Below the pieces are notes generated by a model, which saw only the letters and a program-made list of their open reading frames with translations, ran no database searches and was not told the origin of the DNA. 51,618 bases of DNA from positions 1 to 51,618 of the forward strand of contig CALFNG010000529.1 in NCBI GenBank assembly GCA_937902985.1. The letters are read 5' to 3'. The stretch comes from an uncultured Myxococcales bacterium (GTDB lineage: Bacteria; Myxococcota_A; Polyangia; Polyangiales; Polyangiaceae). Shown here one piece after another: positions 1 to 51,618 of this stretch (within the stretch, counting starts at the first letter, position 1; each line of letters starts with the position of its first letter). Made by a program: the position numbers and the translations under genes.

Positions 1-1461
1 GGGCAGCTCGTTCGCGGCCGCCGGCGCCGCCTCGGGCGGCTCGGACGAAGACCCGGACGCAGAGGCGGGCAGTGCCTCGGCCGAGGCAGATGACGCCGGC
101 GGGATCGGGGTTGGAACGGAGACCGCAGTCGGGCCGCCTGACCCCATCGCCGTCTTCGGTGCCCGAGGTGTCTCGCGCCCCCCGGCCCAGCGGATCAATC
201 CAACGGCTCCCACCAGCAGGACGGCCAGCGCAATCATCCACGGTCGAACGCGACCGCGCTGCGCAGACGGGAGAGATTCGGCGCTCGCCGTGGAGGCTGC
301 CGACGCCATCGCCGGCGGCCGCGTCGAGTTCGATATGATCGACGACGCGACGCTGGCAATGCTCGACGGCGTCGATTCGGGAGAGAGCGGCCTGTAGCCC
401 AGGCGCGGCAACGTCGGCGCGGTAGGCGCGGGGGGCGGCATGCTCAAGCTCTTGGGCTTGGGCTCGCGACGCGCGATGAGCGCGCGCACTGTCTCGCGCT
501 GCTTGACGATCTCGTCGCCGAGGACATCGTCGAGATAGGCCGCGACGTCCTTGTGCGTCGCCGCTTCGTCGCCTTCGTGCACGGACCGCTCGAGCGCATC
601 GGCGAAGAGGGCGGCCGTCGCGAAGCGACGCGTTCGCTCCCGATCGAGCGCGCGTTCGAGGACCTCTTCGACCCCCCGCGGCACCGAGGGCTCCGCGTCT
701 TTCAGCGGCGGGATCGGCTCGTGGAGCACCTTGTTGAGCGTGTCGGCCTCGCCGTCGCCCTTGAAGAGTCGGCGCCCTTCGAGCGCCTCCCAGAAGACGA
801 CGCCGGCAGCGAACACGTCAGCCCGGCGGTCGATGTCCTTCGCGGAGCGCGCCTGCTCGGGCGCCATGTACGCGAGCTTGCCCTTGAGCTGACCGGCGCG
901 GGTCGTCGAGAGCTTGCTCGTTGCCCTCGCCACGCCGAAATCGGTGAGCCGCGCGCTGCCGTCGATGCCGATGAGGATGTTCTGCGGCGAGACGTCGCGG
1001 TGCACGATGCCGAGCGGCTTGCCGTCATCGTCGGCCAGCTCGTGGGCGGCGTGCAACCCCGCGAGCACGTCGCCGACGATGCGCGCCGCGATGCGCACGG
1101 GCATGCGCCGCCCGGTCTGCACCGTGCGCGCAACGAGGTTCGCGAAGGTGTCGCCCTCCACGTACTCCATGACGATGTAGTAGCCTTGGTCACTCGTGCC
1201 GATCTCGAGAATGGGCACGACGTTCGGGTGATGAATCCGGGCCGCCAGCCGCGCCTCTTCGAGGAACATCTCGATGAACTCGGGCTCGCGTGCCAGGTGC
1301 GGATGCAGCCGCTTGATCCCGACGAAGCGCTGGAAACCGCCGGCACCGGAGATGCGGCCGAGGAAGACGGTCGCCATTCCGCCGGTCGCGAGCTCCGCCA
1401 CCAGCTCGAAGCGGTCGAGCCATCGGGCCTCGCCTTCGACGGGAACGAGCGTGATGGTCAG
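1..1461 (-). CDS. Ser/Thr protein kinase, membrane-anchored, C-terminus cut by window edge
   Basis: Eukaryotic-type (Hanks) protein kinase that would phosphorylate Ser/Thr on unknown partners at the inner membrane. My reading of the minus strand shows the Gly-rich loop LATGGMATVFLG, the ATP-site lysine in VGIKRLHPHLA, the catalytic loop HRDVSPQN (a form common in myxobacterial kinases), DFGVAR and MAPEQAR. One hydrophobic helix follows (WMIALAVLLVGAVGLI, at 192-240), then a Pro/Ala/Ser-rich tail that runs off the left edge, so the C-terminus is missing. The start is odd: an in-frame TGA lies at 1494-1492 and no ATG, GTG or TTG lies between it and the kinase fold. A CTG at 1461 has a good Shine-Dalgarno GGGAG eight bases upstream and is the start used here; an indel is the alternative. 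It lies 78 bases after the TPR/PEGA-like gene on the same strand. The kinase call is firm; the start is not. Confidence 0.9.
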   Translation of the reverse strand, partial: MTITLVPVEGEARWLDRFELVAELATGGMATVFLGRISGAGGFQRFVGIKRLHPHLAREPEFIEMFLEEARLAARIHHPNVVPILEIGTSDQGYYIVMEYVEGDTFANLVARTVQTGRRMPVRIAARIVGDVLAGLHAAHELADDDGKPLGIVHRDVSPQNILIGIDGSARLTDFGVARATSKLSTTRAGQLKGKLAYMAPEQARSAKDIDRRADVFAAGVVFWEALEGRRLFKGDGEADTLNKVLHEPIPPLKDAEPSVPRGVEEVLERALDRERTRRFATAALFADALERSVHEGDEAATHKDVAAYLDDVLGDEIVKQRETVRALIARREPKPKSLSMPPPAPTAPTLPRLGYRPLSPESTPSSIASVASSIISNSTRPPAMASAASTASAESLPSAQRGRVRPWMIALAVLLVGAVGLIRWAGGRETPRAPKTAMGSGGPTAVSVPTPIPPASSASAEALPASASGSSSEPPEAAPAAANELP

Positions 1462-1539
1462 GGCTTCGGCTCCCGCGCGAAGGTCATGGCCTCAGTATGA
1501 CATCAGCGGCCCGTGCGGCCCGGCGATCGAATCGGGCCC

Positions 1540-2625
1540 TCAAAAGCTCCCCGCGAGGCCCACCTGGCCGATCCCCACGAGCGGCGCCAAGCGGACCCCG
1601 ACCGTGGGACGGGCGGGCGACCATTGCGTGAAGAAGACCCCCACGACGGCCGTGACCACGGCGAGCCCGCTCGTCACGCCGATCAGGGCGTTGGTCCGGT
1701 TCTGGTTCGAGATGCCCGGCTGCGCCGTCGGGCAGCTCTCGATCGTTGCAAACCCTTTGCACTGCGTCCTGACAACGTTCCGTCCGGGGTTGTTCTCCGT
1801 ATCGATACCCGACCACACCATCACGCCGAGGCTGACACCCGTGAGCGCAGCGCCCGCGATAAATACAGCCGGACCAAACGGTTTTGATGTCGGCGGCGGC
1901 TCCGCGGGTGCGGGCGGGGTAGGTGCGGGGGTCGCTATCTGGGGAGCCGGAGAGGGCGTCACGGGGGCTGGCGGCGGCGGCGAGGGCGGGTCGAGGCGAA
2001 TCGTCTGGCTCCCGCCCTCGGTAGCCTGCACCGTGACCCGTTCGTTGCGTCCGTCGGACCAGCTGACGACGAGCTCGTGCAGGCCGGGGGTCATGAAGAG
2101 ATCGGACTCCTTGACCCGCTCGGACGAGACGATCTTCTCGTCGATCGCCACGCTGTACTCGGCCGCGGATGCGAGCATCACCTCATGAACGTGGGGTCGC
2201 GCATCCGCCACGGTGTCGTTCGCGACCTTGCTCGTCGAGGGGTCAGTCGGATATCGCCGCAGGGCGATGGCGGCGAGCGTGGCCGCGCGCGCCAGCTCGC
2301 TCGCGTCGCGTCGCGCGCGGATCGCGCTCCGGATCTCGGCCGGGTTGGGTGCCGCGAAGAACGCGTTCTCGAAGTGGCTCGCGGCCTCGTCGTACTGCTT
2401 GTCGACATACGCACGGTATCCGAGGTCGTGCTCCCGGGCGGCGAACTGGATCTGATCGGCGCCAGGGGTCGACGGCGCCGCCGCTGGAGCCGGGGCGTCG
2501 GACGGTGGCGCATCGGCGCGCGCAACGCATGCCCACGCGACGGTGAGGACCACCGACGAGAACCCGACGAGAACGGCAGGCCACAACGGATGCGGACCCG
2601 GCCAGCGCAAGGTCGTCGACCGCAT
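1540..2625 (-). CDS. TPR/PEGA-like membrane protein of unknown function
   Basis: 361 residues. The N-terminus has a hydrophobic signal/anchor (about residues 14-33) ending in ARAD. A short TPR-like segment follows (GYRAYVDKQYDEAASHFENA), then a PEGA-like beta segment (AEYSVAIDEKIV ... MTPGLHELVVSW), a long Pro-rich linker, and two hydrophobic helices near the C-terminus (FGPAVFIAGAALTGVSLGVMV and TNALIGVTSGLAVVTAVVGVFF). This layout is frequent in myxobacterial genomes beside Ser/Thr kinases; the function is not known. Its ATG overlaps the stop of the upstream E2 gene (TGATG), so translation is probably coupled to the dehydrogenase operon, and the kinase gene follows downstream. It likely sits in the cell envelope with the TPR region outside the cytoplasm, but topology is inference. 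Confidence 0.75.
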   Translation of the reverse strand: MRSTTLRWPGPHPLWPAVLVGFSSVVLTVAWACVARADAPPSDAPAPAAAPSTPGADQIQFAAREHDLGYRAYVDKQYDEAASHFENAFFAAPNPAEIRSAIRARRDASELARAATLAAIALRRYPTDPSTSKVANDTVADARPHVHEVMLASAAEYSVAIDEKIVSSERVKESDLFMTPGLHELVVSWSDGRNERVTVQATEGGSQTIRLDPPSPPPPAPVTPSPAPQIATPAPTPPAPAEPPPTSKPFGPAVFIAGAALTGVSLGVMVWSGIDTENNPGRNVVRTQCKGFATIESCPTAQPGISNQNRTNALIGVTSGLAVVTAVVGVFFTQWSPARPTVGVRLAPLVGIGQVGLAGSF

Positions 2626-3974
2626 CAGACCATCTCGAGGAGGAGCGTCTCGGGTGCCTCGAGGTACGCGATGACGTCGAGAGCGAACGCTGCGCCCACG
2701 TGACCGTCGACGATCCGGTGGTCGAACGACAGCGACAAGAGCATCACGTCGCCGATCGCGATCTGCCCGTCGCGAACCACGGGCCGGGTCTTCATCTGAT
2801 GAACACCGAGAATCGCCACCTCCGGGAAGTTGATGATCGGCGTCGCGAAGAGGCCCCCCTTGGCGCCGAGCGAAGTGATCGTGAACGTGGAGCCCGAGAG
2901 GTCTTCGGGGCGGGCCTTCCCTGCCCGGGCCTCGCTCGAGAGGCGCTCGATGTCGCGCGCGATCTCGAGGAGGCCCTTTCTGTCTGCGTCGCGGACGACG
3001 GGAACGACCAGGCCTGCGTCGGTGGCCGTGGCGATCCCGATATGGAAATACTTACGGAAGACGATCTCGTTGTGGGTCTCGTCGAGCGTCGTGTTCAAGA
3101 TCGGGTGCTTCTTCAGCGCCGCGACCACGGCCTTCACCACGAACGGCAAGAAGGTCAGCGCCGCGCCACGCGCCTCGGCCGCTCCCTTGAGGCGCGCGCG
3201 CAGCGCCTTGAGCGCCGTCGCGTCGCATTCGTCGACGAACGTGTAGTGCGCCGCCGTGTGCGTCGACAGCGTCATCTTCTGGGCGATCTTCCGGCGAATC
3301 CCCACCATCGGCACGCGCTCCTCCGACCGCGAAGCGTCACCCGCCGCGGCGCCACCCGTCGTGGACGTGGACGTGGACGTGGTGGTCGACGGTTCGGTCC
3401 CGCGCGCGTCCGCGCCGGGCGCCGGCAGCGTGAACCCCTCGACGTCCGTCTTCGTGACTCGCCCGTCGGGGCCGCTCGGCGGGATGTTCCTCAGGTCGAT
3501 GCTGAGATCCCGCGCCAGCTTGCGCGTGGCCGGCGTCGCCAGGGGCCGGTCGTTGTAGTACGCACGGCCCGCGCTCTTCATCCCGGGAAGGGTCTCGCGC
3601 AGATCGCCGACCGCCGTCGCAGCCGGGCCGTCGTCGACGCTCCTTGCAATCGCACTGGCGATCGCGATGTCCTTGCTGCCGTTCGCTTCGGAGGCGCGGG
3701 CGTGGCTCGGCGGGGCCAAGGGGACGCCCGCGCCTTCGAGCTCGAAGACCACGAGCACGCCGTGGACCGCCACGATCTCCCCGACACGCCCGCGCGTCTC
3801 GAGCACCACCCCGGCCTTCGGCGCGGTGATGGTCACGGTCGCCTTGTCGGTCATCACTTCGACGACCGGCTGGTCCTCGGTCACGGCATCGCCTGGCCTC
3901 ACGAGCCAGCTGACGATCTCGCCCTCGGCGATGCCCTCGCCGATGTCCGGCAGCTTGAACTCCCACCTTGCCAT
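2625..3974 (-). CDS. E2 dihydrolipoyl acyltransferase of an alpha-keto-acid dehydrogenase (probably branched-chain)
   Basis: 449 residues with the full E2 layout: one N-terminal lipoyl domain (lipoyl-lysine K44 in VMTDKA), a peripheral-subunit-binding domain (ATPATRKLARDLSIDLRNI ... GPDGRVTKTDV), flexible linkers, and the CoA-acyltransferase domain ending in SFDHRIVDG (catalytic His about 419). It transfers the acyl group from E1 to CoA via lipoamide. A Thr/Ser linker near residues 200-206 is encoded by three GTGGAC hexamers on the plus strand (3361-3378). It lies 9 bases after the E1beta gene and overlaps the next gene, consistent with one operon. No E3 (lipoamide dehydrogenase) gene is present. 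The choice of branched-chain rather than pyruvate substrate is inferred from the overall look of E1/E2 and the separate alpha and beta subunits. Confidence 0.93.
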   Translation of the reverse strand: MARWEFKLPDIGEGIAEGEIVSWLVRPGDAVTEDQPVVEVMTDKATVTITAPKAGVVLETRGRVGEIVAVHGVLVVFELEGAGVPLAPPSHARASEANGSKDIAIASAIARSVDDGPAATAVGDLRETLPGMKSAGRAYYNDRPLATPATRKLARDLSIDLRNIPPSGPDGRVTKTDVEGFTLPAPGADARGTEPSTTTSTSTSTTGGAAAGDASRSEERVPMVGIRRKIAQKMTLSTHTAAHYTFVDECDATALKALRARLKGAAEARGAALTFLPFVVKAVVAALKKHPILNTTLDETHNEIVFRKYFHIGIATATDAGLVVPVVRDADRKGLLEIARDIERLSSEARAGKARPEDLSGSTFTITSLGAKGGLFATPIINFPEVAILGVHQMKTRPVVRDGQIAIGDVMLLSLSFDHRIVDGHVGAAFALDVIAYLEAPETLLLEMV

Positions 3975-3983
3975 CGCTCTCTC

Positions 3984-4958
3984 CTAAAACCTTGCCGTTT
4001 CGATGAGCGCGGGCAGGATGCGGTGCGCGAGCGGTAGGTACTCCATCTCGAGCGCGTACGGGAAGGGCGTATCGAATCCGCAGACGCGCACGGGCGGGGC
4101 CTCGAGGTGCACGAAAGCGCGCTCCGTCACGAGCGTGACGAGCTCGGCTCCGAAGCCGCAGGTTCTCGGGGCCTCGTGCACCACGACGAGCCGGCCCGTC
4201 TTCTTCACGCTCGTCACGATGGCCTCGATGTCGACCGGCCAGAGCGTGCGGAGATCGAGGATCTCGGCGTCGACGCCTTGCGCGCTCGCCTCGTCGGCGG
4301 CCGCGACCGCCTCGTAGAGCATCGCGCCCCACGCGAGCACCGTCACGTCGCGTCCCTCGCGGACGACGGCCGCCTTGCCGAGAGGCACCGTGTACTCGCC
4401 GTCGGGCACGTCGCCTTTGGCGGCGCGGTAGACGCGCTTCGGCTCGAAGAAGAGGACCGGATCGGGGTCCCGGATCGACGCCAGCAAGAGGCCCTTCGCG
4501 TCGTACGGGCTTGACGGACAGACGACCTTGAGCCCCGCCACGTGGATGAAGAGGGATTCGGGAGACTGGGAGTGATAGAGGCCGCCGCGAATTCCGCCGC
4601 CGACCGGCGTCCGGATGACAATCTTGGCCGGGTACTCGCCACCGGAGCGCCAGCGAAGCTTGGCGAGTTCGCTCACGATCTGGTCGTATGCGGGGTAGAT
4701 GAAATCGGCGAATTGGATCTCGGGCACGGGCACGAGACCGTAGAGCGCCATCCCGATCGCGGTGCCGATGATTCCGCCCTCGGAGAGCGGGGTGTCGACC
4801 ACGCGATCGTCGCCGAACTCGTCCCAGAGTCCCTGCGTCACGCGGAAGACGCCGCCCACCCTCCCAACATCTTCGCCCAGCACCACCACGCGGTCATCGC
4901 GCCGCATCTCGTGGCGGAGCGCGTCGTTGATGGCCTGGACCATCGTCTTCTCGGTCAC
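3984..4958 (-). CDS. E1 beta subunit, alpha-keto-acid dehydrogenase (branched-chain type)
   Basis: 324 residues, the usual length of an E1beta subunit. Recognisable segments are the N-terminal INDALRHEMRRDDRVVVLGEDVG, then DTPLSEGGIIGTAIGMALYG, EIQFADFIYPAYDQIVSE, and the C-terminal transketolase domain (WGAMLYEAVAAADEA ... HEAPRTCGFGAEL, FDTPFPYALEMEYLP). With E1alpha it forms the heterotetramer that decarboxylates the keto acid on thiamine diphosphate. Its ATG overlaps the E1alpha stop by four bases (ATGA) and the E2 gene follows after 9 bases, so the three are almost certainly co-transcribed. In Myxococcus xanthus the esg locus encodes the equivalent branched-chain E1 subunits needed for branched-chain fatty acids; whether this locus has that role is inference. 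Confidence 0.95.
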   Translation of the reverse strand: MTEKTMVQAINDALRHEMRRDDRVVVLGEDVGRVGGVFRVTQGLWDEFGDDRVVDTPLSEGGIIGTAIGMALYGLVPVPEIQFADFIYPAYDQIVSELAKLRWRSGGEYPAKIVIRTPVGGGIRGGLYHSQSPESLFIHVAGLKVVCPSSPYDAKGLLLASIRDPDPVLFFEPKRVYRAAKGDVPDGEYTVPLGKAAVVREGRDVTVLAWGAMLYEAVAAADEASAQGVDAEILDLRTLWPVDIEAIVTSVKKTGRLVVVHEAPRTCGFGAELVTLVTERAFVHLEAPPVRVCGFDTPFPYALEMEYLPLAHRILPALIETARF

Positions 4959-6097
4959 GACGGCTCCTCCGCGGCGATGGCGCTCGCCCCGGGTTGCGCG
5001 GTGTTCGCCTCGTCGCGCTGCTCGCGCAGATGCCAGGGTAGCGACGCATACACGTCGTCGAACCAGGCGCCGGCTCCCGGCAGGGCCGCGCCCGACGCTT
5101 CAGCGAGCGCTCGATCGACATCCGCGCGCACCTCGGCGACGAGCCGCTCGTCGCTCTCGGCGTTGACGAGGCCCTTCGCTTCGAGGTGGCGGCGCATGCG
5201 GGCGATCGGGTCCCGCCGGGGCCACGTCGTGTCGGGGGCGCCCGCGCGATCGGTGCCGTCGCCTCCGTCGGCCTCGTGCAGCGGCGTCGTCACGGCTTCG
5301 ATGAGCGTTCCGCCCTCGCCCTTCGACGCTCGCGCGCGAGCCTCGCGAACGACGCCGAGAACGGCCATGACGTCGCCTCCGTCGACGCCGACGCCGCGCA
5401 TCCCATAAGCGAGCGCCTTGACCGCGAAACCCTCGCTCGCAGTTTGCCGCGAGGCCGGGGTGCTGGTCGCCCACCCGTTGTTGCGGCAGACGGCCAGTAC
5501 GGGCGCTTTGGTGACGCCGGCGAAGTTCAGCCCAGTATGGAAGTCGCCGCTGCTCGTAGCGCCCTCGCCGAAGAAGACGAGGGCCGCCACGTCTTCCCGG
5601 CGCATCCGCGCCGCCCAGGCGACGCCCACCGCGTGCGGAATATGGGTACCGGACAGGGGGCTCGCGCTGGCCACGCGTGTCGGCTTCCAGAACGGAGAGC
5701 CGTGGACGTTGCGGCCTTTGCCCGCGCTCCGGGCGGTTCCGAAGACGTGGTGAGCGCAAGCGGCCAGCGGCATTCCCCGCCAGAGAGCGGCGGCCATCTC
5801 GCGCGCGGCCAGGAAGACCCAGTCTTCGTCGCGAAGCGCAGCGGCCGCGCCGACAATGGCCGCCTCCTCGCCCACCGCGGTCGAGTGGCTGACGATCCGG
5901 CCCTCGCGCTGGAGGGCGACCAACCTCTGGTCGAGTTCGCGCGCAAGGACCATCTGCTCATAGAGCGCGATGGCCAGCTCGTCCGAAACGGACCCTGTGT
6001 ATGCCGGATCGAGGGGCGCCGCCTCGCTACCCACTTCGCCCTCGCGAGAGCCCTCGAATGGCGTCATCGGGGAAGGCGGCGCGTCGAACCTCTCCAT
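4955..6097 (-). CDS. E1 alpha subunit, alpha-keto-acid dehydrogenase (branched-chain type)
   Basis: About 380 residues from the ATG at 6097. The thiamine-diphosphate motif is FFGEGATSSGDF ... CRNNGW (G177-E-G, N206-N207), with GEG in place of the usual GDG. KGRNVHGSPF and SGTHIPHAVGVA are typical of the family. The reading frame stays open upstream to 6547, but that stretch runs through the divergent regulator gene, so it is not credible as coding. ATGs at 6175 and 6067 are other possible starts; 6097 gives the usual length and a Pro-rich N-terminus without family-specific features. It overlaps the E1beta gene by four bases. It is the first gene of the minus-strand operon, and its promoter must lie in the short region shared with the divergent TPR regulator. 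Confidence 0.93.
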   Translation of the reverse strand: MERFDAPPSPMTPFEGSREGEVGSEAAPLDPAYTGSVSDELAIALYEQMVLARELDQRLVALQREGRIVSHSTAVGEEAAIVGAAAALRDEDWVFLAAREMAAALWRGMPLAACAHHVFGTARSAGKGRNVHGSPFWKPTRVASASPLSGTHIPHAVGVAWAARMRREDVAALVFFGEGATSSGDFHTGLNFAGVTKAPVLAVCRNNGWATSTPASRQTASEGFAVKALAYGMRGVGVDGGDVMAVLGVVREARARASKGEGGTLIEAVTTPLHEADGGDGTDRAGAPDTTWPRRDPIARMRRHLEAKGLVNAESDERLVAEVRADVDRALAEASGAALPGAGAWFDDVYASLPWHLREQRDEANTAQPGASAIAAEEPS

Positions 6098-6174
6098 GGA
6101 CTGGGGCGCCAGGCTAGCCGAATTCGCGCCGAATTCCGCGCCTTTCGAACCGATTGCAGGGACGTCGACGACCA

Positions 6175-6191
6175 TTCCAAGAACATTGGAA
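6175..6191. promoter_or_regulatory. Inverted repeat, candidate operator between divergent genes
   Basis: A perfect 6-bp inverted repeat, TTCCAA and TTGGAA with a five-base centre, lies in the 130-bp divergent region between E1alpha (minus) and the TPR regulator (plus). A TAGTAT hexamer at 6213-6218, ten bases before the regulator ATG, could be a -10 element, which would put the inverted repeat near the -35 position. Autoregulation is a guess; chance occurrence of a 6-bp repeat is possible. Confidence 0.3.
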
Positions 6192-6227
6192 GACGCGGCG
6201 CTCGATTGGCGGTAGTATGTCCCAACG

Positions 6228-8309
6228 ATGGCGAGGCGTGCGTTCGTACCGCCACCTATATTAGCCCCAGAATCCACGCCCCGAGCGAGCGCGCCCCCCC
6301 CTTCGAGGACCCCCTCAAGAGGGAGCGCGCCACCGCCCTCGGCGTCTGCTTCGGGTATGCCCATGCCGCGGCCCTCCGGGTCGATTGCGCCGCTCGCGCC
6401 TGCGCCGGGATCGGGAATGCTGCCCGATACGCGCCGCACGGTGCCGCCGCCCGCGCTCCCCAATGGAGCGAACGGCGACGTCGTATCGATCGCCGCGTGT
6501 GCGCAGCTGCTCGACCGCCTTGCCGCCAGCGACCAGGCGCCGTTCATTGCCGGGTGGATCGAGAGCGTGCTCTCGGGCCGGAACCGGACCGACCCGACGC
6601 TAGCGGTGCGCTTGCTTCGCTGCTACCGGGAGACCGGCCGCATCGACCGCGCCCGCGAGCTCGCTGCGTCGCTCCCCAGCGCGCCGGCGTCATGGACGCC
6701 ACTCGACGCTGCGAGGCTCGCGATCGAGCGGGCCAATCTGGCCACGATCGACGGGCGTGCCGATCACGCCGAGGCCGAGCTCCGCGTCGCGGCACGCGCC
6801 CTGGGGGCAGCGCCCAAGGGCGCCGGGCTGCGCGAGCAACTCGACATGCACGTCACGCAGGCCCAGCTGGAGATCAAGCTCGATCGCCTGCCGGGCGCGG
6901 CTCATGCGCTGCGCCTCGCGGAGCATGTCGCCGAGCGCCTTGACGATCTGGCGTGGCGCGCCCCCGTGGCGATGACGCTCGGGCACCTCTCTATGCGCCT
7001 CTCCGATCCGCGGGCGGCTGCCAAGCACTATGCGGCAGCCCTCTCGCGCACCCAGGCGCGCGCCGCGGCCTCGATGACCGCGCACGGCAACCTCGCGATC
7101 GCCCTCGGCAGCATCGGCCGGTTCGAAGAGGGGCGTCACCACAGCACCCAGGCGATCAGCATCGCGCACGAACTCGCGGCCGGCTGGCGCCACGCCGATG
7201 CCCACGACGTGCTCGCCATCGTCGAGATCGCGGCCGACCGTCCCATCGCCGCCCTGCAGGCGATCGACGAGGCTCTCGTCGTTCTCGGCGACATCGACCA
7301 CGGGATGCTCCGCTACCAGCTCGCGGTCCACCGAACCTGGGCGCTCTCGATGCTCGGCCGCTCCCAGTCCGCCAAGCAGTGGCTGGCGCGCGCAGAGAAG
7401 CTGCGCGGCGACCTGACGGTCGTCGACGCCATCGACGAGCAAGACCTCGTATCGACCCGCGCCCGCGCGTTCGAAGCCTCGGGGCAACTGCGCGAAGCCA
7501 TCGACGAATCGCTCACGCATGCGCAAGAGCTGCCGGAGGCGTTCGTCACCGGCTCGCTCAACCTCGTCGTCGGTCGCTGCGCCCTCGCCCTTGGCGACGA
7601 ACCGCTCGCGCGCCTGGCGGTCGAACGCGCAGCGCTCTCCGGCGACCGTCACGGGTGGGTCTTCCCGGATCGTGAAGTCTCGCTCCCGCTATGGCAGCTC
7701 GCGCTGAAGAGCGGCGACAGCCGCGTGGTCCGCTACGCCGAGCGGACCCTGGCTCTCGTCAACGCGATGAGCGCCGAAACCCTGCCCGCCCCCCCTCCGT
7801 CGCGCGTGTCGGGCGCCCGATTGAGCTCGCCGTCCACGGCCGACCTCGACGGGATGAACGAGCCCACCGAGGGCGAGACGCTCATCTACGTGACGACGCC
7901 CGAGCGCGTGACCCGCGTTCCCTTGGCTGACATGGCGAAGGCCACCGCCGGCGCGACGCTGGTTGTCGACACCCTCGCGCACGCCCTGCGGGTCGACGAT
8001 CGGGAGGTCTCGCTCGAGCGGCGCCGCGCCCTCGAGCCCCTGGTCGTGCAGCTCCTTCGCCGCGCGCGCGAAGGCCTGAGCGCCGACGAGATCCTGCGTG
8101 CCGCGGGCGGCCCGGGGCCCGAGAGCGCCGATGCCGAACACCGCGTCCGCGTGCTCATCTCGCGCGTGCGCGATCTCCTCGGCGACCCGGCGGCGATCGA
8201 GCGCGTCCGCGACGCCGGGGAGCACGGACGCACGCGGTACCGCCTCGCTGCGAACGTGCGCTTCGCGCTGGTCGAGCCGCTCTTCAGCAGCTCCAGCGGC
8301 CCCAGCTGA
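6228..8309 (+). CDS. TPR protein with C-terminal winged-helix-like domain, probable regulator
   Basis: 693 residues. Residues 1-80 are Pro/Ser-rich and probably disordered. The middle (about 85-510) is a chain of TPR-like helix pairs (AQLEIKLDRLPGAAHALRLAEH, GNLAIALGSIGRFEEGRHHSTQAI). After a second Pro/Ser linker, the C-terminal 110 residues resemble an OmpR/SARP-type winged helix: DDREVSLERRRALEPLVVQL, then EHRVRVLISRVRDLLG, then GRTRYRL as the wing. TPR plus winged helix suggests a DNA-binding regulator that senses a protein or metabolite through the TPR part, with the domain order reversed relative to SARP/BTAD proteins. It diverges from the dehydrogenase operon, so that operon is the obvious candidate target. 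No sensor or ATPase motif is visible. DNA binding is inferred from pattern only. Confidence 0.75.
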   Translation: MARRAFVPPPILAPESTPRASAPPPSRTPSRGSAPPPSASASGMPMPRPSGSIAPLAPAPGSGMLPDTRRTVPPPALPNGANGDVVSIAACAQLLDRLAASDQAPFIAGWIESVLSGRNRTDPTLAVRLLRCYRETGRIDRARELAASLPSAPASWTPLDAARLAIERANLATIDGRADHAEAELRVAARALGAAPKGAGLREQLDMHVTQAQLEIKLDRLPGAAHALRLAEHVAERLDDLAWRAPVAMTLGHLSMRLSDPRAAAKHYAAALSRTQARAAASMTAHGNLAIALGSIGRFEEGRHHSTQAISIAHELAAGWRHADAHDVLAIVEIAADRPIAALQAIDEALVVLGDIDHGMLRYQLAVHRTWALSMLGRSQSAKQWLARAEKLRGDLTVVDAIDEQDLVSTRARAFEASGQLREAIDESLTHAQELPEAFVTGSLNLVVGRCALALGDEPLARLAVERAALSGDRHGWVFPDREVSLPLWQLALKSGDSRVVRYAERTLALVNAMSAETLPAPPPSRVSGARLSSPSTADLDGMNEPTEGETLIYVTTPERVTRVPLADMAKATAGATLVVDTLAHALRVDDREVSLERRRALEPLVVQLLRRAREGLSADEILRAAGGPGPESADAEHRVRVLISRVRDLLGDPAAIERVRDAGEHGRTRYRLAANVRFALVEPLFSSSSGPS

Positions 8310-8314
8310 GCGTC

Positions 8315-8348
8315 GAACTCGACGGACGCGCGCTCGTCCATCGAGTTC
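8315..8348. terminator. Bidirectional hairpin between convergent genes
   Basis: GAACTCGA, C, GGACG, a six-base loop, CGTCC, A, TCGAGTTC form a 13-bp stem with one mismatch. It sits 5 bases after the stop of the TPR regulator and 42 bases beyond the 3' end of the convergent CPBP gene. There is no T-tract, so intrinsic termination is uncertain; the location between two converging genes favours a terminator or mRNA 3'-end hairpin. Confidence 0.5.
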
Positions 8349-8389
8349 ATTCACCTGGCCTCGCCTGTCGGGCGTCCGCCCTGTTCCCC

Positions 8390-9196
8390 TCATCTCCAAT
8401 GCTGCTCACTTGGCGAGGAGAGGCCCTGGAGACCCGTGAGGGCGAGCGCCACGACCGCGAGGGCCATGCCGGCGCCGACCCAGTTCGTGGGGTAAGTGAT
8501 GTCGGCGGCGGGGTCCGCGCCTCGAAGGATGGGGATGCCCTGGACCGACCAGAAGGCCAGGTGCGCCACGACGGGGGCTATCACGCTGCCGGTCCGGGCG
8601 CGTAGCCAGCCGAGCGAGAGGGCGAGCACGAGCGCAGTGGGCATGGAGCGCCAGTCGAGCGAGAACACCGTGAAGAGGAGCGACGTCGCTGCGACCGTGA
8701 CGACCACCGAGGTGGTCTGGCGAAGCTCGCCGAAGACGACCCCCCGAAAGAATGCCTCGCGCGCGAGCGGAATGACGACGAATACGCCCACGACGAGCGC
8801 CACGTGCGTCGAAGAGCCGATTAGCTTGTCAATGCTCGCGAGCGCCTCGGGGTCGTCGTACGGCCAGCGCTTCGCAATGAGATCGTCGACCGTCGAGAGC
8901 GCGGGGCAGAGGCCGACTCCGGCCGCCGCGGAGAGCAAGAGCCGGATCGGCCCGAGGCCACGGACGCCCAAGGTCGCGCGCACCGACCCGTCGGGTGCGT
9001 GCACGCGCATCATCGCGAATACGATGACGGACGTCGCGAGCACGACGCAGCCCGACACGCTGACGATGTCGGTGATCGCGCCCGGGCGGAGCGCCTCCGT
9101 CACCTCGAAGCAGATGTGCTCCAGGAGCCAGAGCGCAACCGTCCAGAGCGCCGCCGCGGTCACGGAGAGGGGCCGTTCGGAGGGCGCTTGCGACAA
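8390..9196 (-). CDS. CPBP-family (CAAX protease-like) membrane protein, catalytic residues altered
   Basis: 268 residues, TTG start, with about seven hydrophobic segments. The C-terminal half follows the CPBP intramembrane protease pattern: PLAREAFFRGVVFGELR in place of the usual E-E-x-x-x-R motif, SLLFTVFSLDW in place of F-x-x-x-H, and IAPVVAHLAFWSV for the third motif. The first glutamate is Arg and the histidine of motif 2 is Ser; the DNA at 8641-8800 reads this way, so these are not translation slips. Only the second Glu, the Arg and the last His remain. The protein is therefore probably not an active protease of the usual kind; scaffolding or a pseudo-enzyme role is possible. It starts 7 bases after nadB ends, so the two are probably co-transcribed. 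Confidence 0.8.
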   Translation of the reverse strand: MSQAPSERPLSVTAAALWTVALWLLEHICFEVTEALRPGAITDIVSVSGCVVLATSVIVFAMMRVHAPDGSVRATLGVRGLGPIRLLLSAAAGVGLCPALSTVDDLIAKRWPYDDPEALASIDKLIGSSTHVALVVGVFVVIPLAREAFFRGVVFGELRQTTSVVVTVAATSLLFTVFSLDWRSMPTALVLALSLGWLRARTGSVIAPVVAHLAFWSVQGIPILRGADPAADITYPTNWVGAGMALAVVALALTGLQGLSSPSEQHWR

Positions 9197-9202
9197 CGGG
9201 GG

Positions 9203-10831
9203 TCAGCGCCCCCGAAGATGGGCCGGGACGCCCCGCTTGGTGACCGTGTCGCGCGCGAACTTCGGGTCGACCTCGGCGTGATCGATCGTCGAGTGCAGCC
9301 CGCGGCTCTCGCGGCGACTCGACGCGCACTCGACGATGAGCTGCGCGACCGTCGCGATGTTCCGAAGCTCGAGGAGATCGCGGGTCACGTAGTAGCGCCA
9401 ATAATATTCGCTGATTTCTTCGTTCAACAGGGCGATGCGCCGCGCGGCGCGCCGGAGTCGCGTGTCGGAGCGGACGATGCCGACGTAGTTCCACATGAGG
9501 CGCCGCAGCTCGTCCCAGTTGTGCGTGATGATGACCGCCTCCTCGCTGGGAACCGCCCGCCCGATCTCCCACTCCGGAACCTCGGGCCATGGCCGGCTGC
9601 GGTCGAGCGTGCGCGCCAGCTCCTGGGCGGCGCGGTGGCCGAAGACGAGCCCCTCGAGGAGTGAGTTCGACGCCAGGCGATTGGCGCCGTGGACCCCCGT
9701 GCACGCGCACTCACCGATCGCCCAGAGGCCGGGCAGCGACGTGCGTCCCTCGAGATTCGTCGTGATGCCGCCGCACATGAAGTGCGCGGCCGGGACCACC
9801 GGGATGGGCTCGCGCGTGATGTCGATGCCCCAGCGCAGGCACTCTTCGAAGATGTTCGGGAAGCGCTCTTTCACGACCGACGGCTTCTTGTCGGTGATGT
9901 CGAGCCACACGTGATCGGCGCCGGATTTCTTCATCTCGAAGTCGACCGCGCGCGCAACGACGTCGCGGGGAGCGAGGTCACCGCGCGGGTCGTGGCTCTT
10001 CATGAACGCCGTGCCGTCGAGGCGCCGCAACACGGCGCCTTCGCCGCGCATCGCCTCGCTGATGAGGAAGCGCTGCGCCTGGGGGTGATAGAGGCAGGTC
10101 GGGTGGAATTGGTAGAATTCCATGTTGGCGACCTCGGCGCCGGCCCGGTATGCCATGGCCACGCCGTCGCCCGTCGCGACGTCGGGGTTCGTCGTGTAGA
10201 GGTACACCTTGCCAGCACCGCCGGTGGCGAGCACCGTGGCCCGCGCCAGCACCGTCACGACCTTCCCGCTCGCGTCGTCGAAGACGTAAGCGCCTGCACA
10301 GACCTCGGGACCGCCGAACTTGGCGAGCGTGATCAGGTCGACGGCGGTGTGTCCCTCGAGGATGCGAATGCGGGGCGAGCGCGCGACGGCGTCGAGGAGC
10401 GCGCGCTCGACCTCGCGCCCGGTCATGTCGGCGGCGTGCGCGACGCGCCGAGCGCTGTGGCCCCCCTCGAGATGGAGGTCGAGGTCGGTGTCGTCCTTGG
10501 AGTGGCCGGCGTTCTTGTCGTCGGCCTTGTCGAAGTTGGCGCCCACGTCGCGCAGCATCTTGATGCGCGCGGGCGCCTCCTCGACGCAGACCTCGACCGC
10601 ACGCTCGTGGCAGAGCCCGGCGCCGGCCTTCAGCGTGTCTTCGATGTGCGCCGCGAACGAGTCCCCCTCGCCCAGAACGGCCGCGATCCCGCCCTGCGCG
10701 TATTTCGTGTTGGACTCGTCGGCGCTTCGCTTGGTCACGATGACCACGTCGCCGCTTGCCGCCGCCTCGAGCGCGAACGAGAGCCCCGCCACACCGCTGC
10801 CGATGACGAGGTAGTCGGTCGTGATGGGCAT
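9203..10831 (-). CDS. nadB: L-aspartate oxidase
   Basis: First enzyme of de novo NAD synthesis: oxidises L-aspartate to iminoaspartate with FAD. The 542-residue protein begins with the Rossmann FAD motif DYLVIGSGVAGLSFALEAA, followed by SNTKYAQGGIAAVLGEGDSF and GGHSARRVAHAADMTGREVE. The FAD/substrate region HFMCGGITTNLEGRTSLPGLWAIGECACTGVHGANRLASNSLLEGL is intact, with the C-terminal helical domain after it (split here by my citation only). The ATG at 10831 is chosen over an in-frame TTG at 10840 because it directly precedes the FAD fold. No nadA or nadC lies nearby. It is divergent from etfBA across about 180 bases and is followed by the CPBP gene on the same strand. Confidence 0.95.
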   Translation of the reverse strand: MPITTDYLVIGSGVAGLSFALEAAASGDVVIVTKRSADESNTKYAQGGIAAVLGEGDSFAAHIEDTLKAGAGLCHERAVEVCVEEAPARIKMLRDVGANFDKADDKNAGHSKDDTDLDLHLEGGHSARRVAHAADMTGREVERALLDAVARSPRIRILEGHTAVDLITLAKFGGPEVCAGAYVFDDASGKVVTVLARATVLATGGAGKVYLYTTNPDVATGDGVAMAYRAGAEVANMEFYQFHPTCLYHPQAQRFLISEAMRGEGAVLRRLDGTAFMKSHDPRGDLAPRDVVARAVDFEMKKSGADHVWLDITDKKPSVVKERFPNIFEECLRWGIDITREPIPVVPAAHFMCGGITTNLEGRTSLPGLWAIGECACTGVHGANRLASNSLLEGLVFGHRAAQELARTLDRSRPWPEVPEWEIGRAVPSEEAVIITHNWDELRRLMWNYVGIVRSDTRLRRAARRIALLNEEISEYYWRYYVTRDLLELRNIATVAQLIVECASSRRESRGLHSTIDHAEVDPKFARDTVTKRGVPAHLRGR

Positions 10832-10925
10832 CGCGGGCAAAAGTACACCAACGGTGCGCCTGCGCCACGGGCCCCCGCGAGCTCCCGCGGGCGCGGAGGC
10901 AGGAAAAAGCGCTGCCTGCCGCGAG

Positions 10926-10952
10926 TTGACATGCGGCTCGGCTTTCTCTATC
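10926..10952 (+). promoter_or_regulatory. Candidate sigma70-type promoter for etfBA
   Basis: A perfect -35 hexamer TTGACA at 10926-10931 is followed after 15 bases by TCTATC at 10947-10952, a weak -10. The GTG start of etfB is about 58 bases further on, with a strong ribosome site GGAGG at 10999-11003. The short spacer and weak -10 make this a tentative call. Confidence 0.4.
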
Positions 10953-11010
10953 GACCACGTGCTCGTCCACCACGCCTTTACTCGTCCGCAGCTTTGCTGG
11001 AGGCATCTCG

Positions 11011-11838
11011 GTGAAGATTCTCGTCGCCGTCAAACGGGTCGCCGACCCTGACAACCTGAACAAGATCAAGCTCTCGGCCCAGGGCAAGGTCGACACGACC
11101 GGCCTCGAGCCCAAAGCGAGCCCGTACGATGACTACGCGCTCGAGACGGCCCTTCGCCTGACCGAGAACGGCACCAACACGAAGGCGCGCCTCGGCGAGG
11201 TCGTCGTCGTCACCTTCGGGCCGAAAGAAGCGGAGCAAATGCTCCGGGCGATGCTCGGAACGGGCGCCGACCGCGCCATCCGCATCGACGCGACCGACGA
11301 CGTGCTCGACGGAGACCTGGTCGCCCGCGGCTTGAAAGGCATCGTCGACAAGGAGAAGCCCGACCTCGTGCTCCTCGGCTACCAGCAGGCCGAGAGCGAG
11401 TCGAACGAGGTGGGCCAGATGCTCGCCGAGTACCTCGGTTGGCCTCAAGCGACGTTCGCGGGCCGCATCACCACCACGGACGACAAAGTTTTACTGGTCG
11501 AGCGTGAGACAGACGGTGCGACCGCGCACGTCAAGGTCACGCTGCCGGCGGTCGTGACGGTCATCGACAAGATCGTGAAGCCGAAGAGCGTTCAGTCGAA
11601 GCACACGCCGACTACGCACAACTACGCGGACGGCGTTCGGTTCGCGGCGCTGATGGCCATCATGGCCGCCAAGAAAAAGCCGCTCGCCGAGCAGAAGCTC
11701 GCCGACCTGGCGCCCGACGCGACCCTCAAGGTCCGCTACGCGAACGCCGAGTTGCCCCCCAAGCGCGCGGCCGGCGTGAAAGTGAAGGACGTGAAAGAGC
11801 TCGTGACGAAGCTCAAGACGGAAGCGAAGGTGGTGTGA
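11011..11838 (+). CDS. etfB: Electron transfer flavoprotein beta subunit
   Basis: 275 residues with the N-terminal signature [15 protein letters not shown] and the ETF-beta body ([47 protein letters not shown]). With EtfA it carries electrons from acyl-CoA and other dehydrogenases to the quinone pool via ETF:quinone oxidoreductase; EtfB holds AMP. The GTG start is supported by GGAGG seven bases upstream. The stop overlaps the etfA start (TGATG). In this window the natural partners would be fatty-acid or branched-chain acyl-CoA dehydrogenases, but none is encoded here. Confidence 0.96.
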
Positions 11839-12800
11839 TGGCCGGCACTCTCGTTATTGCGGAGCTCGAGGGGGGGAAGTCCCGGAGCACGACATTCAGC
11901 GCGATCGCCTTCGCCAAGCAGGTCGGCGGATCGTTCGCGATCTTGGCCATCGGTCCGGGCGCGGCGAACGCTGCCAAAGACCTGGCGGGCTTCGGCGCCG
12001 CCAAGGTCATCGCCGTCGACGATCCCGCGGTCAAGGATTACGTCGTCGAGCGCTTCGCGCCGACCGTCGCCAAGATCGTGAAAGACGGCGGGTTCGACAC
12101 CGTCGCGGTCACGGCGAGCTCGTTCGGCAAAGACCTCGCGCCGCGACTCGCGGCGAAGCTCGGCGCCGGCTACGCGCCAGACATCAACGCCGTGACGGTC
12201 GACGGAGGCAAACGCCTCTACCGTCGGCCCACCTACGCCGGCAACGCGCTCTCGTGGCTCGAGATTGCGACGCCGATCCAGATCGTCAGCGTTCGACAGA
12301 CGGAGTTCCCCGCGGCCACCGCCTCCGGCGGGGCCAGCCCGGTCGAGACCGGCGCCTACGCAGGCCCCGACGCCGCGGCGTCGCAGGTCGAGTTCGTGAA
12401 GGTCGAAGTCGGCAAGAGCGAGCGTCCAGACCTGGGCGAGGCCCGCGTGGTGGTCTCTGGCGGCCGCTCGCTCAAGGAGCAGTTCAAGCAGGTGCTGGAG
12501 CCCCTGGCCGATGCCCTCGGCGCAGCGGTCGGCGCGAGCCGAGCCGCGTGCGACGCGGGTTACGCCGCGCCCGAGCTTCAGGTCGGGCAGACGGGCCGCA
12601 CGGTTGCGCCGCAACTCTACGTCGCGGTCGGCATCTCGGGCGCCATCCAGCACATCGCTGGCATGAAGGGCTCGAAGGTCATCGTCGCAATCAACAAGGA
12701 CCCCGACGCCCCGATCTTCCAGATCTCCGACTATGGCCTCGTTCAAGATCTCTTCGTAGCGGTTCCCGAGCTCGTCAAAGAGCTCAAAGCCCAGAGCTGA
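11838..12800 (+). CDS. etfA: Electron transfer flavoprotein alpha subunit
   Basis: 320 residues from the ATG at 11838 (a GTG one codon upstream is also in frame). The C-terminal FAD-binding domain is clear: [12 protein letters not shown], then [34 protein letters not shown], and [21 protein letters not shown]. It holds the FAD of the ETF heterodimer and is needed with EtfB for electron transfer from flavin dehydrogenases. It overlaps etfB by one base, indicating translational coupling. It is followed by the inverted-repeat element at 12816-12965, which may end the transcript. Confidence 0.96.
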
Positions 12801-12815
12801 GCACGACGCACTCGC

Positions 12816-12965
12816 CCGAGAGCGAGATTGGCCGCTGAGGCGCAGAGAACGCCGAGAAGAGGGCCGGGGCGCGGTCGTCGAAGAGACGTCGGCGCAGCCT
12901 GAGAGATCAAATTTCTTTGCTCTGCGCCCCCTGCGGCTCTGCGGCCAGTCTCGCTCTCTTCTCGG
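12816..12965. repeat. Dispersed intergenic repeat, inverted pair (locus A)
   Basis: Left arm at about 12816-12846 reads CCGAGAGCGAGAT, TGGCCGC, TGAGGCGCAGAG. The right arm at about 12930-12965 is its reverse complement with few changes, so the whole could fold into a long hairpin. The left arm starts 16 bases after the etfA stop. The same arm sequence recurs at three other intergenic sites in the window (16329, 32442, 45334). It fills most of the 224-bp gap before dnaX. REP-like or non-autonomous element origin is inference. Confidence 0.7.
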
Positions 12966-13024
12966 AGCGCTCAGGGCCCGGCTGACCCTCGCGTTCTGTG
13001 CGTGGGCGTTGTAAGCGTTGGGCA

Positions 13025-14968
13025 GTGAGCTACCTCGTTCTCGCTCGCAAATATCGGCCGCAGACCTTCGAGGATCTGGTCGGGCAAGACCACGTCGCGC
13101 GGACCCTCGCCAACGCGATCGCCACGGGGCGGATCGCGCACGCCTTCCTCTTCACGGGGGTCCGCGGCGTGGGCAAGACCACGAGCGCGCGCTTGCTCGC
13201 CAAGTGCCTCAACTGCGTCGGTCCGGATGGCAAGCTCACCGGTCCGACCGCAACGCCGTGCAACCAGTGTGCTCCATGCCGGGAGATCACCGCGGGGCAT
13301 GACCTCGACGTCCAGGAGATCGACGGCGCCAGCTACAACGGCGTCGACGAGGTGCGGCGGCTGCAAGAGGGCATGAGCTTTCGCCCCGCCCGCGACCGGT
13401 TCAAGATCTACATCGTCGACGAGGTGCACATGCTCTCGACGGCGGCGTGGAACGCCTTCCTGAAGACGCTCGAAGAGCCGCCGCCGCACGTGAAGTTCAT
13501 GTTTGCCACCACCGAGGTCCACAAGGTCCCCATCACGATCCTGTCGCGTTGCCAGCGCTACGACTTCAAGCTGATAGGCACGCAGCTGATCGCGCGGCGG
13601 CTCGAGCAAGTGCTCAAGCTGGAGAGCCTCCAGGCCGACGCCGACGCGGTGCAGGTGCTCGCGCGCGAAGCGGCTGGCTCGATGCGCGACGCGATGAGTT
13701 TGCTCGATCAGGTCATCGCCTTCAGCGGTCCCAGGGTCACGGGCAACGACGTCACCCGAGTGCTCGGCGTCGCCGACCGCAAGATCCTCCACGAGCTGAC
13801 CGGAGCGCTCGTGGCCGGTGACGCGGCGACGTGCCTCGGTGTGGTCGAGCGACTCGCCCAGCAAGGCTTCGACCTGCCTCACGTGGCCAAGGACGTCCTC
13901 GGTCACCTTCGCAACCTCGTCGTGGCCAAGGTGTGCGCCACGCCCGGACGCGAAGCGAGCGGCGCGCCAGCCGCGCCGTCGCTCCGCGAACTCCTCGATC
14001 TGGCCGACGAAGAGATCAGCGAGGTCGTCGACCTGGCGTCGCGCGCCGAGGCCGATGACCTATCGCGCCTCTTCCAGGGCTTCTCGCGGGCGTTCGACGA
14101 CATCGTACGGAGCGGTCAGCCGCGGACTGCGCTCGAGATGGCGCTCGTACGCCTCGCGCGAAGGCCGCCGCTGCTGGCGCTCGACGAGCTCCTCATGCGC
14201 GTGGGCGATCTCGAGCGACGTCTCGGGGGAGGCGCCCCGCCGCCCGGCCCGGCGCAACGGAGCGGAGGTGGGAGCGGGGGGCCCAGACCCGCGCAGCCCT
14301 CGGCGGGATCCGTCCACTCCCCCGCGAGCGGTGGCCGCACCCACGGCTCTCTCGCGCTCGTCGACCCGATCGTGGTCGCAACGGCCCCGCGCACCTCGGC
14401 GTCAGCGCCGACGTCCGCGCAGGCCCGCGCATCGGCGACCGCGGTGGCGCTCGCGCCCGGCCCCGCGCCCAAGCCCGCGCAAGCGCCGACGCCCGCGCTG
14501 GCGCCCGCGCACTTGCCCGCAGCTCCGGCCCCCGCCCCCGCCCCTCCCCCCCCCTCTCTCGCTCTTCTGGCCTGGCAGGGCATCATCACCGACCTGCGCC
14601 AGACGGAGGCTCACTTCGCCTCGTTTTACGAGCACGCCCTGGCTCTCGAAGTCACGCCGGAACGCGTCGTCGTGGGCTTCGCGCCCGGCGCCGCGTTTCA
14701 GGCCACGGGCGCCAGCGACCCGATGGCGCTCGAGGCCCTGACGAGGGCGGTCCGCGCGCACTTCGCGGGGCCTACGCAAGTCGTGCTCGAGCTATCGGCC
14801 ATTGCCCCTCCCGGCCTCCGTACCGTGGCTGCGCTCGACGCCGAGCGGCGCAGCGCCGACCTCGCCAGCGCGCGCGCGGCAGTGGCCGGCCACCCGGTCG
14901 TCCAGGAGGCGATTCGCCTCTTCGGCGCCCAGCTGCGCGACGTCAAGCTGCCCGGCGGCGACGGATAG
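13025..14968 (+). CDS. dnaX: DNA polymerase III subunits gamma/tau
   Basis: Clamp-loader ATPase, about 647 residues from the GTG at 13025 (the frame is open from 12998, but SYLVLARKYRPQTFEDLVGQ is the canonical N-terminus). Walker A GVRGVGKTT spans residues 45-53; zinc-binding cysteines are C64, C79, C82 and C85; Walker B and sensor region DEVHMLST ... LKTLEEPP; SRC motif follows in ILSRCQRYDF. The C-terminal part has a long Ala/Pro linker (about 410-520) before a folded tail, as in tau. I saw no A-rich slippery heptamer, so a gamma product by frameshift is not indicated. It heads the cluster dnaX-ybaB-recR-ridA with gaps of 9 to 15 bases. Confidence 0.95.
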   Translation: MSYLVLARKYRPQTFEDLVGQDHVARTLANAIATGRIAHAFLFTGVRGVGKTTSARLLAKCLNCVGPDGKLTGPTATPCNQCAPCREITAGHDLDVQEIDGASYNGVDEVRRLQEGMSFRPARDRFKIYIVDEVHMLSTAAWNAFLKTLEEPPPHVKFMFATTEVHKVPITILSRCQRYDFKLIGTQLIARRLEQVLKLESLQADADAVQVLAREAAGSMRDAMSLLDQVIAFSGPRVTGNDVTRVLGVADRKILHELTGALVAGDAATCLGVVERLAQQGFDLPHVAKDVLGHLRNLVVAKVCATPGREASGAPAAPSLRELLDLADEEISEVVDLASRAEADDLSRLFQGFSRAFDDIVRSGQPRTALEMALVRLARRPPLLALDELLMRVGDLERRLGGGAPPPGPAQRSGGGSGGPRPAQPSAGSVHSPASGGRTHGSLALVDPIVVATAPRTSASAPTSAQARASATAVALAPGPAPKPAQAPTPALAPAHLPAAPAPAPAPPPPSLALLAWQGIITDLRQTEAHFASFYEHALALEVTPERVVVGFAPGAAFQATGASDPMALEALTRAVRAHFAGPTQVVLELSAIAPPGLRTVAALDAERRSADLASARAAVAGHPVVQEAIRLFGAQLRDVKLPGGDG

Positions 14969-14982
14969 GCTAGAAAAGCGTC

Positions 14983-15303
14983 ATGCAATTCCGCGGCGGG
15001 ATGAACGAGCTGATGCGCCAGGCGGCGCGCATGCAGCGCCGGATCGATCAGGCGAAGAGCGAGCTCAAAGATCGCGAGATCGAGGTCGACGGCCTCGGTG
15101 GAAAAGTGAAGATCTTCGTCACGCTCGGGCGCAGCGTGAAGCAGATCAAGATCGATCCGGAGACGTTGAAGGCCGAGGACGTCGACCTCGTCCTCGACGG
15201 GGTTTGCGCGGCAATCAATCAGGCGATCGAGCAAGCCGACAAGCAGATGGAAGCGGAGATCGAGAAGGTCACGGGTGGCGTTAAGATCCCCGGGATGGTC
15301 TGA
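14983..15303 (+). CDS. YbaB/EbfC-family nucleoid-associated protein
   Basis: 106 residues, the usual size. The sequence starts MQFRGGMNELMRQAARMQRRI and continues EVDGLGGKVKIFVTLGRSVKQIKIDPE, the typical hydrophobic core of this dimeric DNA-binding family, which has a tweezer-like fold. It sits 14 bases after dnaX and 15 bases before recR, the arrangement seen across many bacteria. Its role is a general DNA-binding or nucleoid function; the exact job is not known in the family. Confidence 0.93.
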   Translation: MQFRGGMNELMRQAARMQRRIDQAKSELKDREIEVDGLGGKVKIFVTLGRSVKQIKIDPETLKAEDVDLVLDGVCAAINQAIEQADKQMEAEIEKVTGGVKIPGMV

Positions 15304-15318
15304 GCGATCATCGAGCCG

Positions 15319-15921
15319 GTGAGTCCCAAGATCCAGCGCCTCGTCAAGCTGCTGTCGCGTCTTCCGGGCGTCGGAGAGAAGACGGCGCAGCGCTACGTCC
15401 TCTGGCTGTTGACCGCCGACGACGCGCTCTCACGCTCCCTGGGAGACGAGCTCCGCACTTTGCGCGACGAGCTAGGCCCCTGCGAGCGCTGCGGGAACAT
15501 CGCGGAGATCCGCGAGGGCCATGCCGAGTGCGACGTGTGCCTCGACTCGAAGCGCGACGCGAAGGTGCTCTGCGTGGTCGCGCGTGTCCACGATCTCTTG
15601 GCCATCGAGCGCGCGGGGTCCATGCGCGGGCGCTACTTCGTCCTCGGGCGCCTCCTCTCACCGCTCGAGGGCATCGGCCCCGAAGATCTCCCCATGGCGC
15701 GCCTCGTCGAGCGCATCCGCGCCGATGGCGTGACCGAGGTCATCGTCGCGACGCCGCCCAGCGTCGACGGCGAAGCCACTGCGCTGCTCCTCAAGCGCGA
15801 GCTCGCGCCGGTCGGGGTCGCGATGACTCGCATCGCGAGCGGCGTGCCCCACGGCGGAGACCTCGAGTTCGCAGACCCGATCACGATGGGCCGTGCCCTT
15901 TCCGGTCGCCGCGCCTTGTAG
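15319..15921 (+). CDS. recR: Recombination mediator RecR
   Basis: 200 residues, GTG start. The helix-hairpin-helix LSRLPGVGEKTAQRYVLWLL is at the N-terminus. A four-cysteine zinc finger follows (C55, C58, C71, C74: CERCGNIAEIREGHAECDVC). Next is the Toprim domain beginning at about residue 84 (KVLCVVARVHDLLAIERAG), and the C-terminal IASGVPHGGDLEFADPITMGRAL. RecR acts with RecF/RecO to load RecA on SSB-coated single-stranded DNA. It is part of the dnaX cluster. Confidence 0.96.
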   Translation: MSPKIQRLVKLLSRLPGVGEKTAQRYVLWLLTADDALSRSLGDELRTLRDELGPCERCGNIAEIREGHAECDVCLDSKRDAKVLCVVARVHDLLAIERAGSMRGRYFVLGRLLSPLEGIGPEDLPMARLVERIRADGVTEVIVATPPSVDGEATALLLKRELAPVGVAMTRIASGVPHGGDLEFADPITMGRALSGRRAL

Positions 15922-15930
15922 ACTGCCCGC

Positions 15931-16314
15931 TTGACTGAACCCATCTCGACCAGCGACGCCCCCGGGGCCATCGGTCCGTATTCGCAGGCCGTACGGGCGG
16001 GCGGCCTCGTGTTCGTCAGCGGCCAGATCCCGCTCGATCCCGCCACCGGCCAGCTCGTCGCGGGCGACGTGACCGCCCAGACGGCCCGGGTGCTCGCGAA
16101 CCTCGGTGCCATTCTCGCGGCCGCCGGCTGCAGCTTCGCCGACGTCGTTCGCACCACGATTTACCTCGTAGACCTCGCCCACTTCGCGACCGTCAACGAG
16201 ATCTACGCTCGCAGCTTCGCCGCCCCCTACCCGGCCCGAGTCACCGTTCAGGTCTCTGCGCTCCCTCGAGGCGCTCTGGTCGAAATCGACGCCATCGCGG
16301 TCTCGAAGGCGTAG
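15931..16314 (+). CDS. RidA-family (YjgF) enamine/imine deaminase
   Basis: 127 residues, TTG start nine bases after recR. Typical segments are [61 protein letters not shown] and the C-terminal [21 protein letters not shown], which contains the arginine that binds the substrate carboxylate (cited in pieces, each shorter in the gene). RidA hydrolyses reactive 2-aminoacrylate and related enamines made by PLP enzymes. Last gene of the dnaX cluster; it converges on the acyltransferase gene across an inverted-repeat element. Confidence 0.92.
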
Positions 16315-16328
16315 CGACAGCGGCCCGT

Positions 16329-16470
16329 GAGAGGGAGATTGGCCGCGGAGCCGCAGAGTGCGCAAAGATGAGAGGGGTGTCGGCGCTCGACTCGTCACTC
16401 AGCACAGAGCGCGCAAACCCCGTCCCTCTGCGCCCTCTGCGCCTCTGCGGCCCATCTCGCTCTCCTCTCA
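16329..16470. repeat. Dispersed intergenic repeat, inverted pair (locus B)
   Basis: Left arm at 16329-16360 (GAGAGGGAGAT, TGGCCGC, GGAGCCGCAGAG) starts 14 bases after the ridA stop. The right arm at about 16421-16470 is the reverse complement of the same consensus and abuts the stop codon of the convergent DUF374 gene. Thus each arm stands directly 3' of a gene, in the same orientation relative to that gene. The pair can form a long stem and may serve both genes as a transcript end. Confidence 0.7.
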
Positions 16471-17133
16471 AGAGGACGCGTTGAGCCGCGCGAGGGAGCG
16501 CTCGAGTTCAGCGCGCGCGTCGAGGACGATCGCCGGGTCGACGGGGTCGCCGAGGGTGACGTCGACGCGGCTGAAGGGCCACGCGATCGCGAATCGGTCC
16601 CACGCGCGATCGAGCACGATGCCCCTTCGGACCGCTCCCGTCATCGGAACGAGCACGGCCTTCGCCGCACGGGCGGCGACGACAGCGCCGCCCTTGACCA
16701 CCCCGCGCGGGCCGCGTGGGCCGTCGACCGCAAAAGCAGCGTCGGCTCCTTCGCGGCGCATCGCGCGAACGACAGCCGCAAGGCCGCGCGCGCCACCGCG
16801 CGAGCTCGACCCGCGGACGACGCGGAACCCCTGGACGGCGAGCGCGCGCGCCTGCATCGAGCCGTCGTGTGAGAGGCTCACGAGCACCACCGTGCGCCGC
16901 CTCCGTTGCCACGCGAGGAGCGGCCATTGCGTCCCATGCCAGAAGGCCAGCACCCAGGGTCGGTCAGCCACGGCCTCGAGCCCGGGGTGCGCCACGACGC
17001 GCACCCGCAGCGTCGCCAGCCACAGGCGAGCGACCAACCCGAGGATCACGCCCGCCAGCGTCACCAGCAGCGAATGACCAAGGGGACGCAGGCGCTCGCG
17101 CGCCCCTCCCGCCCGTGTCACCGCTGCCGTCAC
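16468..17133 (-). CDS. DUF374-type lysophospholipid acyltransferase family protein
   Basis: 221 residues. It shows the DUF374/LPLAT pattern: one N-terminal hydrophobic segment (LLVTLAGVILGLVARLWLA), WVLAFWHGTQWPLL, LVSLSHDGSMQA, RGSSSRGGARGL and AVDGPRGPRGVVKGG. Members are inner-membrane acyltransferases linked to lipid A or phospholipid acylation; the substrate here is unknown. The GTG start at 17133 overlaps the stop of the giant TPR gene (GTGA), so translation is coupled to it. This is the only firm genomic partner of that giant protein. Confidence 0.85.
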   Translation of the reverse strand: MTAAVTRAGGARERLRPLGHSLLVTLAGVILGLVARLWLATLRVRVVAHPGLEAVADRPWVLAFWHGTQWPLLAWQRRRRTVVLVSLSHDGSMQARALAVQGFRVVRGSSSRGGARGLAAVVRAMRREGADAAFAVDGPRGPRGVVKGGAVVAARAAKAVLVPMTGAVRRGIVLDRAWDRFAIAWPFSRVDVTLGDPVDPAIVLDARAELERSLARLNASS

Positions 17134-20100
17134 CCCTTGAGCTCGGACAGCTTCGTCCGCGCGAGGGCCAGCGAAGGCTCGTTCTCGATCGCCCGCTCGA
17201 ACATTTGCACGGCCTTCGCCTTGTCGCCCTGCTTCGCGCTGATCTCGCCGAGGTAATAGAACACCTCGCCCTTCGAGATCCCGACGTTCGGTTCGAGTCG
17301 CTGCAGGAGCAGCGCGCGGAACGTCTTCTGCGCGCGATCGAGGTCGTTGGTCTCGAACGCCAGAACGCCCAGGTCTTTGAGGACCGTGACCGAGCCGGGA
17401 TCGATCTTGAAGGCCATGTCGAGCTGAATCAACGCTACGTCTTTATCGCCGAGCTGAGCGAGCGCGCTCGCGAGCTTGTGGTGGTACAGCGCCAGCTCCT
17501 TCGTGCGGCGGCTGCCGAACGAAGCGATGACCCGCTCGAGCACCTGCGCGGCCTCGCGCCCGCGCTGCGCTGCGTTGTAGGCGTCGCACAGGGCCAGGAG
17601 CAATTCGCGGTCGTGCGGGATGAGCTGCGCCGCGCGCTCGAGGACGGGGATCGCGTCGGCCGGCGAGCGCCGGTGCACGATGTGGATCTCGGCGGCCGCC
17701 TTCAAGAGCTTCACCTGTTCGAGGATCGGAGCGGGGACGCTCGGCGGTGGCGGTACGGAGCCGCCCGGCGGGATGCTCGCGAGGGTACGCCGCATGGGCG
17801 GCAGCCCTTCGGGCGCGATGCTCGCCATGCTCCGTCGAGGCGGGGGGAGCTCGGGCGCCACCTTGAGATCGGGGTTGGCGGCCGCGATGAGATCGGCGTC
17901 GCCCACGAGCAGGTCAGCGAGCTCGGCCCATTTCTCCGCGCGCTCCCAGCGTTGCCGGAGCATCGCGCGCAGCCCTGCGTTGTTGGGCTCGAACTTGAGC
18001 CCGCGCTGCAATGCCTCTTCGACGCCGTCCGCGTCGCCGTTGTTCTCGCGCGCCTCGGCGAGCTTGAGCGCCCAGAGCACGCCTTCGGCGGGGCTCGCGA
18101 GGTCGACGAGCTTCGCCAGCGCCGTCGACGCCCGCTCCCAATCCTCGCGCTGCTGGGCGATGCGGGCGACCGCCTCGAGCGCCCCGCGGTGGTCCGGATC
18201 ACGAACGAGCACGTCTTCGTACGCCTCCTGCGCGGCGGTCGCGTCGCCGAGGCGTCCCTCGTGCACCTCGCCGAGCCTCACTAGGAGGGCCAGCTCGGAG
18301 GCGATGTCGCTTCGGTCGCGCGCGGCGTCGAGCTGCGCCTTGAGGAGCTCGGCGAGCTCGGCATCGCGGCCCATCGCCTCGTAGAGCTGCGACAGGGTGA
18401 GCACGGCCTCCGCCTGCGTCGGATCCTCGTCGAGGATCGCGCGCAGCGTCTCGATGGCGTCGTCTTGCGATTTGAAGCGATCGCGCTGGAGCTTCGCCAG
18501 CTCGATCCGCAGGCTCGCTCGTTCGGTTTGCGCCGTGGCAACGTCGATCAGGCGCATGAGCAGCCGGGCGAGATCGCGATCGCGACCGGCTTGACTGTAG
18601 AGCGAGCGCAACGCCGTCGCCGCGGGCGCGTCCGTGGGCTCCGAGTCGAGTATCTCTTCGTAGAGCGACGTGGCTCGGGTGGCTTCCTGCAGCTTCTCGA
18701 CGAGGACCCGCGCCGCCTCGTGCCTCAGCCTGAGCGCAGCTTCGCCGTCGGAGCCGATCTCCGCGCGGAAGAGCAGGAGCTTCACCACCTCGGCGTCGTC
18801 GCCCGCGGCGGCCCGGAGCTTCGTGAGCTCTTCGAGCGCCCAGAGGTCGGCCTCGTCTTCGGCGATGAGATCGCGCAGCGTCGCTTCGGCGAGGTCGCGG
18901 TCCCCGACGGGCCCTTCGGCGAGCCCCTTCGCGTCGCGGAGGAGCTCGCGCTTCGTCGCGATGTCGGTCTCCAGGCGCGCGCGCGTTCGCAGGGTGTGCA
19001 CGAGCTCGCGCTCGCGCCCGGGCTCGCGTCGCAGATCCTCGAGCGCGCGAAGGACGTCGAGGTTCTCGGGATCGATCGACAGAGCCCGGGCGTACGCGTC
19101 TTCGGCGCGTCGCTTGTCGGCGAGCTTGTCTCGCCTCCAGCCGGCGAGGCGGATAAAGAGCTCCATCCGCGTCACGGCCGGCAAGTCCTGCTCGGCGTCG
19201 AGCGCTCCCGAGAGGGTCTCGGCCGCCTCTCGCCACCCGTCGTTCACGGCGGCCAGCCGTTCGAGCTCGGTGAGCGAGTCCTCTTCGGACGGGTCTTCGG
19301 CGACCGCTGCCTCGACGGCTCGCTGGGCACGCGGCCGATCCCCGACCATCTCTTCGAGTACCCGCGCGAGATCGAGCCGCGCGCGGATGCGGTCGCCCGC
19401 GGACTGCGCACGCGCGACGCGACGCTCGTAGAGGTTCGCGAGCTCCTCGGTGCGACCGAGCATGCGATGAACGAACTCGAGGGCTTCGAAGGCGTCCTCG
19501 AAGAGCGCGCCGTCGTCGAGGAGACCCTCGAGCGCCTCGCGGCTCGCGGTGTGATCGGGGACCCGCTCGAGCGCCTGCCGCAAGGTCGACAGCCCCTGTG
19601 CGCGCTCCCCGAACTCGTGAATCTGCAGCACCGCGAGACGGTTCAAGAGGTCCGCCTGCACCCTCGCGTCCGCCTCGACGGCGATGCGCCTCTCGAGGAC
19701 GTCGGCCAGACCGCGAGTGTCACGAAGCCTGCCGTGAAGCCGATCGAGTGCCCGAAGCACGGCGGGATCGTCCCCCATTCGCTCCACGGCTGCCGTGTAG
19801 GCCTTCGCGCCCCGGGGCGCGTCATCGAGCTTTTCTTCGCTGACCCGCCCCAGGCGCACGAACAGGTCCGCAGCGACGTTCGCGTCGAAGATCCCGACCG
19901 CACGCTCTTGCAGCGCGTCGGCGTATCGCCTCCACCCGTCGGCGCCGATTCGCTCGGCGAGCCGCTCGATCTCTCCGTGAAGTGATGCGTCTTGCGGCTC
20001 TTCGGACAGCGCGCGAATGAGCGCGGACTCGGCTTGCTCGGCGTCGCCAAGGGCCGTCTCGGACACCTCGGCGAGCGCGCGCAGCGTGCGCGCCCGGTCC

Positions 20101-23100
20101 AGAGCTTCGGTCTGCGAGCGCAGCCGGAGCTCGAGAGCGGACGCCAGCTCCTGGTGCCGGCCAGCCGCGCGGAGCACGGGCTCGAGCGCGTCGGCCGCGT
20201 CGCCGCGGAGCTCGTCGCGAGACTCGCCGATGCTCCGAATGGCCGCGACCGACTCTTCGTCGAACCCGCCGTCGAGGACCCCTCGATATGCTTCGAGGGC
20301 CGACTGAGCGTCTTGCAGCTGCACCGCATAGAGCGACGCGATTCGCTTTTGCAGCGCGCGTCGCGCCCCGTCGTCGGGGGCGGCGCCGGCCTGGAGCTTG
20401 AGATTGTCGAGAAGCTCGGGCCAGAGACGCTCGTGCGTGTAAAGGGAGTCCAGCCGCCGCAGGACCTCGTCGTGACCTTCGGCCACCCCCTGGACGCCGA
20501 GGGCCTGCACGAGGCACTCGATCGCCTCGCGATGGTCCGACAGGTCGGTCACGTACCGGCTGGACGCGGAGACGAGCAGCTTGAACTTGAGCTCGTCGTC
20601 GCCCTCGCCGCAAAGCTCGACGCGCCGGCGGCAAAGGTCGACGAGGCGTGAGGCGTCGCTCCGGTGTTCGTAGAGGTCGATGAGGTAGTCGATCGTCAGC
20701 GTGCTTTCGGGCTCGAGTTCGAGCGCCCGCTCGTAAGCCTCGATGGCTCCGAGCGCGTCGTCGAGCATGTCGCGCCGGGCCTCGCCGATGCGCCGCCACG
20801 TGGATGCGCGGGTCTCGTCGTCCGGGACGAGATCGACCTTCTTCACGAGCACCCGCACGAGGGCGCCCCAGTCGCTCAGCAGCGTCGCCAGCGCATCCAT
20901 CTCTTCGAGCGGCTCGAACTCGGTCTCGTCGAGCGAGAAGAGGCGCTCCCACGCCAGGAGGGCGCGGCGCGGATCGTCGCGGCGCTTGTCGTGCAGCTGG
21001 GCGAGCGCCGAGAGCAGCTCGCGCTTGGTCAGGCCGTCGGTCTTTTCGATGCCGGTCTCGTACGCGGCGGCGAGGTCGTCCCAGCGCTTCGTGGTCGCGG
21101 CGAGACGATCGAGCTCGCCGCGGGCGTCACCGTCTTCGGGATCGAGGATCCACGCTTGCCGGATGGCCTCGAACGCGCGGCGGCGATCGCCCCCGCGCTT
21201 CTCCCAGAGGTTCGCGTTCTCGCGCAGGATCGTGACCCGCTCCGGGACCTCGGCAGCAAGGAGCAGCCGCTGCTCGTTGATCGAGATGAGATGACGCCAG
21301 TCGTCGGCCCGCTCGTAGATCGGGCGCAAGATGTCGACCACGCGCGCCTTGTGCTCCGGCGCGTGGAGCAGCTCTTCGAGCGTCGCCACCGCCTCGGCGC
21401 CGGGGCCATCGCCCGAAGCGGTCACGAGTTCGACGACCGTCTGGAGCTCGTCGATGCCGGTCTGCGGCTCCCCCAGCTTCTGGACCAGGAGCTTCGCGAG
21501 CTGCATGCGGTGCGCGGCTTCGTCTTCGGGGAGCGCGCTCTGCTCGGCGCGGCGCCGGGTCAGCTCGGCCAGGTCGCGCCAGCGCTCGCCGCGTGCGTAG
21601 AGCCGGGACAGCGCTTCGAGCGCGTGCATGTCCCCTTCGTCGACGTCGAGCGCGGCGCGGTAGGTCGCGACGGCGCCGGCGTCGTCGGAGAGCTCGGTCT
21701 CTTGCAACAGCGCGATCGTGTGAAGAGCCCCGAGGCGCTGCGCCGGGTCGTGCTTGTAATCGAGCGCGTCGCGATAGAGCTTCACGCGGTCAGCCGGCCG
21801 GCCCGACTCATGCAGGAGGCGATCGATGGCCGCGAAGCTCCCGCCGGACGTCTCGGGAGCGAAAGCGTACGCGCGCCGGTAAAACTGGAGGGACCGCTCG
21901 ACGTCCTTCTGGGCCTCGAAGAGCTCACCGGTGCGCTTCGCCAGACGCGCCGTCGCGAGCTCGTCGGTGGCGATCTTCTCGAGCTCGCCCGCGTAGATCT
22001 CTGCGAGCCGCGCTTCGGAGTTGGCGACCCGGGCCAGGCGTTCGAGCTCCGCCCAGGTGCCTTCGTCGGTCGCGTCTTCGGCGAGGAGCAACGCCGTCGT
22101 CTCCAGCGCCGCGCGATAGTCCTCGGCCTGCTCTTCGTGGAGCTTCGACAGCCGTCGCAAGAGGAGCCGCCGCTCGTCGGGGTCCTGGCTGACGTCGAGG
22201 CGGGCCTCGATCGTCGCCATGACGCGGCGCCAGTCGAGACGCGCGAGGTACACCGGCTCGAGCATCGCCGCGGCCCGCGCCGCATGCTCGCGCTGCCCCA
22301 TGAGCGCTTCGAGCGAGGCGACCGACTGCGGGTGCCTCGGGTCAATCGAGAGTGCCGCCGCATACTCGTCGAACGCTCGGTCCACCTCGCCGGTTCGCTT
22401 CTCGAGGAGCTTGCCGAGCGCGTGGTGAAGGGCGGCCCGGCGCTCGTTCGACGTGCCGGGCGCGACGATCTGGCGCTCGTAGAGGCCGATGAGGTCCTCC
22501 CAGCGTTCGGCTTGCGCGTAGAGGCGTTCGAGCGCGTCGATCGCCTTCGCGTCGAGAGACATCTCGACGATCTGTTCGTAGACGGAGATCGCCGCCCGGG
22601 TGTCGCCGAGCTTCTCGTCGCAGAGCTGCGCTTGCTTGAAGAGCAGCTGCCTCCGCTCCCCGTCGGTGTCGGACGCCTCGGCTCGCCGTTTGACGATATC
22701 GAGCAGCGCCGGATGGTCGCCCGTTTCTTCGTAGAGCGCTTCGAGCGCGACGAGCGCGCGCTTGTCGTCGCCGCGTACGTCGAGCGCCCTAGCGTAGTAC
22801 TCCTTCGCGAGCGCCGTGTTGCCGAGGGGAGCGTGCGCGATCTGGGCGATGCGCAACGTCACTTCGAGCTGCAGATCGCCGTCGACGATCTCACCGACCG
22901 CGGCGCGGAGGAGCTCGACGAGGTCCTCGTGCTTTCCCGTGGTGGCCGTGAGACGCTCGGCCCTGTCGATCCAGAGCCGGAGCTCCGGATCGGCCACGGC
23001 CTCGCGCAGCCCTCGCGCCGCGTACGAGAAGGCGCGCGTGGGGTCCCTCAGCGGGCCCTCGGCTACGCGCACGGCTTGGGCGATCGTCGCCAGCTTCGAC

Positions 23101-26100
23101 GCCGTCGAATCGGCGTGCTCGGCCTCGATCTCGAGGACTCTGAGGAGCTTCTCGTGGAGGCCGTCGGACTCGTAGAGCGGGTGCAGGATCTCGGCCGCCT
23201 CGAGGCGCGCGCCGTCGTCGTCGAGCATCGCCTCCAGGGCGCTACGGCACCGCTCGTGAGACGGATCGATCCCGAGCGCCTGACGGTACGCTTCCATCGC
23301 CCCGGCCACGTCGCCGAGCTTGACTTGCCGGACCTCGCCCAGGCGCGCGAGGATGTGCAGCTTGTCGCCGGGCGTCTCGGCCAGCGCGAGGTCCGCCTCG
23401 AGGGTGTCGGCGAGGTCCTGCCAGCGATCGGCGAGCTGGTAGAGCATCGCGAGCGCCGCGAGCGACGTGCGATCCGCACCGAAGTCCTCGATCACCGCGC
23501 GATAGGCCGTGATGGCTCCGTCGATCTCGGTCAGGCGCTCGGTGAGCGTCCGCGCGATGCGCACCATGAAGGTCCGGCGCGTCTCGCGATCGTCGGTCTG
23601 TCGCTCCCGGACGCGCAGTATCCAGATGAGCTCCGTCCAGCTCTGCGTGCTCTCGTACAGGCCATCCAGTGCCGAGAGCGCGTGCGGGTCGCTCGGGTCG
23701 TCTTCGAGCCTGGCCCGCCACGCGTCGATGGCGCCGCGCGAATCGTCGAGCACGTTCTCGCAGAGCTCGCCCAGCCGCCCGAGCAGCTCGCGGCGCGCGT
23801 CGGGGCTCTCTTCGAGCTTCACCTCAATGCGCAGGATGTCGCGGAGCTTCTGGCTGTCGCCGCGGACGTAGATGCGCTCGAGCGCGCGGCACGGGGGCAG
23901 CGCGATCGATGCGTCGTCCGGAGCGAGCTGCAAGACCTGCCGGTAGACAGCCTCGGCGCGGGCGGCGTCGTTCAGCTCGCTCTCGCAGAGTCGCGCGACA
24001 TCCATGAGGATGTCGGAGCGTGGCACCGGAGCCGTCGCGGCGGCCGCCGTCGTGGTGAGCACGCCGGCCGCGCGCTCGTGGGCGCCGAGCCGTCGCGCGA
24101 TCTCGAGCATGCGCTCGCGAGCGCGAGCGTCCTCGGGATCGAGGGGCAGCAGGCGCGCGAACGCCTCGAGGGCGCCAGCGTCGTCGCGCAGGCGTTCGTC
24201 GCGGAGGTCGGCCACGCGGCGGAGCAGGTCGCGCCGCTCGTCGGCGTGCGTCGCGAACTCGAGGTGGATCTCGAGCACGCGAACGAGCTCGGGCACTTCG
24301 TCGCGGGTGGCGTACACGGCCTCGAGGATGATCGCCGCACGCGCGCGCAGCTCCGGTACGTCGAGGATCTTCTCGACGAGATGGCGGGCTTGCGTCGCGC
24401 TCGGGCGCTCTCGCAGCACCTGCTCGAGGTGCGCGAGCGCGCCCGAAGCGTCGCCGAGCTGGGTGAAGAGGAGCGTTCCGAGGCGCTGGTCGAGATCGAG
24501 GCGCTCGTCGCCCACGGCGCCCTGGCGACGGCGCTCGAGTAGCTGCGCGAGGCGGTCCCAGCGGTGCTCGGCCGCGTAGAGGCTATCGAGAGAACGCACG
24601 GCCTGCTCGTGAACCGGATCGAGCTCGAGGATCCTCTCGTAGTAGGCGATCGCCCTCGGGCGGTCCCCGGTGATCTCTTCGGCGACGAGAGCCACTTCGG
24701 CGAGGAGCTCCGCTCTCCGCACGGGATCCGGGTTCGCCTCGACGACACGCTCGTAGAGGCCGCCCAGCTCGTTCCACTCTTCGCGCGTGGTCAGGATCTG
24801 TTTGAGACGCTGGAAGGCGCGCTCGTTGCCCGGCTGCAGCGCGAGCATCCGCTCGAAGTACGGGGTGGCGCGCTCGACGTCGCCGAGCTTCTCGTCGAAC
24901 AGCGTCGATGCGCGCTCGGACAGATCGAGCTCGACGCGTCCGGGCAGTCCGGTCGGTCCCGTCGGCGCCACGGCCGCCACGAGCCCGCCGGCGAAGTCCT
25001 GGGCCCTGCCCGTCTCGGCGGAGAGCGCGGACAGTCGATCCCACAGCGGCAGGTCCGTCGGGAACTCGCCCGCCGCGCGCGCGATGACGTCGAACGCGCC
25101 GTTCGCGTCGCTCAGCTTAGCCGCATGCACGTCAGCGAGGCGCCCGTAGAGCGTCAAGCGGTCGTCCCGCGCGGCCGTGGTCGCGATCAGCACTTCGAGC
25201 ACGTCAGCCTGACGCTGCGCCGCGCCCGTCTCGCCGTAGGCGCGCTCGAGGATCGCCGCCGCTCGCGCGCGCGTCTCGCCGATGACGAGGAGCTGCTCGA
25301 CCACCTCGACCGCGCGCGGGTCGTTGGGCGAGAGCTCGAGCGCCCGTTCGCTCGCGCGGAGCGCGTCGACATACTTGTGCAGAGGCTCGACGTAGAGCTT
25401 CGCGAGCTCGATCTCCCGAGCCGCCCGGTCCATGCCCTCGCGCTGGTCGCGATCGAGCGCGATGACTTCGGCCGCGCCGTTGGCGTCGCCCTGCGCTCGC
25501 AAGAGTCGCGCGAGGGAGCGGAGCGCGCTCCCGTGGTGAGGCACGAGCTCGAGCATCCGCCGGTAGAGGCGAACCGCGTTGTCGGGCGCGCCGAACGCCT
25601 CTTCTTCGAGGAGCGCCCACTCGCCGAGCAAGTCGAGCTTGAGGGGGGTGTTCGTGCGTCGGATCCGGAGGTCGAAGAGCCAGCGCAAGTCGTCGCGGCG
25701 ATCGGCCTCGCGCAGAACGCGATCGAGCGTCTGCACCGCGAGATCGTCGCTCTCGTCTTCTTCGACGAGCAGCCGATAGATCTGCACGGCCTCGTCGACG
25801 CGGCCCATGTCGCGCGCATAGACCTCGGCGAGCTTCGAGCGCAGGGCGCGCTGCGCTTCGCGCCGGCCGATCTCGTTGCCCTCGGCCTCTCTCTTCTTCT
25901 TGCTCTTCTTTCCCCCGGACCGCGTGCCATCGAGCGCCTCGAGCCGGGCGACGAGAGCTTCCACGAACCCCGGCCACTCCTCCGCGGTGCGCGTTGCCGC
26001 CTCGAAGGTCGCGAGGGCGCCTTCGCGGCCGGGCGCGAGCTCGTACGCCTTGCGCGCCCAGGCGAACGCCGCCGCCCGATCCTGCAGGCGCAGACCCGAG

Positions 26101-28598
26101 ACCTGCACGAGCTTGTCGAGGAGCCTGAGCTTGTCCTCGGCGTCGCGAGCGTCGCCCAGGAGGATCTCGTAGAGCGCCGGCAATCGCGCCCACTTCTCGT
26201 CTTTCTCGTAGAGAGGTGCCAGCGCGGCGGCCGCGCGCGCATCGTCGGGGCGCACGCTGAGTACGCGCTCGTACGACCGGAAGGCCCGGTCCGGAGCGTT
26301 CAGCTTTTCGGCGTAGACGGTCGCGCTCCGGAAGCTGAGATCGATCTTCAGCTCGGGCTCGGTCGCCTTGTCGGCAGCGCCCGAGAGGACCTCGACCAGC
26401 CCCTCCCAGTCCTTGCTCTCCGCATAGAGCTCCGTCAGACCATCGTAGTCGCGAATCGCGACGTAGCTGTCGCGCAGCACGCGCAGGGCCTTGGCGTGCC
26501 CCGGCTGCAACGTCAGCACGCGGCGCCAGGCGCTCATCGCCTTGGTGGGATCGCGCAGGCGATCGGAGTAAATCCCCCCGAGCTTGAGGAGGATCACGAG
26601 GCGCGCGGCGGCGTCGGTCGCGAGCGCCACGCGCCGCTCGAGCACGTCGGCGACCGTTGCGAAGTCCTTGTCGCGCTCGGCCTGCTTCTCGAGCGCGTCG
26701 AGCGCCGCGGCCGACGAGGGCTCTTCGTCGAGCACGCGCCGGTGCCAGGCCACCGCCTGGGCGCCCATATCGAGGCGCTCCGCGGCGAGCTTCGCCATTT
26801 CCATCCAGATCTCGCGCCGCTCGGCGCCCTCAGAGAGGGCGTCGGCTTCCTGCCCGAGGAGCGCGTAGAGCGGCTTGTAGGCCCGACGCTTCGCGTAGAG
26901 CTCCTTCAGGCGCTCGACGGCTTCGCGATCGGCCGGATCGACGGCGTGTAGCTTCTCGAAGGCCTCGACCGCGTTCTGTACGTTGGAAAATTGATCGAGC
27001 CAGCGACGCGCGATCATCCTCCACAGCTCGGCCTTCACCCCCGGCTCTACCTCGAGGTCGGCCTGGCGTCCCTGCATCGTCAGGAGATCGCGCCACCGCT
27101 GGAGGGACTCGTAGACCCGCGCCAGCTCGCGCACGCTCGGGAGATCGGTCGGATCGAGCTGCACGATCTGCGTGAGCACGGTCACGAGCGCCGAGTCGCT
27201 CTTCACTTCGTCGCGGTAGACGACGGCGATGCCGCGCAGCACCGGCAGGCGCCCGGGCGCGTCGTCGGCCGCGAGCTTGTCGAGCTCCTGGCGCAGCAAG
27301 TCGGTGAGGGCGTTCCAGCTCGCCGTCTGCCGGTAGAGGCGCTTCAGCGCGTCGCGCGCGTCCTTGTTGCCGGGATCCTGGCGCAACACCGCGCGCCACT
27401 GCTCGATCGCCTTCTGGGCGTTCGCGCCCTCTTCGGCCAGCTTCGCGATCTCGGCGACGATCGCTCCCCGCTCGACCCCGTCGGGCGTCGCTCGTTGCGC
27501 GTCGCCGAGGATGGTCGCCAGGCGCGTGTTCTCGCCGCGCGTCGAGCACCAGTCGCGGAAGAACGAGAGCATCGCCGCGTTGGCCGGGTCGAGCTTGCGG
27601 AGCCGCTCGAACCACGCCTCGGCGGCGTCGGGCCGGTTGCGCTTGCGCCAGTGGATCATCGCGACCTGGAGCGCCGCGCCCGACTCTTCGTCTTTGCCCC
27701 GCAGGGCGCCGGCCGAGAGTTGACCCTCGTAGAGGGCCACGAGGTGGTCCCACGTCTCGCGCGACGTGAAATAGTCGGAGAGAAAGCCCGCGGCCTCGGC
27801 GTTGCTCGGCGCCACGTCGAGGACGCGCTCGTAAGCGGCCGCGGCGCGGTCCGCCGACTTCAACTTCTTGGCGAAGGTCCGCGCGAGCCGCAGCCAGCCG
27901 GCGATCTTCTCGTCTTTCTGCGTGGCCTCGCTCGCGAATCGCTCGAGCGCCTCGGCCACGTCGTCCCACCGCCCGTCGTCGCGCAGCATGCGCTCGAGGA
28001 GCATCTCGGCTCGCCGGTTCTTCGGGTCGAGCTGCAACGCCTCGCGCAGGAGCGCGACGATGCGATCGATGAGCTCTTTCTCGCCGTCGATGCGCCCGTA
28101 GCGGAACACCACTTCGGCGGCGCTGACGAGTAGCGAGCTCCGGAACGCAGCGTCGCCTGCGCCCTGCGCTTCCTGCACGTAGCGCTCGGAAAGCTCGCGC
28201 CATTTTGCGCGCTTCGCGTTGGTGCGGTCGAGGGCGTCGGCCGCGTCGTTGTCGCCCGGCGTGTTCGCGAGGAGCCGCTCGTAGGCCGAACGCGCCGCCG
28301 CGTCGTCCATCAGCTCTTCGTCGAGGACGCGCGCAAGCTCGGCGAGGAGCGCGTGCTCGCGCGCCGTGCCGCCCCCGCGAGAAGCCGCGACGAGCTCGAT
28401 CTCGAGCAGCTTCTGAACCGCCTCGTACTCGCGCCGCCCTTCATAGACGCGGCGAGCGGACTCGAGGAGCTTTGCGAGCTCGTCTGTGCCCATACCCGGT
28501 TCGTCTTCGACCTCCATGCGGAGCGTCTGCCACGTAGGGGCGCTGTCCGGATCGTCTTGCAGCAGTCCGAGGGCGCTCTTGATCGTCTTCGCGCTCAT
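17130..28598 (-). CDS. Giant TPR-repeat protein, 3,822 residues
   Basis: One uninterrupted frame of 11.5 kb. The ATG at 28598 has AGGTG six bases upstream. No signal peptide or membrane helix is visible, so it should be cytoplasmic. Nearly the whole length is degenerate TPR-like helix pairs in units I estimate at about 105 residues (roughly 35 units), each with the pattern LA-x-hydrophobic-x-D-x-L-x-D-x-x-x-A-x-x-A-Y-x-x-x-L-x-x-D-P, then an A-L-x-x-L-Y stretch, W-x-x-L and L-x-x-R/E. Breaks in the pattern are a Lys-rich insertion near residues 890-905 (GGKKSKKKREAEG) and a Pro-rich linker near 3575-3625 (PELPPPRRSMASIAPEG), followed by more canonical TPRs to the end. No catalytic domain was recognised. 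It would form a very long superhelix suited to a scaffold. The next gene is an acyltransferase (4-base overlap); plsC diverges upstream. Confidence 0.92.
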   Translation of the reverse strand: MSAKTIKSALGLLQDDPDSAPTWQTLRMEVEDEPGMGTDELAKLLESARRVYEGRREYEAVQKLLEIELVAASRGGGTAREHALLAELARVLDEELMDDAAARSAYERLLANTPGDNDAADALDRTNAKRAKWRELSERYVQEAQGAGDAAFRSSLLVSAAEVVFRYGRIDGEKELIDRIVALLREALQLDPKNRRAEMLLERMLRDDGRWDDVAEALERFASEATQKDEKIAGWLRLARTFAKKLKSADRAAAAYERVLDVAPSNAEAAGFLSDYFTSRETWDHLVALYEGQLSAGALRGKDEESGAALQVAMIHWRKRNRPDAAEAWFERLRKLDPANAAMLSFFRDWCSTRGENTRLATILGDAQRATPDGVERGAIVAEIAKLAEEGANAQKAIEQWRAVLRQDPGNKDARDALKRLYRQTASWNALTDLLRQELDKLAADDAPGRLPVLRGIAVVYRDEVKSDSALVTVLTQIVQLDPTDLPSVRELARVYESLQRWRDLLTMQGRQADLEVEPGVKAELWRMIARRWLDQFSNVQNAVEAFEKLHAVDPADREAVERLKELYAKRRAYKPLYALLGQEADALSEGAERREIWMEMAKLAAERLDMGAQAVAWHRRVLDEEPSSAAALDALEKQAERDKDFATVADVLERRVALATDAAARLVILLKLGGIYSDRLRDPTKAMSAWRRVLTLQPGHAKALRVLRDSYVAIRDYDGLTELYAESKDWEGLVEVLSGAADKATEPELKIDLSFRSATVYAEKLNAPDRAFRSYERVLSVRPDDARAAAALAPLYEKDEKWARLPALYEILLGDARDAEDKLRLLDKLVQVSGLRLQDRAAAFAWARKAYELAPGREGALATFEAATRTAEEWPGFVEALVARLEALDGTRSGGKKSKKKREAEGNEIGRREAQRALRSKLAEVYARDMGRVDEAVQIYRLLVEEDESDDLAVQTLDRVLREADRRDDLRWLFDLRIRRTNTPLKLDLLGEWALLEEEAFGAPDNAVRLYRRMLELVPHHGSALRSLARLLRAQGDANGAAEVIALDRDQREGMDRAAREIELAKLYVEPLHKYVDALRASERALELSPNDPRAVEVVEQLLVIGETRARAAAILERAYGETGAAQRQADVLEVLIATTAARDDRLTLYGRLADVHAAKLSDANGAFDVIARAAGEFPTDLPLWDRLSALSAETGRAQDFAGGLVAAVAPTGPTGLPGRVELDLSERASTLFDEKLGDVERATPYFERMLALQPGNERAFQRLKQILTTREEWNELGGLYERVVEANPDPVRRAELLAEVALVAEEITGDRPRAIAYYERILELDPVHEQAVRSLDSLYAAEHRWDRLAQLLERRRQGAVGDERLDLDQRLGTLLFTQLGDASGALAHLEQVLRERPSATQARHLVEKILDVPELRARAAIILEAVYATRDEVPELVRVLEIHLEFATHADERRDLLRRVADLRDERLRDDAGALEAFARLLPLDPEDARARERMLEIARRLGAHERAAGVLTTTAAAATAPVPRSDILMDVARLCESELNDAARAEAVYRQVLQLAPDDASIALPPCRALERIYVRGDSQKLRDILRIEVKLEESPDARRELLGRLGELCENVLDDSRGAIDAWRARLEDDPSDPHALSALDGLYESTQSWTELIWILRVRERQTDDRETRRTFMVRIARTLTERLTEIDGAITAYRAVIEDFGADRTSLAALAMLYQLADRWQDLADTLEADLALAETPGDKLHILARLGEVRQVKLGDVAGAMEAYRQALGIDPSHERCRSALEAMLDDDGARLEAAEILHPLYESDGLHEKLLRVLEIEAEHADSTASKLATIAQAVRVAEGPLRDPTRAFSYAARGLREAVADPELRLWIDRAERLTATTGKHEDLVELLRAAVGEIVDGDLQLEVTLRIAQIAHAPLGNTALAKEYYARALDVRGDDKRALVALEALYEETGDHPALLDIVKRRAEASDTDGERRQLLFKQAQLCDEKLGDTRAAISVYEQIVEMSLDAKAIDALERLYAQAERWEDLIGLYERQIVAPGTSNERRAALHHALGKLLEKRTGEVDRAFDEYAAALSIDPRHPQSVASLEALMGQREHAARAAAMLEPVYLARLDWRRVMATIEARLDVSQDPDERRLLLRRLSKLHEEQAEDYRAALETTALLLAEDATDEGTWAELERLARVANSEARLAEIYAGELEKIATDELATARLAKRTGELFEAQKDVERSLQFYRRAYAFAPETSGGSFAAIDRLLHESGRPADRVKLYRDALDYKHDPAQRLGALHTIALLQETELSDDAGAVATYRAALDVDEGDMHALEALSRLYARGERWRDLAELTRRRAEQSALPEDEAAHRMQLAKLLVQKLGEPQTGIDELQTVVELVTASGDGPGAEAVATLEELLHAPEHKARVVDILRPIYERADDWRHLISINEQRLLLAAEVPERVTILRENANLWEKRGGDRRRAFEAIRQAWILDPEDGDARGELDRLAATTKRWDDLAAAYETGIEKTDGLTKRELLSALAQLHDKRRDDPRRALLAWERLFSLDETEFEPLEEMDALATLLSDWGALVRVLVKKVDLVPDDETRASTWRRIGEARRDMLDDALGAIEAYERALELEPESTLTIDYLIDLYEHRSDASRLVDLCRRRVELCGEGDDELKFKLLVSASSRYVTDLSDHREAIECLVQALGVQGVAEGHDEVLRRLDSLYTHERLWPELLDNLKLQAGAAPDDGARRALQKRIASLYAVQLQDAQSALEAYRGVLDGGFDEESVAAIRSIGESRDELRGDAADALEPVLRAAGRHQELASALELRLRSQTEALDRARTLRALAEVSETALGDAEQAESALIRALSEEPQDASLHGEIERLAERIGADGWRRYADALQERAVGIFDANVAADLFVRLGRVSEEKLDDAPRGAKAYTAAVERMGDDPAVLRALDRLHGRLRDTRGLADVLERRIAVEADARVQADLLNRLAVLQIHEFGERAQGLSTLRQALERVPDHTASREALEGLLDDGALFEDAFEALEFVHRMLGRTEELANLYERRVARAQSAGDRIRARLDLARVLEEMVGDRPRAQRAVEAAVAEDPSEEDSLTELERLAAVNDGWREAAETLSGALDAEQDLPAVTRMELFIRLAGWRRDKLADKRRAEDAYARALSIDPENLDVLRALEDLRREPGRERELVHTLRTRARLETDIATKRELLRDAKGLAEGPVGDRDLAEATLRDLIAEDEADLWALEELTKLRAAAGDDAEVVKLLLFRAEIGSDGEAALRLRHEAARVLVEKLQEATRATSLYEEILDSEPTDAPAATALRSLYSQAGRDRDLARLLMRLIDVATAQTERASLRIELAKLQRDRFKSQDDAIETLRAILDEDPTQAEAVLTLSQLYEAMGRDAELAELLKAQLDAARDRSDIASELALLVRLGEVHEGRLGDATAAQEAYEDVLVRDPDHRGALEAVARIAQQREDWERASTALAKLVDLASPAEGVLWALKLAEARENNGDADGVEEALQRGLKFEPNNAGLRAMLRQRWERAEKWAELADLLVGDADLIAAANPDLKVAPELPPPRRSMASIAPEGLPPMRRTLASIPPGGSVPPPPSVPAPILEQVKLLKAAAEIHIVHRRSPADAIPVLERAAQLIPHDRELLLALCDAYNAAQRGREAAQVLERVIASFGSRRTKELALYHHKLASALAQLGDKDVALIQLDMAFKIDPGSVTVLKDLGVLAFETNDLDRAQKTFRALLLQRLEPNVGISKGEVFYYLGEISAKQGDKAKAVQMFERAIENEPSLALARTKLSELKG

Positions 28599-28907
28599 CC
28601 ATCACCTGGCGGTTTCGCGCCACCTACGGCCGGCAGCAAACATTCGGCTGACATTGAGGAAACCGTGCGAAATCCTGCAGGGAAATCGCCGCTTCGAGGG
28701 GGGCCATGCTACGGAGCGGGGCTCGCGATAGCAAGGGCTGGTGCAGCCGAGCGCGCGGGCACGAGCGCGGGCCGAGTTTTCCGGAAGGTCCGTCCGCGTA
28801 GGTCCACGTTCATCGCTCAGCGTCCATCCGCGGCATCCATCGCCAGCATCCGTCGCCAACGCCCATCCCCCCAGCGCCGGCTTTCGTGTTACCTGCGAGG
28901 TTCTCGG
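28599..28907. other. Divergent intergenic region, no gene seen
   Basis: A 309-bp region between the start of the giant TPR gene (minus) and the acyltransferase (plus). It must hold both promoters, but I could not identify convincing -35/-10 pairs. A stretch at about 28810-28865 is rich in CATC words (CGTCCATCC, GCATCCATCG, GCATCCGTCG), an imperfect short-period repeat. Nothing else stands out. Confidence 0.5.
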
Positions 28908-29618
28908 ATGAGCGATTCGGTCGTACTGTCGCTAGAGAACATCTACGAGACTCTGGCGATCTCGTGGCCGACGGTCATCGACGCCCTCCGCGGCCGGCTG
29001 ACCAAGCAAATCTGCGACGATCGCCTCGAGGGGTGGTCGAAAGAGGTCGTCGACAATGCCCGGATCACCGTGACGGTCTCGGGCCGGCACCACCTCGGGC
29101 GCGGCGAGACGTACCTGGTCATGAGCAACCATCAGTCGTTGTATGACATCCCCGTACTCTTCTCTGTCGTCGGTCCGAACATCCGGATGGTGACCAAGAA
29201 GGAGCTCTTTCGCGTGCCGGTCTTCGGGGGAGCGCTGGCGGCGGCCGGATTCATCTCGATCGATCGAAGCGATCGCGACGCCGCCATCCGCAGCCTCGAC
29301 GCCGCACGCGCGCTCCTGGCCGGCGGAACGCACGTGTGGATCGCGCCCGAGGGCACGCGCAGCCGGACGGGCGAGCTCCTCCCCTTCAAGAAGGGTGCGT
29401 TCTACCTGGCGTTCGAGGCCGGTCTCCCCATCTTGCCGGTCACGCTCAAAGGCACGCGCGACGTGCTCGCCGCCAAAGGCGTCGCGTCGCATGCCGGTGC
29501 CGACGTCCGGGTGACCATCCACGAGAAGATCGATCCGCGACCCTACACCGACCGCGGTAAGGACGGCCGCATCGGGCTGATGAACGAGGTGCGCCGCGTC
29601 ATCGAGAGCGCCCTTTGA
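28908..29618 (+). CDS. 1-acyl-sn-glycerol-3-phosphate acyltransferase family protein (PlsC-like)
   Basis: 237 residues. The ATG at 28908 has GCGAGG seven bases upstream; the frame is open further upstream, but that stretch runs into the divergent gene. Catalytic motif I is NHQSLYD (NHx4D); the glycerol-phosphate motif is APEGTRS; LPILPVTLKGT follows. It would acylate lysophosphatidic acid to phosphatidic acid at the inner membrane face. The stop overlaps the start of the diacylglycerol-kinase-family gene by four bases (TTGA). The pairing points to phosphatidic-acid supply or recycling. Confidence 0.9.
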   Translation: MSDSVVLSLENIYETLAISWPTVIDALRGRLTKQICDDRLEGWSKEVVDNARITVTVSGRHHLGRGETYLVMSNHQSLYDIPVLFSVVGPNIRMVTKKELFRVPVFGGALAAAGFISIDRSDRDAAIRSLDAARALLAGGTHVWIAPEGTRSRTGELLPFKKGAFYLAFEAGLPILPVTLKGTRDVLAAKGVASHAGADVRVTIHEKIDPRPYTDRGKDGRIGLMNEVRRVIESAL

Positions 29619-30673
29619 CGGGCGCGGCGACCGCAAATCCGGCGAACCCGCCGACCTGGCCGGCGCCGAGCATGCCCGGAGCCGGCGCGGGCCTCGCGGT
29701 CCTGGTCAACGCCAACGCGAAGCGAGGGGGCCGGCGCGTGGCCGTGCAGATCGCGCGCGTGCTCCCGGGCGCGAGCGTGCGGCTGACCAAGAGCCCCCAG
29801 GAGATCGGCGCCTGGCTCCGCGTCCTCTCGCCAATTCGTGCCGTGCTCGCTGCCGGGGGCGACGGCTCGGCCGTGGCGCTGGTCAACGCGCTCTCCCTCC
29901 TGGCGGGCGAAGGCGAGTCGCTGCCGACAATGGGCATCTTGCCCCTCGGGACCGGAAACGGATGGGCTCACGCGCTCGGGGCGCCGAAGCTCTATCAGTG
30001 CCTCGAGCTGCTCGCCAGAACACCGGGTCCCTTGCCGACGCGCCGCTGCAGCTTGATCGAAGTCGAAGGGACCCTCGCTCATTTCGCGGGCTCCGGCTGG
30101 GACGCAATGATCCTCGACGACTACAAACGACAGCTCGAGGCGAGCAAGGGCCCCAGCCGGCACTTCACCAAGAGCGTCTACGGGTACCTCTCGGCCACGC
30201 TCTTGCGAACCGCGCCGAAGGTCGCGATCTTCGGCAACCCCCACGTCGTCATCGAGAACCTCGGCAGCGAGATCTACGCCATCGACAACGCGGGCCGGCC
30301 TCGGCCGCTCGAAGGCGTGGGACCCGGCGCGGTGATCTACGACGGCCCCGTCGGCACGGCGTCTGTGGGAACATGTCCCGAGTTTGGATACCGCTTCAAG
30401 GCGTTTCCCTTCGCGGAGCGCATGCCGGGCTTCATGAGCGTGCGCGCCTACTCGCGGGGCGCCCTCAGCGCCGTGACCACGATTCCCCGCCTCTGGAATG
30501 GTGAGCATCCGCTTCGGGGCATGCACGACTGGCTCGCCACCCATGTCCGGATGACGTTTTCGCGGCCCGTACCCTTGCAGATCGGCGGCGACGCGCACGG
30601 CATGCGGCGGACCATCGAGTACCGCGCGGCGAGCCGAGGCATTGGCATGGTCGACTGGCGACGAATGGGATAG
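29615..30673 (+). CDS. Diacylglycerol kinase catalytic-domain (YegS/LCB5-like) protein
   Basis: 352 residues, TTG start overlapping the previous stop. The diacylglycerol/sphingosine kinase nucleotide motif is AAGGDGS, followed by GILPLGTGNGWA and, near the C-terminus, PLQIGGDAHG. These match the DAGK_cat family, which phosphorylates a lipid diol such as diacylglycerol using ATP. An N-terminal Pro/Ala stretch precedes the LVNANAKRGG start of the fold. Together with the PlsC-like gene it forms a two-gene lipid-phosphate unit. The exact lipid substrate cannot be told from sequence. Confidence 0.88.
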   Translation: MTGAATANPANPPTWPAPSMPGAGAGLAVLVNANAKRGGRRVAVQIARVLPGASVRLTKSPQEIGAWLRVLSPIRAVLAAGGDGSAVALVNALSLLAGEGESLPTMGILPLGTGNGWAHALGAPKLYQCLELLARTPGPLPTRRCSLIEVEGTLAHFAGSGWDAMILDDYKRQLEASKGPSRHFTKSVYGYLSATLLRTAPKVAIFGNPHVVIENLGSEIYAIDNAGRPRPLEGVGPGAVIYDGPVGTASVGTCPEFGYRFKAFPFAERMPGFMSVRAYSRGALSAVTTIPRLWNGEHPLRGMHDWLATHVRMTFSRPVPLQIGGDAHGMRRTIEYRAASRGIGMVDWRRMG

Positions 30674-30730
30674 CGACGGTCGAGCGAAGTCGCTGGAACC
30701 TCGCCGACGAACTCCGCGTAAGCTGAGACC

Positions 30731-32413
30731 ATGAGAATCTCGGCCGGCGTCTCGAGCGCGTGCTTGGCCGTGGTGGCGGCGTGCGCGAGGCCGGCAGCGC
30801 CAGCGACGACCGCCGGGGCCTCGTCGACCGCGCCGAACGCGCCGAACGCGGGCGATGAATCGATCGCCACCGCCCCGGACGCCGCGATGAACGCGCCGCA
30901 CGCCGCCGGCCCCCTCTCGTGGGCGCCCCTCAACGCGGCCACGTTCGCGCGCGCGCGTGCCGAGGGCCGCATCGTGCTCATCGATGGCAGCGCCGAATGG
31001 TGCCACTGGTGCCACGTGATGGACGCGACGACCTATCAGGACCCCGAAGTGCGAAAGCTCCTCGCCGAGCGCTTCCTCCCGGTGAAGGTCGATATCGACT
31101 CGCGGCCCGATTTCGAAGAGCGCTACGAAGAGTGGGGCTGGCCCGCGACCGTGCTCATGACGGCGGATGCCGAGGAGATTGGCAAGTACCGGGGGTACAT
31201 GCCGCCCGCGAAGCTGCTCGCGGTCCTGAACGCGGCGGCCTCCGCACCCACCCCGGTGCCCGTCGTGACCGGAGCGAGGGCCACGGCCATGCAAGGCGGT
31301 CCCCTGACCGAGGGCCAGATCGCCGACGCCGCCACGATGACGCAGCGCGCGCTCGACCATTACTGGGACCCGAAGCACGGCAGCTGGGGCGAGCTGCAGA
31401 AGGTCCCCCTTTATTCGGACAACGCCTGGGCGCTCGCGCAGGCGAAGAACGGCAGCGACATCGCGCGCAAGCGGGTCCTCTTCACGCTCGGCCAGCAGCG
31501 CAAGATCATCGACCCCGTGTGGGGCGGCATCTGCCAGTACTCGACCGACGGCGACTGGGTCCATCCGCACTTCGAGAAGCTCGCGCCGTATCAGGCGGGG
31601 GCCATCGACAACTACGCCGCCGCGTTCGCGCTCACGGGCGACCCGCAATGGCTGCAGACCGCGCAGCTCGTACGCGGGTTCGTCGACCACTTCATGACGA
31701 GCCCCGAAGGCGCATTCTACGCGACCATGGACGCCGACCTGAACGCGCACGACGCGACCAAGACATTCGTCCCCGGCCAGGACTACTACGCCAGGGACGA
31801 CGCCGGCCGGCGGGCCCTCGGCATCCCGCGCGTCGACACCCACGAGTACGGCCGCGACAACGGCCTGGTCATCGCGGCCTACGTCACGCTCGCTCAGGCC
31901 GCGCACGACCCCACCGCCATCTCGGCGGCCGAGCGCGCCGCCGTGCGGATCCTCGCGACCCACGCAACCGATGCGAGCCTCGGGGGCATCGGCCACGCGG
32001 GCCAGGCCGACCCTGACGACGCGCGCGCGCTCTACCTGGCCGACAACGCGGCGTTCGGGTTCGCACTCGCCCGGCTTTACGAGGCGACGGGCAAGGTCGC
32101 GTACCTCGAAGGCGCGAAGCGAATCGCCGGCTTCATGGCCCGAGCGCTCTCCGATCCGGCCGGCGGCTTCTTCGCGTCGACGCCCGATCCCACCGCCGTC
32201 GGTGTCCTCGCGGCCCGACGGCGCCCGTTCGAAGACAACGTGATGGCGATCCGCTTCCTCGCGCGCATCGCGCGCATCGCCCCGACCGATGCTTACCGGG
32301 GGACGATCCAGCGGGCGCTCGCCGCCGTGAGCACCCGCGAGGCCATCAACGACCGCGGCCGGATGGTGGGCGATCTCATGCTCGCCATCGAAGAGAGCCG
32401 CGGCGTCCGGTAG
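30731..32413 (+). CDS. DUF255 thioredoxin-like lipoprotein (YyaL/SSP411-like)
   Basis: 560 residues. A lipoprotein signal ends at C18 (VVAAC), followed by an Ala/Pro-rich spacer. The thioredoxin-like DUF255 domain starts near residue 62 and carries the family motif WCHWCH (residues 90-95), then DATTYQDPEVRKLLAERFLPVKVD and YMPPAKLL. The rest (about 190-560) resembles the alpha/alpha-barrel part of the YyaL/SSP411 family (HYWDPKHGSWGEL, EKLAPYQAGAIDNYAAA). The family function is not established. Export as a lipoprotein is unusual for it as far as I know. It stands alone, 57 bases after the lipid-kinase gene. Confidence 0.85.
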   Translation: MRISAGVSSACLAVVAACARPAAPATTAGASSTAPNAPNAGDESIATAPDAAMNAPHAAGPLSWAPLNAATFARARAEGRIVLIDGSAEWCHWCHVMDATTYQDPEVRKLLAERFLPVKVDIDSRPDFEERYEEWGWPATVLMTADAEEIGKYRGYMPPAKLLAVLNAAASAPTPVPVVTGARATAMQGGPLTEGQIADAATMTQRALDHYWDPKHGSWGELQKVPLYSDNAWALAQAKNGSDIARKRVLFTLGQQRKIIDPVWGGICQYSTDGDWVHPHFEKLAPYQAGAIDNYAAAFALTGDPQWLQTAQLVRGFVDHFMTSPEGAFYATMDADLNAHDATKTFVPGQDYYARDDAGRRALGIPRVDTHEYGRDNGLVIAAYVTLAQAAHDPTAISAAERAAVRILATHATDASLGGIGHAGQADPDDARALYLADNAAFGFALARLYEATGKVAYLEGAKRIAGFMARALSDPAGGFFASTPDPTAVGVLAARRRPFEDNVMAIRFLARIARIAPTDAYRGTIQRALAAVSTREAINDRGRMVGDLMLAIEESRGVR

Positions 32414-32441
32414 GCTGGAGCCGTGTAGGGGGCATTCGCTC

Positions 32442-32487
32442 GAAGAGAGCGGGATGGGCCGCAGAGGCGAGAGAGAGCGCGGAGAAG
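32442..32487. repeat. Dispersed intergenic repeat, single arm (locus C)
   Basis: GAAGAGAGCGGGAT, GGGCCGC, AGAGGCGAGAGAG, GCGCGGAGAAG: the same consensus as loci A, B and D. It starts about 28 bases after the DUF255 stop in the same relative orientation as the other arms. I see no matching inverted arm nearby. Confidence 0.6.
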
Positions 32488-32596
32488 GTCGGGGTCGAAG
32501 ACTTGCTGGCTGACGCGCTTGGCTCGCGGGGTTCGTGCGATGCCCAGCGGCTCGGGCGACGGTGCCCTCCCCGACCTTGCAAAGGGCGATGGGCAC

Positions 32597-32808
32597 CCAT
32601 GGCGAGCGCCATGACCGGTCATCACCTGGGCGATGACGACCCATCGCACGTGGCATGGCCGAGCACCGTCCTTCCGATCACCAACCATCGCACGTGCCAT
32701 GGCCGGCCATCGGCCTTACGATCACGAACCATGGCATGTGCCATGGCCGGCCATCGGCCTTGCGATGACGAACCATGGCATATGCCATGGCATTGCACGG
32801 CCCATGAC
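32597..32808. repeat. 44-bp tandem array of nested palindromes
   Basis: Five consecutive units start at 32597, 32641, 32685, 32729 and 32773; the last is cut after about 36 bases and the first is the most diverged. Units 3 and 4 differ at few positions. Each unit opens with a near-palindrome of the form CCATSGCAYRTGCCATGG; in unit 5 it is the perfect 18-bp palindrome CCATGGCATATGCCATGG (32773-32790). A second palindrome, ATGGCCGGCCAT, overlaps it at unit positions 15-26, and the unit ends CGATSACGAA. A decayed unit may precede the array (GGGCGATGGGCA near 32585). It is not CRISPR: no unique spacers. Confidence 0.8.
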
Positions 32809-33123
32809 TGCCCGCGCTCACGGTGCAGCGAGAGCAGAGGGTCCGGCAGCCGTCGCGTGAAGATCCCACGGCCTTCTCCAGCCAAGGAGCACTCTCCTCG
32901 CCGGTCACGGCGGCATCGGCCTGGCCGGCTTCGACCGGCACCGCGTCTCCGGCGTCGACGGACCCGTCAGGGCCCGGGCCTGCTCCTGCCTCGGGCACCG
33001 CGCCGCGTGAAAGCACGCTCGTATAGGATTTTTTCGATTTCAAGGGCGACATCCGGGTGAACCTCTCCAGGCCTCTACCCTCGCCCGACGCGTCGTTTCC
33101 TCGGTCATTGCGTGTGCAAATCA

Positions 33124-35061
33124 TGCCGCCGGAGCCCCGGCGGCCGATCGCTTCGCCTTCTTCGCGCCGGCATAGAGCTGATCGAGGATCGAACCATAGG
33201 TCTCGACCACCTTCCGGCGCTTCAACTTGAGGCTGGGCGTGAGCATCCCGTTGTCGGTCGTGAAGTCGTCCGCAATGAGCGCGAAGTCCCGCACCGACTC
33301 GAAGCCTTTGAACGCGGCCGCTTGCTTCTCCAGCTCGCCCTTGAAGAGGGCGCGCACGCGCTCGTCTTTCAGGAGGGCCGCTTCGTCGTTGGGTAGGCGC
33401 AGGTGCTCGGTCTCGGCCCACCTTCGCACGGCAGGAACATTGGCGACGACGAGCCCGACGTTGTACGGCCGGTTGTCGCCGTAGACCATGGCGTTCACCA
33501 CGTAGGGGCTCAACTTCAGGGCCTCTTCGAGGGGCGTCGGGACGACGTATTTGCCGTTCTCGAGCTTGTATTGCTCCTTGATGCGCCCCGTGAGGAAGAG
33601 AAACCCCTGCGCGTCGACGTAACCCATGTCGCCCGTGCGGAATCCGCCGTCCTTGGTGAAGACCGCCGCGTTCTCTTCCGGTCGCTTCAGGTACCCTTTC
33701 ATGACGTTGTGCCCGTAGACCACGACCTCGCCTTCGAAGCGCATGCTCTTGCCGTCGGGCGCGGGCTTCGACACGCCCGTGGCCGGATCGATCTCGACGC
33801 GAACACCGGGGAGCGGGCGACCGACGCTGCCGATCTTGCGAGAGCCCGGTGAGTTGGCCGTGGCGATCGGGCTCGTCTCGGTGAGGCCGTAGCCCTCGTA
33901 GACGAGGATGCCCAGCGAATCGATGAACTCCGCCACCTCGCGCGACAGGGCGGCGCCGCCCGAGAAGGCGTATTTGAGCTTGCCGCCGAACCGAGCGCGC
34001 ACCTTGGAGAACACGAGACGGTCGACGAGCGTCAACAGCGCGAGCTCCCGAACGCGGAGGCGCTCGCCAGCGCGCTCCTTCGCGGTGGCCTTCAGCGCTT
34101 CCTTCACGAGGAGCTGCACTGGTTTGGGGCGCGCCGCGAGCTGCTGCTGCACCGACGTGTAGATCTTGTTGAAGATGCGCGGCACGCTGAAGAGCAGCGT
34201 GGGCTGCACCTCGGCGAGGTTATCGAGGATACGGTCGACGCCCTCGCATATGGCCATCGCCGCACCTGTCGAGAGGAGGGTGTGGAGCTCGACCGTCTGC
34301 CCGAAGACATGGGCCCACGGCAGAAACGAGAGCGAACGGTCGGCGAACTCTATCGGGAAGATCGCGCGGGTCGCGCTCACGTTCGACGCGATGTTGGCGT
34401 GCGTCAAGATCACGCCCTTCGGGTTCCCGGTCGTCCCGCTCGTGTAGATGAGGCCCGCCGTGTCGTTCGGGGCGGGAACGATCGAGGGGACCGAGCGCCC
34501 CGAATTCAGGAGCGAGTCGTAAGAAACGACCCGGCCTCCCCTGGCCGCCGCCGTGCCGTTCGTGTTCGCCGCCCGCGCCTCGCCGAGCGCCTCGTCGGGC
34601 ACGACGGGCACGACGCCGAGCACGACGCCGAGCACGACGCCGAGCACGACAATGTGCCGGAGCGACGGGGACGTGTCGAAGAGGGCGCCGGCCTTCGCCC
34701 GGATCGCGTCGCTGGCCACGATGAGCACCTTGGCCTCGCAGTCGCGGACGATGAACTCCCACTCCTTCGGGTGCTGGGCCTCGTACATCGGCACGTAAGA
34801 GGCGCCGAGCCCGTAGCAGGCATACGCCGCCACGGCCCACTCGACGCGATTGTCCGAGACGATCGCGACGCAGTCGCCGCGCTCCACACCGAGCGACGCG
34901 AGCCCTCCGCGGAAGCGATCGACCATCGACCCGAACTCGGTGTAAGTCGTCCAGATCCAGCGTCCGTCTTTCTTGGTCCCGAAGAGCTCGCGGCTACCGT
35001 GCGTCTGGATGGCCTGTTGAAAGAGCTCGACCAGGGTCGAATAGCGCGGCTCGAAATGCAT
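33124..35061 (-). CDS. Long-chain fatty-acid CoA ligase (AMP-forming)
   Basis: 646 residues, adenylate-forming family. The P-loop-like motif is LIYTSGTTGNPKG; the A5 region is YEGYGLTETSP; FRTGDMGYVDAQGFLFLTGRIKEQYKLENGKYV covers the hinge and A8 motifs; the adenylation lysine lies near the C-terminus. It activates fatty acids to acyl-CoA via acyl-AMP at the membrane. An in-frame 12-bp repeat (34609-34650) encodes LGVV three times in an ordinary N-domain strand, extending it beyond the usual sequence. It is divergent from miaB. Fatty-acid activation fits with the ETF and lipid genes in the window but there is no operon link. Confidence 0.92.
34609..34650. repeat. 12-bp tandem repeat inside the acyl-CoA ligase gene
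   Basis: CACGACGCCGAG repeats 3.5 times without change (34609, 34621, 34633, 34645). On the coding strand it encodes the four-residue period LGVV. Perfect identity of the copies suggests recent expansion and possible length variation between strains without loss of frame. Confidence 0.85.
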
Positions 35062-35144
35062 GGCGCGGAGTTATCACGCTGGAGCGCGGCCTGCGCAAGT
35101 CCGGGGGGACTGGCCCCGCCCTGCGTGTCGGGCGTCGATCGGCT

Positions 35145-36683
<1,539 letters not shown>

Positions 36684-36697
36684 GCGGGGGGTCGACG

Positions 36698-37228
36698 ATG
36701 GCCATCTACGAGCTGAAAGGGGTCCGCCCGCGCCTCGGTCGTGACGTCTTCGTGGCCGATGGCGCGCGCGTCATCGGCGACGTGCATCTGGGCGACGGTG
36801 CGAGCGTCTGGTTCGGCGCGGTGCTGCGCGGCGACTACATGCCCATCCGCGTCGGCGCGCGAACGAACATCCAGGACAACGCGGTCGTCCACATCACGTC
36901 AGGCGAATCGGGGGCTGTGATCGGCGACGACGTCACCGTCGGACACAGCGCCATCGTCCACGGGTGTACGGTCGGGAGCGGCTGCCTCATCGGGATGGGA
37001 AGTATCGTCCTCGACGGCGCCGTGATCGGCGAACAGTCGTTCGTCGCCGCCGGCTCGCTCGTCACGCCGGGTACGATCATCCCGCCGCGCAGCATGGTGA
37101 TGGGGCGGCCGGCGAAGGCCGTGCGCGCCGTGACCGAACGTGACCTCGGGACGCTCCGGGAAGCGGCCGCTCGTTACGCGCAGTACGCCGGCGAGTTCCG
37201 CGAGGGGTGCCGGCGCGTCGACGGATAG
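36698..37228 (+). CDS. Gamma-carbonic-anhydrase-like protein
   Basis: 176 residues of left-handed beta-helix hexapeptide repeats (VIGDVHLGDGASVWFGAVLRGD). The metal-binding histidines of the gamma class are in place: DNAVVHIT and VGHSAIVHGC. NIQDNAVVH and GMGSIVLDGAVIGEQSFVAAGSLV (each normal for the YrdA/PaaY branch) support the family. It ends in a short helix for trimer packing. Members may be carbonic anhydrases or have other metal-dependent roles; activity cannot be told here. It probably shares a transcript with miaB. Confidence 0.9.
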   Translation: MAIYELKGVRPRLGRDVFVADGARVIGDVHLGDGASVWFGAVLRGDYMPIRVGARTNIQDNAVVHITSGESGAVIGDDVTVGHSAIVHGCTVGSGCLIGMGSIVLDGAVIGEQSFVAAGSLVTPGTIIPPRSMVMGRPAKAVRAVTERDLGTLREAAARYAQYAGEFREGCRRVDG

Positions 37229-37255
37229 TCCAGAGGACGAGCGCTCGAAGGTCGA

Positions 37256-37771
37256 TCACGGAGCCGCGGGCAGCACCACGAGCTTCACGCGGACAACGCC
37301 CATCTTGAGCGTGCCGAGCTCCCTCGCGGCTTCGCGCGACAGATCGATGATCCGGTCGGGGTGGCCCCACGGGCCTCGATCGGTGATGCGAACGCGAACG
37401 CTCGCTCCGTTGTCGACGCGCACGACGTCTACCCAGGTACCGAACGGGAGCGTGAGATGCGCCGCGGTCATCTTCGACGGGTCGAAGCGGCCGCCGTCGG
37501 CCGTGTGGTGCCCGGCGAGCGCCGCCCCATACCACGTCGCATAGCCGACCTGCGCCTCGGCGCGCGGCTGGGGCTCGCCCTTCACAGCGGCGGTCTCGTA
37601 GGCAGGCTCGCGCTGCGGCAGCGCCTCGGTGTGTGCGCATCCGACCGGCATGCAGGCGGCGAACGCGACGACCGTCGCGACGGCCACGGTCGGAGCGCGC
37701 CGTTCATGAAGCTCATGGAGCTCTCGCCGCAAGGGTGCCCGCGCTTGCAGGCGATCGGAAAGCGATCCCAT
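37256..37771 (-). CDS. RlpA-like double-psi beta-barrel protein, probable lipoprotein
   Basis: 171 residues from the ATG at 37771 (GGCAGG just upstream). A signal sequence TVAVATVVAFAACMPVGC offers two possible lipid-attachment cysteines (C40 or C45). The RlpA-type domain follows: GYATWYGAALAGHHTADGGRFD, then MTAAHLTLPFGTWVDVV, ITDRGPWGHPDRIIDLS (cited in parts). RlpA proteins are septal lytic transglycosylases or peptidoglycan-binding proteins; the aspartate of the IxDRGP motif is present. The frame stays open far upstream through polA, but that part is antisense-like noise in another frame. It lies just downstream of polA on the same strand, separated by a 10-bp tandem repeat. Confidence 0.85.
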   Translation of the reverse strand: MGSLSDRLQARAPLRRELHELHERRAPTVAVATVVAFAACMPVGCAHTEALPQREPAYETAAVKGEPQPRAEAQVGYATWYGAALAGHHTADGGRFDPSKMTAAHLTLPFGTWVDVVRVDNGASVRVRITDRGPWGHPDRIIDLSREAARELGTLKMGVVRVKLVVLPAAP

Positions 37772-37820
37772 CCTGCCGCATGCTAGCGCGCCTCGCGTCA
37801 GAGCGAGCTCAATAGCAAGC

Positions 37821-37880
37821 GGGACGAGCGCGGACGAGCGCGGACGAGCGCGGACGAGCGCGGACGAGCGCGGACGAGCT
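37821..37880. repeat. 10-bp tandem repeat at the polA stop codon
   Basis: Six copies of CGGACGAGCG from 37821 to 37880, nearly perfect (first copy starts with G, last ends in T). The last copy overlaps the polA TAG (37881-37879). The array fills part of the gap between polA and the rlpA-like gene. Confidence 0.9.
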
Positions 37881-40845
37881 AATGCGCGGCCGCCCAGTTC
37901 GCTCCGGTACCGACGTCGACGACGAGGGGGACCGCGAGCTTCATCGCGGCCGACATGCGCTCGCGGATGGCCTCGCCCGCGCGCTCGGCCTCGGCTTCGG
38001 TGACTTCGAAGACGAGCTCGTCGTGCACCGTGAGGATCATCTGCGCGCCCGGGACCGCGCCGTCGCGCCCCAGGTCGATCATCGCGAGCTTCAAGATGTC
38101 GGCCGCCGTCCCCTGGATGGGTGTGTTGCGCGCGACGCGCTCGGCTTCGAAGCGGAGCGCGCGGTTGGCCGAATGCAGGTTCGGCAGGAACCGCCGCCGG
38201 CCGAGGAGCGTTCGCACGGCCTCGCCCTTGCGCGCCGCGTCTACGATCCGCTCCATGAAGCGCGCGACGCCCGCGTAGCGCGCGAAGTAAGCCGCGATGA
38301 ACTTCGCGGCCTGCTCGCGCGAGATGCCGTTCTGCTTGGCGAGCGCGCTCTCGCCCATTCCGTAGATGACGCCGAAGTTGATCGTCTTCGCCGCGCGCCG
38401 CTCGTCGCTCGTGACCTGGTCGCGCGCCTTGTCGAACATGAGCGCCGCGGTCCGGGTGTGCACGTCGCCGCCGCTGGCGAACGCGTCGACGAGCTCGGGA
38501 TCCTGCGACAGATGCGCGAGGACGCGGAGCTCGATCTGCGAGTAGTCGGCGCTCAGGATCACGTGCCCCGGCGGAGCGACGAACGCGGCGCGGATGGCGC
38601 GCCCGAACTCGCTCCGGATCGGGATGTTCTGCAGGTTCGGATCGCTCGACGAGAGTCGCCCCGTCGCCGCGACGGCCTGGTCGAAGCGCGTGTGGATGCG
38701 CCCGGTCAACGGATTGACGTACCGAGGGAGCGCGTCGATGTACGTCCCTTTGAGCTTGTCGAGCTCGCGAAATTCGAGCAGGCGCTTCGCCAGGTCGTGT
38801 TGGTCGGAGAGGGCCTCGAGGACGTCGGCGTCGGTCGATCGACCTCCCTTCGGCGTGCGCTTGATGACGGGGAGCTTCAGCTCGTCGAACAGGATCTTCT
38901 CGAGCTGGTCGCGCGATCGAAGCACGAACTCGCGACCCGCGAGGGCCTTGCACGCGCTCTCGAGCGCCCGGAGCGACTCGTCGGCCTGGACGCCGAGCTT
39001 CGCGAGGGTCGGCAGGTCGACCCGCACTCCGCGCATCTCCATCTGCGCGAGCACTCGCTCGAGCGGCACTTCGAGGTCGCGCATCAGCGCATCGAGACCC
39101 TCCGACGCGAGGCGCGGCTCGAGACGTTCGCGGAGCGCGACGGGCAGCTCGGCTTCTTGGCCGGCGAACGCCGCGGCGTGCTCGACGTCGATCTCGTCGA
39201 ACGCCGGCTGGTGACCTCGAGTCTTGGCGGGCGCGTCGTCGAAGCGCGTCAGCGTGTGGTCGACCTCGCGTCGCGCGAGCTCCTTGAGGCCGTTGGGGGT
39301 CTCGGGGTCGAGCAGGTACGCGCCGATCATGACGTCGAACGTCGGACCCTCGAGCGGCGCCCCCGCCCGCGAGAGCGCGATCGACGTGCGCTTCACGTCG
39401 TAGCCGATCTTCGTGACCCTGAGGTCGGCGAAGATCGGCGCGAGGATCGCGCGCGCGTCGGCCCAGGCGAGCTGCTTCGGCGAGCCGAGATAGCGGTGCG
39501 CGAGTGGCAGATACGCCGCCCGCCCCGGCTCGACGGCAATCGACACGCCGAGGATGTCGGCGCGCATGGCGTCGTCGCTGGTGACGGCGAGCGCGATGCC
39601 GACCTGACCGCGCTCCCGCGCACGGGCGACGAGGGCTTCGAGCGTCGCCGCGTCGAGGACCAGGTCGTAAACGACCACGCGCGGCACCAGCGCGGCATGC
39701 ACCGCCGGCGCGACAGCCGGCGTCGACGCGGAGGACCCGCCCTCGCCGGGTCTCGCGAGCGCTGGGGGGCCGAGCGTGCCGAGGGCGGGCCTCGCGAGCG
39801 CGGCCAGCTGGTCGAGCTGCCGGTTGAACTCGAGCTCGGTGTAGAGAGCCCGGAGCGCCGGCACGTTCGCCCCGCCCCAGAGCAGCTTCGAGCGATCCCA
39901 CTCGAGGGTCGACGTGGCGTCGAGGGTGACGAGCGTCTGCGACGCGCGCGCGTCGCTCTCGTGCGTCCTCAGGTTCTCGCGCAGCTTCGGCTTCGTGACC
40001 TCTTCGAGGCGCGCGTAGATGCCGTCCATCGATCCGAACTGAGCGAGGAGGTCACCGGCGGTCTTGGGTCCGACGCCGGGCACGCCGGGGACGTTGTCGC
40101 TGGTGTCGCCCGTCAGCGCGAGAAAGTCGCGGACCTGGCTCGGGAGGACGCCGAGCTTCTCGCGGACCTCCCGCGGCCCGTACACGCGGTCGCGCATAGA
40201 GTCCCAGAGCACGACGCGCGTGTCGTCGTCGCGGACCAGCTGCATGAGGTCCTTGTCGGCGCTGACGATGACGACTCGCCACCCTTCGGTCATCGCGCGC
40301 GCGGTGACCGAGGCGATGAGGTCGTCGGCCTCGAACCCCTGCCTCTCGAAGCACGCGACGTCCCACGCGTGGATGATCTCGTGGACCCTCGCCATCTGCT
40401 GCGAGAGGTCCGGCGGCGGAGCGGGCCGCGTCGCTTTGTAACGGGCGTCGAGGGCGTGCCGAAACGTGGGCCCCTTCGAGTCCATCGCGACGACGAACAT
40501 GTGGGGCCGCCGCTCGGCGACCACCTTCTGGAGCATGTTCACCGTCCCGAGCACGGCGTGCGTCGGCTCGCCGCGCGAGTTCGAGAGGGGGGGGAGGGCA
40601 TGGTACGCGCGGAACACGTACCCCGAGAGGTCGACGAGGTAGAGAACGTCGTCGGCCCCGGGCTCCGGCAGGCGCGCGGCGGGCACCGCCCCCGGCCCCG
40701 GGCGAAGCCCCTGTCTTTCGCCCTCGCTTTCGCCCTGGTTCTCGCCATGGCTCACCCCCGGCCGGGCCGGCGCGGCGACCGGCGCGACCGGTGCGACCGG
40801 TGCGACCGGCTTCGGAGCTCTGGGGGCGCGCGGCGGGGGCGGCAT
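37879..40845 (-). CDS. polA: DNA polymerase I, proofreading domain lacking catalytic residues
   Basis: 988 residues. A Pro/Ala-rich N-terminal extension (1-65, with VAP repeats) precedes the 5' nuclease, whose acidic residues are intact (YLVDLSG, VVAMDSKG, GFEADDL, SADKDL, LTGDTSDN). The 3'-5' exonuclease fold is present (390-580) but its metal-binding residues are gone: by alignment in my head with E. coli Pol I, D355/E357 correspond to A420/T422, D424 to T487 and D501 to F560. The polymerase motifs are intact (SADYSQIELR, RRAAKTINFGVIYG, LTVHDELVFE). Function: Okazaki-fragment maturation and repair, without proofreading. The ATG at 40845 lacks a good ribosome site, so a start closer to residue 60 is possible. 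It is divergent from the second kinase gene. Confidence 0.95.
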   Translation of the reverse strand: MPPPPRAPRAPKPVAPVAPVAPVAAPARPGVSHGENQGESEGERQGLRPGPGAVPAARLPEPGADDVLYLVDLSGYVFRAYHALPPLSNSRGEPTHAVLGTVNMLQKVVAERRPHMFVVAMDSKGPTFRHALDARYKATRPAPPPDLSQQMARVHEIIHAWDVACFERQGFEADDLIASVTARAMTEGWRVVIVSADKDLMQLVRDDDTRVVLWDSMRDRVYGPREVREKLGVLPSQVRDFLALTGDTSDNVPGVPGVGPKTAGDLLAQFGSMDGIYARLEEVTKPKLRENLRTHESDARASQTLVTLDATSTLEWDRSKLLWGGANVPALRALYTELEFNRQLDQLAALARPALGTLGPPALARPGEGGSSASTPAVAPAVHAALVPRVVVYDLVLDAATLEALVARARERGQVGIALAVTSDDAMRADILGVSIAVEPGRAAYLPLAHRYLGSPKQLAWADARAILAPIFADLRVTKIGYDVKRTSIALSRAGAPLEGPTFDVMIGAYLLDPETPNGLKELARREVDHTLTRFDDAPAKTRGHQPAFDEIDVEHAAAFAGQEAELPVALRERLEPRLASEGLDALMRDLEVPLERVLAQMEMRGVRVDLPTLAKLGVQADESLRALESACKALAGREFVLRSRDQLEKILFDELKLPVIKRTPKGGRSTDADVLEALSDQHDLAKRLLEFRELDKLKGTYIDALPRYVNPLTGRIHTRFDQAVAATGRLSSSDPNLQNIPIRSEFGRAIRAAFVAPPGHVILSADYSQIELRVLAHLSQDPELVDAFASGGDVHTRTAALMFDKARDQVTSDERRAAKTINFGVIYGMGESALAKQNGISREQAAKFIAAYFARYAGVARFMERIVDAARKGEAVRTLLGRRRFLPNLHSANRALRFEAERVARNTPIQGTAADILKLAMIDLGRDGAVPGAQMILTVHDELVFEVTEAEAERAGEAIRERMSAAMKLAVPLVVDVGTGANWAAAH
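40775..40810. repeat. 9-bp tandem repeat in the polA N-terminal extension
   Basis: Four copies of GCGACCGGT/C, encoding the VAP repeats at the PolA N-terminus (minus strand). They lie in a region whose translation is itself uncertain. Confidence 0.75.
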
Positions 40846-40876
40846 CGGGAGAGGGTGGTTAGCCGCCGGAGAGAGA

Positions 40877-40920
40877 CTCGTCTAATCTGCCTGAGTCTCA
40901 GCCCCGGCTCGTCTAACCTG
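40877..40920. promoter_or_regulatory. Paired direct repeats around a palindrome upstream of the kinase gene
   Basis: CTCGTCTAATCTG (40877-40889) and CTCGTCTAACCTG (40908-40920) match at 12 of 13 bases and are 31 bp apart, about three helical turns. Between them is the palindrome CTGAGTCTCAG (40891-40901). The group lies 16 bases before the kinase ATG in the 90-bp region shared with polA. This looks like a cooperative binding site, but no regulator is identified. Confidence 0.4.
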
Positions 40921-40935
40921 AGAGTACCGGTCCGA

Positions 40936-42330
<1,395 letters not shown>

Positions 42331-42351
42331 TCGCTTCTGGGGGCGATCTGA

Positions 42352-43656
42352 ATGACCACCACCACTTCCTTCTTCGTCTTTGCTTCGTTCACGTGTCTCT
42401 CGGTCGGCGTCGCGGTGCCCGCGTTCGCGCAGGTCAGCGACTCCCAGCGCGCCGGCGCGCGGGATCTCTTCAAGGCCGGCGACCAGCTCCAGCGCGCGGG
42501 CCAGTTCGCCGACGCGCTCGACAAGTTCCAGCGCGCGCAGCAGGTCTTCGCCGCGCCGACCAACGTGCTGCGAATCGCCGAGTGCGACGCGGCGCTCGGC
42601 CGGCTCGTCGAGTCGGCGGAGGCGTATCGCGAAGTGCTTCGCACGCCGTTGCCGGCCGGAGCGCCGCCGGCGTTCCAGGCCGCCGTCGATCAGGCGAAGG
42701 CCGAGCTCTCGCAGGTCGAGCCACGGGTCCCGAGGCTGACGGTGCAGGTCCTGCCGTCGCGCGTACAGAACCCGCAGATGCAGATCGACGGTCAGGGCGT
42801 CCCCGCCGCGCTCATCGGCGAGCCGATGCCCCTCGATCCGGGCGTTCACAAGCTGGCCGTGATCGCGCCGGGCTACGCGAGCACCGAGCAGTCCGTCGAG
42901 ATCAAGGAGCGCGACACGAAGACGGTGGCCATCGCGCTCAACGCCATTCCCGGCGTCACGTACGCGCCGGCTACCGTGCCGGTCACGGGCGCGGTGGCCG
43001 CGCCCACGCCCACGGGCGAGACGCCTCCTCCGCCGCCGGCCATCGGGCCGGTCGACGCGGGTCCGCCGCCGAAGCGATCGAGCGCCGGGTTGCTCATGGG
43101 CGCGCACCTCGGCTACCAGGGCGTCTCGGGACGCGTGCCCACGCCAGGCTCCGGGTTCGTGAGTCCGGGCGAGGTGGGGGGGGGCGGCGTGGCCTTCGGC
43201 CTCGACGGAGGGCTTCGCTTCGGTCGGCAGTGGTACATCGGCCTGACGCTGAACCGAGCGAACTTCAGCAACAGCAACGCGCTCAACGGCGCGGTGGCCG
43301 ACGCGACCTCCAACACGACGCTCCTGGCCCTGGTCGGCGCGTTCGTCGCGAACCCCGACAAGGTGAGCTTTTACGGCGAACTCGGGCTGGGAGAGCGGTG
43401 GTTCGACGTCCGCGAGACCGGGACCAGTGGCGGCGTCGTCGACAGCAAGCTGTTCAACGCCGGCGAGTTCGCTCTCGGCCTCGGGATCTGGATCCCCGCC
43501 GGGCGCTCTTTCAGGTTCCTCCCGAAGATCTCCTTCGGATTCGACTCGTTCAGCACGAGCGACGCGACCGGCTCGTCGAGCGGTTCGTCGAGCTCGAGTA
43601 CGATTGCGACGTTCACGATGCTCAGCCTGGTCGGCCTCTACAATCTCGATTTCTGA
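42352..43656 (+). CDS. TPR/PEGA-like protein with C-terminal outer-membrane barrel
   Basis: 434 residues. Signal peptide ending AFAQ (about residue 26), then a TPR-like region (AGDQLQRAGQFADALDKFQRAQQVF), a PEGA-like beta domain (QIDGQGVPAALIGEPMPLDPGVHKLAVIAPGY), a Pro-rich linker, and from about residue 240 a beta-barrel-like region of alternating strands (GGLRFGRQWYIGLTLNRANF, VSFYGELGLGERWF), ending in phenylalanine (LYNLDF) as outer-membrane proteins do. A poly-Ser stretch lies near residues 400-412. It is 21 bases after the kinase gene and surely in one operon. It could be a partner or target of the kinase system across the envelope; that is inference. Confidence 0.8.
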   Translation: MTTTTSFFVFASFTCLSVGVAVPAFAQVSDSQRAGARDLFKAGDQLQRAGQFADALDKFQRAQQVFAAPTNVLRIAECDAALGRLVESAEAYREVLRTPLPAGAPPAFQAAVDQAKAELSQVEPRVPRLTVQVLPSRVQNPQMQIDGQGVPAALIGEPMPLDPGVHKLAVIAPGYASTEQSVEIKERDTKTVAIALNAIPGVTYAPATVPVTGAVAAPTPTGETPPPPPAIGPVDAGPPPKRSSAGLLMGAHLGYQGVSGRVPTPGSGFVSPGEVGGGGVAFGLDGGLRFGRQWYIGLTLNRANFSNSNALNGAVADATSNTTLLALVGAFVANPDKVSFYGELGLGERWFDVRETGTSGGVVDSKLFNAGEFALGLGIWIPAGRSFRFLPKISFGFDSFSTSDATGSSSGSSSSSTIATFTMLSLVGLYNLDF

Positions 43657-43741
43657 ACCGACCTCTGGCGGGGTCTCGCCGGGCCGGCAAGGCAAGAGTG
43701 ACCGCGCCGTCGACATCGGCGTGCAACGAAATACAAGCGCA

Positions 43742-43747
43742 TACAAT
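43742..43747 (+). promoter_or_regulatory. Candidate -10 element before the GT2 gene
   Basis: TACAAT, five of six matches to the sigma70 -10, with GTGCAA 15 bases upstream as a weak -35. The ATG is 31 bases downstream. A short inverted repeat GTTTCT / AGAAAC (43759-43778) ends directly at the ATG and could fold over the ribosome site. Confidence 0.35.
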
Positions 43748-43778
43748 TGTCTGGCCCGGTTTCTAGTAACCGAGAAAC

Positions 43779-45305
43779 ATGCACTTTGCGCTATGCACGG
43801 CCTATTTCGCCGTGCTCTTGGCCCTCGCGATGTACGGGCTGCATCGGAGCCACTTGGTCTTGACGGTGCTGAGGCACCAGCGCCATCTGCGTCACCTCAA
43901 AGAGGGCGTCCCTTCGCTCCCGACCGAGGGTCTCGAAGACCGGTGCGAGCTCCCGCACGTGACCTTGCAGTTGCCGCTCTACAACGAAGCAACGGTCGCC
44001 GATCGGCTGCTCGAGCACGCGGCGGCCATCGAATGGCCCCGCAGCCGATTCGAGATCCAGGTCCTCGACGACTCGACCGATGAGACGCGCGCCCTCGTCC
44101 GCGACAAGGTCGAGGCTCTACGCGCGCGCGGGCTCGACGTGGTCTACATCCACCGGGTCGACCGGACCGGATACAAGGCCGGCGCGCTCGAGAACGGCCT
44201 GACCGTCGCCAAGGGCGACCTCGTCGCCATCTTCGACGCGGACTTCCTGCCCCAGCCGGACTTCCTACGCGCGGTCGTGCCGCACTTCATCGCGGATCCT
44301 CGCTGCGGCATGGTGCAGGCGCGCTGGGGCCATTTGAACCGCGAACAGTCGCTCCTGACGCGAACCCAGGCGCTCATGCTCGACGGGCATCACCTCGTCG
44401 AGAATCGTGCGCGCTCCGCGGCCGGCTGGCTCTTCAACTTCAGCGGCACGGGCGGCATCTGGCGCAAAGAGGCGATCGAGTCGGCCGGCGGGTGGCAGCA
44501 CGACACGCTGACCGAAGACCTCGACCTCAGCTACCGCGCGCAGCTCGCCGGCTGGCGCTTCGTCTACCGCGAGAACGTCGTCACCCCCGCCGAGTTGCCG
44601 GAAGACATCAGCGCCTTCCGCGCGCAGCAGTTCCGCTGGGCCAAGGGCACCGTTCAGACGGCGCGGAAGCTCATGGGCCGCTTGATGCGGGCTCCGCTCA
44701 CCCCGATGCAGCGTATCGAGGCGTTTTTTCACATGACGCCGCACTTCGCGTACCCGCTCATGGTCTTGCTGAGCGTCCTTTTGCTCCCGGCGTTGGTGCT
44801 CATGCCCGCGACGAACGTGAAGGCCATGCTCATGATCGACCTGCCGCTCGTCGTGGGAACGACCGGGTCCCTGGCGGGCTTTTACGCGATGGCGGAGGTG
44901 GGTCAGGGCCGGTCGGCCTGGGGCGCGCTGAGGCGGCTGCCCGCTCTCCTCGCTCTCGGCGCAGGCCTGGCGCCTCACCTGACGAAGGCGGTCTGGGAAG
45001 GCCTGCGTTCGATGTCCGGCGAATTCATTCGAACCCCGAAGAAGGGGATGCTCCAGGGCCGCTACCGCGCCGCGGCGGACCTGCCGATCACCGAAAGCGC
45101 GCTATGCCTCATCTCGGGCGCGAGCACCACGGCGTCGATCGAGACCGGCCACTGGTTCGCGACCCCGTTCGCGTTGCTCTTCACGTTCGGCTACGGGTAC
45201 GTCGCGTTCTTCGTCGCCCTCGAGCAGCTCGCACGGCGCAACGCCCAGCCCCTACCCGCTTCCGGGTCCGAGGATCTCGCCCCCTCCGAGGAACTCGCTG
45301 CCTAG
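43779..45305 (+). CDS. Cellulose-synthase-like glycosyltransferase (GT2)
   Basis: 508 residues. One N-terminal membrane helix, then a processive GT2 catalytic domain with VLDDSTDE (D97/D98), FDADF (D153, D155), TEDLDL (TED 245-247) and QQFRWAKG (the Q-x-x-R-W motif, 284-287), followed by several membrane helices. This set of motifs marks beta-glucan or glucomannan-type synthases (CslA-like) that polymerise and export a polysaccharide at the inner membrane. There is no PilZ domain and no BcsB-like partner beside it, so the product is unknown. It stands alone and is followed by a single arm of the dispersed repeat. Confidence 0.88.
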   Translation: MHFALCTAYFAVLLALAMYGLHRSHLVLTVLRHQRHLRHLKEGVPSLPTEGLEDRCELPHVTLQLPLYNEATVADRLLEHAAAIEWPRSRFEIQVLDDSTDETRALVRDKVEALRARGLDVVYIHRVDRTGYKAGALENGLTVAKGDLVAIFDADFLPQPDFLRAVVPHFIADPRCGMVQARWGHLNREQSLLTRTQALMLDGHHLVENRARSAAGWLFNFSGTGGIWRKEAIESAGGWQHDTLTEDLDLSYRAQLAGWRFVYRENVVTPAELPEDISAFRAQQFRWAKGTVQTARKLMGRLMRAPLTPMQRIEAFFHMTPHFAYPLMVLLSVLLLPALVLMPATNVKAMLMIDLPLVVGTTGSLAGFYAMAEVGQGRSAWGALRRLPALLALGAGLAPHLTKAVWEGLRSMSGEFIRTPKKGMLQGRYRAAADLPITESALCLISGASTTASIETGHWFATPFALLFTFGYGYVAFFVALEQLARRNAQPLPASGSEDLAPSEELAA

Positions 45306-45333
45306 TAGCCTTGTAGCCAGCGCGGAGGCGCTC

Positions 45334-45366
45334 GGAGAGAGCGAGATCGGCCGCGGGGGCGCCTGA
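45334..45366. repeat. Dispersed intergenic repeat, single arm (locus D)
   Basis: GGAGAGAGCGAGAT, CGGCCGC, GGGGGCGCCTGAG, close to the consensus of loci A-C. It starts about 29 bases after the GT2 stop, same relative orientation. The 3' half is more diverged than in A and B. No inverted partner seen. Confidence 0.55.
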
Positions 45367-45448
45367 GGCCGCGGCTGCTCTAGACCTGCGGCGTGATTCG
45401 CGTTTACACTTCTGGCTTGTCGAGCGGGCCGGGGGAGAAACGACGATC

Positions 45449-45814
45449 ATGACCAAGGCGGAGATCGTCCAGGCGCTCTACAGCAAGGTGGGCGGCTTCT
45501 CGCGCAAAGAGTCTGCCGAGCTCGTCGACCTGGTCTTCGAGATGATGAAAGACACGCTCGGCCGGGGCGAGAAGATCAAAGTGAGCGGCTTCGGCAACTT
45601 CGTGTTGCGCGACAAGCGCCAGAGGCCAGGCAGGAATCCCCAGACCGGCCAACCGATCCGGATCAGTGAGCGCCGGGTGCTGACCTTCAAGGCGAGCCAG
45701 ATCCTCAAGCAGATCCTGAACCAGCGGGCGCTTGGCGCGGCGAACGGGGTCGGCTCGATGGGCGACGCCGTCGGCGCCGGCTCGACGAACGCCAGCGTCG
45801 TCGCGAAGGACTGA
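45449..45814 (+). CDS. ihfA: Integration host factor alpha subunit (HU/IHF family)
   Basis: 121 residues. MTKAEIVQALYSKVGGFSRKESAELV, KVSGFGNFVLRDKRQRPGRNPQTGQ and the DNA-arm turn RNPQTGQPI (Pro in the arm for intercalation) are typical of IHF alpha. A 25-residue Gly/Ala tail is added beyond the usual end. The ATG has a strong ribosome site GGGGGAGA about twelve bases upstream. The MerR-type gene follows after 6 bases, an arrangement known for ihfA in many Proteobacteria. It bends DNA in recombination, replication and sigma54-dependent transcription; a sigma54 regulator is encoded 3 kb away. Confidence 0.93.
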   Translation: MTKAEIVQALYSKVGGFSRKESAELVDLVFEMMKDTLGRGEKIKVSGFGNFVLRDKRQRPGRNPQTGQPIRISERRVLTFKASQILKQILNQRALGAANGVGSMGDAVGAGSTNASVVAKD

Positions 45815-45820
45815 CCCCGG

Positions 45821-46213
45821 ATGTCCGAGGCGAGTCGTGAGTCGCTCCCGTCGAGCCTGCCCGCGAAGCTGTACTTCCGGATCGGCGAAGTCGCGGAGCT
45901 CGTTGGCGTCGAGCCCCATGTGCTCCGTTACTGGGAGCGAGAGTTTCGCGCCATCCGCCCGACGAAGAGCGCCAAGGGGCAGCGGGTCTACTCGAGGCGC
46001 GACGTCGAGAACCTGATGCGGGTGCGTGAGCTCCTCTACCGGGAGGGCTTCACGATCGCGGGCGCGAAGAAAAAGCTCCAGCGGGCGGGGGTCGAGCCGC
46101 GCGGAGAGGGCGACCTCGACTCGCGCGGCACCGCGAAGCTCCGTGAGCAGCTCCTCGCCATGCGGGGCGAGATCGAGGCCTTTCTCGAGGAGCTCGAGCC
46201 TCCGCAGCGGTGA
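45821..46213 (+). CDS. MerR-family transcriptional regulator
   Basis: 130 residues. The winged-helix domain is [25 protein letters not shown], followed by [38 protein letters not shown], and a C-terminal coiled-coil helix ([20 protein letters not shown]). No metal-binding cysteines or ligand domain are present, so it belongs to the short MerR type commonly linked to ihfA, whose target is unknown. Six bases separate it from ihfA. Confidence 0.92.
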
Positions 46214-46371
46214 GGCGCCAGCCGCGCGGCGACCGCTCACGGCGGCCTCGCGCACCCGGCGCGGCCGCCCTTCGAGGTGGCGTCAGTGCCACGCCGGCAG
46301 ACCCGGCCCGTCCGGCCGGGCGGAAGGCGCTTACGCTCCAGCCCAGAAGTGATACAACGCGCGCCCTACCC

Positions 46372-48528
46372 ATGTCCCGGCGCTGCCGCTCGTTCTTCCT
46401 TGTCTCTCTGGCGTTCGCCGCGCCGATCGTCGTCCCGTCGATCGCGGTCGCACAGGATCGCGCGGCGCCGCCGGCCTCGGCGCCGGCGCCCACGCCTTCC
46501 ACCAACCAGCCGGCCGCGGTGCCGCCAGCGACCCCGCCCGCGCCGATGCCGGCTGCGCGCCCGGCCGAGGACCGTCCGCCACTGATCACGCCGGCGCCGC
46601 CACCTTCGCCGACCGCCGTGCCAGCGCCGGCGGTCGTCAGTCCGTCTGCCGTGAGCGCGGCGCACGATCAACAAGACCTGGCAACCCAGGGCACGCAGCG
46701 GCCCGACACCGGCGAGGTCGCCGCACCCGGGCAGCAGGTCTTCAGCGACGACTGGTGGGGGCGCGTTCACCCCGTCGTCGAGCTGCACGGCTACTTCCGC
46801 ACGCGGGGCGAGCTCTTTCAGAACCTCGCGCTCGGCCGCCACGGCAGCGTCTTCCAGGGCAACGATCCCCAGAACCTCGCGCCGATTCCGCTCGACCAAA
46901 GCTACCAGACGGTGACGGGCGGCAACGGTGCGACGGTGAACCTCTGCGGGCCCAACGCCAACGGCGTCTGCCACGACGAGACCGAGACGAGCGCCAACAT
47001 GCGGCTGCGCCTCGATCCGGAGATCCACATCTCCGACAACCTCCGCATCGTCAGCGAAGTCTTTGCACTCGACAACGTCGTGCTCGGGTCGACGCCCGAC
47101 GCTTATGCGATCCAGGCGGCCGCGGCTCAATCGACCAACAAGACCACGGCGAAGACCTCGGCCTATCAGTCGGCCGGGTACAACCCGTACGCGGCGATCG
47201 GGTTCAACTCGACGATGCAGGGGCCACCCACCGCGGGCGTCAACTCGCTACAGAACTCGATCAACGTCGAGCGCGTGTGGGGCGAATACCTGACCCCCGT
47301 CGGCCAGCTCCGCTTCGGCCGCATGCCCGGCCAGTGGGGCCTCGGCATGATGGAAAACAGCGGCGACGGCATCGACAGCGATTACCAGACGACCCTCGAC
47401 CGCCTGATGTTCATCACCGGCATCAAGTCGATGGACCTCTACTTCGGCGGCGCCTGGGACTTCGTGTCGACGGGCCCGACGAACGCGACCGCGTACAGCG
47501 TCTACGGCGGCCAGCCGTACAACGTCTGCAACCTGTGCAACGTGAACGAGTGGGCGGCCTTCGTCGCCCACAAGACGAACCCGGAGCTCCAGCGCCTGAG
47601 CCTCTCGCGCGGCGATTTCGTGGTGAACGGCGGCCTCTACACCAAGTTCCGGTCGCAGTACCTCGACGTCTCGAACTCGAGCAATACGAACGGGACCGGT
47701 GTCCCGCAGACCCCGCAGTCGATCGACACGACGTCGAACGGGAACAACGGGAACAACGGGCTCGAGGCTCGCCAGGCCTGGGCGCTCACGCCTGACCTCT
47801 GGGTGCAGGCGCTCTGGGGGAAACTCCGCTTCGAGGCCGAGGGTGCGGCTGTGCTCGGCGAGATCGGCAGCCTTCAGGGCGTGGGCATCAACGCGACCCC
47901 GAACAACACGGCCGACATCCGCCAGTACGCCTTCGTCACGCAGACCGAGTTCCGCGCCATCGAAGACAAGCTCGATCTCCAGTTCGGCTTCGGCTGGGCG
48001 AGCGGCGATCCGTGGGCATACAGCACCGCCAACGGGACCAACCAGGGCGCCCTGAACCCGGGCTCGTCGCTCCCGCAGGAGTACAACAGCATCGGGCCCA
48101 TCTCGACGTTCTCGATGCACCCCGACTACAAGGTCGACCTCATCTTCTTCCGGAACATCCTGTCCCGGGTCGAGGGTGCGTATTACTTCCGGCCGAGCGT
48201 CGACTACGACTTCCTGCGGCACGCGAACGGCGAGAAGTTCGGCGGAGGCGCCGCGATCATCTGGAGCCGCGCAAGCGAGTTCGTCCAGACGCCCGGGCAC
48301 CACCGCGACCTGGGAGTCGAGCTCGACCTCAGGCTCTACTACCAGTCGAAGGACGGCTCGCTCAACGACGACTCGACCAAGGTCGGCGGGTTTTACACGA
48401 TGCTCGAGTACGGCGTCTTCTTCCCGCTCGCCGGCCTCGACTACCTACCCGCGACGACCACGATGCTGAGTGACGCCAGCCTCGCCACTGCGCAAGCGAT
48501 CCGCCTCTTTCTGGGCGTGGTCTTCTGA
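46372..48528 (+). CDS. Large outer-membrane beta-barrel protein (TIGR04551-like)
   Basis: 718 residues from the ATG at 46372; the frame is open to 46210 but without an ATG and with no signal sequence. Signal peptide ends IAVAQ (about residue 27), then an Ala/Pro spacer to about 110. The rest is rich in alternating strands and aromatic residues: VVELHGYFRTRGELFQNLALG, NMRLRLDPEIHISDNLRIVSEV, VWGEYLTPVGQLRFGRMPGQWGLGM, ending LFLGVVF with C-terminal Phe. This resembles the myxobacterial TIGR04551 family; the identification is from memory. Function unknown; a large porin or surface barrel is likely. Two cysteine pairs (LCGPNANGVC, VCNLCN) could form disulfides. Confidence 0.8.
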   Translation: MSRRCRSFFLVSLAFAAPIVVPSIAVAQDRAAPPASAPAPTPSTNQPAAVPPATPPAPMPAARPAEDRPPLITPAPPPSPTAVPAPAVVSPSAVSAAHDQQDLATQGTQRPDTGEVAAPGQQVFSDDWWGRVHPVVELHGYFRTRGELFQNLALGRHGSVFQGNDPQNLAPIPLDQSYQTVTGGNGATVNLCGPNANGVCHDETETSANMRLRLDPEIHISDNLRIVSEVFALDNVVLGSTPDAYAIQAAAAQSTNKTTAKTSAYQSAGYNPYAAIGFNSTMQGPPTAGVNSLQNSINVERVWGEYLTPVGQLRFGRMPGQWGLGMMENSGDGIDSDYQTTLDRLMFITGIKSMDLYFGGAWDFVSTGPTNATAYSVYGGQPYNVCNLCNVNEWAAFVAHKTNPELQRLSLSRGDFVVNGGLYTKFRSQYLDVSNSSNTNGTGVPQTPQSIDTTSNGNNGNNGLEARQAWALTPDLWVQALWGKLRFEAEGAAVLGEIGSLQGVGINATPNNTADIRQYAFVTQTEFRAIEDKLDLQFGFGWASGDPWAYSTANGTNQGALNPGSSLPQEYNSIGPISTFSMHPDYKVDLIFFRNILSRVEGAYYFRPSVDYDFLRHANGEKFGGGAAIIWSRASEFVQTPGHHRDLGVELDLRLYYQSKDGSLNDDSTKVGGFYTMLEYGVFFPLAGLDYLPATTTMLSDASLATAQAIRLFLGVVF

Positions 48529-48559
48529 ACGCTCGAGGCTGCCCCGCCGAGCAAACAAT

Positions 48560-48578
48560 CGCCCTATGTTCCAGGGCG
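48560..48578. terminator. Short hairpin after the barrel gene
   Basis: CGCCCT, seven-base loop, AGGGCG. It is 31 bases after the barrel gene's stop and 27 bases before the sigma54-regulator ATG. No T-tract, so it may be a terminator or a site in the regulator's promoter/leader. Confidence 0.3.
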
Positions 48579-48605
48579 CACGATAGGCTTCGAGTAGCGA
48601 GACCG

Positions 48606-49970
48606 ATGGCGAAGATTCTCATCGTCGACGACCAGCGCAACATGCGCACGACGCTCTCGATGATGCTCCGGGGAGCCGGCTACGAGGTCGACGAGGCCGC
48701 GGATGGCGAGCAGGGTGCCGAGCGTGGGGCCACGGGCGCATACGACGTCGTGCTCACCGACCTGCGCATGGGCACCAAGGACGGCATTGACGTCCTCCGC
48801 TCGACCAAGGACACGCACCCGCTCACCGAAGTCCTCGTGATGACGGCGTACGGCACGATCGAGAGCGCCGTCGAAGCAATGCGCCTCGGCGCCTTCGACT
48901 ACATCCAGAAGCCCTTCACCGAGCAAGAGCTGCTGGTCAAGGTGGCCAAGGCGCTCGACAACCGGCGCCTCGCGGGCGAGGTCACGTTCCTCGCGAGCGA
49001 GTTCAAGGATCGCTACAAGTTCGAGAACATCATCGGCCGCTCGCGCGCCATCCGCGAGGTGCTCGGGCGCATCGTCCGCATCGCGCCCACCGATGCCATC
49101 GTGCTGATCACGGGGGAGAGCGGCACGGGCAAGGAGCTCGTGGCCAAGGCCATTCACGCGAACAGCAAGCGTGGCGAGCGACCGTTCGTTCCCGTCAACT
49201 GCGCCGCGATCACCGAGACGCTGCTCGAGAGCGAGCTGTTCGGGCACGCGAAGGGCTCGTTCACGGGTGCGGTCAGCGCCCGCAAGGGCATGTTCGAAGA
49301 GGCCGACGGGGGCACCTTCTTTTTCGACGAGATCGCCGAGACACCCATCACCTTCCAGGCCAAGCTCCTGCGCGCCATCCAGGAGAACGAGATCCGTCGC
49401 GTAGGCGAGAACAAGCCGATCCGCGTGAACGTGCGGGTCATCGCCGCGACCAACCAGGACCTCATGGACGCCGTCGCTTCGCGGCGGTTCCGGCAGGACC
49501 TCTATTACCGCCTCAACGTCGCTCGGTTCCAGCTGCCGCCGCTGCGGGAGCGGCGCGAAGACATCCCCGAGCTCGTCGGTCACTTCCTCGAGAAGTTCGC
49601 GCGCAAGATGGGCGTCCGGCCGAAGCTTCACGACAACGTGATCGAGTCGCTCATGCACGTCGACTTTCCGGGCAACATCCGGGAGCTCGAACACATGATC
49701 GAGCAGGCGGTCGCGCTCGTGCAAAACGGCGTCATCACGTCCGACGATCTCTTACCTCCGACGCCGTCGAGCTCGCCGCGAGTGCCCGCCGGGGGGGGCG
49801 GTCGCGCCTTGGCCGATGTGGTCGACTCCGCCGAGCGGACCGCCATCGAAGTGGCGCTCCGCGACAGCGACGGCAGCCGCGAACGCGCTGCCGAGCTCCT
49901 CAGTATCTCCCCCACGACGCTGTGGCGAAAAATGACTCGCCTCGGGATCACGTTCGAAGGCCGGAGCTGA
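48606..49970 (+). CDS. NtrC-family sigma54-dependent response regulator
   Basis: 454 residues in three domains. Receiver: D8/D9 acidic pair, phospho-acceptor D52 (VVLTDLRMG), T80, K102. AAA+ domain: Walker A GESGTGKE (170-177), sigma54 loop GSFTGA (217-222; the usual form is GAFTGA), Walker B FFFDE (238-242), RQDLYYRLN arginine region. C-terminal Fis-type HTH ([23 protein letters not shown]). It would activate sigma54 promoters when phosphorylated by a sensor kinase not encoded here. A single-domain receiver protein follows 245 bases downstream. Confidence 0.95.
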
Positions 49971-50159
49971 GCAGCAGACTCAGGCGCTCTGGCGTGCACT
50001 CTTGAACGCCATGATGCAGACGTGAAACGCGCCGGTTTTCGCCTACCCCACAAACGTGCCGCGAAACAAGCGAACGCGTCCTTTTCCTGACGGCATAACC
50101 ATTGCTCCGACATGTCAACAGGCACGGAGCGGGCACCATCCAAAAGGCATCCGGCTCCA

Positions 50160-50176
50160 TGCCGAAGCTTTCGGCA
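50160..50176. promoter_or_regulatory. Hairpin in the leader of the receiver gene
   Basis: TGCCGAA, three-base loop GCT, TTCGGCA: a perfect 7-bp stem located 38 bases before the GTG start at 50215. It would lie in the transcript leader if the GTG is the true start. Possible leader structure or processing site. Confidence 0.35.
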
Positions 50177-50214
50177 CGGGCACTGACGTAAATCGCGTGG
50201 AGAGGACGGTTATC

Positions 50215-50661
50215 GTGCATCGCTTGCTGATTGTTGAGGAGCAAGCCGACCAGGCGCGCGTTATGGCGATCGGGCTGCGACTCGAGGGGTTCGAGGTCGA
50301 GACGGCGGCGAGCTCGGCAGATGCCCTCGAACGCCTCGCGGCACGACCCTTCGAGCTCGCGGTCGTCGATCTCATGCTCCCCGGCACCAACGGCATCCAG
50401 CTCGCACGAATGATCCGGGAATCTAATCCGGGCACGCGCGTCGTGCTGATGAGCGCCTACCACCTGAGTGAGCGGCAACTCGCGCGCGCAGACTGTGGTG
50501 CAGCCGGGTTCGTCCCCAAGCCGCTCGACCTGGGCGAGCTCGCTGAGTTCCTCCGCAGCAAGGCCTCCGGCGGCGCGGCCCCGTTCGAGCTCGCGGCCGG
50601 CTCGGAGCCGCTCGTCGGGGCAAGGACCCGTACGGTTGCGGGCGCCGCCTCACCGCGGTAA
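50215..50661 (+). CDS. Single-domain response regulator (receiver)
   Basis: 148 residues from the GTG at 50215, which has GAGAGGA about eight bases upstream; the frame is open back to 50056 but that extra stretch has no family features. Receiver fold: LLIVEEQADQA (acidic pair is E8/E9 instead of Asp), D52 in VVDLMLPGTNG, S in LMSAY, K in FVPKPLD. The C-terminal 30 residues are low complexity. With no output domain it would act by protein contact or phosphate transfer. The Glu pair could change magnesium binding. The queA start is 13 bases downstream. Confidence 0.82.
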   Translation: MHRLLIVEEQADQARVMAIGLRLEGFEVETAASSADALERLAARPFELAVVDLMLPGTNGIQLARMIRESNPGTRVVLMSAYHLSERQLARADCGAAGFVPKPLDLGELAEFLRSKASGGAAPFELAAGSEPLVGARTRTVAGAASPR

Positions 50662-50674
50662 TCGCCTCGTCCGC

Positions 50675-51618
50675 TTGCGCGTCGACGCCTTCCAATACGA
50701 CCTCCCCTCGGACCTCATCGCCCAGCGGCCTTCCGAGGAGCGCGAGCGTGCGCGTCTGATGCATCTGCCCGCGGGCGGGCCACCGCCGCAGCATCGGCGG
50801 GTGTCGGACCTGCCGGACCTGCTGGCGCCCGGCACGCTCGTGGTCCTCAACGACACCCGCGTCGTGCCGGCGCGTCTCCTCGGTCGCAAGCGGGACACGG
50901 GCGGTCAGGTCGAAGTCTTCTTGCTGCGACCGGTCGGCACGCGCGAGGTCGAGGTCGCGCCCAACCAGACGCGCGTGGTCGCAATCTGGCGCGCCCTCGG
51001 GAGATCGAGCAAGCCGTTGCAGTTCGGCACGGAGATCGACATCGTGGCCCGTGGTACCGACGCGGCAGGTGCGGGCGTGTTGCGTGTCCGCCTCCTCGGC
51101 CGCGCCGAAGACGACGGCCTCCTCGAAGTTGCGCTCTGGACTCCCTCGGGTCGACCCCTCGCGGAGGCCATCCTCGAGTGCGGCCACGTTCCCCTCCCTC
51201 CGTACATCAAGCGAGACGACTCGGGCGAAGACGTCGCGCGCTATCAGACGGTCTACGCGACGCACGACGGCGCGGTCGCGGCGCCCACGGCGGGCCTTCA
51301 CCTGACGCGCGGCCTGCTCGAGCGCCTCACGGCGCGAGGCTGCGAGATCACGACCATCACGTTGCATGTTGGCCTGGGCACCTTCCAGCCCGTGCAGGTC
51401 GATGACCTCGATGACCACACGATGCACTCGGAGCGCTTCGTCGTGACCCAGGCCGCCGCGGACGCCGTCGCCCGCGCTCGCACGCGTGGCGCGCCCGTGG
51501 TCGCCATCGGAACGACGACCGCGCGGGCGTTGGAGAGCGCCGCCGATCCCGACGCGCCCGGGCATCTGAAGGTCGCGGAGAACGAGACGCGGCCGCTCAT
51601 CCAGCCGGGCTACCAGAT
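50675..51618 (+). CDS. queA: S-adenosylmethionine:tRNA ribosyltransferase-isomerase, 3' end cut by window
   Basis: Penultimate step of queuosine synthesis: adds the epoxycyclopentane precursor from SAM ribose to preQ1 tRNA. My translation from the TTG at 50675 gives RVDAFQYDLPSDLIAQRPSEER (split: DAFQYDLPSDL, IAQRPSEERERARL), VVLNDTRVVPARLLGRK, AILECGHVPLPPYIKRDD, RYQTVYATHDGAVAAPTAGLH, and TLHVGLGTFQPVQVDDL, DHTMHSERFVV, all hallmarks of QueA. The frame is open to the window edge, 314 codons seen of about 350-400. A TTG start 13 bases after the receiver gene is the only reasonable start close to the conserved N-terminus. Confidence 0.92.
   Translation, partial: MRVDAFQYDLPSDLIAQRPSEERERARLMHLPAGGPPPQHRRVSDLPDLLAPGTLVVLNDTRVVPARLLGRKRDTGGQVEVFLLRPVGTREVEVAPNQTRVVAIWRALGRSSKPLQFGTEIDIVARGTDAAGAGVLRVRLLGRAEDDGLLEVALWTPSGRPLAEAILECGHVPLPPYIKRDDSGEDVARYQTVYATHDGAVAAPTAGLHLTRGLLERLTARGCEITTITLHVGLGTFQPVQVDDLDDHTMHSERFVVTQAAADAVARARTRGAPVVAIGTTTARALESAADPDAPGHLKVAENETRPLIQPGYQ

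Follow-up and report, generated by a model that had tools for sequence, protein, structure and literature searches.

The window (the whole stretch of 51,618 nucleotides analysed here) carries two pairs of adjacent genes, each consisting of a Hanks-type kinase and a predicted exported protein with TPR-like and PEGA-like domains, for which we use the family name FAM. The initial annotation of this DNA had described both pairs, one at 1–2625 in which the TPR/PEGA-like gene precedes the kinase and one at 40936–43656 in which the kinase precedes it by 21 bases, and both are real. In the first pair, on the minus strand, FAM 1 (P0002, 1540–2625) is followed by kinase 1 (P0001, 1–1401) and overlaps by 1 base a gene identified by a Pfam scan as a 2-oxoacid dehydrogenase E2 component (2625–3974, minus strand). 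The second pair, on the plus strand, comprises kinase 2 (40936–42330) and FAM 2 (P0006, 42352–43656), and the next gene, at 43779, encodes a glycosyltransferase; this gene and the E2 gene are the only window neighbours of the pairs that were scanned with Pfam. Elsewhere in the window lies a very long minus-strand frame (17130–28598; 3822 residues), which matches TPR_16 close to its end.

Both kinases exceed the curated cut-off of the Pfam Pkinase family (PF00069, 31.7 bits), kinase 1 with 120 bits (1.7e-34) and kinase 2 with 143 bits (1.1e-41), and HRD and DFG motifs are visible in both translations, which are 34% identical to each other over 276 residues. In each the kinase domain is followed by a transmembrane (TM) helix and a Pro/Ala/Ser-rich tail. 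The tail of kinase 2 is 100 residues long and ends in the peptide NNPADPGY (42304–42327), a candidate docking peptide for which there are no binding data; the C-terminus of kinase 1 is lost, as the contig ends (base 1) before its frame does. The start of kinase 1 is uncertain because GTG 1401, its first in-frame ATG, GTG or TTG codon, falls within the kinase domain, and the frame is open to 1491 without any such codon ahead of the domain. Either an unusual start codon or a sequence error may be responsible. Several relatives of kinase 1 begin upstream of the kinase domain. Genes were called with our own codon-usage caller, which trims some starts (viz. kinase 2 at 40969).

In FAM 1 a signal peptide was recognised by eye, and an AlphaFold model predicts a TPR-like domain (2200–2460) and a PEGA-like beta domain (1993–2187); two predicted helices (1795–1872 and 1630–1725), taken as TM1 and TM2, enclose a Cys-containing loop, and the C-terminal hairpin ends in Phe. 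FAM 2 likewise has a signal peptide by eye and modelled TPR-like (42439–42729) and PEGA-like beta (42733–42936) domains, followed by a Pro-rich linker and a C-terminal region. The barrel that the initial annotation had placed in this protein depends on a weak Pfam OMP_b-brl match (0.0027) and is uncertain; the C-terminal half is unresolved in the model (pLDDT under 50 in 239–308 and 339–434).

Pair 1 is a conserved FAM–kinase pair in the rarer FAM-first order, inside a conserved block. Only the 11 best other-genome loci of P0002 relatives were fetched, and in 11/11 a kinase lies directly downstream; the E2 gene lies upstream in six, and the other five end there or have another gene. FAM 1 relatives were found in 45 of the 58 genomes searched (own genome included), and two kinases that are complete in the fetched loci end in SNPYR. 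Beside two FAM 1 relatives (L202 and L203) there is an opposite-direction gene with a lipoprotein-like start and a C..YD.SLL stretch; a similar gene lies beside an own-genome kinase ending in NNPYR (L046), with no FAM nearby.

The FAM family and its linkage to kinases

P0002 and P0006 are members of one diverse family, whose layout consists of a signal peptide, a TPR or Cys-helix domain, a PEGA-like beta domain and a membrane end. No BLASTP similarity was found between the two proteins; compared as profiles they align over 293 columns with a probability of 99.3 (E 2.5e-20), a match favoured by the three bridging members that profile A6 contains. This match, together with the shared layout in the AlphaFold models (five TPR-like helices and a beta domain of six strands in P0006 and five in P0002, mostly at pLDDT 86–98), upholds the earlier remark that their domain layouts are alike. 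Both match FAM profile A1 over most of its length (P0006 at 6.5e-60, positions 6–265 of 341; P0002 at 1.8e-57, positions 7–340), and both are among the 39 members from which that profile was built. Pfam TPR matches are sub-threshold in both proteins, and the Pfam PEGA cut-off (PF08308, 20.8) is not met by P0006 (13.6 bits) or by P0002, which has no match; some other FAM members pass it. Among the structural neighbours of the FAM helical domain are TPR domains whose ligands are C-terminal peptides (viz. Tah1, HOP and FKBP38), a likeness of limited weight since TPR folds give similar Z values with many unrelated proteins.

Several variations within the family may be recorded. A Cys-rich helical segment takes the place of the TPR domain in some members (L081, L034, L075, L104, L042, L033, L020 and L155), and in some kinase frames (L012:9382–10809, C92 and C170) there is also a PEGA-like or FAM-like region, so that both sorts of domain are naturally fused. 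Most FAM proteins end in Phe or Trp, with a Phe end in 15/15 rows of alignment A6 (including 1540–2625 and L200–L210). A terminal Phe resembles the end signal of outer-membrane proteins; the FAM 1-type Phe end coexists with two predicted TM-like helices.

We have searched the whole own genome (8.3 Mb in 563 contigs, with at least 160 kinase-domain matches) with the FAM profile, and 35 of its 57 FAM genes are no more than 1.5 kb away from a kinase domain on a list of 150, where 7.9% would be expected by area (P about 1e-24). In a relative assembled as one contig (G022), the same profile yields 30 kinase-linked FAM genes out of 82 against a circular-shift mean of 4.6; the shifts included near-zero ones, so that their maxima (20 and 34) mean little. 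The members used for the profile came from fetched loci mostly around kinases or PEGA genes. A check with Pfam PEGA, which owes nothing to this profile, places 8/16 PEGA genes near a kinase, or 6/14 without the two that are fused to kinase frames. Chance adjacency is therefore rejected by all three counts. A general attraction of TPR genes to kinases is likewise rejected, as only 4 of 60 other TPR genes in the own genome (from 98 TPR_16 rows, same-gene pieces merged and FAM genes removed) lie near the listed kinase domains. Sigma-54 activators, the intended negative control, are themselves within 1.5 kb of kinases in 12 of 50 cases in the own genome (50 of 57 rows, seven weak ones dropped). 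The kinase precedes FAM in 26/35 linked pairs of the own genome and in 24/30 of G022, which is also the order of pair 2. No listed kinase lies inside 1.5 kb of the remaining 22/57 own-genome FAM genes, several of which are located at contig ends.

These counts retain 57 of 84 profile rows in the own genome (13 second pieces of one gene and 14 weak partial matches were dropped) and 82 of 87 in G022 (five second pieces dropped). The kinase lists hold 150 of 160 matches in the own genome and 150 of 153 in G022, and the kinase and FAM searches in the two genomes scored only 150 candidates of 181 to 396; because both are incomplete, the linkage counts are lower bounds.

FAM matches at E 1e-15 occur in 38/38 genomes searched as relatives and in 96/140 genomes drawn across the phylum, the own genome being included in both sets. 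Among 80 loci from other genomes, which include Sorangium, Polyangium, Minicystis and Labilithrix and of which two yielded no called FAM gene, 49/79 FAM genes adjoin a kinase, in 45 cases with the kinase first and on one strand; 26/79 have no adjacent kinase although a gene is present upstream. Four of the 49 adjacent kinases had already been seen, leaving 45 new ones. The initial annotation had suggested a recurring kinase–envelope protein module and had proposed counting such neighbours against chance; that count has now been made, and the suggestion holds well beyond chance in the own genome, in G022 and across further genomes of the group.

The usual cassette order is kinase, FAM and often a lipoprotein, although neither pair of the window has the lipoprotein gene. 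Of the genes that immediately follow FAM in the same orientation, 16/34 in the own genome have a lipobox versus 99/1403 distant genes, and 21/40 versus 18/119 in the other-genome loci, where four near-identical Polyangium loci (L251, L253, L254 and L272) were counted singly. The motif C..[ILVF].G, which was written after examples had been seen, is present at the lipid-bearing Cys of 5/16 (own genome) and 16/21 (other loci) of these lipoproteins, versus 3/99 and 2/18. Many of those viewed have an Asp-rich stretch followed by differing domains; of ten scanned in Pfam, six gave no match at 0.01 and the rest gave weak ones, which include a receptor ligand-binding region, a laminin-G-like fold and a beta-propeller type.

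Kinase C-terminal peptides and their co-variation with FAM

FAM-linked kinases share a plan of kinase domain, TM helix, Pro/Ala/Ser/Thr-rich linker and, often, a short C-terminal peptide. A hydrophobic TM-like stretch follows the kinase domain in 29/31 FAM-linked and 70/108 unlinked kinases of the own genome. In the 45 non-redundant kinases of the 80 other-genome loci, the last seven residues carry 1.5–2.8 bits each, as against only 0.16–0.62 at positions -9 to -40. The tails of the own genome, once seen, were sorted into five classes, viz. class I (hydrophobic, then (D/G/E)(R/Q) and one to three residues), class II (DP(L/F)...K), class III (NP(Y/F/W) or D(L/V)PY), class IV (DxG(Y/F/I), which includes window kinase 2) and class V (C-x-P...K..C(L/F), mostly beside FAM proteins with the Cys-rich helical segment in place of TPR).

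The FAM N-domain, rather than the kinase domain, predicts the tail class of the kinase. Of 31 pairs, 27 could be used (L115, L011 and L051 have a FAM called without its N-domain, and the kinase of L013 has no tail), and 22 of these are classed (no class for L023, L036, L116, L092 and L030). The nearest FAM N-domain belongs to the same tail class in 22/22 pairs and the nearest kinase domain in only 7/22, and the classed tails group by class when ordered on the FAM N-domain alone. The poor prediction by the kinase domain fits the earlier statement that the two window kinases are of different subgroups. P0002 itself is far from its nearest classed neighbour (0.88, class III), and its relative L200 is nearest to an unclassed FAM. 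Over the 27 pairs, tail and FAM distances are correlated (Mantel r 0.25, P 0.0004, and r 0.23, P 0.001 when the kinase domain is controlled for), a correlation which leans on class V (r 0.11, P 0.067 without it). In a class-free comparison, a second attempt added after this weakening, none of 20000 permutations gave tails as close as those of nearest FAM neighbours, both with all 27 pairs and with the 22 that remain without class V. Linker segments -36 to -29 and -44 to -37 do not correlate with FAM, while segment -52 to -45 does (r 0.17, P 0.027; 0.11, P 0.14 without class V). The first linker control (-20 to -13), into which the class V motif reaches, also correlated with FAM, and this disappears without class V (r 0.01, P 0.43).

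Class I, the only class tried on the other-genome loci, is found there in 25/45 new kinases by a strict pattern (missed by the other 20) and in 37/45 by a loose one, versus 5/108 and 7/108 of unlinked own-genome kinases; of five further kinases on these loci that are not beside FAM, one meets the strict and two the loose pattern. A tail of any class is present on 13/108 unlinked kinases. Among the class-tailed unlinked kinases that were inspected, L129, L024, L046, L107, L028 and L062 have no FAM in the fetched stretch; L015 and L118 have class III tails and the nearest FAM genes on their stretches, three and four genes off, are each most like class III members.

These data bear on whether kinase and FAM might merely have been duplicated together and kept linked for co-expression, with no contact between them and with the tail retained for another reason. 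Kinase and FAM distances are weakly correlated (r 0.15, P 0.04), most linked pairs are tandem, and kinases that are nearest neighbours by kinase domain also have similar tails (P 0.0014 with all pairs, 0.068 when class V is left out); shared descent therefore explains part of the tail pattern. Co-inheritance alone is nonetheless an unlikely account, given how much better tail class is predicted by FAM than by the kinase domain and given that the tail is retained both in reversed pairs and in divergent ones, of which L089, L055, L099 and L042 still agree in tail and FAM class.

It may also be considered that FAM is a substrate or output of the kinase, for instance via the loop between its TM helices, rather than its input. 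The two predicted helices would, on the topology inferred, place the Cys loop opposite the TPR domain, which speaks for such a role; against this, the export signal implies that most of FAM is away from the kinase domain, and the co-variation is with the kinase tip, for which reasons we consider a substrate role improbable. Short C-terminal motifs commonly serve as quality-control or sorting signals, and the tail could be one that is read by a general protease or assembly factor, the more so as FAM proteins themselves mostly have aromatic ends; that there are several distinct tail classes, that these track the FAM N-domain, and that the strict class I pattern is so rare in unlinked kinases make this explanation improbable. 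Finally, the notion that the conserved C-terminus merely reflects the needs of the following gene (its ribosome-binding site, or a start that overlaps the kinase gene), to which the many pairs that overlap by 4 bases or lie under 60 bases apart had given some ground, is largely rejected, since in the other-genome loci 11/14 non-tandem or wider-spaced pairs retain the loose end pattern (30/35 in close tandem), Shine-Dalgarno-like 5-mers occur in only 9/53 close tandem ends, and six Arg codons are used.

A proposed envelope input module and its relation to known systems

From the computed linkage, shared architecture, conserved tip and co-variation alone we infer, with a probability of roughly 0.6, that the tip of the kinase binds to the partner FAM, through which a signal from the envelope would reach the kinase. 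Each pair would then represent a single instance of a kinase input module that spans the envelope and is distributed among the myxobacteria of this group. By its sequence, the kinase combines a catalytic domain in the cytoplasm with a single TM helix and a long Pro/Ala/Ser/Thr linker, and the linker and tip are inferred to be periplasmic. FAM is predicted to be exported, to carry a TPR-like or Cys-helix domain and a PEGA-like beta domain, and to be anchored by two C-terminal TM helices or perhaps, in FAM 2, by an outer-membrane barrel. The tip may dock on the N-domain of the cognate FAM, as the co-variation suggests; FAM, often with the lipoprotein encoded next, may sense or relay a ligand or the state of the envelope; and FAM might cluster or release the kinase, so setting its autophosphorylation and cytoplasmic output. 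The suggestion in the initial annotation of a signal pair across the envelope thus gains indirect support, in that the FAM N-domain co-varies with a kinase peptide whose predicted position is beyond the inner membrane, and a lipoprotein gene is often next; the docking and the signalling themselves are inferred. A bolder extension, tentative and in our view possible rather than probable, is that dozens of parallel kinase circuits are kept apart by a peptide code, with five or more types of tip, each recognised by a separate class of periplasmic FAM N-domain, and with interchangeable lipoprotein sensors hooked to FAM via C..[ILVF].G.

We know of no general account of how myxobacterial eukaryote-like kinases receive their signals. 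The number of such kinases can be large (353 in Minicystis rosea, according to the part of the source available; PMC8436480), and the present results suggest a repeated sensor unit for membrane kinases whose inputs are unknown. A cassette of kinase, adaptor and lipoprotein with a matching tip would make the input side testable, as partners become predictable from sequence and a short peptide can be mutated or swapped. No description of the kinase–FAM module was found in the literature searched, mostly at abstract level; a 2008 paper on the myxobacterial kinome could describe part of it.

Among known systems, the PASTA kinases (PknB/Stk1) similarly combine a kinase domain, a TM helix and an extracytoplasmic input, and NF033483 is the best NCBIfam match of both window kinases. 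At 241 and 262 bits the matches fall short of the 450-bit cut-off, no PASTA domain was found in the Pfam scan (the tail of P0001 being cut off), and the window-type tail differs in being a low-complexity linker with a short end peptide. Carboxylate-clamp TPR domains (viz. those of HOP, CHIP, Tah1 and Sgt2) resemble FAM in their TPR fold, and they bind C-terminal peptides; the likeness is one of fold only, and these domains differ in being eukaryotic and cytosolic, with EEVD ligands. In the PpkA-TagQRST system of Pseudomonas, outer-membrane and periplasmic proteins activate a membrane kinase; this system is specific to the type VI secretion system (T6SS), and the available part of the source names no TPR/PEGA adaptor (PMC6082577). 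Membership of the T6SS threonine-phosphorylation pathway would show in T6SS, FHA and PppA genes next to the kinase; the two window neighbours scanned proved to be the E2 and glycosyltransferase genes.

The PpkA-RtkS pair of the Serratia T6SS is, by analogy and on that same partial source, the nearest studied parallel to the kinase–FAM pairs. RtkS, which is encoded near the genes of its pathway, is an exported partner that binds and stabilises the periplasmic part of a membrane Ser/Thr kinase (PMC6082577). The available text mentions no TPR for RtkS and sets the pair in a T6SS/FHA context (PMC6082577); a further difference is that in the kinase–FAM pairs it is the partner that carries the beta domain, with a short tip supplied by the kinase, and that such pairs number dozens per genome. 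PpkA and RtkS are absent from the VIA tables of structural neighbours, which does not exclude a likeness. In a Foldseek comparison the P0002 model matched chains B and D of 9k1u ('Rtks and Ppka complex') with E values of 2.1e-4 and 4.0e-4; we infer that the matched region of P0002 is its beta domain and, from their length (76–77), that the matched chains are probably the periplasmic part of PpkA.

Follow-up and report, generated by a model that had tools for sequence, protein, structure and literature searches.

A giant all-TPR protein of Myxococcota, very probably an ancient paralogue of the gliding protein GltI/AgmK, as a possible tether for envelope-lipid machinery

The window analysed here is a stretch of 51,618 nucleotides from an uncultured Myxococcales bacterium (contig CALFNG010000529.1), and the largest feature considered in it is a single open reading frame of 11.5 kb on the minus strand (17130..28598, read from an ATG start at 28598), which encodes a protein of 3,822 residues. 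GC content by codon position in this frame is 0.77/0.45/0.89, and comparison with a same-genus orthologue gives a dN of 0.20 and a dS of 0.73, from which we can conclude that the original prediction rightly took the frame for a real gene and that the gene is under purifying selection. The Kyte-Doolittle mean over 19-residue windows reaches a maximum of only 1.46, so that neither a membrane helix nor, in line with the earlier claim, a signal peptide is evident. The protein is probably located in the cytoplasm. On the basis of the open frame itself, Pfam TPR matches, orthologues, and alignment and profiles against GltI, we place it in what we call family A, a family of giant all-TPR proteins that appears to be paralogous to GltI.

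The TGA of the giant gene overlaps the GTG start of the next gene on the same strand (16468..17133, minus strand) in the sequence GTGA, just as was first described, and this neighbour encodes a DUF374 acyltransferase (PF04028, 79.9-83.1 bits against a cut-off of 26.8). The DUF374 family is that of LpxJ, which in several bacteria acts as a late acyltransferase of lipid A (PMC6148475). Diverging upstream of the giant are a PlsC-type acyltransferase (28908..29618, plus strand, ATG start by inspection; PF01553 and TIGR00530 over cut-off) and a lipid kinase of the diacylglycerol kinase type (29615..30673, plus strand; PF00781), both of which had been recognised from the bare sequence. The window furthermore holds genes for ETF beta and alpha, dnaX, ybaB, recR and RidA on the plus strand (11011-16314), and several members of the order keep the recR-dnaX block close to the giant, with RidA also staying nearby in this order.

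That the protein consists of TPR repeats and lacks an enzyme domain is borne out by the family models, since TPR_8 matches at 130.6 bits against a gathering score of 25.7, seven more TPR models are likewise above theirs, and the other Pfam matches are few, faint or due to TPR-like repeats from other proteins. In NCBIfam the giant belongs to no family above cut-off, the TPR match to PrsT (TIGR02917) reaching 225 bits and thus staying under the family cut-off of 312. A known large-family domain of the NACHT/AAA or polyketide kind, which the original prediction had itself named as the finding that would speak against it, was looked for in Pfam and NCBIfam, and neither library gave any such catalytic domain (NACHT/AAA, PKS/NRPS). 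The repeat unit, however, is not the one first proposed (about 35 units of about 105 residues). When the profile of 29 orthologues is autocorrelated, the peak falls at 72 residues, 8.6 s.d. over the mean of all offsets, which rejects a unit of 105, and an HMM of the 72-residue unit gives 52 matches at E<1e-5 that span residues 81-3821 with spacings of mostly 70-76; at a looser cut-off there are 56 matches compared to 1-7 in shuffled copies. Since some of the matches are split halves, the count comes to about 50, and the giant is thus predicted to hold about 50 units of 72 residues with two helical hairpins each, or about 100 hairpins in all. By the geometry of TPR arrays, about 100 hairpins would span tens of nanometres.

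AlphaFold models of two pieces, part of the check that had been suggested, contain helices only: residues 1-1000 give a pLDDT of 84.7 with 53 helices and zero strands, residues 3000-3822 a pLDDT of 88.0 with 43 helices and zero strands, and both pieces form the array of antiparallel helix pairs that defines TPR proteins. Their top matches among solved structures are the eukaryotic proteins Ski3, IFT-A subunits and Ctr9, all long TPR solenoid scaffolds, but TM-scores of 0.1-0.2 and identities of 10-16% indicate likeness in fold and not kinship. Together with the TPR-only models, these helical pieces support the earlier reading of a superhelix with neither signal peptide nor catalytic domain, and the giant is almost certainly a purely structural TPR superhelix scaffold, probably a cytoplasmic one.

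Conservation along the giant has its maxima near both ends, at residues 300-580 (26859..27701, minus strand), which form the best-conserved N-terminal stretch, and at residues 3690-3810. The latter lie within a conserved, family-specific C-terminal TPR block with the signature FRALLLQ (residues 3640-3822; 17133..17681, minus strand). The low-confidence stretches of the models coincide with two disordered regions, both of which had been noted at first reading near residues 900 and 3600, namely a Lys-rich insertion (about residues 893-905, with low confidence at 892-904; 25884..25922, minus strand) and a Pro-rich hinge (residues 3581-3618; 17745..17858, minus strand). Since most orthologues are without them, the insertion and the hinge appear to be clade-specific linkers.

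The notion that a protein of such length is rare does not hold, and a size of about 3.6-4.0 kaa is in fact normal for this order-wide family. The genomes of 38/38 relatives give a match to residues 1-1000 of the giant, mostly within open frames 3,700-4,000 residues long, although some of these matches (e.g. in G010 and G024) are weak and may be to paralogues. Including that of the window, 29 full sequences of 3,735-3,973 aa were obtained, the other 28 sharing 26-71% identity with that of the window along nearly all of its length, and 19 more loci, which come from other orders and classes and encode 3,547-4,015 aa, all favour the family A profile over that of GltI (19/19), which brings the full-length orthologues to 47 (about 3,550-4,015 aa). 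A contig scan with a single sequence recovered only four close relatives, and the searches termed A1 and A2, run at loose thresholds, also catch other giant TPR proteins, so that counts outside the class of the window are approximate. The C-terminal block is present in 117/284 Myxococcota genomes (E<=1e-20). An 11.5-kb gene that is kept at a near-constant 3.6-4.0 kaa or so over much of a phylum must do something that is costly to lose. Antisense open frames of 3,352-4,174 aa opposite several of the giants (L042, L045, L046, L053, L055) were rejected as artefacts of high-GC coding DNA by their codon-position GC.

Most of the relatives encode a second giant with about 25-33% identity to the window protein, and this second giant follows genes that match gliding_GltE, CglF and gliding_GltG in the right order and size, if below the NCBIfam equivalog cut-offs. 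In Myxococcus xanthus GltI/AgmK (MXAN_4863) lies downstream of gltE-gltF-gltG (PMC3169522), and owing to these neighbours the second giant can be regarded as the true GltI of these genomes. GltI/AgmK resembles the window protein in size (about 3.8-4.2 kaa), in having no signal peptide and in its TPR array of 72-73-residue units, and the two are collinear over about 3,000 residues, aligning on a single diagonal (residues 481-3461, 25% identity, 634 bits, the next register scoring 444). It follows from this one-diagonal alignment that the whole gene was duplicated and not merely some of its repeats. GltI alone lies downstream of gltE-F-G, shows a variable linker around residues 370-480 and closes at its C-terminus with a non-TPR tail, about 340 residues long and without a Pfam match (seen in 7 GltI sequences), whereas family A finishes with a conserved TPR block of its own and the repeat units of the window protein reach residue 3821, leaving no GltI-type tail. 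The window holds no glt gene and none was recognised beside the family A loci that were read, the glt genes adjoining the paralogue instead. Profiles of family A and GltI part the two families cleanly, the tree places them in separate clades, and genome G058 carries both a family A giant and a GltI (L084 and L090). The possibility that the giant is GltI itself was consequently rejected, since the tailed GltI is a second giant in its own genome (G000:C527), and the glt context of the GltI counterparts in relatives, the tree and the profiles rule it out as well. We therefore hold the giant to be, very probably, an ancient paralogue and sister of GltI/AgmK, and to call it an undescribed system, as the original prediction did, is too strong for a phylum-wide paralogue of a described gliding protein. 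Group A genes, gltI included, are known to occur sometimes in several copies (PMC3169522), but of the sister giants only GltI has been studied so far, and we found nothing in the literature on a GltI paralogue of such kind.

Every genome with the C-terminal block (117/117) also has a protein with the GltI-type tail, while among the 284 Myxococcota genomes 30 have the tail only and 137 have neither, counts that have to be read with the fact that this tail also sits on shorter proteins. GltG was found in 271/284 genomes, and family A thus follows GltI and not the whole machinery. Common descent may account for this co-occurrence rather than a working link.

The suggestion that the giant might be a scaffold for lipid or envelope assembly rested on its neighbours, and these were followed through the relatives. 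A DUF374 gene is found in 18/38 of them, in 13 beside the giant, in two elsewhere (G030, G037) and in three at contig ends where its place is undecidable; a partial DUF374 gene lies at a contig edge in G001. The predicted adjacency thus stands in the clade of the window and in both f17 genomes but is not constant, and an obligate partnership was rejected, since about 19/38 relatives have the giant without any DUF374 gene. Other lipid genes adjoin the giant in other clades. Psd, a phosphatidylserine decarboxylase, is found beside it in 10 genomes (eight of f37, one of f46 and one of f35) and is followed by a PgsA-like CDP-alcohol phosphatidyltransferase in G159, an LPG-synthase-like membrane protein (LPG_synthase_TM) lies upstream in six (four of f55, one of f46 and one of f35), and MlaE is near in two MAGs. 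The lipid theme accordingly recurs with different genes in separate clades, although it fails in several, no lipid gene being recognised beside the giant in f27, f16, f14, f29, f44 and others. A rough binomial estimate puts the chance of three or more independent lipid neighbours at 0.004-0.03, but this is crude, as it assumes 60 lipid genes among 5,500 and uses clades picked post hoc, and its support for a lipid link is suggestive only. A class IV aminotransferase, which follows the giant either directly or past DUF374 in many members of the window's order and in f37 and f47 lies upstream of it in divergent orientation, is in the window's order at least as frequent a neighbour as the lipid genes.

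In the reading that we favour, a whole gene of the GltI/AgmK type was duplicated early in Myxococcota, after which the duplicate moved away from the gliding cluster, unless it was GltI that moved away from the duplicate. The giant may then act as a very long tether, whose conserved end surfaces (residues 300-580 and 3690-3810) would bind partners, with the repeats between them serving as spacer and spring. Because lipid genes repeatedly adjoin the giant, the likeliest cargo would be envelope-lipid machinery of the inner membrane, such as lipid A or phospholipid enzymes, but this choice is tentative and somewhat doubtful, and the reading as a whole, a GltI-derived TPR tether for envelope-lipid machinery, likewise falls somewhat short of being probable. 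Its widest form, a phylum-wide scaffold tens of nanometres long that shares an ancestor with GltI and gathers lipid A and phospholipid enzymes at the inner membrane, we consider distinctly unlikely.

The full-length homology to GltI invites the notion that the giant is instead a second, tail-less gliding platform, a GltI-like cytoplasmic scaffold which cooperates with the Glt/Agl focal-adhesion complex or regulates it, while the gene of the giant lies elsewhere. This would agree with the tail protein present in all 117 genomes with the C-terminal block and with the fact that GltG alone, in 124 further genomes, does not bring this block, but the explanation is not very likely, as no glt gene was recognised beside the giant at the loci read, the giant is without the GltI tail and shared descent can explain the co-occurrence with GltI. 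Any likeness to GltI in the way the giant works would extend no further than GltI's own nature as a TPR platform. It has also to be considered that the giant could be a TPR scaffold or co-chaperone of general function in the cytoplasm, whose clients belong neither to lipid metabolism nor to gliding, with the neighbours of the giant merely reflecting an old gene order (the dnaX-recR region, the aminotransferase IV). The complete change of neighbours between orders and classes and the persistence of RecR, DnaX and RidA within the order of the window speak for this, yet it remains unlikely in view of the diverse lipid genes that turn up again in separate clades, on one flank of the giant or the other, and of the two end regions that are conserved above the remainder of the array. 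That the giant is a large enzyme of several domains, or a protein of the STAND/NACHT type, whose catalytic part escaped detection is exceedingly improbable, since the repeat HMM tiles residues 81-3821 at mostly 70-76 spacing and leaves no room for a catalytic domain; with TPR-type models only in Pfam and NCBIfam, this possibility is refuted as far as sequence goes.

If the widest form of the lipid reading, the phylum-wide scaffold, is right, sister giant proteins would organise motility and envelope-lipid supply in Myxococcota. Should the lipid link hold, the giant would provide a bacterial example of membrane-lipid synthesis organised by a giant scaffold. The comparison also bears on the role of GltI itself, in which the shared array would be the scaffold and the tail the gliding-specific part. 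The tail (L060:12077-13093, L090:15358-16368 and others of alignment A5) belongs to no Pfam family and occurs in 147/284 Myxococcota genomes, where the proteins that carry it range from about 500 to 4,200 aa. Among them are Ser/Thr kinase-TPR-tail proteins, about 1.8 kaa long, represented in the window's own genome by a protein of 1,865 aa (L092:5124-10721, G000:C234); tailed proteins of such a length occur in many relatives. The kinase proteins have related TPR units and are matched by both profiles, but unlike the giant they carry a kinase domain in front and the GltI-type tail behind. In the same genome a stretch of 487 bp (L091:1383-1859, G000:C172) with 68% DNA likeness to the C-terminal block of the giant, set in a short open frame of 415 aa, may be a small gene in its own right, a remnant or contamination. 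A third family of giant TPR proteins (2.6-4.1 kaa), found at L094:4976-12721 and L095 (9893-19999, minus strand), scores 1151 against 343 bits and 1780 against 498 bits with the profile of the window's family and that of GltI, respectively, and constitutes a further paralogue.
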